DNA of 60,588 nucleotides from Verrucomicrobiales bacterium. GTDB lineage: Bacteria; Verrucomicrobiota; Verrucomicrobiia; Verrucomicrobiales; V1-33. Where the stretch lies: contig JAQGPJ010000104.1 of NCBI GenBank assembly GCA_028293125.1, forward strand, positions 1 to 60,588. Reading direction: 5' to 3'. The notes under the pieces were generated by a model. It ran no database searches. It saw nothing but the letters and a program-made list of their open reading frames with translations, and was not told the origin of the DNA. Both the position numbers and the translations under genes were made by a program. The stretch's first letter is position 1; every line of letters starts with the position of its first letter. Below are positions 1 through 60,588 of this stretch, piece after piece.

Positions 1-408
1 AATTTTTCACTCGCGACTGTCTTATCCGACCGCTGATCGCATTGTTTCGTGCGACCCCTCCTTATAACCCGGATCCTGAATGACGCAAATCGTTTTTCGC
101 TCTTTTTTGCTTTTTCCCGGTTTTTCCGGTCTGGTTCCCCGTTTTTCCGGTGCTCAGCCTTCAAAATCCCGGCCGGACCCGGCCTTTGGCCGCCCAAAAC
201 CCGCCGTCCGCCCGCCCGGAGACGGCATTCCGCCCCTTCCTGGTGCCTTGGATGGCTCCCGAACCGGCTCGGAAACGCGCTTCCCGACTCATTTTCAAAC
301 TTCGATTCCCCCTTCAGGCCGCCTTTATCTCCCCAAACCGGGCCAAACCCGCTTTTTCCCAATTAAACCCCACTTCGGACTTGGCCCCTTCTTCCTTCCC
401 ACCCTTAA
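1..408. other. Gene-free pyrimidine-rich stretch
   Basis: I see no credible gene here. The plus strand is strongly C/T-rich, with short repeats of a tttttccgg type between about 100 and 150. The overlapping open frames are low-complexity Pro/Phe/Arg translations with no recognisable domain. The only structured element is the hairpin just after it, at 413-442. Confidence 0.6.
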
Positions 409-412
409 AAAC

Positions 413-442
413 AACCAGCCCGCCCTCACGGGCGGGCTGGTT
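413..442 (-). terminator. Rho-independent terminator, probably bidirectional
   Basis: A perfect 13-bp stem (413-425 with 430-442) closes a four-base loop. It is flanked by an A-run on the left and a T-run (441-445) on the right. On the minus strand the stem is followed by a T-rich run, so it can end transcription of the lysine aminomutase gene, whose stop lies about 65 bases away. A second, smaller 7-bp hairpin with a 3-base loop sits at 487-503, right after the stop codon. Confidence 0.85.
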
Positions 443-505
443 TTTGTACCCCTGCCCTGCTGCCGAAGCCATCAGGCGGGAAGTTCGCCTCTATAATAGA
501 GGCAG

Positions 506-1702
506 TCAGTCGCGCCGGAAACCGGCGATTTCGAAGTTGAGGGGCTTGGCCGTGGGCTCGGGGTAAGCGAAGACCTTGTTCTCATAATTGCGGACGAGGG
601 TGATACCGTCATCGCGGTGAATCAGGTAATCCGGATTCAGGGGCACCTTGCCGCCGCCTCCGGGGGCGTCGATGACAAACTGGGGCACAGCGTAGCCGGT
701 GGTGTGGCCTCGGAGCTGCTCGATAATCTCCAGCCCCTTGGCGACGCTGGTGCGCAGATGGGAGGATCCCTTGATCAAATCGCACTGGTAGAGGTAGTAG
801 GGCCGGACACGGCAGCGCAGGAGCTTCTGCACCAGCACTTTATAAACAGCAGGATCGTCGTTCACTCCGCGCAGAAGGACACTCTGGTTGCCCAGCGGAA
901 TGCCGTGGTTGGCGAGTCGCTCAAGAGCCTCTTTCACCTCAGTGGTCAGCTCCCGAGGGTGGTTCACATGCACGCTCATCCAGAGAGGATGGTATTTGGC
1001 GAGCATTTCACAGAGCTTCGGTGTGATGCGCTGCGGGAGGAAAATGGGCACCCTCGAGCCGATGCGGAGGAACTCGATGTGCTCAATGGAGCGCAGGCGC
1101 TTCAGCAGGGCCTCCAGTTTATTATCCGAAAGCAGCAGCGCGTCGCCTCCGGAGAGAAGAACGTCCCGGATCTCCGTGTGCTTCTCCAGATACTGGAAGG
1201 CGGCCTCCCATTCCGTATGCAGCTCCTGCTCGCCGACGCCACTCACCACCCGGCTGCGGGTGCAGTAGCGGCAGTAGGAGGCGCAGCGGTCGGTGACCAG
1301 AAACAGGACGCGGTCCGGATAGCGGTGCACCAGCCCCGGCACGGGCATGTGGCTGTCCTCGCCGCAGGGGTCGGCCATCTCCTCGGCATTGTCATAGCTT
1401 TCCTCAATGCGGGGCACCACCTGGCGGCGGATGGGACAGTCCGGATCGGTGGGGTGGATGAGATTGAAAAAGTGCGGCGTGATGGCCAGCGCCAGCTTAT
1501 TGCCGGAGAGGATGACCCCGGCGCGCTCCTCATCGGTCAGTACCAAGCGCTGCTCCAAGCCGGCGAGGGTGGTGACCCGGTTGCGAAGCTGCCAGGCCCA
1601 GTTGTTCCAGTCCTCTTGGGAAACCTCCTCCCCGGCCCAATAGCCGGGGGCGGCTGAGGTGAAATCGCGATCATTTCCAGCGGGGGAGAAGAGGCGTTGC
1701 AT
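506..1702 (-). CDS. kamA: Lysine 2,3-aminomutase (radical SAM, KamA family)
   Basis: This radical-SAM, PLP-dependent enzyme interconverts L-lysine and L-beta-lysine. The 398-residue product carries the cluster motif CxxxCxxC at Cys140, Cys144 and Cys147. The C-terminal PGGGGK motif contains the likely PLP-binding lysine, Lys352. Its length and the C-terminal region after the PLP lysine fit KamA better than the shorter EF-P modifying homologue EpmB, but a role in EF-P modification cannot be excluded. No beta-lysine acetyltransferase (ablB) lies next to it, so osmolyte synthesis is not supported locally. The gene is divergent from the pyrophosphatase gene and is followed by a strong terminator. 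The ATG at 1702 has no obvious ribosome binding site. Confidence 0.9.
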   Translation of the reverse strand: MQRLFSPAGNDRDFTSAAPGYWAGEEVSQEDWNNWAWQLRNRVTTLAGLEQRLVLTDEERAGVILSGNKLALAITPHFFNLIHPTDPDCPIRRQVVPRIEESYDNAEEMADPCGEDSHMPVPGLVHRYPDRVLFLVTDRCASYCRYCTRSRVVSGVGEQELHTEWEAAFQYLEKHTEIRDVLLSGGDALLLSDNKLEALLKRLRSIEHIEFLRIGSRVPIFLPQRITPKLCEMLAKYHPLWMSVHVNHPRELTTEVKEALERLANHGIPLGNQSVLLRGVNDDPAVYKVLVQKLLRCRVRPYYLYQCDLIKGSSHLRTSVAKGLEIIEQLRGHTTGYAVPQFVIDAPGGGGKVPLNPDYLIHRDDGITLVRNYENKVFAYPEPTAKPLNFEIAGFRRD

Positions 1703-1884
1703 TTAGTGGGGTTGTCGGTGGGTTATCAGGAGAACCAGTGATCGTCAGTGTCAACGATATCGGTGAAAAGAGCGTTGCAAAAAACACCGTTGTTTGGAAT
1801 TCATCGAACAATCGCCGGTAATTTCCAAGGAAATCCGCAAGCTCATTGCGGCACGGCCAGGGACGGTTATCATGCGCGCTTTCC

Positions 1885-3582
1885 ATGATTCAGGCTTCCT
1901 TTGAAAAAACCGGCGCGGGCAAACTGCCGGTGTATGTGATCGGTCATCAAAATCCGGACACCGACGCCATCTGCTCCGCCATTGGTTGCGCGGAGCTGCT
2001 GCGGATGACGCGTTATCCCGATGCCGTGGCGGCCTGCTGCGGCGGTCTGAATCCCCGTACCCGCTGGGTGCTGGAGCGCGCCGGCATGAAGGCCCCGCAT
2101 CTGATCATGGATCTGCGCCCGACCACGGAGACGATCTGCCGGGCGGATGTGGTGAAGGCACGGCCGCATGAGACTTTTCTGGACGTTTATGAGCGCATGG
2201 AGCGGGCCGGGGTGCGCACCATCCCTATTATCGATGACCAGGAGCGCATGATCGGTCTGGCCAGCAGTCAGGATCTGCTGAAACTGCTGCTGCACAATGT
2301 GGGCGACACCACGGAGGCCCGCCGGGTGCGCACTACGGTGGCGAACATGGCCCGGACCTTGGAGGGCTATATCGACTGCGGCACGGATCTGGACACGGAG
2401 CACGATTTTATCCTCACCGTCAGCGCCTCCAGCGAGCATACGGTCGAGGCCCGTCTGACGGAGTATCCGCGGGAACAACTGGTGGTGGTGGTGGGCGACC
2501 GCCCGGAAGTTCATAAAATGGCGCTGAAGGTGCAGGTAAGGGTGATGGTGCTGACCGGCGGGGCCCATCTCGCCCCTGATCTGCTGGAGCTGGCCCGTGT
2601 CCAAGGATGCACGATCCTTTCCTGCCATCACGACACCGCCAGCACCACCCAGCTGATCCGCTGCTCCCGGCGGATCGCGGACGCGGTGGAGCGCGATTTC
2701 AAATCCTACGGCAGCAAGGTCCATCTCGCCAGCATCCGCAGTGAAATCCAGCACCTGCCGCAGGCCCTGTTCCCCGTGATCCGCGAGGACAACGGCAAGC
2801 TGATCGGGGTTTTCTCCAAAACCGACCTGCTGGACCCGCCCCGTCAGAGACTGGTGCTGGTGGACCACAATGAACTCAGCCAAGCGGTGCCGGGGGCGGC
2901 GGATGCGAACATTCTGGAAGTGCTGGACCACCACCGGCTGAGCGGCAATCTGGTCTCCCGCGAGCCCATCCGCTTCATCAATGAACCGGTGGGCTCCACC
3001 TGCACCATTGTGGCCCGGCTTTTTCAGCTTTCCAGCCTGCGCCCCACCCCCAGTGTGGCCATGTGCCTCTGCGCCGGCATCATCAGCGACACCCTTAAGC
3101 TGACGTCCCCCACCACTACGCCCACCGACCGCGACATACTGTCATGGCTGGCCGGACAGGCGGGGATCGTGGTGGATGACTTCGCCCGTGAATTCTTTGG
3201 CGCAGGATCCCTGCTGCGCTCCGCCCCTTCCGACCTCATTCTCAATACCGACCGTAAGGAATTCCAAGAAAATGGCTGGCACATCAGCATCAGCCAGATC
3301 GAGGAACTGGGGCTGGACGACTTTGAGAGCCGCGCCGCTGAGCTGCGGGAGGCCCTTGGCAGGATGGCACAGTCCCACAAGCACGATTTCGCCTGTCTCA
3401 TCGTCACCGATATCTCCAAACACTACAGCCTGCTGCTGACCAGTGGCAGCGAGGCCGTGATCCGGGAAATCGACTTCCCGCATCTGGCTCCGGACCTCTT
3501 TGAAATGGATGGGGTGGTCAGCCGGAAAAAGCAGTTTTTCCCCTTCATCAGCCGGGTGCTGGCGAGGGCAGTGAAAAGCTGA
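1885..3582 (+). CDS. Family II Mn-dependent inorganic pyrophosphatase with CBS-DRTGG-CBS insert
   Basis: This cytoplasmic enzyme hydrolyses pyrophosphate. The 565-residue product opens with the DHH-family metal motif H-x-N-P-D-x-D (His21-Asp27). It has DHN at 327-329 and DHH at 348-350, and ends in a DHHA2 domain with the SRKKQ substrate motif near the C terminus. Between the first metal motif and the DHN site lie CBS domain 1 (about 86-145), a DRTGG-like domain (about 205-285) and CBS domain 2 (about 285-316). This layout is that of nucleotide-regulated CBS-pyrophosphatases, where adenine nucleotides and diadenosine polyphosphates tune activity. The frame is open back to a TTG at 1846. I chose the ATG at 1885 because the conserved domain begins shortly after it. 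Confidence 0.92.
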   Translation: MIQASFEKTGAGKLPVYVIGHQNPDTDAICSAIGCAELLRMTRYPDAVAACCGGLNPRTRWVLERAGMKAPHLIMDLRPTTETICRADVVKARPHETFLDVYERMERAGVRTIPIIDDQERMIGLASSQDLLKLLLHNVGDTTEARRVRTTVANMARTLEGYIDCGTDLDTEHDFILTVSASSEHTVEARLTEYPREQLVVVVGDRPEVHKMALKVQVRVMVLTGGAHLAPDLLELARVQGCTILSCHHDTASTTQLIRCSRRIADAVERDFKSYGSKVHLASIRSEIQHLPQALFPVIREDNGKLIGVFSKTDLLDPPRQRLVLVDHNELSQAVPGAADANILEVLDHHRLSGNLVSREPIRFINEPVGSTCTIVARLFQLSSLRPTPSVAMCLCAGIISDTLKLTSPTTTPTDRDILSWLAGQAGIVVDDFAREFFGAGSLLRSAPSDLILNTDRKEFQENGWHISISQIEELGLDDFESRAAELREALGRMAQSHKHDFACLIVTDISKHYSLLLTSGSEAVIREIDFPHLAPDLFEMDGVVSRKKQFFPFISRVLARAVKS

Positions 3583-3702
3583 CAGCCTTCACCGGAAACA
3601 GACAGCAGCGCTGAGCCGGCAGCGGCCTGGCCGTCCGGCAACCCGTTTTGCGGGTGGAATTCGCGGTCGTACGGCATGGCAGGTGCCTGAACAACCATCA
3701 CC

Positions 3703-4830
3703 ATGCATTTCCGCCTCCTTCCGGTTTTGATGCTCTCCCCGTTTGTGACCTCCGGCCTGCAGCTGCCCTTGCGGGCGGACGAAGCGCTCGACAAGGCAAT
3801 TGATGCTGTCGCTCCGGATTTCAAAAAATGGGCCACGGTCTGTGTGGTCACCCGGGACGCCACCGGAGGGCCATCCTTTGCCTGGACGGATTACCGGGAC
3901 ACCGGCGGGCAGCAGGATTTCTGGCCCTGCAGCACCATCAAGCTCTACACCGTGGTGGCCGCACTGGAGCTGCTGACGGAGAAAGGCTTTCCCTTGGACA
4001 CGGTGGTGACCTTTTCCCATCAGGAGAAAGCGGATGCTCCATGGACCACCGACAGTTCCCGGACTGTGCGGGAAATGCTGAGCGAGGTTTTCCGCCGCTC
4101 CTCCAACGAGGATTACACCCTGCTGCTGCGGATGGCGGGCATTGACCGGATCAACACCCGCTTTCTGATTCCCGATAAAGGTTTTCAGAAATCCGCCCTG
4201 ATGCGCGGTTATGTGCTTGGCCGGCCCTGGGTTTACAAACGGGAGGAGCCTCAGCGCATCCGTCTGGCCACCGCCAATGGCTCCAAAGTGGAAACTTGGG
4301 AGCATACATGGACCGGGCATTCCTACTCCGCCGACCGCGGAGCCACGATCATTGATTCCAAAACCGGGAATGTCACCACCACCCGCGACCTCGTGGAATG
4401 CCTGCGCCGGATTTTGTTCCACGAGCAGCTGCCCGAGAAGGAGCGTTACGCCCTCAGTCCGGAAATGCTGCAGTTCCTCCGCGAAGGAGGCAATGGTCTG
4501 ACCGGTTTGGAGAATAAAGACAAGGAATCCGGGCCCGACGCTTGGACCGAAGCCACGGAGAAGGTTTTTCCTCAATCGCGATTCTACCACAAATGCGGCC
4601 TCATCGAAGGCTACGGGCTGGAGATTGCCGCCGTGGATGACTCCAAACAGGGCGGTCCGGTTTACCTGCTGGCACCCGCTGTGGCCGCCGGATCCGCGAC
4701 CAAGCCCGTGCCGGGAACAAAGATCGTCGGCGAAATGTCGCTGAAAATTGCCGAATGGGTCCGGAACCAGTCCATTTCAGCGGCTCCCACTCCTGCTCCA
4801 GCTTCACCGGCGGCAGGAGCCGAGCCATGA
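3703..4830 (+). CDS. Exported serine hydrolase, class A beta-lactamase fold
   Basis: The 375-residue protein starts with a signal peptide (about 1-25). It has the active-site tetrad S-T-I-K at 77-80, an S-S-N element at 133-135 in the place of the SDN loop, and K-C-G at 297-299 where class A enzymes have KTG. These place it among beta-lactamase-like serine hydrolases acting outside the cytoplasm. Whether it hydrolyses beta-lactams or is a peptidoglycan or other serine hydrolase cannot be told from sequence. The cysteine in the KTG position is unusual. The C terminus is an Ala/Pro-rich tail. It stands alone on the plus strand after the pyrophosphatase gene, with a 120-base gap. Confidence 0.75.
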   Translation: MHFRLLPVLMLSPFVTSGLQLPLRADEALDKAIDAVAPDFKKWATVCVVTRDATGGPSFAWTDYRDTGGQQDFWPCSTIKLYTVVAALELLTEKGFPLDTVVTFSHQEKADAPWTTDSSRTVREMLSEVFRRSSNEDYTLLLRMAGIDRINTRFLIPDKGFQKSALMRGYVLGRPWVYKREEPQRIRLATANGSKVETWEHTWTGHSYSADRGATIIDSKTGNVTTTRDLVECLRRILFHEQLPEKERYALSPEMLQFLREGGNGLTGLENKDKESGPDAWTEATEKVFPQSRFYHKCGLIEGYGLEIAAVDDSKQGGPVYLLAPAVAAGSATKPVPGTKIVGEMSLKIAEWVRNQSISAAPTPAPASPAAGAEP

Positions 4831-5064
4831 GGGCAACCTGCACAGAGAGGCTGGTTTTCCCGGCCTTTCTCCCTGAAACGTTAAAGGAACCGGGTTTCCG
4901 CCCAAACCGATCCGGTTGGTTTATAAAAGGATTAAAACGCCTATCCTCTCCACCCGGAAGCGCCTACGGGAAACCCTTAACTGACAGGACGGCTGCACAA
5001 TAGTCTTTTCCCGGATACGGACCGTGCCACAATCTCCGGCTCCATTCGGTTTTTGCAGCTTTCT

Positions 5065-6783
5065 ATGAAAAAAATTTCCGCCGCGCTTTGCGGCTTTGGG
5101 GTGACGGGACTTACGCTGTGGCTGGCGTTTTCAGGCGGCGCATTGCCTGAACCCGCGTCCCCCCTATCCCGGTCAACCACCGCTGTTTCCCCTCCCGGCA
5201 CCGGCATTCCTGATTGGCCCGCCGCCCCTTCCAAAGGGGTTGCGGAGATTCCGGCTGGCTTCGTTGTCTCCCCGCCAGCCCTGCCAGGAAAAACGGACAC
5301 GGCCATGCCCGAAATGGAGGCCATTTACGCTTTCCAAGAATACTCGCAACGCTGGATGGCCGCCAATGCCGCAGGGCGTAAAGCCATGCAGGCGGAGGGG
5401 GTGCGGCTGGCAAAGGCCAGACGCCCGGAATTCAAAAAGCTGATCATGGCCGATCCCCGGCGGGCGCTGGAGGAGTCGGTGCCGCGTGTGGTGCGTCAGG
5501 ACATGCCGGCCGATATCGTGGCGGCTTTGGAGAAACCCGTCTCCGGCACCGGGAATTACAATATGTATCAGGGCCGTCCGGCGGAGGGCCAGGCGGCGAC
5601 GGCGGACCAGCTCACGCTCCGCTACTTTGAAACCGCCACGGGGGAGAGCTACAAAGCCCATGTTTTCGGGCTGATGGAGGCGGTCATCTCCAAAAAGGAC
5701 GTGCCTCTGCGCGGGGTGGCGGTGGACCGGGAAATGGCAGTGGCGGAAAGCCCGGTGCGCCGGCTGGAAACCGGCGAGCGTGTCGCGGCCGACGCCAGCG
5801 TGGAAGCTCTGTGCCCGGTTTCCGGCGAGGAGACACAAACCGTGGCCCCCGAGGAGCCGATAACTGAGGAAACACCTGCCGTCGAGGTCGGCTCGCGGGT
5901 GATCCTCCTTTGCAATGGCTCCCATGTGACGGTGCTGGACGAGAAGTATAAAAACCTCCTTCAGGCCAGCGGTCCCGGCGGGGCAGGCTACTTTTTCTCA
6001 GGCTACCCCGGGGATTCATCGGAGGCGCTGGGGAATTTCCGCTGCCTCTACATCCGCATCACCTATCCGGACCAGCTCCGGGCGCCGAACACCGAAGACA
6101 GCGCCTACGGGGACATGCGGAATGTATCACGGTTCTATCTGGAGAGCTCCTATGGTAAGCTGACCTCCACCAGCACGGTCACCCCTCTGATCGTCATGCC
6201 CCACACCCAGGCCTGGTACATCGCCAAGGATGACGAGGTGGACGGGCTGGGCCTGCTGCACGGCGATGCCCGAGCCGAGGCCCGGAAGCTGGGATACGAC
6301 TCCCATCAGTTCAACTGCACCATTGTGCGGGTGAATGGCGGACCGCGCCTGAGCGGCATCTCCTGGGGTGGAGGCGACAGCGTGTGGGTAAGCTGGGACG
6401 GCATGGACGTGCTGAACCACGAGTGCGGTCACTCGCTGGGACGCAACCACGCGAACTTCTGGAAAACCACGGACGGCACCCCCTACGGCGACGGGACGAA
6501 TGAGGAGTATGGCAATTCCTTCGACGTCATGGGCGGCGGCAGCGGCTTTGGCGCTCACTACAACTCCATCAGCAAGCGGGCCCTGGGCTGGCTGCCGGAT
6601 CCCTATGTCCATAAGCCGGCGGCCAACGGCGTTTACCGGATTCACGCATACGACCAGCCCCAGCTTCAAGAGGGGCAGCGCTACGCCTTCCGCGTGGCCA
6701 AGGACAGTGCCCGGACCTATTATGTGGAATATCATCCCGCCAACAGCCATCTGACGGATTCCGCCGTGGTGCTGTATTCCTAG
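5065..6783 (+). CDS. Secreted metzincin-type metalloprotease, N-terminal part (cut by in-frame TAG)
   Basis: This 572-residue product begins with a signal peptide (lysines at 2-3, hydrophobic to about 28) and a long propeptide-like region. The catalytic site is the complete metzincin motif HExxHxxGxxH at 452-462, with a Met-turn (D-V-M-G, Met489). The surroundings resemble gametolysin-like (M11) and M6-like secreted proteases. The frame ends at a TAG (6781-6783) in the middle of a region that should continue: two codons later the same frame resumes for another 1,686 codons with the expected continuation of the catalytic domain and its accessory domains. This is therefore probably the amino part of one interrupted protein. 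The ATG at 5065 was preferred over a TTG at 5053. Confidence 0.75.
   Translation: MKKISAALCGFGVTGLTLWLAFSGGALPEPASPLSRSTTAVSPPGTGIPDWPAAPSKGVAEIPAGFVVSPPALPGKTDTAMPEMEAIYAFQEYSQRWMAANAAGRKAMQAEGVRLAKARRPEFKKLIMADPRRALEESVPRVVRQDMPADIVAALEKPVSGTGNYNMYQGRPAEGQAATADQLTLRYFETATGESYKAHVFGLMEAVISKKDVPLRGVAVDREMAVAESPVRRLETGERVAADASVEALCPVSGEETQTVAPEEPITEETPAVEVGSRVILLCNGSHVTVLDEKYKNLLQASGPGGAGYFFSGYPGDSSEALGNFRCLYIRITYPDQLRAPNTEDSAYGDMRNVSRFYLESSYGKLTSTSTVTPLIVMPHTQAWYIAKDDEVDGLGLLHGDARAEARKLGYDSHQFNCTIVRVNGGPRLSGISWGGGDSVWVSWDGMDVLNHECGHSLGRNHANFWKTTDGTPYGDGTNEEYGNSFDVMGGGSGFGAHYNSISKRALGWLPDPYVHKPAANGVYRIHAYDQPQLQEGQRYAFRVAKDSARTYYVEYHPANSHLTDSAVVLYS
6781..6783 (+). other. In-frame amber codon splitting one large gene
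   Basis: The TAG stop of the protease frame and the ATG at 6790 are in the same reading frame and separated by only two sense codons. The residues after it (M-S-N-A-G-H-L-V-D-T-T-P-G-S) read as the natural continuation of the protease domain, not as a protein N terminus. No signal peptide or ribosome binding site precedes 6790. A single base change (for example from TGG or CAG) would restore a 2,265-residue protein. Confidence 0.8.
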
Positions 6784-6789
6784 AGCGGC

Positions 6790-9700
6790 ATGAGCAATGC
6801 CGGCCATCTGGTGGACACCACCCCCGGCAGCGCGGACGGCAAAAATGACGGCGGCATCCGGATCGGCCGTACTTACACTGACCCGGAGGCGGACATGCAC
6901 TTCACGGTTCTGGGCAAAAACGGCACCCAGCCCCCCTCCCTGGACCTGATGTACAATCGCGGTCCGTTTCCCGGCAACCGCCCTCCGGAGGCTGCGCTGA
7001 CCGCGAACACCACTACTATCGCCCCGGGCGGCAGCATCACCTTCACCGCCGCCGCCACGGATCCTGACGGCGACACCCTGTCCTATCACTGGGATTTCAA
7101 TGACGGCGTGCCGGTCACCAGCACTCCGGTGTTCACCCGTGTTTTCCCGTCTACGGATCAGATGACCGTGCATCTCACGGTTTCCGATATGAAGGGTGGC
7201 ACCACCCGCCGCCATGTGCTGGTCAATGTGGGGTCGCATGGCCGCCGCACTATCACCGGCAGAGTGCTGGCCGGAGGGCAGCCTCTGGCGGATGTCCGGA
7301 TCACCAACGGATCCAAATACTGCTTCACGGACAGCGACGGAAACTACATTCTCTCCGACCTGACCACCGGGTCCCACAACCTGACCGCCAGCCTGGCCGG
7401 CCACACCTTCACACCCGGCTTCAATAATCCCTTCAATGCCACCAGCGGCACCAACATTGGCAACTGGACGGCGAATCCCGCGGTTCTTGTCTCCCTGACC
7501 AAAACTTCGGACGCCGCCGAGGGCGGGGCCAATGGCGTTTTCACTCTCACGCGAACCGGCTCCACCTCCTCCGCGCTGAAGGTGCGGGTGGCCACTGCGG
7601 ACGGCACGGCGGCCTTCTCCACGGATTACACTTTCTCACCGAACTATGCGAACGACGGTCTGTTCAAAACCTTCACCATCCCCGCAGGGGCGGCCAGCCT
7701 GCCCATCACGGTGGCGGCGGTGAACGATACCAGTCAGGAGGGCCCGGAGACCGTGACCCTGTCTCTGGCCGCCAACGGCGGTTATATCGCCAGCGGACTG
7801 AACTATGCGGTCATGACTCTTGAGGACAACGACAGCCGTCTGCCCAAAGTGAGTGTGCTGCCCACCGGCCCGTATGCCATGGAGTTGGCATCCCCCCAGG
7901 CGGGCGAATTCACTTTTTACCGCAGTGGCGATGCGGATGACGCCCTCACGCTCTCGGTGACTTGGTCGGGCCCGGCGGGGAATGGCACGGACTACACGCC
8001 CCTGCCCTCCACAGTCACCTTTCCGGCGGGACAGAAAAGTACCACTGTCAGTGTTGCCCCGGTCAATGACTCCGCCATCGAGACTCCCGAGGACTGCACG
8101 GTGGCCATCAGCAGCGGAGCGGGGTATCTTCGCGACAGCACCGCGCAGAGCGCAACAGTGGTGATCTCCGACGATGACACCCCGGTGGTGACGGTCACCG
8201 CCCTGGATGCCTTGGCCTCCGAGGAAGGCCGCGATCCGGGAGTTTTCCTCATCACGCGGACCGGCGGCACCGCCGCCCCGCTTAAAGTGTATTACGGGCT
8301 GTCCGGCAGCGCCCTGCACGGGACAGACTACATCGCCCTGCCGGGAGAAATTACCGTCCCCGCCGGCTCCGCCAGCGCGCCGGTCATGGTCACCCCCTAT
8401 GACGATGATCTGGGCGAGCCGGAGGAGCAGTCCGTGGTGCTGAACCTGACCACCTTCAACAATGCCTACAGCGTGGGCGCGGCCAATTCCGCCACCGTGA
8501 ACATCAGGGACAATGATGACCGGCCCGTGGTGTCCGTGCGCGCCGGCGGTTCGCCCGCGGAGCCCTCCACGGCGGGCGCTTTCATTTTCCGGGCCATCGG
8601 CTCCGCCACCGGAAATATCACGGTGCGCTACACCGTCACCGGCACGGCCACAGCAGGAACGGACTACACCAGGCTTAGCGGCACCGTCTCCCTGCCGGCC
8701 AATGGCTCGAACGATGTGACGGTGAATATCCCGGTTCGGAATGACACCTTGCCGGAACCCACGGAAACCATCATCGTAACCATCACCCCGGATGCCGCCT
8801 ATGAAATCCACAATGACGGCACCGCCACTGCGCGGCTGAAGGATGACGAGCGCGGCACCCCAGTCATGGTCTCCACTTGGAACACCACGCCGGCGGAGGG
8901 CGGCGCGGCCGGAAAGTTCTATCTGTCCCGTGCCAACGCCTCCACCGGCGCCTTGGCGGTGAAATACAGCCTGAGCGGCACGGCGGTGAACGGCACAGAC
9001 TACACGCTGCTCTCCGGCACGGCAACGATTCCCGGCGGCGAAACCGGCGTGGATGTGAATGTGACGCCGATCAACGACACTCTGGTCGAGGGCACCGAAA
9101 CCGTCACCCTCACGGTGGATCCCGACACCAACTACGATGTGGACCAGCCTGGCAGCGCCACTCTTTACCTGCAGGACAACGAGTCTCCTCCGGTCAGCGT
9201 CCGCTTTGCCTCCACCACCGGCACCACCACCGAGGCACCGGATGCGGCAACCGGGGAATACCGGGACGTTCCCGTGCAGCTTTCCGCCGCCTCGACGAAC
9301 GAGGTCACTGTGGAATACACCAGCGCGGGTGGCACCGCCGCCGGCGACAACACGGACTGGGCTTTTGTGGACGCGAGTCCCGGAAATGCGGTCATCCCCG
9401 GGGGGATTCTGACTTTCCCTGCCGGCACCACCACTCAAAATATCCGCATCCGGGTGAAAAATGACGGTGTGGCGGAGGGTGATGAAACGGTCATTCTCAC
9501 GCTTCAGAACGCCCGGTTCGCCCGCACCTCTTCCAGCACTGTAACCCACACCCTGACTATCAAGGACGCCAACAATCCCGTGCGGCGCGTCAGCTTCCTG
9601 ACCGCCTCCGGCACCCGCTCGGAAACGGAGGGTAGCGAACCCATGCTCATGGCTGTGCTTGACCGGGCGGCGGACAACTCCGCAGCCGTCAGCGTGAACT

Positions 9701-11850
9701 GCACCGTGAGCGGCACGGCCACCCAGGGCAGTGACTTCACCCTGCCCCCGGGCACACTCACCTTTGCGGCGGGACAGTCGTTCAAGGTGCTTCCACTGGT
9801 CATTCTGCCGGACTCCGAGGCGGAATCACCGGAAACCGTGGTCATCACCCTGACGGACCCGGTGAATGCGGAACTGGGCGCCATCACCACCTTCACCCTG
9901 ACGATCCGCGAAAGCACCGTCCCCGCTCTGAATATCACCACGGGCACCGCCATCGTGTCTGAAAACGCCGCCTCGGCGGATTTCACCATCACCCGCGGCG
10001 GCACAGCCAGCACCCTGCCGCTGACGGTGCATTACACCTTGGGCGGCAGCGCGGTGGCGGGAACCGATTTCACCGCCCCGGCATCGCCCGGCAGCCTCAT
10101 CATCCCGGCCGATGCGGATTCCGCCGTGCTTTCCATCGCGCTGTTGAATGACGATCGGGAGGACGGGAGCAAAACGCTGACGGTCACCGTGGCCCCAGAC
10201 GCGGCCTACGCTCTGGGATTGAATTTCCAAAGCGGAATCACGATTCAGGATGATGACGCGCCACCCAGTGTGACCATTCTGGAGCCGGTGGCCAAATCGG
10301 CGGCTATTCCGTCCGGCGTCGGGCTGATGGTGCGGGCCCAGGGCACCGCCGCCACCCCCCAGGGCATCACCACGGTGCCCACGGTCTGGAGTCTGGTAAG
10401 CGGCCCCGGCGAGGCGGCCTTTGAACTGGACAGTGGCCGCACGGCTGTGAAGTTCACCGCCAACGGCGACTACATCCTGCGCGCCACAGCCAGCGACGGT
10501 GCCCGCAGCGGGTCCGCCGATCTGACCGTTACGGTGGGAGCGGTCCGCACCGCCCAGGATGTGGGCAGCACCACAGTTCCCGGTTCCTGGACAGAAATCG
10601 ATGCCGTCGAAGGCTCAGGCCAAGGCGGGAAAATCACGCTCTCCGGAGCCGGCTCCGGCATCAGCGCCTCCGGCACCAGCGATGGCTTTTATTTCCTGGC
10701 AGCCCCTGTCAGCGGAAGCTTCGATGTGCAGTGCCGCCTGACGGCCTTGGACAATCCTGCAAACAGCGGCTCCTGCCGCGCCGGCATCATGGTGCGGGCC
10801 TCCACCGCGGCCAATGCGCCGTATGCCATGTCCCTGTTCAAGTCGGACCTCAACCACGCCTTCCAAGCCCGGCTCACGGCAGGAACCAATCCCTACGATT
10901 CCACAGGCGGCACCCCGGTCTCCCTGCCTGGCTGGCTGCGGTTGGTGCGGACGGGCAACACCTTCAGCGCCTACCAGAGCACCGACGGCAGCACATGGAC
11001 CCAGCGCGGCAGCACGCAGACCATCGCCGGCATGGGCAACTCGCCGCTGCTGGGTTTTGCCGTGACCAGCGCCGCTGAAGCCATGCCCTCCACGGCCTCG
11101 TTCGAGGGTTACACCGGAAGCCTGCCCACCAACATCGGGCCTGCTGTAAGCACCGGCACGGTGCCTGGCGGCGCCAGCCCTTGGAGTTTGGACGCCACCG
11201 TCACTGATGACGGACTGCCGGCACCCGCCGGACTTGCGACTCTCTGGCGGCAGATGAACGGTTCCGGAACCGCCACCTTCAGCGCCGCCACGGCTGTGGA
11301 CACCACCGTGGATTTTCCGGCCTCCGGCACCTACCTGCTGCGGCTCAGCGCCAGTGACGGCGCGGTCACCACCTTTGCCGAGACCACGGCCACCGTCAGT
11401 GTCTCCATGTCCCCACTGCAGGTCTGGCGGCAAACGCACTTCGGCACCACGGAGGACAGCGGGCAATCCGCCAATCTGGCGGATTCCGACCAGGACGGCT
11501 TGGCCAACCTGCTGGAATATGCCTTAGGCACCGAGCCCAAAGCCGCCACCGCCCCGCTTCTGGAAATGACATCCGAAGGCGGCCAGTGGACTCTGCGGTT
11601 CCCCCGGCGCAGCGGCAGCGGTCAGGTGGTTCTGACCCTGCAAAGCTCCGCTGATCTGGAAATCTGGACGGCCGTCGCCCACAGTGAGAATGGCAACGCC
11701 GTCACCACGGCGGATCTCGATGCCACGGCCACCGAGACGGCCGGGGAGAACGGCATCGTGGCCGTCAGGGTGGCGCTTCCGGCCTCAACGGAACAAGCTC
11801 CCAAACGTTACTTCCGCCTGCTGGCGGAGCCGGCGGCGGTGTCTCCATGA
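6790..11850 (+). CDS. Calx-beta/PKD tail of the interrupted secreted protease
   Basis: This is the in-frame continuation of the metalloprotease. In local numbering it has the end of the catalytic region (1-60), a PKD-type domain (about 65-147) and a carboxypeptidase-regulatory-like beta domain (about 152-230). Eight Calx-beta-type modules follow (about 232-1150), each with a 'GTDY/F...' and 'N/D-D' pattern typical of Ca-binding loops. Then come a PKD-like domain, a concanavalin-like domain (about 1240-1430), another PKD-like domain, and a C-terminal module with D-S-D-Q-D-G and L-L-E-Y-A-L-G ending in Y-F-R-L-L. Such tails occur on giant cell-surface or secreted proteins of Verrucomicrobiota and relatives. 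If translation really restarts at 6790 the product lacks any export signal, so it may be a dead fragment. Confidence 0.75.
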   Translation: MSNAGHLVDTTPGSADGKNDGGIRIGRTYTDPEADMHFTVLGKNGTQPPSLDLMYNRGPFPGNRPPEAALTANTTTIAPGGSITFTAAATDPDGDTLSYHWDFNDGVPVTSTPVFTRVFPSTDQMTVHLTVSDMKGGTTRRHVLVNVGSHGRRTITGRVLAGGQPLADVRITNGSKYCFTDSDGNYILSDLTTGSHNLTASLAGHTFTPGFNNPFNATSGTNIGNWTANPAVLVSLTKTSDAAEGGANGVFTLTRTGSTSSALKVRVATADGTAAFSTDYTFSPNYANDGLFKTFTIPAGAASLPITVAAVNDTSQEGPETVTLSLAANGGYIASGLNYAVMTLEDNDSRLPKVSVLPTGPYAMELASPQAGEFTFYRSGDADDALTLSVTWSGPAGNGTDYTPLPSTVTFPAGQKSTTVSVAPVNDSAIETPEDCTVAISSGAGYLRDSTAQSATVVISDDDTPVVTVTALDALASEEGRDPGVFLITRTGGTAAPLKVYYGLSGSALHGTDYIALPGEITVPAGSASAPVMVTPYDDDLGEPEEQSVVLNLTTFNNAYSVGAANSATVNIRDNDDRPVVSVRAGGSPAEPSTAGAFIFRAIGSATGNITVRYTVTGTATAGTDYTRLSGTVSLPANGSNDVTVNIPVRNDTLPEPTETIIVTITPDAAYEIHNDGTATARLKDDERGTPVMVSTWNTTPAEGGAAGKFYLSRANASTGALAVKYSLSGTAVNGTDYTLLSGTATIPGGETGVDVNVTPINDTLVEGTETVTLTVDPDTNYDVDQPGSATLYLQDNESPPVSVRFASTTGTTTEAPDAATGEYRDVPVQLSAASTNEVTVEYTSAGGTAAGDNTDWAFVDASPGNAVIPGGILTFPAGTTTQNIRIRVKNDGVAEGDETVILTLQNARFARTSSSTVTHTLTIKDANNPVRRVSFLTASGTRSETEGSEPMLMAVLDRAADNSAAVSVNCTVSGTATQGSDFTLPPGTLTFAAGQSFKVLPLVILPDSEAESPETVVITLTDPVNAELGAITTFTLTIRESTVPALNITTGTAIVSENAASADFTITRGGTASTLPLTVHYTLGGSAVAGTDFTAPASPGSLIIPADADSAVLSIALLNDDREDGSKTLTVTVAPDAAYALGLNFQSGITIQDDDAPPSVTILEPVAKSAAIPSGVGLMVRAQGTAATPQGITTVPTVWSLVSGPGEAAFELDSGRTAVKFTANGDYILRATASDGARSGSADLTVTVGAVRTAQDVGSTTVPGSWTEIDAVEGSGQGGKITLSGAGSGISASGTSDGFYFLAAPVSGSFDVQCRLTALDNPANSGSCRAGIMVRASTAANAPYAMSLFKSDLNHAFQARLTAGTNPYDSTGGTPVSLPGWLRLVRTGNTFSAYQSTDGSTWTQRGSTQTIAGMGNSPLLGFAVTSAAEAMPSTASFEGYTGSLPTNIGPAVSTGTVPGGASPWSLDATVTDDGLPAPAGLATLWRQMNGSGTATFSAATAVDTTVDFPASGTYLLRLSASDGAVTTFAETTATVSVSMSPLQVWRQTHFGTTEDSGQSANLADSDQDGLANLLEYALGTEPKAATAPLLEMTSEGGQWTLRFPRRSGSGQVVLTLQSSADLEIWTAVAHSENGNAVTTADLDATATETAGENGIVAVRVALPASTEQAPKRYFRLLAEPAAVSP

Positions 11851-11944
11851 AGACTGCGCCGGGAATGCAGGCTCCAGGCATTTTCCGGCTGGCCTCCGGG
11901 CACGACAGGATCCTCAACGGTTCTGTTCCGGAGGCGGCCTTGGG

Positions 11945-13210
11945 TCAATCATCCAGCTTGGCCATGCCGAGCCTGCGGCCCAGGCGCACCCAGCGCTGAC
12001 GCGCCATCCTCTGCTGCAGAACGGCAGCGCCCCCGCCCGCCGTGGCTTTTTGGGAAAGGATGGGCGGACGCCATAAACCCAGCGCCCGTCCCCAGGCCAG
12101 CCAGCGGGAGTCCATGATTCTGCCCCGCAAAGCCGCAAGTTTCTCGCTGGCACGGTTCCGGACTTTCAGGTCCTTTTCCGATTTCCGAAGCATTTCGTAT
12201 TTATCCGCCAGTCCGGCGGTGGAGTTGATGGGCGTCACACCGTCCCAGTGCCTAGTTAGAAAGCGGTTGGGATAGGAGGCCAGCTCCGGAAACTGCTCCA
12301 CGGCCAGACTGGCCACGGCCTGCTCGGTTTCCTGGGGACTCAGCCGGGCGGCGGCTCCGGCCAGCAGCATCTGGTAAAGCTCCGGATGGAAGCTGGAAAT
12401 ACTGTCCCACAGAGCCCGGCTATAGCGGGCGTAACGGCTGCGCAGGGGCGCATCGGACGCCAATTCGGGCGCGAGGTCGCGGGCGAGATCCAAATTCATC
12501 CGCAGCATCTCGCGCAGCAGCGGCGCGGGATCGGTGTTCATGGTGTTGGTGCTGTGCACCCGGTAATTCACCAGCGCTTCGGGATGCAGCCGCAGTCCGC
12601 CCCGCAGAGCGGACTGCGCAAGGAAATAATAGTCGTGATTGAAGCGGTAGGGCCGGAAGGGAAACCGCTTCAGCCAGGAGGAGCGGGCGATGACGTTGCT
12701 GGTGGTGGCGGGAAAATTGGCCACTCCCAGCCATTCGCAGAGATCGCGGTCCGGTGCCGACAGGGACCAGGCGGCGCGGAACCACCGGGCGCGCGGGCTG
12801 CCGGGATCCAGATTGGCATCGTTCTCATCGATCACCCGCAGGCCGCTGGTCACCACCTGGGCCTCCGCGTCCTCCTCCAACAGCGGCAGGCATTTCTCAA
12901 ACCGTTCCGGATGGTAGTGATCATCGCTGTTCAAAATGCTGATGGCGTCACATTCCTCCGCGGCGCGGTTCACTAATTCGTTCAGGGTGAGGTGGGCTCC
13001 GCGGTTTTCCCAGGCAGTGCATTCCACCCCCCGGCCAGCAAAGCTGCGGATGACATCCACGGAGCTGTCCTTCGATCCGTCATCGATCACCAGAATTCGG
13101 TCCGGCCTCCGGGTCTGGGAAAGCACAGACTCCAAAGCCGTGCCAATATAACGGGCATGGTTATAGCTGGGAATGATGACCGCGAGGCGCATGGAGGGAA
13201 AGGATGACAT
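11945..13210 (-). CDS. Glycosyltransferase family 2
   Basis: The 421-residue cytoplasmic enzyme has a GT-A fold N terminus: a hydrophobic strand leading to P-S-Y-N, then D-D-G-S at 43-46 and the metal-binding N-S-D-D at 94-97. It would transfer a sugar from a nucleotide sugar to a cell-surface glycan. The remaining 200 residues are alpha-helical, and the last 80 are basic with no recognised domain. The gene follows the GT4 gene at 13255-15177 on the same strand with a 44-base gap, so the pair probably forms an operon. An in-frame ATG at 13192 is an alternative start. The upstream start at 13210 has a weak AGGG in front and was kept. Confidence 0.85.
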   Translation of the reverse strand: MSSFPSMRLAVIIPSYNHARYIGTALESVLSQTRRPDRILVIDDGSKDSSVDVIRSFAGRGVECTAWENRGAHLTLNELVNRAAEECDAISILNSDDHYHPERFEKCLPLLEEDAEAQVVTSGLRVIDENDANLDPGSPRARWFRAAWSLSAPDRDLCEWLGVANFPATTSNVIARSSWLKRFPFRPYRFNHDYYFLAQSALRGGLRLHPEALVNYRVHSTNTMNTDPAPLLREMLRMNLDLARDLAPELASDAPLRSRYARYSRALWDSISSFHPELYQMLLAGAAARLSPQETEQAVASLAVEQFPELASYPNRFLTRHWDGVTPINSTAGLADKYEMLRKSEKDLKVRNRASEKLAALRGRIMDSRWLAWGRALGLWRPPILSQKATAGGGAAVLQQRMARQRWVRLGRRLGMAKLDD

Positions 13211-13254
13211 GATCCCTGTTTGAAAGGAAGAGAAAGAACGGGAGGGAGGAACGC

Positions 13255-15177
13255 TCAGCCGGCGCTTCCGGCGGAAGTCCCTTCCCCTGAAGGCTCTGCC
13301 GGGGCTTCAGATGCCATGCGCAGCCATGATTCCCAGACAGACACCGCGGACACCGGAGGCTGGGGCTTTTGACGGAACTTCCACAGCCTGCGCCAAGGCG
13401 GCGGGAGAGGCCCGCTCCTGAGCTTCAACAGGTCAGGCAGGAGGGGCGTCTCCAGTCTGACGTCCGAATTGCTGCCCCAAGTGAACACTCCAACCACATT
13501 CCTCAACACCGTCCGGCTTTCCGAATGGCCTGCTTCGATGACGACCCCGACCGGCAACCGCGTGAGACGGTGCAGCATCCAGGCGATGACCGCGCCTGAT
13601 GCGCGCAACGCATGGATCCGCCGCCAGCCCCGGATGGAAAGCTGCACGGCGAGATACACCGCCCGCCGCGCAGCCTCATAAAAAGCATCTCCCTCCAGAG
13701 ATCCCAGCTCGGCCCGCAGAGCCTCGACGCGGGCCACCAAATCCGGACGGCTGCGCCAATGGGATTCGATCACCGTGGCGTCCGGCAGGTATTCGCAGCC
13801 GGCGGGAGCCATGCCCTGGCGGGTGGCCATGACGGTCACGGAAGGCAGTGCTGACAGATGGCGCAGTTCTTTTTCCAGCAGGGCATCGGCGGGCGTGCCC
13901 GTATCGAGCAGGCAAAGCAGATCCCCTTCCGGCAGAGGGACGGCTTCCTCCTCCTTCAGCCAGGGCCGCATCAGCCGCCCCAGATGCCCGACAGTTCTGT
14001 CCAGAGCAAAAATCTCCCGCACCCGGCGGTATCCCTCCGCGCCCAGGCGTCCGCGCAGGGCGGGATCCAGCGCCAATGCCGCCAAGTGCGCCTCCATGCC
14101 CCTGGCATCCTGCGGCACCGCCAGCAGGCCGGTGACTCCATGCGCCACCATCTCCGGAACTCCCGCCAGGGTGGTGGAAACGACCGGCAACCGGCAGGCC
14201 ATGGCCTCCAGGATCACTGTAGGCAGAATGTCCATGGCTCCCTTGCCGTCTGTCAGGCAGGCCAAAGCGAAGACGCTGGCGGTGGCCAGTTCGCGTTTGA
14301 TCTCCTCTTGGCTGCGGACTCCCGCCAGCCGCACGCTGTCCTCAAGGCCGAGCGCTCCGATTTTTTCCTCCAACAAAGGCCGCTGAGGCCCCTCGCCGAC
14401 GATAACCAGTTCAAAGCCGATGCCCCGCGCCTTCAGGCCGGCCACCGCCTCCAGCAACACGGGAAAGCCTTTGAAGTCGATCAGGCGCCCCACACTGACA
14501 ATTTTAAAGCGCCCGTCCGGGCTAGGCGACGCCTGCGGAAACTGCGGAGCATCGATCCCGTTGTAAACCCGGTGAATGCGGTCCTCGGCATCCGGACAGA
14601 TCCGGACCAGTAGATTCCGGCTGAAGTCGCTGACCGCCACCGTGAACGCGGCTCCGCGAATCATCTCCCTCAACAGATCATCACTGCCCAGATCGATCAT
14701 GAAATCCTGGGCATGGGCTGTGAAGCTGAAAGTGATGCCGGCCTCCTTCAGGTAAAGCGCGGTGAGAGTCGCGCGGTTGGCGAAATGGATATGCACATGC
14801 CGGATACCGCGCCGGCGGAGCTCCCCGGCGAACCACCAAGCCAGGCGCGCTCTCTGGGACGGATGGAATTGTGGTCCGTAACGCGCCGAGTGGTCAGCGG
14901 CCAGCGTCTCCATGGCCCGCCACACCGGGTCGTCCGGCGGGCTCTTCAGGACCTGCTCCAGCACCGGTTTGGGAGGGGGATAAATCACCTCTGCCCGCAG
15001 CCGGCCCAGCCTTTCATGGCGGAAGCTGTTGGGCGGAGGATTGAAACTGGCGACAGCAAGATGAAACCCCGCAGCCTCCAGCCCCAGCATCTCCGTGTCA
15101 CAGAAAGTCTGGGACACGACCGGGAAGCGGGAAAAGAGATAGGCAACGCGCGGGAGATAAAAAGCGGAATCTGGCAT
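13255..15177 (-). CDS. Glycosyltransferase family 4 (WcaL-like) with C-terminal extension
   Basis: The first 400 or so residues are a GT-B retaining glycosyltransferase. The N-terminal domain resembles colanic-acid type transferases (S-R-F-P-x-x-S-Q-T-F near residue 16). The GT4 core has V-G-R-L-I-x-x-K-G followed by V-G-E-G-P, and E-A-M-A-C-R-L-P-V-V-S-T as the donor-binding glutamate region. The last 230 residues, from about 410, are an extra part with a Rossmann-like beginning (L-L-C-L-L-D-T-G) that I cannot assign. It is first in the probable two-gene operon with the GT2 gene. The product would act on a surface polysaccharide. Upstream of the ATG is C/T-rich with no Shine-Dalgarno. Confidence 0.85.
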   Translation of the reverse strand: MPDSAFYLPRVAYLFSRFPVVSQTFCDTEMLGLEAAGFHLAVASFNPPPNSFRHERLGRLRAEVIYPPPKPVLEQVLKSPPDDPVWRAMETLAADHSARYGPQFHPSQRARLAWWFAGELRRRGIRHVHIHFANRATLTALYLKEAGITFSFTAHAQDFMIDLGSDDLLREMIRGAAFTVAVSDFSRNLLVRICPDAEDRIHRVYNGIDAPQFPQASPSPDGRFKIVSVGRLIDFKGFPVLLEAVAGLKARGIGFELVIVGEGPQRPLLEEKIGALGLEDSVRLAGVRSQEEIKRELATASVFALACLTDGKGAMDILPTVILEAMACRLPVVSTTLAGVPEMVAHGVTGLLAVPQDARGMEAHLAALALDPALRGRLGAEGYRRVREIFALDRTVGHLGRLMRPWLKEEEAVPLPEGDLLCLLDTGTPADALLEKELRHLSALPSVTVMATRQGMAPAGCEYLPDATVIESHWRSRPDLVARVEALRAELGSLEGDAFYEAARRAVYLAVQLSIRGWRRIHALRASGAVIAWMLHRLTRLPVGVVIEAGHSESRTVLRNVVGVFTWGSNSDVRLETPLLPDLLKLRSGPLPPPWRRLWKFRQKPQPPVSAVSVWESWLRMASEAPAEPSGEGTSAGSAG

Positions 15178-15283
15178 AGGAGGAGGGCGGATGGGAAAAC
15201 GCCCCTGTCCCTATCAGGCGCGGTGCCCGGACTTGTTTGCAAGCGCAGGACTGGGGACCGGGGGCAGTCCACCGGCGGTCCGG

Positions 15284-15784
15284 TCAGCAGCCGGCAGGAT
15301 GCCGCACTTTAAAGTCCCCCGTTTTCCTGGGCTTGGTGGAGTAGCGCGGCCCGATGCCTGTGCCCCGGCTGCTGGTGTCCAGACGCAGGCCGCAGATGGT
15401 CATGAAGACATGGCCGTCATTGGCGAAAACGGTGATCCATTTGCCGGCTCCCGATTTGCCGAATTTCCGGAAACCGCCGCTGGTCGTGGATCCGTTCATC
15501 AGGCCCGCATTCCTCAGCACATAGGAGACGCTCCCGGAGCAGTCCAACCCGTGTGACGCCCGCCCGTGCCCTCCGCCGTATTGATAGGGCGCATGCTGAA
15601 TGGCGTTGGCGGCGGCCATGGCGCGGTGCACCGCCATAGGGGCCTTTTTGGGAGCATAGGCCTTGCCATTCACCATCACCGGAGGAGGACCATCGTAATA
15701 CTCGGCGGAGTTTTTTTTCTTCGGCGCGGCGCAGGAGACCAGCCCGGCCAGAACACCAGCCAAAAGGAGGCGAAAAAGATTCAT
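15284..15784 (-). CDS. NlpC/P60-family lipoprotein
   Basis: This 166-residue protein has a lipoprotein signal with lipobox L-V-S-C, so Cys18 would be lipidated. A short basic and Pro-rich spacer is followed by a compact NlpC/P60-like domain: Y-G-G-G-H, then D-C-S-G with the catalytic cysteine at Cys82, and N-D-G-H with the likely catalytic histidine at His125. Family members are cell-wall endopeptidases or amidases. It is smaller than most and has no SH3 or LysM targeting domain. It is divergent from the CbiX-like gene and separated from the GT4 gene by 106 bases. Confidence 0.8.
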   Translation of the reverse strand: MNLFRLLLAGVLAGLVSCAAPKKKNSAEYYDGPPPVMVNGKAYAPKKAPMAVHRAMAAANAIQHAPYQYGGGHGRASHGLDCSGSVSYVLRNAGLMNGSTTSGGFRKFGKSGAGKWITVFANDGHVFMTICGLRLDTSSRGTGIGPRYSTKPRKTGDFKVRHPAGC

Positions 15785-15877
15785 GTTTCTTAAATACCTT
15801 GCGGATGGTTTTCGCGCAAGAGGTGTTGCAGGCGCGGTTTCGGTTGCCTAGAGGCTCCGAGGAGCGTTCTTAGAAGA

Positions 15878-17500
15878 ATGATGCAGGCAAAACCCCACAG
15901 CGCTCTGGTTCTGATCGGCCACGGCTCCACACTGAACCCGGATTCATCCACTCCCACGATGGACCATGCGGAGACCATCCGGCGGCTCGGACTGTTCCAA
16001 GAGGTGGTCTGCGCCTTTTGGAAGGAGGAACCGGCCCTGCGCGAGGTGCTGCGCATGGTGGACAGCCGCGAGGTTTATGTGGTGCCCAATTTCATCAGCG
16101 AGGGCTATTTCACCCAGCAGGTGATTCCACGGGAACTGGGCCTGACCGGCGAAACCACGCAGATAGGAGGAAAGACCGTGCATTACTGCGACCCGGTCGG
16201 TCTCCATGCCGGGATGACGCGGCTGCTGCTGGCCCGCGCGGCGGAGGTCGCGCCGGGGGTGCCTCCGGAGGAATGCAGTCTGATCATTGTCGGTCATGGC
16301 ACCGGACTGAATGAGAACTCCACCAAGGCGATCAAGGATCAGGTGGCGCTCATCCGGCAGCGGAACGCGGGCTTCGCGGAGGTGATCGACAGCTACATGG
16401 AGCAGGAGCCCCTGCTGGCGGGGTGGGACCGGCTGACCACCGCGCCGAATGTGATTGTGGTTCCGTTCTTCATCGCCGACGGGCTGCACAGTTTTCAGGA
16501 CATCCCGGTGCTGCTGGGCATCGAGTCCGAGCCCACCGCCGCCGCCAGCCAGATGGAGGTCTTCCGGCACAATCCCCACGAAATCCGGGGCCGCCGGCTG
16601 TTCTACAGCAGCGCCATCGGCACCGAGCCCATGCTGGCGGATGTCATTCTGGATCAGGTGGAGGCGTTTGATAAAGCCCGCCAAACAGCGGCGGCAACGG
16701 ATGAAAACGTCACCTCCAACAGCCTTGCGGATACTCCTGCCCTGCCCGGCAAGCTTTCAATATCCCAACCCCCGCGCAGTATCCTGGCAAGCCTTCAGGC
16801 TTGGCTGGAGCAGGGCGGGAGCCATCTGGGTGAGGTGGCTGTCCGGCGCGTGACCATTGCCGCCGCCGATGCCACCGGCCAATCCGCCGGCAGCGGCTCC
16901 GGCTGGATTCTGACCCACCATTCCGACGCCGACCTGGCGGGCACCGGAGCGCTCGTCCGCCACACGGACGCCGCCTCTGCCCGTGAAATTGCCCGGCATG
17001 ACGCGGCTGGGGAATTCCGGCCTCTCAAATCCGCCCCGACGCTGAAGCGCGGCTGGGAAATTGTCCTAAGCTCCCTGGCGGAGGTCCGGCTGGCGCTGGA
17101 TTACCTCAATCCTGCCGCCTTGGCCAATGTGGTCCGGCTGGCGGAAGGCTCCGTGCCCCGTCTGACGCTGAAACAGATGCTGGGCCGCCAAACCGGTATG
17201 TACCGGGTGACTGGACTGATCCGCGAAAGCGAGGCCCAAGAGTTGGTCGCGGAAACCTGTCAGGACTCCAAATGCCTTAGGAAAATCATTTGGCCCTGGG
17301 ATGAGAACCAGGGATGGAGTCTCCTCCCCCCTGAAAAAACCATCTGTCCGCCGCCACCCCGGGATGGAAGTCCTTGGCCGCTCATCTGCACTGATGCCTG
17401 CCCGCTGCTGGTGGGCGCGGCACGGGAGCTGGTGCGGGCCCGCCAGAAAGCGGAAGCGCCCCCGGTTTCAACCCCTGTCCCTGCTCCCGCCCTGTCATGA
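15878..17500 (+). CDS. CbiX-like protein with C-terminal Fe-S (DR2241-type) domain
   Basis: The 540-residue protein has two chelatase-like halves. One carries G-H-G-S near His15; the second repeats G-H-G-T-G-L-N and ends near residue 265. These resemble CbiX/SirB sirohydrochlorin ferro- or cobaltochelatases. After a variable linker, the C-terminal 240 residues carry cysteines at 461, 466, 490, 504 and 508, suggesting an iron-sulfur cluster as described for the DR2241 family. The reaction has not been settled for that family, so 'chelatase' is a family-based guess. No other cobalamin or siroheme gene is nearby. The stop overlaps the ATG of the DUF4112 gene (ATGA), so the two are translationally coupled. 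Confidence 0.8.
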   Translation: MMQAKPHSALVLIGHGSTLNPDSSTPTMDHAETIRRLGLFQEVVCAFWKEEPALREVLRMVDSREVYVVPNFISEGYFTQQVIPRELGLTGETTQIGGKTVHYCDPVGLHAGMTRLLLARAAEVAPGVPPEECSLIIVGHGTGLNENSTKAIKDQVALIRQRNAGFAEVIDSYMEQEPLLAGWDRLTTAPNVIVVPFFIADGLHSFQDIPVLLGIESEPTAAASQMEVFRHNPHEIRGRRLFYSSAIGTEPMLADVILDQVEAFDKARQTAAATDENVTSNSLADTPALPGKLSISQPPRSILASLQAWLEQGGSHLGEVAVRRVTIAAADATGQSAGSGSGWILTHHSDADLAGTGALVRHTDAASAREIARHDAAGEFRPLKSAPTLKRGWEIVLSSLAEVRLALDYLNPAALANVVRLAEGSVPRLTLKQMLGRQTGMYRVTGLIRESEAQELVAETCQDSKCLRKIIWPWDENQGWSLLPPEKTICPPPPRDGSPWPLICTDACPLLVGAARELVRARQKAEAPPVSTPVPAPALS

Positions 17501-18009
17501 ATGTTCTCTCCAAAGTCATGCGCATTCCGACCCCCTCCAATCCATCCGTGGACACCGCCTCCCTGTCCCGTCAGATGGCGCGGCTGCTGGACACTTTCAT
17601 CAAGATTCCCGGCACTTCCATACGGGTGGGCTTGGATCCTATCATCGGGCTTATCCCCGGCGTGGGCGACACCATCTCCACTCTCATGGGCAGCGTCATC
17701 TTGGCAGAGGCCCTGAAGCGCGGTCTGCCGGCCCGGCTGGTGCTGCGCATGGGCGGCAATATGCTGCTCAATGCGGCGGTCGGAGCTATTCCGGTGGTCG
17801 GCGACCTGTTCTCTGCGTGGTTCCACTCCAACGCCAAAAATTATGCCCTGCTGAAGGCTTTTATGGACGGGAATCCCAGCCCTCCCACCGATCCCCAGAG
17901 CAAGTGGGTCGCTGTGGGCTTCATCGTCTTTATGTTGGTGCTGGCGGGTTTTGCCTACCTGGCATTTTACCTTCTCTTCAAACTGTTCCACTTGGCAGCC
18001 GGCGGTTGA
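17497..18009 (+). CDS. DUF4112 membrane protein
   Basis: The 170-residue protein has the DUF4112 core: a helix with R-L-L-D, then G-L-D-P-I-I-G-L-I-P-G-V-G-D, a second hydrophobic hairpin with the mirrored A-I-P-V-V-G-D, and a C-terminal transmembrane helix (about 140-165). The two 'P-x-V-G-D' hairpins look like an internal duplication. Function is unknown. It overlaps the end of the CbiX-like gene by four bases, so they are probably co-expressed. An alternative ATG lies four bases downstream in another frame and is not used. Confidence 0.85.
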   Translation: MNVLSKVMRIPTPSNPSVDTASLSRQMARLLDTFIKIPGTSIRVGLDPIIGLIPGVGDTISTLMGSVILAEALKRGLPARLVLRMGGNMLLNAAVGAIPVVGDLFSAWFHSNAKNYALLKAFMDGNPSPPTDPQSKWVAVGFIVFMLVLAGFAYLAFYLLFKLFHLAAGG

Positions 18010-18126
18010 AAATCCAGGTTGCGTTTTTCTTTGCACCCGCACGCCGGCGGCGCTCACTGAGGGAATCTCCGCCTTGCTTTTGACCCTTTTTATCCGTTTC
18101 TTGTGTCAATCAGCACCTCCAACACC

Positions 18127-18978
18127 ATGTCCTTTTTCAAAAAACTCACCCTCGGGGCCTTCAGTGAGAAGAAGACCGACATGCCAGAGGGGCAATGGCA
18201 CAAATGCCCGTCCTGCAAAGCCATGCTGCACGAGATCGATCTCGTGGAGAATCTGCGGGTGTGCCCGAAGTGCGGGCACCACAATCCCATGGAGTCCGCC
18301 AACCGCATCGCCTCCATCATTGACGGAGGCACCTGGCAGCCGATGGACGAGCATCTACGCAGCGTGAATCCCCTCGGCTTCAAAGCCTATGAGGAGAAAA
18401 TTGCCGCCAGCATGAAAAAGACCGGTCTTTCTGAAGCCGTGGTCACCGGTCGGGGGAAGCTGCACGGCCATCCGGTGGCGTTGGGGGTGATGGATTTCCG
18501 TTTCCAAGGAGCCAGCATGGGCAGCGTAGTGGGTGAGAAACTGACCCGCGCCATCGAGACTGCCACCCGCGAGCGCCGTGGACTCATCATCGTCGCCGCC
18601 TCCGGCGGAGCCCGCATGCATGAGGGCATCCTCAGCCTCATGCAGATGGCCAAAACCAGCGGTGCCCTCGCGCTGCATCATCAGGCCTGCCTGCCCTTCA
18701 TCTCCGTTCTCACCCACCCCACCTTCGGCGGCACCACCGCCAGCTTCGCCACCTTGGGGGATTTGAACCTCGCCGAGCCCGGTACGGTTATCGGCTTCGC
18801 CGGCCCGGTTGTCATCCAGGAGACAACCCGTCAGAAACTTCCCCCCGGCTTCCAGACGGCCGAGTTCATGCTCGCCCACGGCCTCATCGACCGTATCGTT
18901 CCCCGCCGCGAACTGCGCGACAGCTTGGGCCGCTTCCTCGACTACATGATGCCTTCCAAAGCCAAAGGGGCGGCGTGA
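18127..18978 (+). CDS. accD: Acetyl-CoA carboxylase carboxyltransferase subunit beta
   Basis: AccD forms, with AccA, the carboxyltransferase that makes malonyl-CoA for fatty acid synthesis. The 283-residue product has the N-terminal zinc ribbon CxxC...CxxC (Cys27, 30, 46 and 49). The carboxyltransferase fold includes the S-G-G-A-R-M oxyanion region and the T-H-P-T-F-G-G-T-T-A-S-F motif. Length is normal for the family. The frame extends to a GTG at 18103, but the ATG at 18127 (M-S-F-F-K-K) matches the usual AccD start. No accA is in the window. It is convergent with the VWA/TPR operon; a weak GC-rich hairpin without a T-run lies around 19000-19025. Confidence 0.95.
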   Translation: MSFFKKLTLGAFSEKKTDMPEGQWHKCPSCKAMLHEIDLVENLRVCPKCGHHNPMESANRIASIIDGGTWQPMDEHLRSVNPLGFKAYEEKIAASMKKTGLSEAVVTGRGKLHGHPVALGVMDFRFQGASMGSVVGEKLTRAIETATRERRGLIIVAASGGARMHEGILSLMQMAKTSGALALHHQACLPFISVLTHPTFGGTTASFATLGDLNLAEPGTVIGFAGPVVIQETTRQKLPPGFQTAEFMLAHGLIDRIVPRRELRDSLGRFLDYMMPSKAKGAA

Positions 18979-19090
18979 CGTGATAAACACTTTTGCCCGG
19001 CCCTGCTCCCTTGGGGCAGGCAGGCGGGGAGGAAAGAGTCAAGGACTTCGCCGGTGGTGCCTGTGCTGACAACCGGGGTCTGAAAGACGT

Positions 19091-20731
19091 TCACCAATTC
19101 CTTAAACTGCGGTCACGCTCCTCATTGTAGCGTTGGGCGCGGCTCTGCCGGGCAGTCATTTCACGGTATGGGTCCTCCTCCTTCACGCGGCTGAGCATGG
19201 ACTGGAAACTGCGTTGGTTACGGGAGTCGTTACCGTCGCGCTGTGCCTGCTGTTCGGCATTGCGGGCCATTTCCGACCGAAGACGCGCCAAGCCTGCCTG
19301 GGCATTTTGCAGGCCCTGCTGGGCGGGCGTGTTGCCAGGATTCATTTCCACGGCTTTTTCAAATCCGCTTTCCGCTGTCTCAAATCCTTCGATGGCCTGA
19401 CCGGGATCCCCTTGAGCCTCCGCTCCTTCGGCCATTTCCATCGCCTCTTGGCCGAGTTTGGTGAGAAGAGGATCGAGCAGCGCCTTCATTTTGTCGATGC
19501 GCGGCTGAATAGCTTGGTTTTCACCATTGGCCTGCTGGGTTTCCTCGAAATTGGCCAGAGCGCCCTCCAGATTCGGAAGGGCCTCCATCGGTTGCTGCTC
19601 CTTCAGCTGTTCGACGCCTTTCTCCGCCATCCTGTCGCCCTGCTTCAGATGGAGTTTTTCCAAGGCTTCACGCACTTCCTTCTCTCCTTTTTTGGCCTGC
19701 TCATGCTCCGGCTCCACGCTCTGCGCCTCCTCAAAGTGATTGAGCGCCTGGTGATAATCCTCCACCGCTGATTCAATGTTTTCCTGAGCCACTTCCGCCC
19801 CGGCCTGGCGTTGTTCCGCATGACCGGCTTTGGTCAGAAAATTGGCGAGTTTCTCCTGCACCCGTTTCTCACCGTCCTTTGCCCCTTGGTCCGCCGCGTT
19901 CAGGGTTTGTGCCTGCTGAAAATCGGTGAGCGCTTTGTTATAGCGTTCGCGGGCGTCCGCGATCTCCGGGTTTTCATCCGGATTTTTTTGCGTGTTTTGC
20001 ACGTAAGGCTGGTTCAAGGACTCGGGCGGAAAATCCTCTCTTAGGGCTTGGGGATCCCGGGTGTCAGCGATGCGCTCCTCGCGGGCGGCGCGCTCATCCA
20101 GGCGCTGCCCGAGCAGTTTCTCCATTTCCTGCCGTTCCTGTTTCCGCACGGGACTGTAGGGGTTCATCGATTCCGCCTGGCGGGCGTAGGAGATGGCGAC
20201 TTCCAGTTTCTCAATGGCCGGATCGGTGTCCACCTCTTTGGATTCCTCCGCCAGACGCTTGGCGAGTTTGGCGTAAATGCGCTCCAGCAATCCCTCCACC
20301 AATTTCAGGTTTTTGATGGTGGGTTCGTGGTTTTTTTGATGATTCAGCGCGACGCGGAAGGCCTCCCGGCTTTGCTCCAAGCGGGAAACGGCGGCATCGG
20401 GTGCGGATTCGATCTGATTCTGCACCAGACGGTAGGAGACATTCCCCATTTGAAACCAAGCCTTGTGCTTCAACTCCTCCGGCATTTTGAGGCCCGCGAG
20501 TTTCTGCCAGAACCCGTCAGCCTGGGCGAAATTCCCCGCTGCATAGGAGGCCACTCCCGCGTTGTAAAGAATCCAGGGATCGTCCGGATTGGCCTCCGCC
20601 TTTTTCCCGAATTCCGCCGCCGCTTTGGCAGGGTCGCTTTTCAGAAGCGCGCGCTCGTGATCCAGCGCGGCGGAAGCGGGAAGGATGGCGGCCGGCATCA
20701 GCAGGAGAAGAAGGGTGGCGGTGGATTTCAT
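19091..20731 (-). CDS. TPR-rich exported protein, last gene of the moxR/VWA operon
   Basis: The 546-residue product begins with a signal peptide (M-K-S-T-A-T then a leucine run to about 22). It continues with tetratricopeptide-like helix pairs, for example N-P-D-D-P-W-I-L-Y-N-A-G near residue 45. The middle is highly charged with E/Q-rich helices, and the C-terminal tail is rich in Arg, Asn and Gln. It takes the place of BatC/BatE-type proteins in aerotolerance operons, where it probably works with the two VWA membrane proteins on the outer face of the membrane. Its ATG (20731) overlaps the stop of the upstream VWA gene (ATGA). The frame is open further upstream, but that part lies inside the VWA gene. 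Confidence 0.82.
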   Translation of the reverse strand: MKSTATLLLLLMPAAILPASAALDHERALLKSDPAKAAAEFGKKAEANPDDPWILYNAGVASYAAGNFAQADGFWQKLAGLKMPEELKHKAWFQMGNVSYRLVQNQIESAPDAAVSRLEQSREAFRVALNHQKNHEPTIKNLKLVEGLLERIYAKLAKRLAEESKEVDTDPAIEKLEVAISYARQAESMNPYSPVRKQERQEMEKLLGQRLDERAAREERIADTRDPQALREDFPPESLNQPYVQNTQKNPDENPEIADARERYNKALTDFQQAQTLNAADQGAKDGEKRVQEKLANFLTKAGHAEQRQAGAEVAQENIESAVEDYHQALNHFEEAQSVEPEHEQAKKGEKEVREALEKLHLKQGDRMAEKGVEQLKEQQPMEALPNLEGALANFEETQQANGENQAIQPRIDKMKALLDPLLTKLGQEAMEMAEGAEAQGDPGQAIEGFETAESGFEKAVEMNPGNTPAQQGLQNAQAGLARLRSEMARNAEQQAQRDGNDSRNQRSFQSMLSRVKEEDPYREMTARQSRAQRYNEERDRSLRNW

Positions 20732-21768
20732 GCGCGCGTGGGTCGGACGGTTTTGCGGTGGTCGCTGATGAGCATCTCCAGGAGGAAAAAAAGCAGCGCC
20801 GCCGCCAGAGGCCATTGGAATAATTCCCGTAAATCGGTGGATGGTTTGGTCTCCCTGGCCTTTTTCGCCAAAGTGGAGATTCCATTGTCAAACACCGCCT
20901 GCAGACCCCCGCCCTCATCGCCTAAAGTTTCGTACAATCCATCCCCCGCCGCGCTTAATTGCTGAAGCATGCGGGGATTCAGCCGGGTGACCACCTCCCG
21001 GTTGAATTCATTGTGCGCAAACCCCAGGTCCCCCTTCTCCGGTTCCGGGGGAATGCGGGCTCCGTTGAGGCTGCCGGCGCCCACTGTGTAAATCCTCAGC
21101 CCCTTCCGGGCCGCATCCCGCGCGGCGATGTGCGCGTCACCCTGCAACTGCTCGCCATCGGTGATCAGCACCAAGGCTTTGGTTTCATATTTGCCGGTTT
21201 CGAAGGTCTTCAGCGCCAATTGGATGGCCTTGGCCAGATCGCTGCCCTGCCGGGCGACAGAGCTGGTGGACAGTGCTGCCAGATTGCGCTTCACGGCCTC
21301 GTGATCCTGGGTGATGGGCGCGGCAATGAAGGATTCGCCCGCAAAGGCCAGCAGGCCCGCACGGTCCGCCCCCAGGCGGTCGAGAAAAGCGGCGATGCTT
21401 TCCTTGGCGGCCTCCAGCCGGGATTTCCCGTTTATGTCCTCGGCGAGCATGGACCGTGAAAGATCGAGGCCGATCAGAAAATCCACCGTCGAGCGGTCCA
21501 CGGTCACCCTTTGAAACCCTCCCTGAGGGCGGGCGATGGCCGCGATGAGCAGGGCTGTGGCGAGGGCAAGGATCACCGCTTTGATCCAGCGCCTGCCGAA
21601 GCTGACGGAGCGCAAAAGCTGATCCCGCAGGCGCGGAGCAACCACGCCTTGGAGCCGGTGCAGGCCGCGTTTGGCCGTCCACGCGTGCAGAAGCAGCAGC
21701 ACCGCCACCGCAGCGGCGGCGGCGGGCAGCCATTGAGGCCAGGCAAATGTCAGGGAAGCCTTCTCCAT
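20728..21768 (-). CDS. VWA-domain membrane protein (BatB-like)
   Basis: The 346-residue protein has membrane helices at about 12-28 and 62-80 and a final one at about 318-335. They enclose a von Willebrand factor A domain. The metal-ion-dependent adhesion motif D-L-S-R-S is at 102-106. Such proteins accompany MoxR ATPases and are thought to act in assembly or stress tolerance of envelope complexes. It overlaps the preceding VWA gene by 19 bases and the following TPR gene by 4. This is the second of two adjacent VWA paralogues in the operon. Confidence 0.88.
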   Translation of the reverse strand: MEKASLTFAWPQWLPAAAAAVAVLLLLHAWTAKRGLHRLQGVVAPRLRDQLLRSVSFGRRWIKAVILALATALLIAAIARPQGGFQRVTVDRSTVDFLIGLDLSRSMLAEDINGKSRLEAAKESIAAFLDRLGADRAGLLAFAGESFIAAPITQDHEAVKRNLAALSTSSVARQGSDLAKAIQLALKTFETGKYETKALVLITDGEQLQGDAHIAARDAARKGLRIYTVGAGSLNGARIPPEPEKGDLGFAHNEFNREVVTRLNPRMLQQLSAAGDGLYETLGDEGGGLQAVFDNGISTLAKKARETKPSTDLRELFQWPLAAALLFFLLEMLISDHRKTVRPTRA

Positions 21769-22724
21769 ACAGTCCGGGCAAGGATAAATTCAGCCAGCAG
21801 CAGCACCAGCGCCGGAACGGCCAGCCAGGGCATCAGTTCCCGCCAGGCCTGCTGTTTCTTTTCCGTGAAGGACGCTTTTTCCAAGGTGTCGATCTGGCCA
21901 TAGACTTTGCGCAGCCCGCCGTGGTCGGACACTTTGAAAAACTGCCCTCCGGTGATGCGCGCGACCTCCTGGAAAAGCTCACCGCTGGCAGTGTAAAGGG
22001 AAGACTGGGACTGGTCCACCATCTGAATGATGTGGTTTTTGATGCCCATGGGGGCAATCACCCGGGCAACCTCCTCCGGCTCCGCGCCTTCATTCACGCG
22101 GTCGGCGTCGGTCACGGTGATGATCACTTTGGTCTGCTCCCTGGCGGGAAGCAGGGCCTCGGCGGCGATGAGCATTCCGGAGCCGGGCGCGGTGCCGCGG
22201 CTGGTGGTCTCCGCCGCCAGTTGGTTCCGCAACCATTCGTGGTCCAGCGTGAGCGGGCTGATGAGATGCGCCCCGCGGTCGAAGTAAACTGCGCCGATGC
22301 GGTCGTCCGGACGGCTTTTGATGAATTCCGCGACCACGCTTTTCATGGCCTCGGCGCGGCTGACACGTTTTTTATCCAGGAAAAAGTCGCGGGTGGTCAT
22401 GGTGCTGGAGAAATCCAGCACGAACATGATATTGATGCCGCGTTTTTCCCGCTCGGCCAGCCCCTTGTCCACCTGGGGGCGGGCGAGGGCCGTGATGAGC
22501 AGGGCCAGCGCCGGGTAGCGCAGCGCAGCCAAGAACCGTCCCGGCACCGCGCGCTTCCGCCGCGCGCCGTCCGCCAGCAGGGCGGAAGAGGAAAACTGCA
22601 CGGCGGCGGCCCGGCCAAAGCGGCCGCGGAGAAACATCCACAGCGGCAGCACGGCCAGCAGCCACAGCAGCTCCGGATTGGCGAAGCGCAGGGTGTCCAG
22701 CGGTGGCAGCAGATCGCGGGTCAT
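21750..22724 (-). CDS. VWA-domain membrane protein (BatA-like)
   Basis: The 324-residue product has an N-terminal aerotolerance-type segment with two membrane helices (about 18-33 and 66-82), a VWA domain with D-F-S-S-T at 104-108 as the MIDAS motif, and a C-terminal membrane helix (about 298-317). Its start at 22724 overlaps the DUF4381 stop (ATGA). The frame is open much further upstream, but that part lies within DUF4381 and was rejected. It is the first of two tandem VWA genes, as in classic bat operons. Known homologues are linked to oxygen or envelope stress; the molecular role is unresolved. Confidence 0.88.
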   Translation of the reverse strand: MTRDLLPPLDTLRFANPELLWLLAVLPLWMFLRGRFGRAAAVQFSSSALLADGARRKRAVPGRFLAALRYPALALLITALARPQVDKGLAEREKRGINIMFVLDFSSTMTTRDFFLDKKRVSRAEAMKSVVAEFIKSRPDDRIGAVYFDRGAHLISPLTLDHEWLRNQLAAETTSRGTAPGSGMLIAAEALLPAREQTKVIITVTDADRVNEGAEPEEVARVIAPMGIKNHIIQMVDQSQSSLYTASGELFQEVARITGGQFFKVSDHGGLRKVYGQIDTLEKASFTEKKQQAWRELMPWLAVPALVLLLAEFILARTVWRRLP

Positions 22725-23242
22725 TGGACAGGCTCGGGCTGGTGACGCGTTTCCTTGACAAATCCAACGGCGGCGGTGTGCAGATTCTCCAATTCGGAAC
22801 GGTCCGCCAGCGTGCGGGCGAATTTCAGCAGGTCGCAGATTTTCAGGAACTCCGCCAGCAGCGCTTGGTGCTTCCGTTCCAGTTTGGAGGAATGGCTGGC
22901 CTCCTCCAGAAATTCCTCCGTGGACCGCCGGGACGCGCTGAGATCGAAGCGGAATTCGATATAGCGCCGGATGACCGATGAGCTTTCCGTGCCGTAAGGC
23001 CGCGATTCGCCGCGCTCCACGAGGGCAAAAAGGCGCTGCAGTTCCGCGAGGGCGTCCATCCACGCCTTCTCCATGTCCTTGTTATGCCGGCGCACGGCGG
23101 CGGTCCGGCGGCGCCAACGGATAAACCGCCAAAGCAGCCAGGCGGTCGCAATGGCTCCGATAGCATAAAGCCAGTTGATACGGAGCGGCTCCGGCGGCTC
23201 CGCCAACTGGAGGTCATCGATCAGCTGGCCGTCAGAATTCAC
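22721..23242 (-). CDS. DUF4381 membrane protein
   Basis: The 173-residue protein has a short N-terminal periplasmic segment, one membrane helix (about 25-40) and a basic, helical cytoplasmic domain. This matches DUF4381, the family usually found between DUF58 and VWA genes in MoxR operons. It overlaps both neighbours by four bases, so expression is tightly coupled. Its biochemical role is unknown. Confidence 0.85.
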   Translation of the reverse strand: MNSDGQLIDDLQLAEPPEPLRINWLYAIGAIATAWLLWRFIRWRRRTAAVRRHNKDMEKAWMDALAELQRLFALVERGESRPYGTESSSVIRRYIEFRFDLSASRRSTEEFLEEASHSSKLERKHQALLAEFLKICDLLKFARTLADRSELENLHTAAVGFVKETRHQPEPVQ

Positions 23243-24120
23243 AGGCGCCGCCTCCGGATGCGCTTTTCAAAAAACTGCATCAGCCCGCGCAAATAGGGCT
23301 GGTCCGTTTGAAGTTCGACACTGTCGAGACCGGAACGGCGGAAGAGCCGGCGCAGGTCCGCCAGCCTTTGGTGCCCGGCCTTGGCGAAGCTCATCCGTGC
23401 TTCAGGGTCGCCGGTGTTGAATTCCATGACCTCCCCGGTCTCAGCGTCCTCAAAAGTGACCCAGCCCAGATCCGGCAGAAGCCGCTCGGAGGGGTCAACC
23501 ACCGGCACGGCGATGAGGTCATGCTTCCGGGCGGTGACTTTCAGGGCGCGGCTGAAATCCGGGGCCATGAAATCCGACAGCACAAAAATCACTGAGCGGC
23601 GGGCCAGGGCACGGTTGATGTGGTGCAGGGCGGTGGTCAGATCGGTGCCGCGGCCGGCGGGTTTCAAAGCGAGAATTTCACTGATCAGGCGGAGGACATG
23701 ACGCCTTCCTTTGCCCGGACGGACATAGCGTTCCGTCCGGTCGGTGAAGAGCAGGGCTCCAACACGGTCATTGTTCCGCACGGCGCTGAAAGCCAGCACC
23801 GCCGCGATTTCGGCGGCAAACTCCCGCTTGCTGTGGTCCACGGAGCCCGTGCCCCCGCTGGCGCTGATATCCACCAGCAGCATCACCGTCATCTCCCGTT
23901 CCTCGACGTATTTTTTGATGTGCGTGACGCCGGTGCGTGCGGTCACGTTCCAGTCAATGCGGCGCACCTCGTCTCCGGCCTGGTATTCACGCACCTCGTC
24001 AAAATCCATCCCCCGGCCTTTGAAGACCGAATGATAGGGTCCGGCCATGAGGTCCTCCACGAGCCGCAGGGTGCGCAGCTCGATGTGCCGGATCTTTTTC
24101 AGCCACCCGTTGGGAATCAT
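23239..24120 (-). CDS. DUF58 protein of the moxR operon
   Basis: The 293-residue soluble protein carries the DUF58 hallmark around residues 35-65 (G-R-G-M-D-F-D-E-V-R-E-Y, then D-x-V-R-R-I-D-W-N). It continues as a degenerate VWA-like fold with L-L-V-D-I-S-A-S in place of the MIDAS motif. DUF58 proteins are thought to be partners of MoxR-type AAA+ ATPases. It overlaps moxR and DUF4381 by four bases each. There is no membrane helix, so it likely works at the cytoplasmic side. Confidence 0.9.
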   Translation of the reverse strand: MIPNGWLKKIRHIELRTLRLVEDLMAGPYHSVFKGRGMDFDEVREYQAGDEVRRIDWNVTARTGVTHIKKYVEEREMTVMLLVDISASGGTGSVDHSKREFAAEIAAVLAFSAVRNNDRVGALLFTDRTERYVRPGKGRRHVLRLISEILALKPAGRGTDLTTALHHINRALARRSVIFVLSDFMAPDFSRALKVTARKHDLIAVPVVDPSERLLPDLGWVTFEDAETGEVMEFNTGDPEARMSFAKAGHQRLADLRRLFRRSGLDSVELQTDQPYLRGLMQFFEKRIRRRRL

Positions 24121-25106
24121 GGCACGGTGACAGTCGCGAGGATGCGTTCCACGATCTGCCCGCTGGTAACGTCATCGGCATCCGCCTCAAAGGTGGTGAT
24201 GATGCGGTGGCGGAGGACATCCATGGCGATGCTTTTCACATCCTGCGGCGTCACATACCCGCGGCCCTCCAGAAACGCGCGGGCTTTGGAGGCGAGGGCC
24301 AGATTGATGGTTGCGCGCGGGCTGGCCCCGTAGCGGATCAGGCCCTCCAGTTTCGGTGCAAAACGTTTTGGCTCGCGGGTGGCGAACACCAGACGGATAA
24401 TATAATCCTCGATCTGCTCATCGACGTGGACGAGGTCCACCATGTCCCGCATTTCCAGAATTTTCTCAGGGTGCACCACGGCCCGCAGCGGCTCGCGCAC
24501 CGCGGTTCTGGCCATCAACCGCATGATGTGTTTTTCCTCGGTTTCGCTGGGATAGCCGATGACCACTTTCAGCATGAAGCGGTCCACCTGCGCCTCCGGC
24601 AGCGCATAGGTGCCCTCCTGATCGATGGGATTCTGGGTGGCCAGCACCAGAAAAGGCCGCGGCAGGGGAAACGTTTCATCCCCGATTGTGACCTGCCGCT
24701 CCTGCATGGCCTCCAGCAGGGCGCTCTGCACTTTGGCGGGGGCGCGGTTGATTTCGTCCGCCAGAATCAGGTTGGCGAAAACGGGGCCTTTTTTGGTGGT
24801 GTAGGTTCCCTCCCGGGGATTGTAAATCAGGTTCCCCACGAGGTCGCTGGGCAGCAGATCCGGCGTGAACTGGATACGGGAAAATTTGGTGTGGATCGTT
24901 TGCGCCAGAGCGCTGATGGTCGCGGTTTTAGCCAGTCCCGGCACGCCCTCCAACAGCACATGACCGTTGGCCAGCAGGCCGATGAGAAGGCGCTCCACAA
25001 GGTGGTTCTGCCCCACAATGGCTTTCCCGACCTCCGCTTTGATGGCATCAATGACGGGATGCATCGCCGCGATCTGCTGATTGATGTCTTCGAGTTGCGA
25101 GGTCAT
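24117..25106 (-). CDS. moxR: MoxR-family AAA+ ATPase
   Basis: This 329-residue AAA+ ATPase is first in the six-gene operon. Walker A is E-G-V-P-G-L-A-K-T (53-61) and Walker B is L-I-L-A-D-E-I-N (Asp117, Glu118). The C-terminal lid domain is present and the length is typical. MoxR proteins act as chaperone-like ATPases helping maturation of envelope or metal-containing complexes, together with VWA-domain partners such as those encoded downstream. The four-base overlap with DUF58 and similar overlaps along the operon imply one transcript. No clear Shine-Dalgarno precedes the ATG. Confidence 0.93.
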   Translation of the reverse strand: MTSQLEDINQQIAAMHPVIDAIKAEVGKAIVGQNHLVERLLIGLLANGHVLLEGVPGLAKTATISALAQTIHTKFSRIQFTPDLLPSDLVGNLIYNPREGTYTTKKGPVFANLILADEINRAPAKVQSALLEAMQERQVTIGDETFPLPRPFLVLATQNPIDQEGTYALPEAQVDRFMLKVVIGYPSETEEKHIMRLMARTAVREPLRAVVHPEKILEMRDMVDLVHVDEQIEDYIIRLVFATREPKRFAPKLEGLIRYGASPRATINLALASKARAFLEGRGYVTPQDVKSIAMDVLRHRIITTFEADADDVTSGQIVERILATVTVP

Positions 25107-25470
25107 AAAAATACAAGGCGTCAGACAGTCCCGCCGCCGTGCCGGGCATCATCCGGCGGCATTTTCCGTGCCTGCGCGGATCAATAGGGAACCGCTTCTG
25201 ACAAATCAAGCTTTTGTTCCCGGCGCGGGCAGTCAATGGAGGACGCGGTCATTGTTGTCCAGAAACATTCTCAAGCACTTTAAAAGGCAAGCCCACGGTT
25301 TGTGGCCCATGCTCAGCCATCGAGAGGAGGCACCATCGTTAAAATGGATGCGGAATCTCCCTGCGCATTGACGCTGGAAATCCTCCCTGCATTGTCCAGC
25401 GCTGCGTGATGCCGCGGAGCTGGTCTCCATTCCGCTGGAGACTCCGGTTCACCTGTGCCTTTTCCTCCCC
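25107..25470. other. Divergent intergenic region between moxR and folC
   Basis: This region must hold the promoters of the moxR operon (minus) and folC (plus). I see a 7-bp GC hairpin at the left and a small inverted repeat near 25420-25440 (tctcca/tggaga), but no strong sigma-70 consensus that I would commit to. No open frame here looks like a gene. Confidence 0.5.
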
Positions 25471-26697
25471 ATGACCTCCTCCGAAGCCCTGACGTGGCTC
25501 TACAGCATGCAGCAGTTCGGCATCAAACCGGGTTTGGACAACACCCGCCGGCTGCTGAGGGCGTTGCAGTTGCCGGGAACGGGCCAGCGTTTTTTGCACG
25601 TGGCGGGGACGAACGGCAAAGGCAGCACCTGCGCCTTTATGGAAAGCATCCTGCGGGCGGGCGGGGAGCGCACCGCGCTGTTCACGTCCCCGCATTTGAT
25701 CCGGTTTTCGGAGCGCATGACCGTCGGCGGAAAACAGATTCCCGCCGACGAAATCGCGCAGGGCATCACCTGCCTGCGCAGTGTGGTTTCAGGATGGGAT
25801 CCGCACCCGACCTTTTTCGAGCTTGCCTTGGCACTGGCGCTGGACTGGTTTGACCGCACCGGAGCGGAAACCGTGGTGCTGGAGACCGGCATGGGCGGAA
25901 GACTGGACGCCACCAATGCCATCCAACCCCTGGTCAGCGTCATCACCCCCATCGCGCTGGATCATCAGCAATGGCTGGGAAACACCCTGACTGAGATCGC
26001 GGGCGAAAAAGCCGGCATTATCAAACCTGGCGTGCCCGCGGCCAGCGCCCCGCAGGCTCCGGAGGCCGCCGCCGTGCTTCAGGCCGCCGCCGACAAAGCT
26101 GGGACCAGCCTGACTTTCGTGACTGAACCTTTCACGGATTTCCCTCTGCCTCTTCCCGGTGAACACCAGCAGTGGAACGCCGCGCTGGCTCTGGCGGCTC
26201 TGAAAGCCGCCGGTCTTTTGCCCCAAAATCCCGAAGCCGTGCGTCACGGGCTGGCCGGCACCCAGTGGCCCGGCCGCTTTCAGTCGTTGGCCGGGGGAAG
26301 CATCATTCTGGATGGTGGGCACAATCCCCACGGCATCGCTGAGCTGGTGCGCACTTGGAAAGCCCGCTTCGGCGGTGAAAAGGCGCACCTTGCCTTCGGA
26401 GCGGTGGCGGAGAAGGACTGCCGTCAGTCACTGCGCCTGCTTTCGGAAATCACAGCGGACGCCACCTTTCTGACGGTCAATTCTCCTCGCGCCGTCCCCG
26501 ACACCGAACTTGCCGCCGCCTGGCAGGAAGCCGCTCCCCGGATCCCCTGGCGGCTGGGAACCCTGACAGAGATTCTGTCCCATCTCCCGGATGAAAATAC
26601 GGGCAGCCGGCTTCTCATCTGCGGATCCCTCTACCTCTGCGGCGAAACACTGGCCTTTTTCGAAGGGGAGCAGGGTTTTGAAGCCAGCACGCAGTAA
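25471..26697 (+). CDS. folC: Folylpolyglutamate synthase / dihydrofolate synthase
   Basis: FolC adds glutamate to dihydropteroate and folates using ATP. The 408-residue protein has the Mur-ligase-like P-loop G-T-N-G-K-G-S at 46-52 and the family motif T-S-P-H-L (73-77). Further on are E-T-G-M-G-G-R-L-D-A-T-N and D-H, and the C-terminal domain carries D-G-G-H-N-P. Length is normal. It is a single plus-strand gene, convergent with the enoyl reductase. Bases before the ATG are C/T-rich, with no Shine-Dalgarno. A diverged folP homologue lies 3 kb away but is not in the same operon. Confidence 0.93.
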   Translation: MTSSEALTWLYSMQQFGIKPGLDNTRRLLRALQLPGTGQRFLHVAGTNGKGSTCAFMESILRAGGERTALFTSPHLIRFSERMTVGGKQIPADEIAQGITCLRSVVSGWDPHPTFFELALALALDWFDRTGAETVVLETGMGGRLDATNAIQPLVSVITPIALDHQQWLGNTLTEIAGEKAGIIKPGVPAASAPQAPEAAAVLQAAADKAGTSLTFVTEPFTDFPLPLPGEHQQWNAALALAALKAAGLLPQNPEAVRHGLAGTQWPGRFQSLAGGSIILDGGHNPHGIAELVRTWKARFGGEKAHLAFGAVAEKDCRQSLRLLSEITADATFLTVNSPRAVPDTELAAAWQEAAPRIPWRLGTLTEILSHLPDENTGSRLLICGSLYLCGETLAFFEGEQGFEASTQ

Positions 26698-26725
26698 AAG
26701 CCGAGGCTGAACTCCACCGGCGGGT

Positions 26726-27721
26726 TCAGGAAATGTCCAGCAGCACCTTCCCGCCACGCGCGGACTGTCCGGCGTGCGCAAGGGCAGCCTTGATTTCCGT
26801 CAAAGGATACACGGCGGCGATCTCCTGCCGCAGATGGCCTGACAGCACCCAGTCCGCCAGCTTGGCGTAAAGTTCCGACGCCTCCTTCCGGGGCAGCGAC
26901 GCCTGCCACTGGCTGAGCCAGAATCCGCGCAGGGTCAGAGTTTTGAAAATGAGCATGCCGTTCGGCACCTTCAGCGCCTGCCGCCCCATCGCGCCATAGG
27001 TGACGTGGGTTCCCCCCATGCCCAGCAGATCCAGCAGACGCAGCGCGCTGTCCCCGCCGACGGCATTCAAAGCCAGCAGGGGCACCTGGACTTGCTGTTC
27101 AGCCAGGGCCGCTTTGGCAGCGGCCAGCCCGTCGGTGTCATCGGGGAACACCATATCCGCGCCCAGCTGCCGGCAGGCGGCGGCGCTTTCCGGACGGCGC
27201 ACAAAATTGACGGTGCGCAGGCCCAGCACTTTGGCGATCTGGATCACACAGTGCCCGGCGGCGGAGCTGGCGGCATTCTGCGCCACCCACGCACCCGGAG
27301 CCGGGGCTCCGGCCGCATGCAGAAGTCCCCAAGCGGTCGCCGGGTTCACTGCAAGCATGGCTGCCTGCCGCATATCGATCCCTGCCGGCAGCGGCAGCAC
27401 GGCGGATCCCGACAGCACACGCCGGGCCGTCCAGTTGCCCACCACCCCGACGGGCATCACCGGCATCCCGGGTTTGAGATCCGTCACGTCATGGCCCACC
27501 GCCTCCACCACCCCGGCCCCCTCCATGCCCGGCACGCAGGGCAGGACCGCTTTTTTCCCATAGGTGCCCTCGAGGAAATTCAGATCCGCCGGATTTACCG
27601 GCGCGGCCACCATGCGGATGGACACCTCCCCAGGACCCGGCTCCGGCACCGGCGTGGGGATTTCGGCAATTTCCGCCACCTCGGCGGGCGGACCGGTGCG
27701 GGAAATCAGGACCTGGAGCAT
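26726..27721 (-). CDS. Zinc-free medium-chain dehydrogenase, MECR/ETR-like enoyl reductase
   Basis: The 331-residue protein is a medium-chain dehydrogenase/reductase. It has N-P-A-D-L-N at about 43-48, followed by a G-T-Y-G loop where MECR-type enoyl thioester reductases keep their catalytic tyrosine. It also has M-L-A-V-N-P-A-T-A-W and the cofactor site Q-N-A-A-S-S-A-A-G. The Cys/His zinc ligands of alcohol dehydrogenases are absent. The closest functional match is therefore NADPH-dependent trans-2-enoyl-thioester reductase; a general quinone reductase is possible. It is monocistronic and divergent from the sigma factor gene. Confidence 0.78.
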   Translation of the reverse strand: MLQVLISRTGPPAEVAEIAEIPTPVPEPGPGEVSIRMVAAPVNPADLNFLEGTYGKKAVLPCVPGMEGAGVVEAVGHDVTDLKPGMPVMPVGVVGNWTARRVLSGSAVLPLPAGIDMRQAAMLAVNPATAWGLLHAAGAPAPGAWVAQNAASSAAGHCVIQIAKVLGLRTVNFVRRPESAAACRQLGADMVFPDDTDGLAAAKAALAEQQVQVPLLALNAVGGDSALRLLDLLGMGGTHVTYGAMGRQALKVPNGMLIFKTLTLRGFWLSQWQASLPRKEASELYAKLADWVLSGHLRQEIAAVYPLTEIKAALAHAGQSARGGKVLLDIS

Positions 27722-27835
27722 CCGGTAACAAATTAGGGAATGCGGGTACCGCGCAAGCTCGAAAGTTAAACAAACATCGAACCCTATAGCGCTCCTTTCA
27801 CCGTAGTGATTCCAGGTATAACCCCTTGCCTGTCC

Positions 27836-28447
27836 ATGAAATTAAATGAGCCGGTGTTCCCGGATACCCCTGCCACCGACTCCCCGCCGGTGGACAATCA
27901 GGACGAAGTGCGGGACCTTCTCCGTGGCATAGCCAACGGTGACCGCGCAGGATTTGCGGAGTTCCACCACCGCTTCTCCGGAATGGTGTACGCCACCGCC
28001 CTCCAGATCCTGCACAACCACGAGGACGCCCAGGACACTTCCCAGGAGGTTTTTGCCTCCCTGTGGAAAAAAGCCGGGATGTTCGTGAACGACCGCGGCA
28101 AGCCGTCCACTTGGATGGCTGCACTGGCCCGGAACCGGAGTATCGACAAACTGCGGTCCCGGCAGCGGCGTTCGAAGCTGAATGATTCCTTCGAGGGCGA
28201 AACCCGGGTGGAGAGCCATATCCTGCGCAGTGATCCATCCAAAGAGACGGGAATCCTGGAAATGAGCCATCAAGTGCGCACCGCCGTGATGGAGCTTTCC
28301 GAGGATCAGCGGCATGCGATCCAGCTGGCGTTTTTTGACGGCCTGACCCAACTGGAGATCGCCAAGCAGACTGGAGAGCCCCTGGGCACCATCAAGGCCC
28401 GCATCCGGCGCGGCTTGGGTCGTCTGCGCGACATTGTGAAGGAGTAG
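27836..28447 (+). CDS. ECF-type RNA polymerase sigma factor (SigK-like)
   Basis: The 203-residue product has region 2 with the E-D-A-Q-D-T-S-Q-E-V-F element, a linker, and region 4 with L-S-E-D-Q-R-x-A-I-Q-L-A-F-F-D-G-L-T-Q-L-E-I-A, ending in an R-I-R-R-G-L-G-R-L-R recognition helix. This resembles the SigK branch of ECF sigma factors. There is no anti-sigma gene beside it; the next gene is a PAS histidine kinase on the same strand, 115 bases away. An upstream GTG at 27806 is open, but the ATG at 27836 fits better. Confidence 0.85.
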   Translation: MKLNEPVFPDTPATDSPPVDNQDEVRDLLRGIANGDRAGFAEFHHRFSGMVYATALQILHNHEDAQDTSQEVFASLWKKAGMFVNDRGKPSTWMAALARNRSIDKLRSRQRRSKLNDSFEGETRVESHILRSDPSKETGILEMSHQVRTAVMELSEDQRHAIQLAFFDGLTQLEIAKQTGEPLGTIKARIRRGLGRLRDIVKE

Positions 28448-28518
28448 GCGGGCTTCGATTTTTCAGCCTTCCTCCTCACCGGCAAACCGCCCCCCTTTGA
28501 GGAACAGATGCCACCTGT

Positions 28519-28561
28519 CCCGCACGCTTGCCGCTCCGCTGCGGAGGTGACAGCGTGCGGG
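28519..28561 (+). promoter_or_regulatory. Strong hairpin ending one base before a start codon
   Basis: A perfect 10-bp GC-rich stem (28519-28528 with 28552-28561) encloses a second small 4-bp hairpin. It stops one base before the ATG at 28563, exactly where a ribosome would bind. There is no T-run, so it is not an obvious terminator of the sigma factor gene. It could repress translation of the kinase or take part in termination. No in-frame start exists upstream because of a TGA at 28548. Confidence 0.6.
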
Positions 28562-28562
28562 C

Positions 28563-29756
28563 ATGAAGTCAGGCTTTCTGGACAAACTGATCGAACGACT
28601 GGACCGCGTAGGTCCGGGCGAGGTTCAAAACCTGCTGCACAAGCTGCTGCGCCGGAAGGGATTTTTCGAGCAGGTGTTCGAAGCCTTGGAGGAGGGGGTC
28701 ATCATCTGTGATCCGCAGGGAATGGTCACTTTTCTGAACCGGGCCGCCTGCGGGTTTTTCGGGCTGGATCATGAAACCTCCCCCGGTCGGCGGCTGGAGG
28801 ATGTCATCCGCGGCCTGCAATGGACGCTGCTGACCAAACGCCGCGAGGTCGTCAGCCGCGACATGGAGGTGTATTATCCTGAGCACCGCTGGTTGAATTT
28901 TTATTTCCGCCCCATTGATGATGCATCAGGAGGGGACCCGGTGGGCTACGTGATGCTGATCCGTGACATCACCCAGACCCGCCGCATGACCGAGGAGCAG
29001 ATGGAGAGCGAGCGGGTCAATGCTCTGATAGTGCTGGCTGCCGGAGTGGCGCACGAGATTGGCAATCCGCTGAACTCACTCAACATCCACCTCCAGCTTT
29101 TGGAGAAGAAGCTGAAGAAGGCGGACCGCGCGGTGTATGACAAGGTCAGCGCCCAGATCGACATCGCGCGCGGCGAAATCCAACGGCTGGATTTCATCAT
29201 TGAGCAGTTTCTGGGTGCCATGAGACCGGTGCCGCCGGTGTTTGAGCTGACGGACATCAATCAGGTGATGGAAAGCGCCGTCACCTTTCTGGCACCGGAA
29301 CTCAAGGACCGCCGCATCCGCACCCGGCTGGACCTGCACGGCGGCCTGCCCCTGCTGCGGATCGATGCCGCCCAGATGAAGCAGGCGCTTTACAATCTGA
29401 TTAAAAACGCCTCCCAGGCCATGGGCACGGGAGGCACGCTGTCACTGCGGTCGGAACTGACAGATTCGGATGTGGTGATCAGCGTGGAGGACTCCGGCAA
29501 GGGCATGTCCCCGGAGGTGGTGGCCAACATGCACCAGACATGGTTCACCACCAAAAAAACCGGCACCGGCCTCGGCATGATGGTGGTCCGCCGCATTGTC
29601 CGCAGCCATGGCGGTGAGCTTTCCATCGAAAGCGCGGAGGGCCGGGGCACCACCGTGCGCATTGCCCTGCCCCGCACTGCCAAAGCCGCCCGTTTTCTGG
29701 AAAGCGGCGATGCGCCGCCCCGCCCGCCGGAACAGAATGAGGTCATTGATGTTTGA
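28563..29756 (+). CDS. Soluble PAS-domain histidine kinase
   Basis: The 397-residue protein has an N-terminal helical part, a PAS domain (about 35-140), a HisKA dimerisation helix with A-H-E-I-G-N-P-L (phospho-accepting His164), and an HATPase domain with an N-box (N-L-I-K-N-A-S-Q-A), G1 (D-S-G-K-G) and G2 (G-T-G-L-G-M). No membrane segment is present, so it senses an internal signal. The cognate response regulator is not adjacent. The start codon lies directly after a strong hairpin and lacks a Shine-Dalgarno sequence. Confidence 0.9.
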   Translation: MKSGFLDKLIERLDRVGPGEVQNLLHKLLRRKGFFEQVFEALEEGVIICDPQGMVTFLNRAACGFFGLDHETSPGRRLEDVIRGLQWTLLTKRREVVSRDMEVYYPEHRWLNFYFRPIDDASGGDPVGYVMLIRDITQTRRMTEEQMESERVNALIVLAAGVAHEIGNPLNSLNIHLQLLEKKLKKADRAVYDKVSAQIDIARGEIQRLDFIIEQFLGAMRPVPPVFELTDINQVMESAVTFLAPELKDRRIRTRLDLHGGLPLLRIDAAQMKQALYNLIKNASQAMGTGGTLSLRSELTDSDVVISVEDSGKGMSPEVVANMHQTWFTTKKTGTGLGMMVVRRIVRSHGGELSIESAEGRGTTVRIALPRTAKAARFLESGDAPPRPPEQNEVIDV

Positions 29757-29781
29757 TTGATCCGGGAGAAGCCGGAAGGCT

Positions 29782-30672
29782 TTACCCCACTTCGGCTCCG
29801 GACTCCAGTGCCCACAGCATTTTGACCGCTTGGACGGCGCCCTGAACATGATGCACGCGGAAAATCCGGGCGCCGCCGGTTACACCCCGCGCAATGCAGG
29901 CCAGCGTGCCGGCATCACGGTCGAGCGGATCCCGCAGCCCCAGCACCTCGCCGATCACGGTTTTGCGGGAAACCGGCAGCAGCACTGGGCGCTGGAATTT
30001 TGCCAACGCCGACAGGTTCCGGAAGACAGCCAGATTGTCCTGCCGCTGCTTGGCGAAATCGATGCCAGGATCCAGAATCACTGATTCCGGCGGCAGTCCC
30101 GCCTCCGCGCAGAGTGCCAGCTTTTCGGTGAAAAACCGGTCCAGTTCCACCATGATGTCCGGATAGTGGACATCGGTGTGGGGCTGCTTCGGCTCACCGA
30201 CACTGTGCATGATGAGCAGGGCGGCTCTATGCCGTGCGCAGAGGCAGGCATTGCGGTCATCCGGCAGGGCACCGATGTCATTCAGCAGGTCACCCCCCAG
30301 CGGCAGAATGGCCTGCACCACCTCCGGGCGCCAAGTGTTCAGAGATAGCAGCGGTGGCCAGATCTGCTCTTCATCAAACCGCGGAGACTGGCCCGCAGCG
30401 GCTCCGCACCATTCCTGCCAAGCGGTGATAAAGGCGGTGAAACGGGCAATCTCCTCCTCAATGGAAATGGCCGCGCGGTTGGTGCGGGCGCTTTCGGCTC
30501 CGGCATCGATAATGTCTGCCCCCTCCGTCGCCATCCGCTGGGCTTGGGTCAGGGCCAGGACAGGGTCCAAGGTGCCATCCCCACAGAAGGAGTCGTCATT
30601 CACATTCACAATCCCCATGACCAAGGGCCGGCGGGGAAAGGTCAGGGTGCGGCTTCGGGTGCGGAGAACCAT
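29782..30672 (-). CDS. folP: Dihydropteroate synthase-like protein with altered motifs
   Basis: The 296-residue TIM-barrel protein aligns with dihydropteroate synthase, which joins hydroxymethyl-dihydropterin diphosphate and p-aminobenzoate. The key motifs are present but changed: M-G-I-V-N-V-N-D-D-S-F replaces the usual N-V-T-P-D-S-F; E-S-A-R-T-N replaces E-S-T-R-P-G; D-P-G-I-D-F-A-K replaces D-P-G-x-G-F-G-K. S-R-K-x-x-I-G and R-V-H are conserved. It may be a true enzyme of an unusual clade or a paralogue with another substrate. The ATG at 30672 avoids overlap with the PHP gene 41 bases upstream, with which it likely forms an operon. Confidence 0.72.
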   Translation of the reverse strand: MVLRTRSRTLTFPRRPLVMGIVNVNDDSFCGDGTLDPVLALTQAQRMATEGADIIDAGAESARTNRAAISIEEEIARFTAFITAWQEWCGAAAGQSPRFDEEQIWPPLLSLNTWRPEVVQAILPLGGDLLNDIGALPDDRNACLCARHRAALLIMHSVGEPKQPHTDVHYPDIMVELDRFFTEKLALCAEAGLPPESVILDPGIDFAKQRQDNLAVFRNLSALAKFQRPVLLPVSRKTVIGEVLGLRDPLDRDAGTLACIARGVTGGARIFRVHHVQGAVQAVKMLWALESGAEVG

Positions 30673-30713
30673 GGATGGGGGGAATCTGGCGGCTTGTTGT
30701 CTGTCACCGGTGT

Positions 30714-31505
30714 TTATTCCAAGGGTGCGGCAGTGCGCCGCCGCCCCTGAAAGCGGGCTAGGTGTGTGAAACCGCATTCTTTGGCGAGCTCGAGCGCCTG
30801 GGGAAAAGCCCGGCCAACTTCCTGTGGGGAGTGGGCATCGGAATTGATGGTCAGGGGGATGCCGGCCTCCGCCGCCAGTTTCAGGAATTCTGGTGCGGGA
30901 TACATTTCAGCCACCGGTTTGAAGAGTCCGGCGGTGTTGATCTCGATGGCCACGCCAGCCTCCGCACAGGCCTGCACCGCCGGTTCATAATAGCGGCGCA
31001 GATCGCCTCCGGGACGGTGCCGGAACTTTTTCACCAAGTCCGGATGGGCCATGATGTCAAACAGCCCCGACTTCGCCGCACTGCCAAAAAGCCGCCAGTA
31101 TCGGTTCCATGACTCCTCCACGCCATAGCTGCTGAACCGGGCCACCAGATCCGGATGATCGAAGTTCCAGTCGCCCAGATAATGCACGCTCCCGATGAGA
31201 TAATCCCAGGGAGCGCGGCGGCTCAGGGATTCAATCCAAACCTCACCGCCCTCCAGCCAGTCCACCTCCAATCCCAGACGGATCGGCAGGGTGGGATGGG
31301 CGGCGCGGGCCTCATCAACCAGCTCCAGATACCGGGGCACCTCGGCATCCAGCATGCGCCAGTCATCGAACTCCATCGGCATGGGACTGTGGTCGGAGAA
31401 TCCGATTTCCGGCACCCCCAGCCGGACCGCCTGCGCGGCAAACTCCGTCGGACTGCCGGTGGCGTGTTTGCAAAGCGGGGTATGCAGATGATAATCGGCA
31501 GGCAT
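30714..31505 (-). CDS. PHP-domain histidinol-phosphatase (HisJ-like)
   Basis: The 263-residue protein begins M-P-A-D-Y-H-L-H-T, the first metal motif of PHP phosphoesterases (His6, His8). It has F-S-D-H-S and G-S-V-H-Y, then A-H-P-D and N-S-D-A-H as later metal ligands. This is the pattern of HisJ-type histidinol-phosphatases, which catalyse the next-to-last phosphate removal in histidine synthesis. No other his gene is nearby, so another phosphoesterase role cannot be excluded. It lies upstream of the folP homologue on the same strand. Confidence 0.82.
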   Translation of the reverse strand: MPADYHLHTPLCKHATGSPTEFAAQAVRLGVPEIGFSDHSPMPMEFDDWRMLDAEVPRYLELVDEARAAHPTLPIRLGLEVDWLEGGEVWIESLSRRAPWDYLIGSVHYLGDWNFDHPDLVARFSSYGVEESWNRYWRLFGSAAKSGLFDIMAHPDLVKKFRHRPGGDLRRYYEPAVQACAEAGVAIEINTAGLFKPVAEMYPAPEFLKLAAEAGIPLTINSDAHSPQEVGRAFPQALELAKECGFTHLARFQGRRRTAAPLE

Positions 31506-31673
31506 GGCGGGGGAGGCGGAGGAAAATAAAACCAGAATCCTCAACGAGCCCCCGGACGCGCGCATGGCAAGGGAAACCCGCGTGTTCCGCCATGCTGGCA
31601 GGCAGATCCGGGCACACCTGCCATGCTGCGCGGCATCACGATTGTGCTTTACGCACCAAAGCGGGCCCAGCCC

Positions 31674-32126
31674 TCACTCGCGGGCTTGGGAGTCGATCCA
31701 GATCGTCACTGGCCCGGCGTTGATCAGGGCAATCTGCATATCCGCACCGAAAACGCCGGTGGGAACCGGTTTCCCCAACTCCGCAGCCAAGGCATCGCGG
31801 AAGGACTCATAAAGCGGAATGGCCTGCTCCGGCCTGGCGGCCCGTAGGAAGGAGGGACGGTTTCCCTTTTGGGTGGAGGCCAGCAGAGTGAACTGGGAAA
31901 CCAGCAGAATCTCTCCGCCGGTGTCCGCCAGCGACCGGTTCATCGCCCCTGCCTCGTCCCCAAAAATCCGCAGCCGTACGACCTTGGGAGCCAGCCAAGC
32001 GGTCTCCGCCACGGTGTCGCTTTCTGAAATGCCCAGCAGCACCATCAGTCCGGGGCCGATGGAGGCATGGATCTGGCCGTCAATGCTGACAGAGGCGGAG
32101 GAGACGCGTTGAACAAGAGCGCGCAT
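31674..32126 (-). CDS. dtd: D-aminoacyl-tRNA deacylase
   Basis: The 150-residue product is a full-length Dtd, which removes D-amino acids (and glycine from mischarged tRNA-Ala) and so protects translation. It shows the N-terminal R-A-L-V-Q-R-V, the S-Q-F-T-L-L-A motif in the centre and the Gly-Pro motif (N-A-G-P-V-T) near the C terminus that forms the chiral filter. Normal length and an ATG start. It stands alone between the PHP gene and the esterase gene on the minus strand. Confidence 0.93.
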   Translation of the reverse strand: MRALVQRVSSASVSIDGQIHASIGPGLMVLLGISESDTVAETAWLAPKVVRLRIFGDEAGAMNRSLADTGGEILLVSQFTLLASTQKGNRPSFLRAARPEQAIPLYESFRDALAAELGKPVPTGVFGADMQIALINAGPVTIWIDSQARE

Positions 32127-32198
32127 GGGAGGAATCGAAAAATCATGGCAAGCCCCGGCACTCAGCCTTCGGCCATTCCAGAGCGGAGAGTCCTGGTG

Positions 32199-33131
32199 CT
32201 ACTTCGCCTCACCCTGCCGGGTCAGCCAGTCGGCGAGGCGGTCCGGCCAAGCCTTAGGGGACAGAGTGGATCTCAGGCCGTAGCCATGGCCGCCGTCCGG
32301 CCAAATGTGGAGCTCGGCGGGAATATTGTGTTTTCTCAGAGCCAGAAAATACTCGATGGGCGTGCGGCAGGGGATGGGATCGTCAGCGGCATGACTGAGA
32401 AAGGCCGGTGGCGTGCTGTCATTGATCACGTATTCGGGATCCATTTTGCTGTCGTTGTCCTTCACCAGGTAGGCGGCGTAGATGAGCACTGTGAATGAGG
32501 GACGGCAGGAGACGGCATCAATGCCATCCTTGGCCGTGTAGGATCGCTCGTTGTATTTCAGCGACGCCACGGCCGCCAGATGTCCTCCGGCGGAGAAGCC
32601 CATGATGCCCAGCTGATCAGGATTCAGACCGGTCTCCTTCGCTTGGCTGCGGACTAGGCTGAGGGCACGCTGGGCGTCCTGCAGGGCGGCGAGATGCCGC
32701 ACATCCTTGGTGCCGGGACGGGGCAGACGGTATTTCAGCACCCAGGCGTGATATCCCAGCCCGCTCAGCCAAGTGGCGATCTCCGTGCCTTCCAGATCCC
32801 AAGCGAGGATATTGTAGCCGCCGCCCGGGCAAATGATGATGCCCTTTCCTTTGCCCTCCGCAACCTTGGCTTTGTCCGGGGCGAAATAGGATAGAACAGG
32901 ATCGGAAATGTTTTTGACGGTGATGATGCCGCCCATGTGACCGGTGGGCTCACTGATTTCCGTCCCCTCGATTTTCCATCCATCCGGAAGCTCCCCTTTC
33001 CAGTCCCCTTCCCTCCACAGGTGGATCACCTTGTCTGGCTCCCGGTTGGCCGGAGCATCCGGCGGCGCCGCGGACACAGTGGCCATGAAACCCAGCAGAA
33101 GGACAAAAGTGTGGCGGAGCAGTCGGTTCAT
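32199..33131 (-). CDS. Exported alpha/beta-hydrolase (esterase)
   Basis: The 310-residue protein has a signal peptide (about 1-21) and an alpha/beta-hydrolase fold. The oxyanion region is C-P-G-G-G-Y (101-106), the nucleophile elbow is G-F-S-A-G-G (Ser180), and the likely acid and base are Asp251 (H-A-A-D-D) and His282 (G-G-H-G-Y). Similar proteins are annotated as acetyl-xylan or carbohydrate esterases, which would fit polysaccharide degradation outside the cytoplasm; the substrate is not shown by the sequence. It is monocistronic on the minus strand. Confidence 0.85.
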   Translation of the reverse strand: MNRLLRHTFVLLLGFMATVSAAPPDAPANREPDKVIHLWREGDWKGELPDGWKIEGTEISEPTGHMGGIITVKNISDPVLSYFAPDKAKVAEGKGKGIIICPGGGYNILAWDLEGTEIATWLSGLGYHAWVLKYRLPRPGTKDVRHLAALQDAQRALSLVRSQAKETGLNPDQLGIMGFSAGGHLAAVASLKYNERSYTAKDGIDAVSCRPSFTVLIYAAYLVKDNDSKMDPEYVINDSTPPAFLSHAADDPIPCRTPIEYFLALRKHNIPAELHIWPDGGHGYGLRSTLSPKAWPDRLADWLTRQGEAK

Positions 33132-33286
33132 TTTCCCACTCTGTCTTTACACAGGTGCTGGCCGCAAGTTTTTCTCCTTAAATTTTACCGGCGTTACAGG
33201 CTTTGAACATTTCATCACCGGCCTGTCCGGAACCATGAAACCACAGCCAGTTTACGCCACGTCGCAGGCAGTCTGCATTCCATCAA

Positions 33287-33548
33287 TCAGTCATCATAAT
33301 GAAACCGGCACTGCATGATCAGAAGGCTCCCATCCTCCACCCGGTAAATAAGCCGATGCTCCTGCGTAATTGCACCGTGACCACCAACCCTTGAGGCGGT
33401 TTCTGAGTGGCTCTGATTTGCCTACTCCGGAAAATGGGTTTCGTTGGGTATCCCGTATCAATTCATTGACCCGCTGAAGAATTTTGCGGTCGTTCTCCTG
33501 CCAAAAAAGATAATCTTTCCAGCCACTGGGGAGCCATGTCAGTCGCAT
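33287..33548 (-). pseudogene. yoeB: YoeB/Txe-family toxin, frameshifted
   Basis: The first 57 or so residues match YoeB mRNA interferase (W-K-D-Y-L-F-W-Q, N-E-L-I-R-D-T, P-F-S-G-V-G-K-S-E-P-L, G-W-W-S-R). The frame then changes to unrelated sequence and ends at 33294. Dropping one base near 33374 restores the standard ending (I-T-Q-E-H-R-L-I-Y and C-R-F-H-Y-D-D), with the stop at 33287-33289. The present product lacks the C-terminal catalytic histidine, so it should be inactive. It overlaps the antitoxin end by 10 bases. Confidence 0.85.
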
Positions 33549-33789
33549 AGTTCACCAGGCTGGATTTTGCCTGCAGCATAATCCGACAGACTTTGCTGGA
33601 TTTGGGATGCGTTCGCCTTGGTGGAGAGAAGATGCAGCGTCGTCTCCATGGACTCAAACTCCTCAATGGCCAGCAGCACCACTTTTCCAATGCCGTTTCG
33701 GGTGATGATGATCGGTTCCCGATCCCTGGAGGCGGCGTCCATCAGTCTGCCAACTGGTTGCGCGCCTCGGTGTAATTGACCGTCTGCAT
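33539..33789 (-). pseudogene. yefM: YefM/Phd-family antitoxin, frameshifted
   Basis: Translation from the ATG at 33789 gives the canonical YefM start (M-Q-T-V-N-Y-T-E-A-R-N-Q-L-A) but stops after 15 residues at a TGA. The rest of the antitoxin (L-M-D-A-A-S-R-D-R-E-P-I-I-I-T-R-N and the conserved E-E-F-E-S helix, to C-D) is intact in the neighbouring frame. One missing base near 33746 explains it. The downstream part is also open in a longer frame reaching 33901, but the sequence before residue L-M-D there is an out-of-frame translation. Together with the toxin this is a broken toxin-antitoxin operon. Confidence 0.85.
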
Positions 33790-33935
33790 GAGGATTGTTC
33801 GCTCGTGAATAGAATTCTGCCCATTCAATTTTGCACGGGTTGCCAAAGGCGATTTCCAAAACTGTTTGCGAGGTTTTGGGGTGAGCGGTGTCGGTGTCCA
33901 CGGACCGGATGCACAGGCCTCAAGCCGCCTCCCAT

Positions 33936-34589
33936 TTACACAATGCCCGCCACCTTCTCCGCCATGTAAATCTGCCTTCCGTCGGTCGAGTAATTGGAAT
34001 ACTGCCGACCAGCTATATCGGAGTGGCTCTCCCGCTGCCAAGCGAGATTCGGCCACGCGGCATAGGTGGGTATGACGCCATGCAGGTCGGAAAACAGCAC
34101 ATCGAAGGGGCTGGTCCGCTTCAGGGCGGACGGGCGCAGCCCGCGCAGCAGGGTGTGGAACCAGCATGAGCGGATGGCGACAGCATGCATGTCCATCGCC
34201 CGTGTGACACGCAGGAGATTCGGCGCGATTTTCTCCGGCGGGGAGACGTGCAGGCAGCCAAAATAAAGGATTCCCCAGTCATCCGGCGGCTGCAGTTCGC
34301 TTACCCGATCCCGGAAATCGTCATGCAGCACCACATCGTCCTCAAAAATCAGCAGCGCCTGCTCGCGGCGGCGGGCCTCCCGGATGGCCAGCAGCGCCGA
34401 TAGAAAATAGGCCCGCTGGCGGGTAGACGCAAAGCCCCGGGTGTGACGGATCCGGGCCGCATCCGCCCCGGGCCAGCGCCGCACACGCAGCCCATGCATG
34501 CGGAACATCTCCGAGGCTTGCCGGCGGCGGTCCTCACGGCGGGGCTGGTGAAAACAGACTTTAAAGGGGATTTCCCGGTCAAGATCCAT
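33936..34589 (-). CDS. Glycosyltransferase family 25
   Basis: The 217-residue protein has the GT25 layout of LOS/LPS galactosyltransferases: an N-terminal strand with R-R-E-D-R-R, and the metal-binding F-E-D-D-V (near residue 80) in a typical context (L-L-I-F-E-D-D-V-V-L). The C-terminal half has a Y-F-G-C strand. The ATG at 34589 was preferred to a TTG nine bases earlier. It is the last of three same-strand glycosyltransferase genes (with 34595-35389 and 35440-36234) spaced by 5 and 50 bases, so they are probably one operon for surface glycan synthesis. Confidence 0.78.
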   Translation of the reverse strand: MDLDREIPFKVCFHQPRREDRRRQASEMFRMHGLRVRRWPGADAARIRHTRGFASTRQRAYFLSALLAIREARRREQALLIFEDDVVLHDDFRDRVSELQPPDDWGILYFGCLHVSPPEKIAPNLLRVTRAMDMHAVAIRSCWFHTLLRGLRPSALKRTSPFDVLFSDLHGVIPTYAAWPNLAWQRESHSDIAGRQYSNYSTDGRQIYMAEKVAGIV

Positions 34590-34594
34590 ATAGG

Positions 34595-35389
34595 TCAAAC
34601 GTCAAGGAACTGCAGAAACAAGGCACTGGGATCGCAGTAGAAGCTCTGCATGTAGAGGCCAAAGGTGAAGTGGACTTTCTCCGTGAGGGTGCCCCCCAAA
34701 TTGTGCGTCAGGGCCGCTTTGTGATAAGCCGGAAAACGCGGATGCTGGAACATGGGAAACTGGATTTCGCCATCGGGAAAGGATTCAACCCTCAAATCCG
34801 TGTCCAGCAGCAGCCGGTTCCACGCCGGCTGATCGCTGGCGCGGCGGCCCCGCAGCGCGAGGGAGCTGTCAATGCGCGCCCACTGCCGCATCACCTCATG
34901 GAATTTTGATCCCCTGACCGCCCAGGTGCCGCTGTTGATACCGTCGCGCCGCCATTCGCCCATTTCCCCATCCGTGAGAAAGGCGCTGAACTGGGGGCAG
35001 GAGATGGAGATCCCCTTCTCCGGCTGGCACGCGATATCCCACTCCCCCTGCAGCAGGTGGTCGATATTGCGCAGCGCCAGGCAGTCGCAGTCGAGAAAAA
35101 GGATTTTATCATACCGCCCGGTTTCGATTCTGTCCGCCGCCAGGTATTTCCAGCGCATGGCCAGATCCGCCCATCCCGCCTCCGGGACCTCTGGGGTTTC
35201 TATATAAATCTCCTCCAATCCTTTGCGCTCCACCAGAAACAGCGGAGCCTCCGTGTTGCGGAAAACCAGGATGTCCCCATCAAAATAAGTCTTCAGCAGG
35301 GAGGAGGTCAGCATTTTGGCCAAAGCCCGGTGCCTTGCGTCTCCCGGCGGATCAAAGGCGATGGTGTAGGCGAGATTGCGGGAACTCAT
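34595..35389 (-). CDS. GT8-like glycosyltransferase, paralogue 2
   Basis: The 264-residue protein has a GT-A fold with a D-C-D-C metal motif in L-F-L-D-C-D-C-L-A-L-R-N-I-D, N-S-G-T-W-A-V, and the C-terminal H-N-L-G-G pattern. It resembles retaining nucleotide-sugar transferases of GT8 type. It is a close paralogue of the next gene upstream (35440-36234), with conserved ends down to L-F-L-Q-F-L-x-V, so it arose by tandem duplication. The ATG at 35389 (M-S-S-R-N-L-A-Y-T-I) aligns with the start of the paralogue. Divergence is concentrated in the middle (about 70-95 and 170-190). Confidence 0.75.
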   Translation of the reverse strand: MSSRNLAYTIAFDPPGDARHRALAKMLTSSLLKTYFDGDILVFRNTEAPLFLVERKGLEEIYIETPEVPEAGWADLAMRWKYLAADRIETGRYDKILFLDCDCLALRNIDHLLQGEWDIACQPEKGISISCPQFSAFLTDGEMGEWRRDGINSGTWAVRGSKFHEVMRQWARIDSSLALRGRRASDQPAWNRLLLDTDLRVESFPDGEIQFPMFQHPRFPAYHKAALTHNLGGTLTEKVHFTFGLYMQSFYCDPSALFLQFLDV

Positions 35390-35439
35390 GATCGTGGTTC
35401 GTTCCGGAAAGCTGGAAAACAGTGGCAGGCTATGGGGGT

Positions 35440-36234
35440 TCAAACCTCCAGGAACTGCAAAAACAGGGCACTGGGGTCACAGTAGAAGTTCTGCATGTAG
35501 AGTCCGAAGGTGAAGTGAACCTTCTCCACCATGTTGCCGCCGAAATTGTGGGTCAGAGCGGCTTTGCTGTAGACAGGAAAAAGGGGGTTCAGATACATCG
35601 GAAACTGCACCTCACCGTCCGGGAAAGGCCGGATTTTAAGGGAGGTGTCCAGCAGCAGGCGGTTCCAGGAGGCCTGATCACTGCAGGTTCTGGGACGCGT
35701 GGTCTCCGAGGAGTCGACCCGCTCCCATTCGCGCATGACCTCCCGGTAGCGGGAACCGCGCACCGCCAGCGTGCCGCTGTTGACCCCGTCGCACCAAAGC
35801 AACTCCATCTCCTCATCCGTGAGATAGCAGCTGAACTGGCTGCGGCTGATCACCAGCCCCGGCTCGGGTTTGTAGGCGATGTCCCAGTTTCCCTCCAGCA
35901 GATGGTCAATATTGCGCAGCGCCAGACAGTCGCAGTCGAGGAAAAGGACCCTGTCATATCTCTCCGCATCGATCATGTCCGCCACACGGTATTTCCAGCA
36001 CCACGAGTACTCCGCCCCTTTTGATCCGCGCAGCTCCGGCGTTTCGATATAAATCTCCTCCACTCCCTTGCGCTCCACGAGGAACAGCGGGGCCTCCGAA
36101 TTGCGGAACACCACAATGTCCCCGTTAAAGTAAGTCTTCAGCAGGGAGGATACCAGCATTTTGGCCAAAGCCCGGTGGCCGGAGCAGCCCGGAGGATCAA
36201 AAGCGATGGTATAGGCCAGATTGCGGGGGCTCAT
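35440..36234 (-). CDS. GT8-like glycosyltransferase, paralogue 1
   Basis: The 264-residue product begins M-S-P-R-N-L-A-Y-T-I and shares the D-C-D-C metal motif and N-S-G-T-L-A-V with its duplicate. It is probably a cytoplasmic or membrane-associated transferase building a surface glycan. It is the first gene of the three-gene glycosyltransferase run. Divergent from it on the plus strand is a tiny Tat-signal gene. The start is an ATG without an evident Shine-Dalgarno. Confidence 0.75.
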   Translation of the reverse strand: MSPRNLAYTIAFDPPGCSGHRALAKMLVSSLLKTYFNGDIVVFRNSEAPLFLVERKGVEEIYIETPELRGSKGAEYSWCWKYRVADMIDAERYDRVLFLDCDCLALRNIDHLLEGNWDIAYKPEPGLVISRSQFSCYLTDEEMELLWCDGVNSGTLAVRGSRYREVMREWERVDSSETTRPRTCSDQASWNRLLLDTSLKIRPFPDGEVQFPMYLNPLFPVYSKAALTHNFGGNMVEKVHFTFGLYMQNFYCDPSALFLQFLEV

Positions 36235-36298
36235 TCGGCATTGGTTGTCATAAACCCGGAAACGGATTCGGCGGGCGGCGGATTTCTAAACAGGAATC

Positions 36299-36326
36299 TT
36301 GACTGTGTCACCAACTAATCGATAGT
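36299..36326 (+). promoter_or_regulatory. Sigma-70-like promoter for the small Tat gene
   Basis: TTGACT (36299-36304) and GATAGT (36321-36326) are separated by 16 bases, five and four matches to the -35 and -10 consensus. The ATG of the small gene follows 25 bases later. This is a reading by eye only. Confidence 0.4.
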
Positions 36327-36351
36327 CTTCACGCAAAAATACGCAAACATC

Positions 36352-36540
36352 ATGAGTGAAACACCATCCGCACCAAAAAATGAACAAACCCCGGCCAGCC
36401 AGGGATACGATTGGAACAGCGGTTCCGGCCGCCGTCGCTTCCTGATGAGCACGGGCAAGGCCGGTGCTCTCACCATTCTGGGCCTGCACGGCCTGAAGGT
36501 GGAGGTGCTCGCCGACACCCCCAGCGGCAGCGCCAGTTAA
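36352..36540 (+). CDS. Small protein consisting almost only of a Tat signal
   Basis: The 62-residue product has a polar N terminus and a twin-arginine-like motif (G-R-R-R-F-L-M-S, about 25-32) followed by a moderately hydrophobic stretch. It ends only about ten residues after a likely signal peptidase site (V-L-A-D). It may be a tiny exported peptide, a membrane anchor, or the remnant of a longer secreted protein. A promoter-like sequence stands upstream. In-frame sequence after the stop shows no recognisable continuation. I cannot assign a function. Confidence 0.5.
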   Translation: MSETPSAPKNEQTPASQGYDWNSGSGRRRFLMSTGKAGALTILGLHGLKVEVLADTPSGSAS

Positions 36541-36946
36541 ACAGCAGTGCCGAAGGCGGCTTTGGCCACTGGAAGCAGTGTCCATTATCATTTCACGCCT
36601 GGCGGTGGTGTCCGCTGCCGGGAGGAGGAGAGAGGGCCTTTGTGTAAATTCCGCAAAAGGCAGGCAATCCGCTCACCTTGATTTCAGGACAGGGTTGCTG
36701 TGTGTTCAGGTAGTTGGTTTTGCGAAACACCCGGGCAGCTCTGTCCATCCAAGAGATCCCGGTTGCCCCACTGCGCGCCCGAAATTTCTGGCTTTGTTTG
36801 GCTTATCAGCCTGTCAGCCGCGGCAAATATAAAGCTAGGCATCCAGCGCGGATTAGGGGTCATCCTATCGGGAAAAGAGAACGTATTGGTTTACCGCGCA
36901 CGGAGCGGGAGAATGCAATCGCCGGCCCCCTTCAATAACACAATGG

Positions 36947-36994
36947 TTCCGCAGGCACTTCACTGAACCTGAGATTCATGAAGTGCCTGCGGAA
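36947..36994. repeat. Perfect 16-bp inverted repeat
   Basis: The arms 36947-36962 and 36979-36994 are exact reverse complements; inside the loop four more bases can pair. Without a T-run it is not a classical terminator, although it lies after the 3' end of the CotH gene and may end or stabilise its transcript. It could also be a dispersed palindromic element. Confidence 0.7.
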
Positions 36995-37001
36995 ACCGGG
37001 C

Positions 37002-37029
37002 GGCATCAGGGAATATGATGCCTGATGCC
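37002..37029. repeat. Perfect 9-bp inverted repeat
   Basis: The arms 37002-37010 and 37021-37029 pair perfectly around a ten-base loop, eight bases from the larger hairpin and 17 bases from the CotH stop codon. It probably forms part of the 3' end of that transcript. Confidence 0.6.
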
Positions 37030-37046
37030 ATAAGAAGGAGGACCGG

Positions 37047-40000
37047 TTACGGCTTGGTCGCGGAGACTCGGTAGAACAGGCGCTGGCCGGAGGCTCCGGC
37101 AGGGGCCGGCACCGACCATTGCTCCCAGAGGCGACCGGTGGAGTCCCGCTGACTGCCGGTCAGGGTGGGCTCGGAGTTGGACCAGTTGGTGAGGTCAGGG
37201 CTGACCTGCACTTTCCAGTCAAAACCCTCCGCGGCCCCATTGCGTGGAATCTCCAGCCGGATGGATGCCGGTGATCCCGCCGCAGCTCCCGCCACTGCGG
37301 TCACACGCGGTCCGAGCGCCGAGCCCGCGTCGCCTGGATTGGAGCCGAACATGTATTCCAGCAGGTCCGGTATGCCATCACTGTCCGTGTCCGTTCCGGG
37401 AATGCCAGTGAAGGCCGCACTGTCCGTCGCCCCGGGAGCGCCGCCTGTGGAGCCGCTGGTGCGCCAATTGCTCCCGACTGCAGGATCCGGAGCGGGATGG
37501 CGGGCCGGGTTGTTGAGCACTATGCTGTAACCCTGTCCGTCCGTAACCTGCGGCCAAGGAGCGTTGTTGCTGTAGGTGAAATTCCAGATCACTGCTCCGT
37601 CCTTGTCGATAAGGCTGATATTCTCTCCGCTGTTGTTCAGATTGCCGCTGAACTCTCCTGCAATCACCAGGGAGGCGTCATTGCCGTAACGGGCGCGGAA
37701 AGCCGGGATGCTGTTGCAGAGCAGCACCCGTCCGCCCGGGGGAATAATCGGGGCGGGGGTGGTGCCTTGGGTGAAGTTGAGCTCATCCACGGCTCCCGAC
37801 AATCTCACATTGGTGAGATCAACGGGACTGCCGCTGGTGTTGAGAAACTCAATGAACTCAAAATCCGGAGCCTGCGCGGTGGCTCCGAGCGTCAGAACCT
37901 CCGCCGCCGTGGGAGCCAGAGGCGCGTAGTTGATTTCCGAAATCACCAGATTGTCCTTGGACGCCGGCTGGGCTCCGACGATGTAAGTGGACGTCGTCAA
38001 CGCCGACCACAGGCCGGTTTCCGGAACAAACAGACGGGCTTTGACTGTCGTGGTGGAGGAGACGGTAAAAGGGGCGGCGTAAGCCGGGGCAGTGATGGCC
38101 GGCAAGGTGCCGGTGGGTTTTACCCCCAAGGCACCGAGAATGCTGGGCGAGCACAGGAAGTCATTGTCGGACACGGATTTGTTCACTGCCAGGATGGCCA
38201 GCATATTGGCGCCCTCCTTGAGATTTTGGATGGCATTGGAGATATCCACGGTGACACCGGTGGTGGCCCCCATGGTGTCTGTGAAGTTGTTGGGCACCGC
38301 GTCGGCCACCGTGTTCCAAGCGGTCATGGTTTCAGGCTTCACATACTGCCGCGCGGCCTCCAGACCGTTCACGTAAACGATGAATCCATCATCATAGCGC
38401 AGCTTCGTCTGCAGCCGCACCAGCCGCGCCTTCTGGTCCGCCGTGATGCTAAACGGCACCCGCAGAAAAGCTGTGGAGCTGAGGTTGTACATCTGGTCCT
38501 GCAGATTCGACGTTCCGCCGTTCCAAGTGGTGTCCCCGGAATGGTTCCCCGCCATGTAATATTTGAAGGGATTGGAGGAGGAGGTGGTCTGTGTCTCAAA
38601 GCCGATGCCGAGGGTGCCCGTGGTCCAGGAGGCGGCGTTGGGTGGATTCTCCAAACCTGTCCACGATTCAATGGACTGGGTAGCGCCGCCATTGGCTGTA
38701 GACGGCACCAGCCACGTGCCCTGGCTGAATTCCGGCAGGATGGTGACATTGGTGGAGGTTGGCATTTTATAATCTGCCGGGCGCGGATCGCTGCCGTCCG
38801 TGGTGTAGTAAATCTGGCCTTTGGGAAAGTTCACGCCCCGCACCGTGCCGGCAAAGGGCGTCAGACTGATCTGCGCGGTGCTGCCACTGTCGCTTCGCAT
38901 CATTACCGGCGGACGGCCCGGGGTGCTGAGAATTCCATACTGATTGTCGATCCAGTTCAGCCGCTCCGTCAGCCAGTTTTTCATATAGGCGACCTCGGCT
39001 TGAAAGGTCGTGCGGGTGGTGGCCGAGGATGGATTGGGCCATGGAGCCTGCCCCAGAATCGGGTATTTACGGAAGTGCCGGGCGATCGGGGAAATGTTAG
39101 CCAAGGCTGTGGCATTGGTCACATTGGTGGGATTGCCGTCACGCAGCAGTTCGGACACGGCATCGATCCGGGCCATCATAGCCTCCGTGCTCCAGATGCC
39201 GCGCCGCAATTCCCAGTAGCGGTCAAAAGTGGCGACGCGGTAGTTGGGGTCCGATAGCAGGCGCGGGAACCACAGCTGCCCCGACAGCGCTGCCGTCCGG
39301 GTGCTGTCATAGTTCCAGCCCGTGCTGTACTCCCCCTCCGCGTAGTTGGCATTGCCCAGGGAGATATTGAAGTCCCATAGGGGGCCGGCACGGAATTTCC
39401 CATTCCGGTCCTTGTTGAAGTAAGTGCTGAAGACGTAACCGTCGATCTGTTTGGAGATTTCCACCGCCAGCTGCCAGTCGATGAAGGTGTCCACGTCGAT
39501 CCAAGCTTTGTAGCCGGTGGTGGGATTGGTATAATTGGCTCCGTTGAGCGCCGTCTCAAAAGAGTTTATGTACGTCCGGATGGCATTCAGCTGGGGCGTG
39601 GGGAAAGTGTCGGGGGTGACACTCTGAAAAGGCACTCCGGTGGTGGAGGTCCAGCTGGTGGTCCCGAGACTGGCCTTGTCCTTCTTGAAAATATACCCTC
39701 CGCTGATATTCGGCTGGCTGGTGACCAAGGGATTGGTCTTCGCAATATTCACCCGGTTGGTGTCCCGCTTGATCTTCTCGACGAGCAAATAGACACCCTT
39801 GTAGTCGCTGTAACTGACCGGCTGGTTGGCCTGCTGATTGAAGAAGACCTCCACAAATTTGGTGCGGGGCGAGAACCAGTCCTCCCGCGCATCCTGGAAT
39901 GACGAGTAGATGAGGTGATTCCGCATCATGGTTTTGTCGGAATAAGGGCCGTGGAGAATCCAGTCCGACTCCGCCGGCAGGCCCAGGATGGACTCATTCT

Positions 40001-41813
40001 TGTCCTCGCCGGGCTCATTCCAGGTTTCCCAGGCATAGGACTTCTGATCAAAGCCGGAGGAGCTTTCGCCGCGGACGTGGGTACCCGAACGGCCCCGGTA
40101 ATCCACCGGTCCATCCAGTTTGGTGCGCTTGGTGACCGGATCCGGAGCCAACGTCACGGCATAGGTGGGACGGAAGGGGCGCGCCGTCCCCGGATTAGTG
40201 GTGGCATCCACATTGACCCCGAAACTGTCAAAGATGATCACCGGAAGATTCGAGGAGAAGATCTGGCCGCTGCCGTTGTAATTGGTCAGGGTGGAGTCCA
40301 GCTTTAGAAAGGTCCGGCTGTTCACCGGGCCAGGCAGTTTGCCAGGCTCGAAAACCCGGGCACGGACCGTGGCCGTGTTCGTGATGTTGAAGGGACCAGT
40401 GTAAACCGGCGATAACTCCGTGGGCAGCGCCTGGGTGGTGGTGTAACGCACCACCGCGCCCGGTGCCAGAGGGGTGGTGATGGACAGGGAAACCGGCGCG
40501 GCGTTGGTCAGCAGGCCGCCTCCCTGGGAGTAAACCACCTCCTCCGCCGGCAGGCCACCGGCGACGAGGCTGATATTCTTGGTGCCGGGCGTCGGTGTCT
40601 CCAAATATCCCCGGGTCCGCGAGGCTCCAATTTCCCCATAGGAGATATCCTTTTTCTGCTCTCCGTAGGTGTATTCGGAAGCGATGGTTTTGTCCGGCCG
40701 CACCAACGCCAGGTAACCGCTGGTTTTGGAGAGGGAAAAATTGGTGTGCAGCACTCCCGTGGCCACGGTGCGGTTCTTGCCGGAGGCGAAAATGACGCGG
40801 TAGGCATTGGCGTTGAGGGTGAAGGCCGGCAGCGTCCACTTGGTGGGAACCGCTGGATCGTCCGTCAGATACCAGCCGGCCATGGCGGCGGGGGCGGTGC
40901 TTCCATTGAAGACTTCGATCCAGTCGTTGGCTTCAATATCCTCATCCTCATAGGAGCCTCCATTGTCGGCCACAAATTCGGAAATCACCGGTCCCCCCGT
41001 GGAGACTGTGGTGGCCGGCGTGGTTGAGACCCGGAGGGTGTCGATGGCGATTTCCTGGGAGGCCGCCGCTCCCGTCCGGGCGGAAAAGGCCAGCCGGTCG
41101 CCCACCCCCGGCGCAAAGCCGGGAACCGCCAGCCCGGTCACCACCGGCGTTCCGTCATAGGTTAGATTCAGCCCCGCCGCCGCAGTCCACTGGATGTTCA
41201 CCGCCCGAAAGGTGTCGCCGTAGGCGAAGGTTTCGGGATAACTGGCGATTTTGACGCGGTTGGCGTAAACCACGATCTCTCCCTGGGTGGCTCCTTCCTC
41301 CGTGTCAACATAGGTCACCCACGCGATCTCCAGCCCGCCGGGCAGCGAGAAGCCAAACTCCCCGTCGCCGTTGTCCGCCGGAATGCCGCCAAAGGAAACC
41401 GACATGCCCTGCCCGGGAATGCCGGCGGCTTTCAGCTTCAGGGTGAAGGAGACCGTCAGTCCGCTGATGTCCTGACCCGGATCGATTTCCGGCAGCTTGA
41501 AGGAGGAGACCGAGTTGAAAACGCCATCGGCCGTCAGCCGCAGCGCCGCTGACTGAATGGAGGCCACCGTCGCCGTGGGATTGTCCGGGGTGGCGCTGGC
41601 CACCGCCGAACCGTCATTCCAGGAAGCTGAGCCCGTCACCACGCCATCGGCGTAGCTGAAATTCTGGGAGCCGGTTGCCGGGTAGCTGGCACCCTGGGCC
41701 ACCGTTGCTCCCAAAAAACCCCCACTCGCCAAAACCGCGAGGGATTTGAGCATGGGATGCCGGTGGCGGAGCCGGAGGAAATCAAGGAAAGAGGGGGTTG
41801 CTCGAGTGCTCAT
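37047..41813 (-). CDS. Giant secreted CotH / lamin-tail-domain protein
   Basis: The 1,588-residue protein has a signal peptide (leading to V-A-Q-G-A) and a beta-sandwich domain. A lamin-tail domain follows (about 265-400; V-I-S-E-F-V, N-D-W-I-E-V-F-N), then a chitobiase-C-like domain. The CotH-like region (about 520-860) has Y-R-G-R-S-G-x-x-V-R-G-E-S-S and P-L-W-D-F-N. A second chitobiase-C-like domain and a second lamin-tail domain (about 1285-1405; V-I-S-E-I-N-Y) come next. The end is a D-S-D-G-I-P-D-L-L-E-Y-M-F-G module. CotH proteins include atypical kinases of spore coats and partners in secreted glycoproteins; here the role is likely cell-surface or extracellular. Two ATG starts are plausible (41813 or 41753). 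The second directly precedes the signal-peptide core. Confidence 0.82.
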   Translation of the reverse strand: MSTRATPSFLDFLRLRHRHPMLKSLAVLASGGFLGATVAQGASYPATGSQNFSYADGVVTGSASWNDGSAVASATPDNPTATVASIQSAALRLTADGVFNSVSSFKLPEIDPGQDISGLTVSFTLKLKAAGIPGQGMSVSFGGIPADNGDGEFGFSLPGGLEIAWVTYVDTEEGATQGEIVVYANRVKIASYPETFAYGDTFRAVNIQWTAAAGLNLTYDGTPVVTGLAVPGFAPGVGDRLAFSARTGAAASQEIAIDTLRVSTTPATTVSTGGPVISEFVADNGGSYEDEDIEANDWIEVFNGSTAPAAMAGWYLTDDPAVPTKWTLPAFTLNANAYRVIFASGKNRTVATGVLHTNFSLSKTSGYLALVRPDKTIASEYTYGEQKKDISYGEIGASRTRGYLETPTPGTKNISLVAGGLPAEEVVYSQGGGLLTNAAPVSLSITTPLAPGAVVRYTTTQALPTELSPVYTGPFNITNTATVRARVFEPGKLPGPVNSRTFLKLDSTLTNYNGSGQIFSSNLPVIIFDSFGVNVDATTNPGTARPFRPTYAVTLAPDPVTKRTKLDGPVDYRGRSGTHVRGESSSGFDQKSYAWETWNEPGEDKNESILGLPAESDWILHGPYSDKTMMRNHLIYSSFQDAREDWFSPRTKFVEVFFNQQANQPVSYSDYKGVYLLVEKIKRDTNRVNIAKTNPLVTSQPNISGGYIFKKDKASLGTTSWTSTTGVPFQSVTPDTFPTPQLNAIRTYINSFETALNGANYTNPTTGYKAWIDVDTFIDWQLAVEISKQIDGYVFSTYFNKDRNGKFRAGPLWDFNISLGNANYAEGEYSTGWNYDSTRTAALSGQLWFPRLLSDPNYRVATFDRYWELRRGIWSTEAMMARIDAVSELLRDGNPTNVTNATALANISPIARHFRKYPILGQAPWPNPSSATTRTTFQAEVAYMKNWLTERLNWIDNQYGILSTPGRPPVMMRSDSGSTAQISLTPFAGTVRGVNFPKGQIYYTTDGSDPRPADYKMPTSTNVTILPEFSQGTWLVPSTANGGATQSIESWTGLENPPNAASWTTGTLGIGFETQTTSSSNPFKYYMAGNHSGDTTWNGGTSNLQDQMYNLSSTAFLRVPFSITADQKARLVRLQTKLRYDDGFIVYVNGLEAARQYVKPETMTAWNTVADAVPNNFTDTMGATTGVTVDISNAIQNLKEGANMLAILAVNKSVSDNDFLCSPSILGALGVKPTGTLPAITAPAYAAPFTVSSTTTVKARLFVPETGLWSALTTSTYIVGAQPASKDNLVISEINYAPLAPTAAEVLTLGATAQAPDFEFIEFLNTSGSPVDLTNVRLSGAVDELNFTQGTTPAPIIPPGGRVLLCNSIPAFRARYGNDASLVIAGEFSGNLNNSGENISLIDKDGAVIWNFTYSNNAPWPQVTDGQGYSIVLNNPARHPAPDPAVGSNWRTSGSTGGAPGATDSAAFTGIPGTDTDSDGIPDLLEYMFGSNPGDAGSALGPRVTAVAGAAAGSPASIRLEIPRNGAAEGFDWKVQVSPDLTNWSNSEPTLTGSQRDSTGRLWEQWSVPAPAGASGQRLFYRVSATKP

Positions 41814-42038
41814 AAGCCAAATCGGGGGGCGAAGCTTAAAATTGGCCCATAAGCTACGACGCCGGGGCCTCTGTTGGGAAGAAGAAACGACGATTCCGGG
41901 AAAGCTGTCCGGGATGCCTTCCTTCGAAACGCCGCTGGCACCCCCGCCCATGATTCCTGAGAGCGCCTGTCCAAGACGGTGAGCATGGATTTCCCGTCCG
42001 GTTCCACCGCAGCAATTCTCGGCTGCAGGCTCCGGCTT

Positions 42039-42500
42039 TCAGGTGTTGGCGGGCTTCAACCGCCCCTCATCCAGATCAATGAACTCGAACATGGTTTCGA
42101 CAGTCCCCGGCGGAAGACCGATTTCGGCCAAGCGCTCATTCAGACGCTGGGTTGCAGTATCGCGCCAGCCGCGGCGGGTCATAAAGCCGTTCCATACTTC
42201 GATCTCCTGATCGTCGGGCCGGCGGCCTTGACTGAAAGCCCACTCCAGCAGCTCCTCGTCGCTTTTGCCGCCCTTGAGGGCCTCCGCCTCAAGAGCCGCA
42301 TATTCAATTTTCAAAAACCGGCAGCACCGGTCATCGAAGCTGTTCGTCTTCGGGCCTTTGGATGCCAACCAGTCCTTGGGCAGCCTTCCCTCCGCCGCGA
42401 GCCGGATTTTGTCCAGCATGCGGCCAAAGTGGACAAGACCCAGAACCTGCTCAAAAGGGCTGCGGAGTCCGGGAATGAGGGTTGGATAGAACTGAGCCAT
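42039..42500 (-). CDS. DUF5069 protein
   Basis: The 153-residue protein matches the DUF5069 pattern: an N-terminal L-R-S-P-F-E-Q-V-L-G-L-V-H-F-G-R-M-L-D-K-I-R, a central D-R-C-C-R-F-L and a helical C-terminal half with W-x-x-x-M-T-R-R-G-W-R-D. It is cytoplasmic with no membrane helix. Function is unknown in the family. It sits between pckG and the CotH gene on the same strand, 75 bases after the pckG stop, so co-transcription with pckG is possible. Confidence 0.85.
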   Translation of the reverse strand: MAQFYPTLIPGLRSPFEQVLGLVHFGRMLDKIRLAAEGRLPKDWLASKGPKTNSFDDRCCRFLKIEYAALEAEALKGGKSDEELLEWAFSQGRRPDDQEIEVWNGFMTRRGWRDTATQRLNERLAEIGLPPGTVETMFEFIDLDEGRLKPANT

Positions 42501-42575
42501 GCCGGCAGTGGATCACGGGAGCCGGCAGTCCGCAAGGCAGGCCTGTGGCCATGGGGCGCAGTGGGGGTCGTTATT

Positions 42576-44375
42576 TCAAAGCCGGCCGGCCAGCAGTTCC
42601 CGCTGGAAGATAAGCTCCTTGGGAATATGATCGTAGAGATTCAGATACAGTTCGCCCTGGCTGATGATCTCCTCGCGCCACTCGTCAGGGTTGAAGGCCA
42701 TGGCGGCATCGAAGTCGGCGCGGGTGAAAGTGTCCATTCCGGTGATGTTGAATTCCTCGAAATGCGGCACCCAGCCGATCTGTTTCTCATGACCGGCAAT
42801 GCTGCCGGCGCAGCGTTTGAAGACCCATTCCAGCACCCGCATGTTCTGCCCGAATCCCGGCCAGAGGAATTTGCCCTCCGGGCTCTTCCGGAACCAGTTC
42901 ACATGGAAGATGCGGGGCAGATGGGAGATCAGGCGGCGCATCTCGATCCAGTGGCGGAAATAATGCCCCATGTTGTAGCCGCAGAACGGCAGCATGGCCA
43001 TGGGATCACGCCGCACCCGGCCCACGGTCCCGGCGGCGGCGGCGGTGGTCTCGCTGCCCATAGTGGCCCCCATGTAAACGCCATGCACCCAGTTGAACGC
43101 CTGATAGACCAGCGGCATGGTGGTGGGGCGGCGGCCCCCGAAGATGATGGCGCTGATGGGCACTCCGGCGGGATCGTCCCAGTGCGGGTCGATGCTGGGG
43201 CACTGATGGGCGGGGGCCGTGAAACGGCTGTTGGGGTGGGCGGCGGCGGTTCCCTGGCCAGGAGTCCACGGCTGGCCATGCCAGTCTGTTAGATTCGGCG
43301 GCGGGATCTCCGTCATGCCCTCCCACCAGACACAGCCGTTATCGGTGCAGGCCACGTTGGTGAAAATCGTGTTCTTCGACAGCGCGGCCATGGCGTTGGG
43401 ATTCGACTGCACGGAGGTGCCGGGAGCCACCCCGAAATAGCCGGACTCGGGATTGATCGCGCGCAGCCGGCCCTCCGCGTCAGGCCACATCCAGGCAATG
43501 TCATCGCCCACCACCGTGGCTTTCCACCCCTCGTAGCCGGCGGGTGGAATGATCATGGAAAGATTCGTCTTGCCGCAGGAGCTGGGGAAGGCACCGGTCA
43601 GGTAGAGCTTCTCACCCTTGGGATTCTCCAGACCGAGAATCAGCATGTGCTCCGCCATCCAGCCCTCGTCGCGGGCCATGACGCTGGCGATGCGCAGGGC
43701 AAGGCATTTTTTGCCCAGCAGGGCATTGCCGCCGTAACCGCTGCCGAAGGACCAGATGGAGCGCTCCTCCGGAAAATGGACGATGTATTTGTCCGGGTTG
43801 CACGGCCAGGAAACGTCCACCGCGCCAGGCGCCAGCGGTCTGCCGACACTGTGCAGGCAGGGCACAAAAGCTCCGTCCGTGCCCAGCTGGCCCAGCACCG
43901 GCGTGCCGATGCGCGCCATGATGCGCATGTTCACCACCACATAGGCGGAGTCCGTGATCTCCACGCCGATAATGGATTTCGGCGAGCCCAGCGGTCCCAT
44001 GGAGAAAGGAATGACATACATCGTCCGGCCCGCCATGCAGCCCGCGAAGAGCGCGCGCAGCGTGGCCTTCATCTGGCTGGGGTCCTGCCAGTTGTTCGTG
44101 CGGCCCGCATCCTGCCGGCGTTTGCTGCAGATGAAGGTGCGCTCCTCCACGCGGGCGACATCGGAGGGGTCGGACAGCGCCAGGAAGCAGCCGGGATGCT
44201 TTTCCTCATGAAGCTTCCGGAAAGTTCCCTGCTCCACCAGCGTGGCGCACAGACGATCGTATTCAGACTGCGATCCATCGCACCAGTGAACACTGGCCGG
44301 CTGGCACAGGTGGGTGATTTCCTGGACCCAGTCCAGCAGGGCGGCATGTGTGGTGGGGGCGGCTGTCGCAATCAT
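42576..44375 (-). CDS. pckG: Phosphoenolpyruvate carboxykinase (GTP)
   Basis: PckG converts oxaloacetate and GTP to phosphoenolpyruvate, the first committed step of gluconeogenesis. The 599-residue product has the GTP-type signature: the P-loop F-P-S-S-C-G-K-T-N (263-271) with the reactive Cys267, G-G-N-A-L-L-G-K-K (215-223), His243 in E-H-M and V-V-G-D-D-I-A-W. Length is normal for the GTP-dependent family. A GAGG six bases or so from the ATG makes this one of the few genes here with a visible Shine-Dalgarno sequence. Confidence 0.96.
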
Positions 44376-44694
44376 GGACGTCCTCTTTACGCAGGAGAAA
44401 GGCCAATGCCAGCGGGCACGCGCCTTTTTCCAACCTTTGCGAAGTCCTCATTCCGGGGAAAAGCGGTGGCCGCACCCCGGACATTCCGGGTTTGCCAAGA
44501 GTGTTCCACTCATCCCATTTCGGCCAGCAATACTCCGGACCGCCAAAATGTCCGCTCCACACTGGATTTCCATGGCTTTCCGCAGAAATCCACCTCCTCA
44601 AAGCGCCACACCAGCCGCCTTAAGGAAATGTCTTGAAGGCGGCGGATGATGCGGTCTGTTTCATTTAACCGTGCCTGCGGTTTTTTCGCTTCCC
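44376..44694. other. Divergent intergenic region upstream of pckG
   Basis: This stretch separates pckG from the phosphotransferase-like gene. It contains no convincing open frame, RNA gene or repeat. It must hold both promoters, but I see no clear consensus. Confidence 0.5.
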
Positions 44695-45354
44695 ATGTCC
44701 TCTCCGCCCCTGCCCTCCCCAGCCCCTGCCGATACCGGCACCGCTCCCGGCGTGGCTGATCCGGCACGGGTGGTGCGGCGTTATGCTCATGATGCCAGAA
44801 ATGACCTGAACGGTCTGGAACTGAGCATCACGCTGCTTGAGGAGCTGGCAGGGGAGGATGCGGACATCGTGGACACCGCAGGTCAGATACGGCGTCATCT
44901 GAACCGGCTGGAGGCCGCGATGCGGTCCCTGCTTCTCCGGTTCGTGGATCGCCGGCTGGAGGAAATCCCCGCTTCAGCCCTGCTGGACCGATGGCAGGCG
45001 GAGCTGGGCTCCACCGGAAACGGAATTCCCACTGTGGAGTGGGCATCCCCGGAGCTTCCCGCCACGCTCCTGAGGCTGGATCCGGCGGCGGTGGCCTCCG
45101 TTTTTTTCGAACTGACCCTGGCAGCCATCCGCCATTCAGGCGGTCCCCTGCCCCGGATGCGGGTCAGCGCCTCCGCAGGGCAACTGATTTTTGAACTGCG
45201 GGAGACGGCCAAAGCGTCCCTCCCCTCCCCGGAGCAAATTGGGGAATGGACCACTCTCCTAAGATGGCTTGGCGGCAGGCTGGAACACCATCCCGATGCC
45301 GACCGGATTTCTGAAACTGCCACGCGGATCACTTTTCCTATCCATGAAGGCTGA
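44695..45354 (+). CDS. Histidine phosphotransferase-like protein (HisKA without active kinase domain)
   Basis: The 219-residue soluble protein has a dimerisation-type helix pair with Y-A-H-D-A-R-N-D-L-N-G-L (His32 as potential phosphoacceptor), followed by a degenerate ATPase-like domain. I find no convincing N-box or glycine-rich G1/G2 box in the C-terminal half. The layout resembles phosphotransferases of the ChpT/Spo0B type, which evolved from histidine kinases. It lies immediately upstream of a hybrid kinase carrying three receiver domains, a natural partner. It could also be a degenerate kinase. An upstream GTG at 44671 is less likely than this ATG. Confidence 0.62.
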   Translation: MSSPPLPSPAPADTGTAPGVADPARVVRRYAHDARNDLNGLELSITLLEELAGEDADIVDTAGQIRRHLNRLEAAMRSLLLRFVDRRLEEIPASALLDRWQAELGSTGNGIPTVEWASPELPATLLRLDPAAVASVFFELTLAAIRHSGGPLPRMRVSASAGQLIFELRETAKASLPSPEQIGEWTTLLRWLGGRLEHHPDADRISETATRITFPIHEG

Positions 45355-45642
45355 TCAGTTACCCGCAGCCGGCATTGTAGCGGGAAATAAGGTTGAGTGC
45401 CAAGGCAATCGTTGGAAATGTCATCCATGGGCAACTGGAAATTCATGCGGAATTCGCGAGTTTTTATGAATTTTTAGGTTAAAAAATCGGTCATTCACGA
45501 GGTTCCCGGATACGACGCATTTGCAGGGAAATATGTGCGCCCTGAATTCATAATCGGACGTCACGGCCTTTCTCCAGGACTGTGGCTTGATTTTTCTCGT
45601 CACCTGAAAACCCCTGTGGTCTAGTGCCTGACCTCCGTGCCC
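45355..45642. other. AT-richer leader region before the poly-HAMP kinase
   Basis: This region is visibly richer in A and T than its surroundings, as expected for a promoter. I see no RNA gene or clear consensus promoter. A GTG at 45637 is in frame with the kinase, but the ATG at 45643 is preferred. Confidence 0.4.
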
Positions 45643-52553
<6,911 letters not shown>

Positions 52554-52557
<4 letters not shown>

Positions 52558-54695
52558 TTCCCCTCCCTGCGCCCGCATTGTTCCCCATGAAACACGATTT
52601 CCCTGAGTCAGGCGAAAAACAGCTGCCCTTGGCGGCAGGCTCCGGGCCGGATTCCCCTACCGGCGCCCGTGCGCCGGAGGATGAGGCCATCCGGATCCTG
52701 ATCGTGGATGACGAGCCCCGGAACCTCACGGCGCTGGAGACCGTGCTGGACGATCCGGGCTACAGGCTGGTGCGCGCGGTCTCCGCCAGCGAGGCCCTGC
52801 TGGCGCTGGTGGCCGAGGACTTCGCCCTGCTGATCCTGGATGTGCAGATGCCGGACATGAACGGCTTCGAGCTGGCGCTGATGATCAAGCAGCGGAAGCG
52901 CTCGGCCTCCATCCCCATCATCTTCCTGACCGCCTACTCCAGCGAGGACCAGCACATGCAGGAGGGCTACAGCACCGGCGCGGTGGACTTTCTTCACAAG
53001 CCCATCAGCCCCGCCATCCTGCGCTCCAAGGTCTCCGTCTTCGCCGAACTGCACCGCCGCACCCGTGAAAGCGCGCAGGCCAACCGCATCCTGATGCGCG
53101 AGGTGGCCGAGCGCCGCCGCGCTCAGGAGGATCTGCGCGAGCTCAACGAGCAGTTGGAGCGCCGCGTCAGCGCGCGCACCGCCGAACTCACGGTCAGCGA
53201 GGCCCGCTTCCGCGCCCTGGCCGAGGAAATGCCGCACCTCGTCTGGGAAATGGACGCGGAGGGCCGCACCACCTATCAGAATTCACGGTCGGCGGCTTAC
53301 AACGGCCCCGCGGAGCATTGGATCCACTCCGTGCATCCGGAGGATGCCCCGCGGACCGCCGCCGCATGGGCCCAGGCGCTGGCATCGGAGAGGGAATGTG
53401 ATCTTTATTGCCGCCAGCGGCGGATCAGCGACGGGGAATACCGGTGGTTTCACGTGAAAGCGGCCCCGGCCCGCAATCCCGCGGGGGCCATCATCCGCTG
53501 GGTGGGCACCAGCACGGATATTCATGAGCAGCGAAAGGCCGAGGAGGCGCTGCGCATGGCCGACCGGCGGAAGGATGAGTTTCTGGCGATGCTGGGCCAT
53601 GAGCTGCGCAATCCCCTGGCCGCCATCCGGCATGCGGTGCGCATCCATGCCGACACTCCGGGAGATGAGGCCACCCGCGTCTGGGCCAACGAGGTCATCG
53701 ATCGCCAGAGCACCCAGCTGACCCGAATGGTGGATGACCTGCTGGATGTGGAACGCATCAACCGCGGGCGGATCGAACTGCGTTTCGGCTTCGTGCGCCT
53801 GGAGTCCGTGCTCTCCGCCGCCGTGACCGCCGTGACGCCGCTGATGGAGTTGCGGAGGCACCGGCTGACCGCCGAGGTCCCGGACACAGGCCTGAGCATT
53901 CACGGGGATGCGGACCGGCTGGAGCAGGTGTTTGTCAATCTGCTGACCAACGCTGCGAAATACACTCCGGAGGGAGGCCAAATCCGCCTCAGCGCACGGG
54001 TGGAGAACAAGGAAGCGGTGGTTTCGGTGGCGGACAACGGCGTGGGCATCGAGCCGGATCTGCTGCCTTATGTCTTTGACCTCTTCACCCAGGCCACCAC
54101 CTCCTTGGACCGGGCCCAGGGAGGTCTCGGTATCGGGCTCACGGTGGTGAAGTCCCTTGTGGATATGCATGGAGGCTCCGTGGCCGCCAGCGGCGGGGAC
54201 GGCGGGGGATCGGTCTTCACCGTGGTGCTGCCGCTCACCGCCTCCGCCCCGGTGCCTGCGGTCCCTCCCCCTCCGCGTCCGGAATCCACCTCCCTGCCCC
54301 GGCGCGTCCGCGTGCTGATTGTCGATGACCATGTGGATGCCGCCCGCACACTGGCGCGGCTTCTTTCCCGCAGGAACTGCGAGGTCCACCTCGCCCATGA
54401 TGGCCCTGCGGGCGTGGCGGCGGCCCGGGAGTTCCATCCTGAGGTGCTGCTGCTGGATCTCGGTCTGCCAGGCTTTGACGGCTACGAGGTTGCCCGCCAG
54501 CTCCGCAACGAGCCCTGCTGTGCCGGCGCGCTTTTTATTGCCATATCCGGCTACGCCCAGGAAAGTGACCGGCACCGGTCCGCCGAAGCCGGTTTCGAAT
54601 ACCACTGCGCCAAGCCCGTTGATTTCGCCACTCTGCTCACCGCCATCCGCACCCGGCTGTTCCTCAATTCCCCGGAGCAGGCGGCTGCTTCCTGA
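52554..54695 (+). CDS. REC-PAS-histidine kinase-REC hybrid kinase
   Basis: The 713-residue soluble protein starts with a receiver domain (about 45-160; Asp96 in [10 protein letters not shown]). It is followed by a coiled coil, a PAS/PAC domain (about 215-325), a HisKA helix with G-H-E-L-R-N-P-L (His349), an HATPase domain (N-L-L-T-N-A-A-K-Y and D-N-G-V-G-I) and a C-terminal receiver (Asp635). The start ATGA overlaps the stop of the poly-HAMP kinase, so both are made from one transcript. An in-frame ATG at 52587 is an alternative start. With its neighbour it forms a phosphorelay without a local DNA-binding regulator. Confidence 0.9.
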
Positions 54696-54698
54696 AAT

Positions 54699-54718
54699 CC
54701 GCACGCCGGCGGGTGCGG
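54699..54718. terminator. GC-rich hairpin between convergent genes
   Basis: A 6-bp stem (54699-54704 with 54713-54718) closes an eight-base loop, directly after the hybrid kinase stop and before the end of the repeat-protein gene. There is no T-run. It could limit read-through, but the call is weak. Confidence 0.3.
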
Positions 54719-54743
54719 GCATCGAATCCTGTGCCGGGAACCA

Positions 54744-56480
54744 TCAGTTTTTTCCACCGGCGGAGGCCAGTTTGAGGCTGCTGAGCACCCTGCTGCGCTG
54801 GTCGTCACTGAGAGTAAGTTTGCTGATTGCCAGTTGAGCCGCGGCGGGATCAGTGGCCAGAAGTTTTGCCAGGGATTGACGGGCATTGTTGATGGGATCG
54901 AGGGAATTGATGGGCCCCGTCTGAAAGGCCCCGGGAGGAATGGCGTGCTCAATGGCTCCCAGATAAAGCGTTTCGCGGCGGGGATCGTTCACAGGCAGCT
55001 TCCGCAGCCAGTCCATGGCGGCATCCGGCTGGGAGCGGGTCCAAGCCTGGAAGGTTTCGGCGATCACCGCTTTGCGGGATTCCTCAGGCACCTGGCTGGC
55101 CCATTCGAGGGCCTCCACCGGCTGCTCCCGCACCAGATTCCGGGCGGCGGAGGACAGGGCCTCGGGTCCCGCATCCTGGCCGGCGGGAGTGCGCAGGTAT
55201 TCGGCGAATCCCTTGGGATCCTGCTCGCCCCACGTCCAGGAGACGTGGGAGATCACCTGTTTTCGGGATTCAGCATCCAGCTGCCCCAGCCACGCGATGG
55301 CCTCCGGTTTGACGGAGCGGTTGGACGAGTTGAGTCCCGGCCACCAGCTGTTGTCCTTATAAAGAATGGCTTGTGCAAAAGCGACTGCCGCCTTCGCCCG
55401 CATAGGCGAGGCCTCCAAGCCCGTGACCATGGCGGCGGCGGCCTCGGCATTCTGCGTGGCGGTGCCTTTGACAAGGCTGTTGATCACCTCCGACTGCTGG
55501 CTGCCGGAGGTGTTGGCAAGACACCATTGCAGGGCATTGGGCGCGTCCTTCCTGCCCCAGGACTCGATGAAGGCGGGAAGCAGGCGCGCCCGCTCCGGCC
55601 CGTCGGCGGTGGCCAGCCAGTCGGAGGCCTTGTCCAGATCCTTCTCCACCCAGCGGCTCAGCACCTGATTGGCCATCTCCACCCCCAGCACACTGTTCTG
55701 TGAGGCCGCGAAAGCGAGGGCGCCCGCTGCATCGCTGTCGGCCCACACTTTGGCGATGGCTTTCATGGCCTCCTGGCTGGCATAGCCGGCGGGATGCGCC
55801 AAGGCCACCTCCGCCGCATGTTTGGGATCAGCCGCAGCCCATTTCTCCACCCCCCTCATATGAGGGCCATAGCTTTCAATCCCGAGATCGCTCATGAGGA
55901 TGAGCGCCTGCTCCGGGCGGCTGTCAAACAGCGTGTTCAGCGCGGAAAACTGGATGCCCATCTGCACGCTGAGGCTGCCCCTCAGGGCGGCCAGCACGGC
56001 GTCAGGATCCTTTTTCGGCCAGGTCTCCATCAGCAGCTGGGCCAGCTCGTTGGCGGGAAAACCGGCACCGGCCTCCACGGGATCGCGGCAGACGGCAAAA
56101 AGACCGGCGGGGTCCAGATCGATCCAGTGCGCGCCCAGCATATTCAAAGCCCCCGGCAGTTCCTGCGCCATGCGGGCCAGCTGTGGAAAATCTTTAGGAC
56201 CCGCCTTTTCCACCGCCGTCATCCACAGCAGCCAGCGGGTGACCCCGTGGCTCAGGGAAAGATCAGTCCTCAGCTTGTCCGCCAGCGCGGATGAGACGGA
56301 GGCCAGCCGTCCCGGTGCGGAGGCTGGCAATCCCGCAGCGCCGCCCTGCCCGGCCAGGGCTGAGGACGGTGATTTCCCATCCGGCGAAACCGGACCTTCC
56401 AGCTGCAGCAGGGCGCTGATGCCAAAACCAGCCGCCAGACCCAGCAGGGCGGAACAGGTGATCAAAGGAAGACGTTTCAT
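54744..56480 (-). CDS. Exported Trp/Ala-rich helical repeat protein
   Basis: The 578-residue product has an N-terminal signal or anchor segment (M-K-R-L-P then hydrophobic to about 26). It continues with repeating helix pairs in which short motifs of the W-x-x-x-D-P/A-x-x-A-L-x-W type recur roughly every 35-45 residues (for example S-W-G-R-K-D-A-P-N-A-L-Q-W and W-T-R-S-Q-P-D-A-A-M-D-W). I do not recognise a named domain; the pattern is reminiscent of TPR/Sel1-type solenoids. The same repeat style makes up the C-terminal half of the sigma-factor fusion 42 bases upstream on the same strand, so the two are very likely co-transcribed and functionally linked. Confidence 0.7.
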   Translation of the reverse strand: MKRLPLITCSALLGLAAGFGISALLQLEGPVSPDGKSPSSALAGQGGAAGLPASAPGRLASVSSALADKLRTDLSLSHGVTRWLLWMTAVEKAGPKDFPQLARMAQELPGALNMLGAHWIDLDPAGLFAVCRDPVEAGAGFPANELAQLLMETWPKKDPDAVLAALRGSLSVQMGIQFSALNTLFDSRPEQALILMSDLGIESYGPHMRGVEKWAAADPKHAAEVALAHPAGYASQEAMKAIAKVWADSDAAGALAFAASQNSVLGVEMANQVLSRWVEKDLDKASDWLATADGPERARLLPAFIESWGRKDAPNALQWCLANTSGSQQSEVINSLVKGTATQNAEAAAAMVTGLEASPMRAKAAVAFAQAILYKDNSWWPGLNSSNRSVKPEAIAWLGQLDAESRKQVISHVSWTWGEQDPKGFAEYLRTPAGQDAGPEALSSAARNLVREQPVEALEWASQVPEESRKAVIAETFQAWTRSQPDAAMDWLRKLPVNDPRRETLYLGAIEHAIPPGAFQTGPINSLDPINNARQSLAKLLATDPAAAQLAISKLTLSDDQRSRVLSSLKLASAGGKN

Positions 56481-56522
56481 GATTTGGAAAAGTCAAAAGA
56501 ATTTGGCGGCTGCCCGTTCCGT

Positions 56523-59186
56523 TCAGTGGATCTCCGCGCCGCTCCCTCCTGCGGTGACCGCCTGCCGCAGCTGCTGCTTCTCGGCATCCGCCAAGGCGGA
56601 GCGGTCAATCCAGTGCAGCGCCTCCTGCGGATCGCGCTTGATCACGGCGGACAGAGCTCTGCCGGCGGCCTGCACCCTTTGCGGGGAATCACCGATGGAG
56701 ACCGCCCACTCCCAGGCTTCGGCGGGCGAATCATCAGCCACCTCGTTCACCAAACTGCGGGCTCCCGCATCCCGGTCCGGTCCGACTGGCAGGGCGGCGA
56801 TCCATTCCGACGCCGCCAGGGAATCCCGCTTCAGCCAGCCGTCCGCCACCGTGCCCACCACTGTGGGCCGGTGCTCCGCCGGCAGGTTGAGCGTCCAGGC
56901 GGCGGCCTCCTCCGGGGATTTGGCAGCCCAGGCGCGGGCCAGCTGCTCCGTGGCCCCCAGCCGGTTTTCAGCGGGCACCTCGTTCAGACGCGGCAACCAT
57001 TGGGAGGCGCTGCCAAAGTTGTCCGGATTCAGGAAGTTGAATGTCATGGCCACCAGCCGGGTTCGCATGGCCGGCGGCACATCGGGCAGCATGGCCTCCA
57101 CCCGGCCCAAGCGGGAACCGCCATTGATCAGGCTCTGCGCCAGCCGGTCCAGCGTTTTCCTGCCCTCCTCCGTGTCCGGCTGCTCCTTGGCGATGGCCAA
57201 GGTCAGTTCCGGATTCTGCCAGCCGGCCGAGTTGAGCACCGAATCCTTCAGGCTGCGCAGGGCCTCACTGTCCGGCTGCTTTTTCAGCCAATCCCACACT
57301 TTGCCCAGCTGCGGTTTGGAGTCATTCAGCAGCGCGCTGCTTAGGGCGTTGTTGAGCACTCCCAGTGTGCCCTTTTTCAGTTCCGCATCGAGAAACCTGA
57401 CGGGATCGGCATTGAGCCGTCCGGTCACGATGCTGGCCAGCCCAATTGTATCCTCACCGGAGACTTTGCCGGGGTTGTCTCTCAGCCACCCCGTGGTGCC
57501 GTCGAAATCCTTGGCCCCCGCCTCCTTCAGCAACCGGGCAGCGGTGCTGTCCGCGAAATATCCCGGTCGGCCTCCGGGCGGAACGATGGCCACATTCTCC
57601 AGCGCTTTTTTGGGATCGGCGGAGGCCAGTCCCATGAGTGCGCTACGGAGAATAGCCTCACGGTCCGTGCCCTCCGGCAAAGTTTTGACCCACGCCGCAG
57701 TGCCCGCGAAATCTTTTTGCCCCCAGGCCTTGGCCACTCCCGCGAGGGCCTCGCCCCGGCGGGAGCCGGTCAGCGTTTCGGCGGTGGCGCGGGCGGATTC
57801 CAGATTGCCCGCCGCCAGGATGGCGAAGGCATCGGTCACCGGATGGCTCCAGTGATCGTTGTTCTCCGACAGACGGGCCGCGATGGCGGCGACAGATTCC
57901 GGAGCCCGGCGGGCGATGGCCGTCAGCACCTCCGACTCCCCGGCCAGATCGTCACCCGGTTTTCCCAGACTGGTCAGCTTCGCCATCGCGGCCTGCGGAT
58001 CCCGCGCCAGCCATTCATGGAAAATCTGGCGGGACTGGACGCGGTCGCCGCCTCTGCTGATGAAGAAGCTGAGCCCGCCCGCCGGATCCACCTCCGCCCA
58101 TTCCGAAACCAGCGCGGCGCGGAAGGCGCGGCGGCGGAAGGTATCCTTGATGTCCGCGATGGCTTTGAAAAGCTCAGGCATGGACTCAGCATCATGGCCA
58201 TGCTCCTCATGCAGCCGGTGCCATTCCGCGAACAGTTCGCTGCCGCTGAAATCCGGTTTGAAGTCCGCCACCGCCACTTGGGGCGCGGCTTTGGTCCCCT
58301 GCTCCAAGGGCGCGGGCGGCGGGTGCGTGCTCTGATGCACGGCATAACCCACAGGCAGGCAGGCGAAGGCAACCAGCGTGGCGGTGAAAAGAGAAGCTTT
58401 GGAAGTGGTCATGGCGGTGATGGCGGCGGGAGTGGTGACGGTGGCCGTGGATGAACCGGCGGCGGCGGTGGTGGTGGTGGTCGAAGCTGAGGCTGAGGCG
58501 GTGATGGTGGCGGCAGCCGCAAAAGCCCCTCCGGCAATCACCGAGGGAGCGGACAGGGCTCCGATGGCGGCGGCGATGGCCACGGTGAACACCGCGCCGG
58601 GCTGGGTGCGCCGGAGCGCGGTTTCAATCAGGCCGGCCATGCGCTCGCGCAGCAGTTCCCGGCCACGGGCGAGGCGCTGCTTCACCGCGTCCTCGCTCAG
58701 CGCCAGGGTTTCCGCGACCTCGCGCACGGACTGGTCCTGCCGGTAAAACAGCACCAGCGGCAGACGGTAATTCTCTGGCAGCCTGGCCAGCGCGTCCCGC
58801 ACCAGCGCCGATTCCTCACCACTGGCCGCCAGCTGGTCCGGCAGCATCTGATCCTCATCCGCCAGCTGCTCATCCATTTCCTGAAACTCCACATCCCGCG
58901 TCCGCCGCAGATGCCCCAGAGCGGCATTCCGCGCAATCTGCGCCAGCCAGGCGCGCAGTTTCTCCGGCTCCCGCAAATCCTGGATTTTCCGCCATGCCGT
59001 CACAAACGCCTCCTGCGCCGCGTCCTCGCTGGCCGCAAAATCCCCCAGCACCCCCAAAGCCACCCCGCACACCATGACCTGATGCCGGGCCACAATCTCC
59101 ACAAACGCCCGCTTCTCCCCGCGCTGCGCCGCCCGCACCAGCAGGGAATCCGGGGATTTGGAGCTGGAATCGGGAGGCGGGTTCAT
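56523..59186 (-). CDS. ECF sigma factor fused to membrane segments and a repeat domain
   Basis: In this 887-residue protein the N terminus is a full ECF sigma factor: region 2 at about 15-90 (E-D-A-A-Q-E-A-F-V-T-A-W) and region 4 at about 130-185 (L-P-E-N-Y-R-L-P, E-V-A-E-T-L-A-L-S-E-D-A-V-K-Q-R-L). Two hydrophobic stretches follow (about 197-228 and 264-283), separated by an Ala/Ser/Thr low-complexity linker. The rest (from about 300) is a helical repeat domain with W-A/L-x-x-D-P-x-x-A motifs. The layout suggests a sigma factor held at the membrane with its repeat domain possibly outside the cytoplasm. It is first in an operon with the exported repeat protein. Confidence 0.82.
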   Translation of the reverse strand: MNPPPDSSSKSPDSLLVRAAQRGEKRAFVEIVARHQVMVCGVALGVLGDFAASEDAAQEAFVTAWRKIQDLREPEKLRAWLAQIARNAALGHLRRTRDVEFQEMDEQLADEDQMLPDQLAASGEESALVRDALARLPENYRLPLVLFYRQDQSVREVAETLALSEDAVKQRLARGRELLRERMAGLIETALRRTQPGAVFTVAIAAAIGALSAPSVIAGGAFAAAATITASASASTTTTTAAAGSSTATVTTPAAITAMTTSKASLFTATLVAFACLPVGYAVHQSTHPPPAPLEQGTKAAPQVAVADFKPDFSGSELFAEWHRLHEEHGHDAESMPELFKAIADIKDTFRRRAFRAALVSEWAEVDPAGGLSFFISRGGDRVQSRQIFHEWLARDPQAAMAKLTSLGKPGDDLAGESEVLTAIARRAPESVAAIAARLSENNDHWSHPVTDAFAILAAGNLESARATAETLTGSRRGEALAGVAKAWGQKDFAGTAAWVKTLPEGTDREAILRSALMGLASADPKKALENVAIVPPGGRPGYFADSTAARLLKEAGAKDFDGTTGWLRDNPGKVSGEDTIGLASIVTGRLNADPVRFLDAELKKGTLGVLNNALSSALLNDSKPQLGKVWDWLKKQPDSEALRSLKDSVLNSAGWQNPELTLAIAKEQPDTEEGRKTLDRLAQSLINGGSRLGRVEAMLPDVPPAMRTRLVAMTFNFLNPDNFGSASQWLPRLNEVPAENRLGATEQLARAWAAKSPEEAAAWTLNLPAEHRPTVVGTVADGWLKRDSLAASEWIAALPVGPDRDAGARSLVNEVADDSPAEAWEWAVSIGDSPQRVQAAGRALSAVIKRDPQEALHWIDRSALADAEKQQLRQAVTAGGSGAEIH

Positions 59187-59451
59187 AAAGGAAAGTCGCG
59201 GTGGCGGCGACGGAGCGGAAGGGTGTCATCAGGGCTGATGCGCTTTCAGGCCAAGTGGTGACAAAAATTTTTAGCGGTGCCGCGTAACCGCAGTTCAGGT
59301 GGAAATACTGGTGTTCAGCCGGTGAATTCTCCCGGCTGCCAAGATGCCTTGTCATCTGCGGGGCACTGCCAAGTCTATAATACCATTTCCAAAGATATTC
59401 CGGTTAATTCGCAGGCGGATTCCCTGCACAAATTTCAGCGGCTTGGGTAGA

Positions 59452-59488
59452 ACAGCCGTCTCGACTGTCCCAGCGGGCATCCTGCCCG
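59452..59488. repeat. REP-like double hairpin
   Basis: Two hairpins lie side by side. The first (59452-59468) has a 7-bp stem with one mismatch and a three-base loop; the second (59474-59488) has a perfect 6-bp stem with a three-base loop. Tandem short GC hairpins of this form are typical of dispersed palindromic repeats. No second copy was noticed in this window. Confidence 0.45.
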
Positions 59489-59582
59489 GTGCCACTGCCT
59501 TGGCGATTGCCCTTTCCACTTTTTACAAATCCAAACCTGCCCTTCAAGAAGTGAGTTTATCCTGTAAGTCTTTGAAAATGAA

Positions 59583-59598
59583 TGCATAATGTTATGCA
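59583..59598. promoter_or_regulatory. Palindrome resembling an operator
   Basis: Two perfect 7-base arms (59583-59589 and 59592-59598) are separated by two bases. The near-continuous symmetry suits a dimeric DNA-binding protein. The nearest start downstream is the transposase at 59809; the sigma-factor operon start is at 59186 on the other side. Confidence 0.35.
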
Positions 59599-59808
59599 CT
59601 GCGCTGAATCGGCCTGGCTGTCCCACCCGGATTTCGCCGGATTTATTTTCAAATGTCACTGGAAATGGTATAGGGACTTCATCAGTCCCCAAGACTGAAT
59701 GGCCAAATACGTTAAATGCGGGCATCACCCTTGGAATAACCGGTCAGCGGATACTCAAGGGCCCTGAGGTGGGCTAGATTTCTGGACCAACAACCTCCAG
59801 AATAAACC

Positions 59809-60117
59809 ATGAAAAGCCGTCAACGATACACTCCCGAATTCAAAACCCAGGCGCTCGATCTGCTGGCCACCGGAAAACCCGTCCAGGAGCTCGCCGGAGA
59901 GCTGCGCGTCAGCCGCAACCTGCTTTACAGCTGGCGCGCGGACTCGCAGAGCCCGCAGTTCGGGAGCGGAGGATCCTCCGCCTCCGGCGGAAGGCCCGAG
60001 GCGGACGAACTGCGGGCTCTGCGGCGCGAAAACGCCCGTCTGCAGGTAGAGAATGACATTTTAAAAAAGGCCGCAGTTATCCTCGGGACCAGAGTCCAGC
60101 CCGGCTCCGCGAAATGA
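59809..60117 (+). CDS. IS3-family transposase OrfA
   Basis: The 102-residue protein has the OrfA helix-turn-helix (Y-T-P-E-F-K-T-Q-A-L, then E-L-R-V-S-R-N-L-L-Y-S-W-R) and a leucine-zipper-like helix (E-L-R-A-L-R-R-E-N-A-R-L-Q-V-E-N-D-I-L-K-K-A) used for multimerisation. It binds the element ends. A slippery A_AAA_AAG near its 3' end (60063-60069) would make the OrfAB fusion transposase. Its TGA overlaps the ATG of orfB. Confidence 0.92.
   Translation: MKSRQRYTPEFKTQALDLLATGKPVQELAGELRVSRNLLYSWRADSQSPQFGSGGSSASGGRPEADELRALRRENARLQVENDILKKAAVILGTRVQPGSAK
60063..60069 (+). other. Programmed -1 ribosomal frameshift site A_AAA_AAG
   Basis: In the orfA frame the codons are TTA AAA AAG, so the heptamer A_AAA_AAG is in the slippery phase. 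The -1 frame is open from here into orfB without a stop. This is the usual means by which IS3 elements produce the active OrfAB transposase. Confidence 0.8.
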
Positions 60118-60588
60118 TCGACGGTATCCGCGCGGACACCGGCCACTCCGTCCGCATCATATGCTCCGTGCCGGACGTGCCGCGCAGCAGTTATTACCAC
60201 GCCGCCGCGCCCACTTCCACGCAGCTCTCCGACGAAAGGATCGGGAAGGTCATTGAGGAGATTTTCAAAAGCCATCAAAGCCGTTACGGACACCGCAGGA
60301 TCTCCGCGGAGCTGGCCGCCAAAGGACTCACCTGCGCCCCGGCCCGTGTGCGCCGCATCATGCGGGAGCGGGGCCTCAAAGCTCTTCAGCCCAGGAGTTT
60401 CACGCCCAAAACCAGCGATGGCCGGGCCGACTGTCCCTCTCCAAACCTCCTCCTTGACCGCCCTCTCCCTGACGCTCCTGACAAAGTATGGGCCGGCGAC
60501 ATCACCTGTATTCCTGTCGGCCAGGGCTGGATGTATCCGGCCGTCGTCCTTGATCTTAACTCACGCAGAGTCGTGGGCTGGGCGCTGG
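60114..60588 (+). CDS. IS3-family transposase OrfB, 3' end beyond the window
   Basis: The frame from ATG 60114 encodes an rve-type integrase fold. After an N-terminal helical part with S-R-Y-G-H-R-R-I-S-A-E-L comes the start of the catalytic core with W-A-G-D-I-T (first Asp) and V-V-L-D-L-N-S-R-R-V-V-G-W (second Asp region). The third catalytic Glu lies beyond the edge, as does the right end of the element. It is in the -1 frame relative to orfA, consistent with fusion by frameshifting. Confidence 0.9.
   Translation, partial: MIDGIRADTGHSVRIICSVPDVPRSSYYHAAAPTSTQLSDERIGKVIEEIFKSHQSRYGHRRISAELAAKGLTCAPARVRRIMRERGLKALQPRSFTPKTSDGRADCPSPNLLLDRPLPDAPDKVWAGDITCIPVGQGWMYPAVVLDLNSRRVVGWAL

Follow-up and report, generated by a model that had tools for sequence, protein, structure and literature searches.

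A predicted membrane-tethered ECF sigma factor with a helical-repeat extension and a co-inherited repeat-protein partner in Verrucomicrobiales

Membrane-fused extracytoplasmic function (ECF) sigma factors are an established kind of regulator, and some groups, such as ECF42 and ECF57, bear repeat domains (PMC8999054; PMC8103513). In IutY of Pseudomonas putida (ECF243), the sigma factor is fused to a membrane anti-sigma domain, and proteolysis of this extension activates it; proteolytic activation has also been proposed for the actinobacterial ECF48, ECF52 (SCO4117) and ECF53, which possess one or two C-terminal membrane helices and an outside domain (PMC8999054). ECF42 is thought to be regulated by a protein encoded in its genetic neighborhood (PMC8999054), and a study of Tuwongella reports ECF sigma factors recovered in detergent-soluble fractions (PMC8567305). 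The literature searched yielded no functional study of verrucomicrobial sigma factors with long extensions, and no description of the sensor repeat family and fixed partner considered below.

Here we analyze a two-gene locus from a 6.48 Mb Verrucomicrobiales genome assembled in 120 contigs. The stretch of DNA studied, called the window, spans a complete contig (60,588 nucleotides). A preliminary description of the locus had proposed a one-component transcription switch, in which a membrane-tethered ECF sigma factor carries a sensor-like repeat domain. Sequence-level evidence supports the predicted tethered sigma factor and its sensor-like domain, but the one-component label does not hold, as the fusion belongs to a two-gene unit with a conserved adjacent partner.

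Composition and predicted topology of the fusion

The fusion gene and its parts lie on the minus strand:

56523-59186, minus strand: sigma-linker-repeat fusion, 887 residues (open reading frame; sigma domains; full-length orthologue)
58896-59093, minus strand: sigma region 2, residues 32-97 (Pfam PF04542, E=9.3e-16)
58650-58805, minus strand: sigma region 4, residues 128-179 (Pfam PF08281, E=2.8e-11)
58536-58598, minus strand: first hydrophobic stretch, residues 197-217, GAVFTVAIAAAIGALSAPSVI (membrane-like here and in orthologue L104)
58338-58397, minus strand: second hydrophobic stretch, residues 264-283, likely membrane pass (membrane-like in 36 fusions)
56544-58238, minus strand: fusion repeat domain, residues 317-881, ~17 helix pairs (AlphaFold2 model; repeat motif)

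The complete ECF sigma factor recognized earlier in the 887-residue protein is borne out by Pfam Sigma70_r2 and Sigma70_r4_2, each far above cut-off, and by the NCBIfam sigma70-ECF model, which exceeds its cut-off on residues 27-183. Only regions 2 and 4 (PF04542; PF08281/PF04545) are present, as in members of the ECF group. Pfam matches above cut-off in the fusion are limited to sigma and HTH models, and related solved proteins found by sequence in the PDB match its sigma part only. Beyond the sigma domain, the extension comprises ~590 residues, in which Pfam matched neither WD40 nor TPR families and which AlphaFold2 models as all-helical. Pfam likewise found no zinc-finger or FecR-like anti-sigma domain in the linker or extension, a search that divergent domains could escape. 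As originally noted, no separate anti-sigma gene adjoins the pair, which is flanked by an IS3-type transposase on one side and a hybrid histidine kinase on the other.

The transposase pair (59809-60588, plus strand; HTH_Tnp_1 followed by HTH_21/rve) lies upstream of the fusion and is cut by the contig end. On the other side, a hybrid histidine kinase gene (52587-54695, plus strand) is convergent with the partner gene and ends 48 bases from its end; directly upstream of this kinase gene is a second one (45643-52557, plus strand), encoding a hybrid histidine kinase of 2304 residues in which 13 similar HAMP-type units precede GAF, kinase and three receiver domains. Elsewhere in the window are an ordinary ECF sigma factor (27836-28447, plus strand) followed by a PAS histidine kinase (28563-29756, plus strand), a large exported-looking protein with a Calx-beta/PKD array (6790-11850, plus strand) and a large exported-looking CotH kinase protein with lamin-tail domains (37047-41753, minus strand). 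Defence-system models (PADLOC) gave no match.

Hydropathy places the two hydrophobic stretches of the preliminary description at about residues 199-217 and 265-283. Were both to span the membrane, the repeat domain would return to the cytoplasm and the earlier model would fail: in such a hairpin, the partner would be periplasmic and the two repeat domains would never meet. The first stretch of the window fusion fits this arrangement, since its insertion energy of 0.9, on an approximate scale rather than from a published predictor, and its KD value of 1.9 equal those of the second stretch, and it is strongly conserved between the window fusion and L104. Across 36 fusions, however, the first stretch is weak in most relatives (median approximate insertion energy 2.9), whereas the second is consistently membrane-like (median 1.1, compared with 0.6 for the partner anchor) and is usually preceded by Lys or Arg. 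Furthermore, those repeat proteins of the clade that have no sigma domain start with an anchor at the place matching the second stretch, and the repeat domains are poor in cysteine, at 0.23% compared with 0.95% for the remaining proteins encoded at these loci; the repeat domain of the fusion contains none. Taken together, the family-wide behavior of the stretches, the start anchors and the low cysteine content favor a single membrane pass at about residues 264-283 with the repeat domain outside, and make the hairpin quite improbable. The first stretch is thus probably not a full membrane pass, so that of the two hydrophobic stretches originally described, the second is membrane-like throughout the family, while the first, membrane-like here, is weak in most relatives.

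The partner and the shared repeat family

The gene directly downstream of the fusion, co-directional and separated by a 42-base gap, encodes the partner:

54744-56480, minus strand: membrane-anchored repeat protein (partner), 578 residues (open reading frame; kept beside fusions; mirrored tree)
56403-56462, minus strand: putative N-terminal signal anchor of the partner, residues 7-26 (hydropathy; design shared by 16 partners)
54750-56249, minus strand: partner repeat domain, residues 78-577 (AlphaFold2; fusion-repeat HMM, 252 bits)

A short start and a single N-terminal hydrophobic segment are found in all 16 partners examined. The partner had been called exported, but it is probably a membrane-anchored protein rather than a free one.

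That the adjacent gene encodes a protein of the fusion's own repeat family was correctly perceived, as the two repeat domains align by BLASTP with E=8e-5 and ~30% identity. The W-x-x-x-D-P-x-x-A repeats by which the family had been recognized are real as a consensus of ~32-residue spacing but are degenerate: the fusion contains just two copies of the strict string W-x3-[DNS]-P-x2-A, and the partner a single one. When 28 repeats are placed by predicted helix junctions, the consensus reads W(12) x3 D(16) P(17) x2 A(16) x2 W(12), and in both proteins it extends to W-x3-D-P-x2-A-x2-W-x3-L-P. A motif matrix built from partner repeats scores the fusion repeat domain at z=9.8 relative to shuffled sequences, a value that includes a small leak because repeat positions were refined jointly within 3 residues before scoring. 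By these sequence comparisons, the two domains are homologous but distant.

The preliminary description had named structural dissimilarity of the two repeat domains as the outcome contrary to its model; instead, both are predicted alpha-solenoids with a common helix-pair pattern. AlphaFold2, run with alignments of two sequences, yields helix-pair solenoids for both repeat domains at pLDDT mostly 60-90, whereas the sigma part of the fusion is poorly modeled (pLDDT about 30, again with two sequences in the alignment), so that no conclusion on how sigma and linker are arranged is drawn from it. Structure searches (Foldseek/VIA) return generic alpha-solenoids; the fusion reaches a Z score of at best 11.9, to PPR proteins, and the partner one of 8.9, values within the range expected of helical repeats; therefore, no functional inference is drawn from them. 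Of known helical-repeat families (TPR, PPR, HEAT, Sel1), no Pfam model exceeded its cut-off in the 14 members checked. A Pfam ELYS match (E=0.0026) fell below cut-off and was set aside as a solenoid look-alike, and a PDB search with a repeat profile returned only designed helical proteins, weakly.

Pairing, co-inheritance and a conserved upstream motif

For the fusion gene, the closest named relative is a Verrucomicrobiales metagenome-assembled genome (MAG). An orthologous pair is present on JAQGOY010000224.1, in which the fusion is 47% identical over its full length and the partner 38%. In 11 related intact pairs, the partner lies directly after the fusion with a gap of -4 to 42 bases, and a second pair type exists besides. 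A search covered 387 genomes of the order; after each intact long fusion that was examined among its results, the next co-directional gene encodes an N-terminally anchored repeat protein, and one further pair keeps the partner directly after a decayed fusion. Long fusions or their remains occur in 9 of the 387 genomes, and strong partner matches (E<=1e-24) are confined to exactly these 9. If genomes were independent, the chance of this co-occurrence would be about 2e-18; given that the relatives are phylogenetically dependent, this value, like the p-values for the promoter counts below, is optimistic.

In a quick, midpoint-rooted tree, the partners group in one clade (SH-aLRT 99) whose branching matches that of the fusions, and fusion and partner distances are correlated (Mantel r=0.943, reached in 0 of 9999 permutations). 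These mirrored trees show co-inheritance rather than contact between the proteins, and because the two genes are inherited together they look like one signalling device. A prediction was examined with three strong partner matches whose neighbors were unknown: two contigs, both of genome G150, carry a fusion directly upstream, one of them holding two fusion-partner pairs, while the third match (G098:C484) lies in a repeat pair without sigma. The link between the fusion and its adjacent partner is therefore much stronger, through adjacency, co-occurrence and mirrored trees, than the first reading could know.

Two further loci bear on the range of arrangements. In G003, a genome of the same genus, the orthologous fusion (G003:C20, L107 2763-5687) is decayed: a stop codon interrupts region 2 and approximately residues 91-565 are missing, although this break could instead be a misassembly of the MAG; the promoter motif and an intact partner remain beside it. 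Locus L157 2311-19631 (G098:C259) packs four sigma fusions and three repeat partners into ~17 kb of one contig.

Sigma-extension fusions number at least 12 in the window's own genome, and 7 of these carry the repeat. Besides the window fusion, three others there (L022, L050 and L020) have a repeat gene after them. This genome also encodes at least 32 repeat genes without sigma, which lie apart from sigma factors and point to a function of the family's own, so that the partner might merely serve the sigma factor as effector or target, sharing its operon but taking no part in sensing. We regard this as unlikely, as the partner clade branches in step with the fusions, and as the two-gene unit also occurs without sigma, a finding more readily explained by a heteromeric pair than by a layout of sigma plus target. 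These sigma-free units, in which a long repeat protein and a short one stand in tandem, are found in several genomes, with gaps of -4 to 21 bases:

L183 5080-8504 (G100:C1): sigma-free pair
L105 6470-10091: sigma-free pair
L063 5504-9193: sigma-free pair

In a tree without L183, the sigma-free first members branch near the fusions and the second members near the partners. Given that the two-gene repeat unit exists without sigma, the sigma domain resembles an output module that a pre-existing repeat pair either gained or lost, the midpoint-rooted tree being compatible with both directions. We tentatively suggest, at somewhat less than even confidence, a hitherto undescribed verrucomicrobial family of heteromeric membrane sensors in which two anchored alpha-solenoids with novel repeats would form an obligate pair, and in which the longer solenoid of one lineage would have acquired or kept an autoregulating ECF output.

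Upstream of the fusion lies a candidate promoter:

59237-59263, minus strand: putative ECF promoter TGTCACC-N15-GCATC, 50 bases before the fusion start codon

The same element, with identical spacing, precedes the orthologous fusions of L104 and G003. In the 6.48 Mb genome the exact motif occurs once, at the fusion, where about 0.9 occurrences are expected by chance. TGTCACC is present within 150 bases upstream of 12 of 36 fusions, compared with 6 of 640 other genes and 0 of 25 free ECF sigma factors, and by sigma subclass, assigned by eye from the linker, the counts are 11 of 13 in the window's subclass and 1 of 23 in the other. The motif follows the sigma subclass even where a multi-pass domain replaces the repeat. 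Six loci (L166, L167, L168, L169, L170 and L173) have the window's subclass and an upstream TGTCACC, but their extension is a multi-pass membrane domain instead of repeats. It is common for ECF sigma factors to drive transcription of the operon that encodes them, which makes autoregulation the simplest reading; as TGTCACC tracks the sigma subclass, the fusion-partner operon is likely self-regulated. A looser form of the motif gave 5 exact and many one-mismatch matches in the genome, indistinguishable from background, and a sigma-70-type promoter scan was uninformative. With the strict count near chance and the looser matches resembling background, no further regulon is claimed.

A proposed signalling unit and its relation to known ECF sigma factors

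We propose, with confidence slightly on the favorable side of even, that the pair constitutes a self-regulated two-gene membrane signalling unit. The ECF sigma domain would reside in the cytoplasm, connected by one pass at ~264-283 to a long alpha-solenoid outside the cytoplasmic membrane, and the partner, expressed from the shared operon, would be a second anchored solenoid. Most likely, the two solenoids would bind each other or a common periplasmic ligand. We infer that the tether, possibly aided by the conserved hydrophobic segment that follows sigma region 4, holds sigma inactive until a signal frees it for RNA polymerase, probably because regulated proteolysis cuts the chain within the membrane pass or close to it, for which IutY is a precedent. 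The freed sigma factor would then transcribe at least its own operon from TGTCACC-N15-GCATC.

The sigma factor might instead work from the membrane uncut, as in CadC or ToxR, with the partner or a ligand altering its oligomeric state or exposing the sigma domain. Consistent with this, no protease gene was recognized in the operon of the window pair, and although the genome encodes a site-2-type protease family, Peptidase_M50, such proteases are present in 14 of 14 control genomes; being near universal, M50 says little about sigma release and is not specific to this locus. However, a sigma factor must join RNA polymerase, and a membrane tether would hinder this joining. Moreover, the characterized membrane-fused IutY is activated by proteolysis (PMC8999054). 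An uncut, membrane-bound sigma factor is therefore improbable in our judgment, and proteolytic release of the sigma domain is plausible by analogy. The defined two-gene unit, its candidate promoter and a nameless repeat family open three questions to experiment: by what means a tethered sigma factor becomes active, whether sensor modules pass between pairs with and without a fused sigma factor, and what signal the repeat family perceives.

Compared with described systems, the fusion resembles IutY in its N-terminal ECF sigma factor and C-terminal membrane extension. IutY, however, acts in siderophore cell-surface signalling and has an anti-sigma domain, whereas the window fusion has no detected anti-sigma domain, a helical-repeat extension and a repeat-protein partner. 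ECF48, ECF52 and ECF53 likewise have a membrane-spanning C-terminal extension, a feature predicted from sequence for the fusion, but theirs includes an anti-sigma domain of the zinc-finger type and, for SCO4117, also a carbohydrate-binding domain, neither of which was found in the fusion by Pfam. ECF57 and other planctomycete ECF sigma factors with WD40 extensions share a repeat domain C-terminal to sigma and many paralogues; those repeats are WD40 beta-propellers rather than an alpha-solenoid, and the text consulted on them mentions no anchored repeat partner. ECF42 has an alpha-helical repeat extension too, yet this consists of ~200 residues of TPR, in contrast to the ~590 residues with a W-DP-A-W motif found here, and the partner of the fusion is itself a protein of the repeat family. 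Membrane-fused ECF sigma factors are thus already known, and what differs here is the repeat family, the undetected anti-sigma domain and the dedicated, probably anchored partner.
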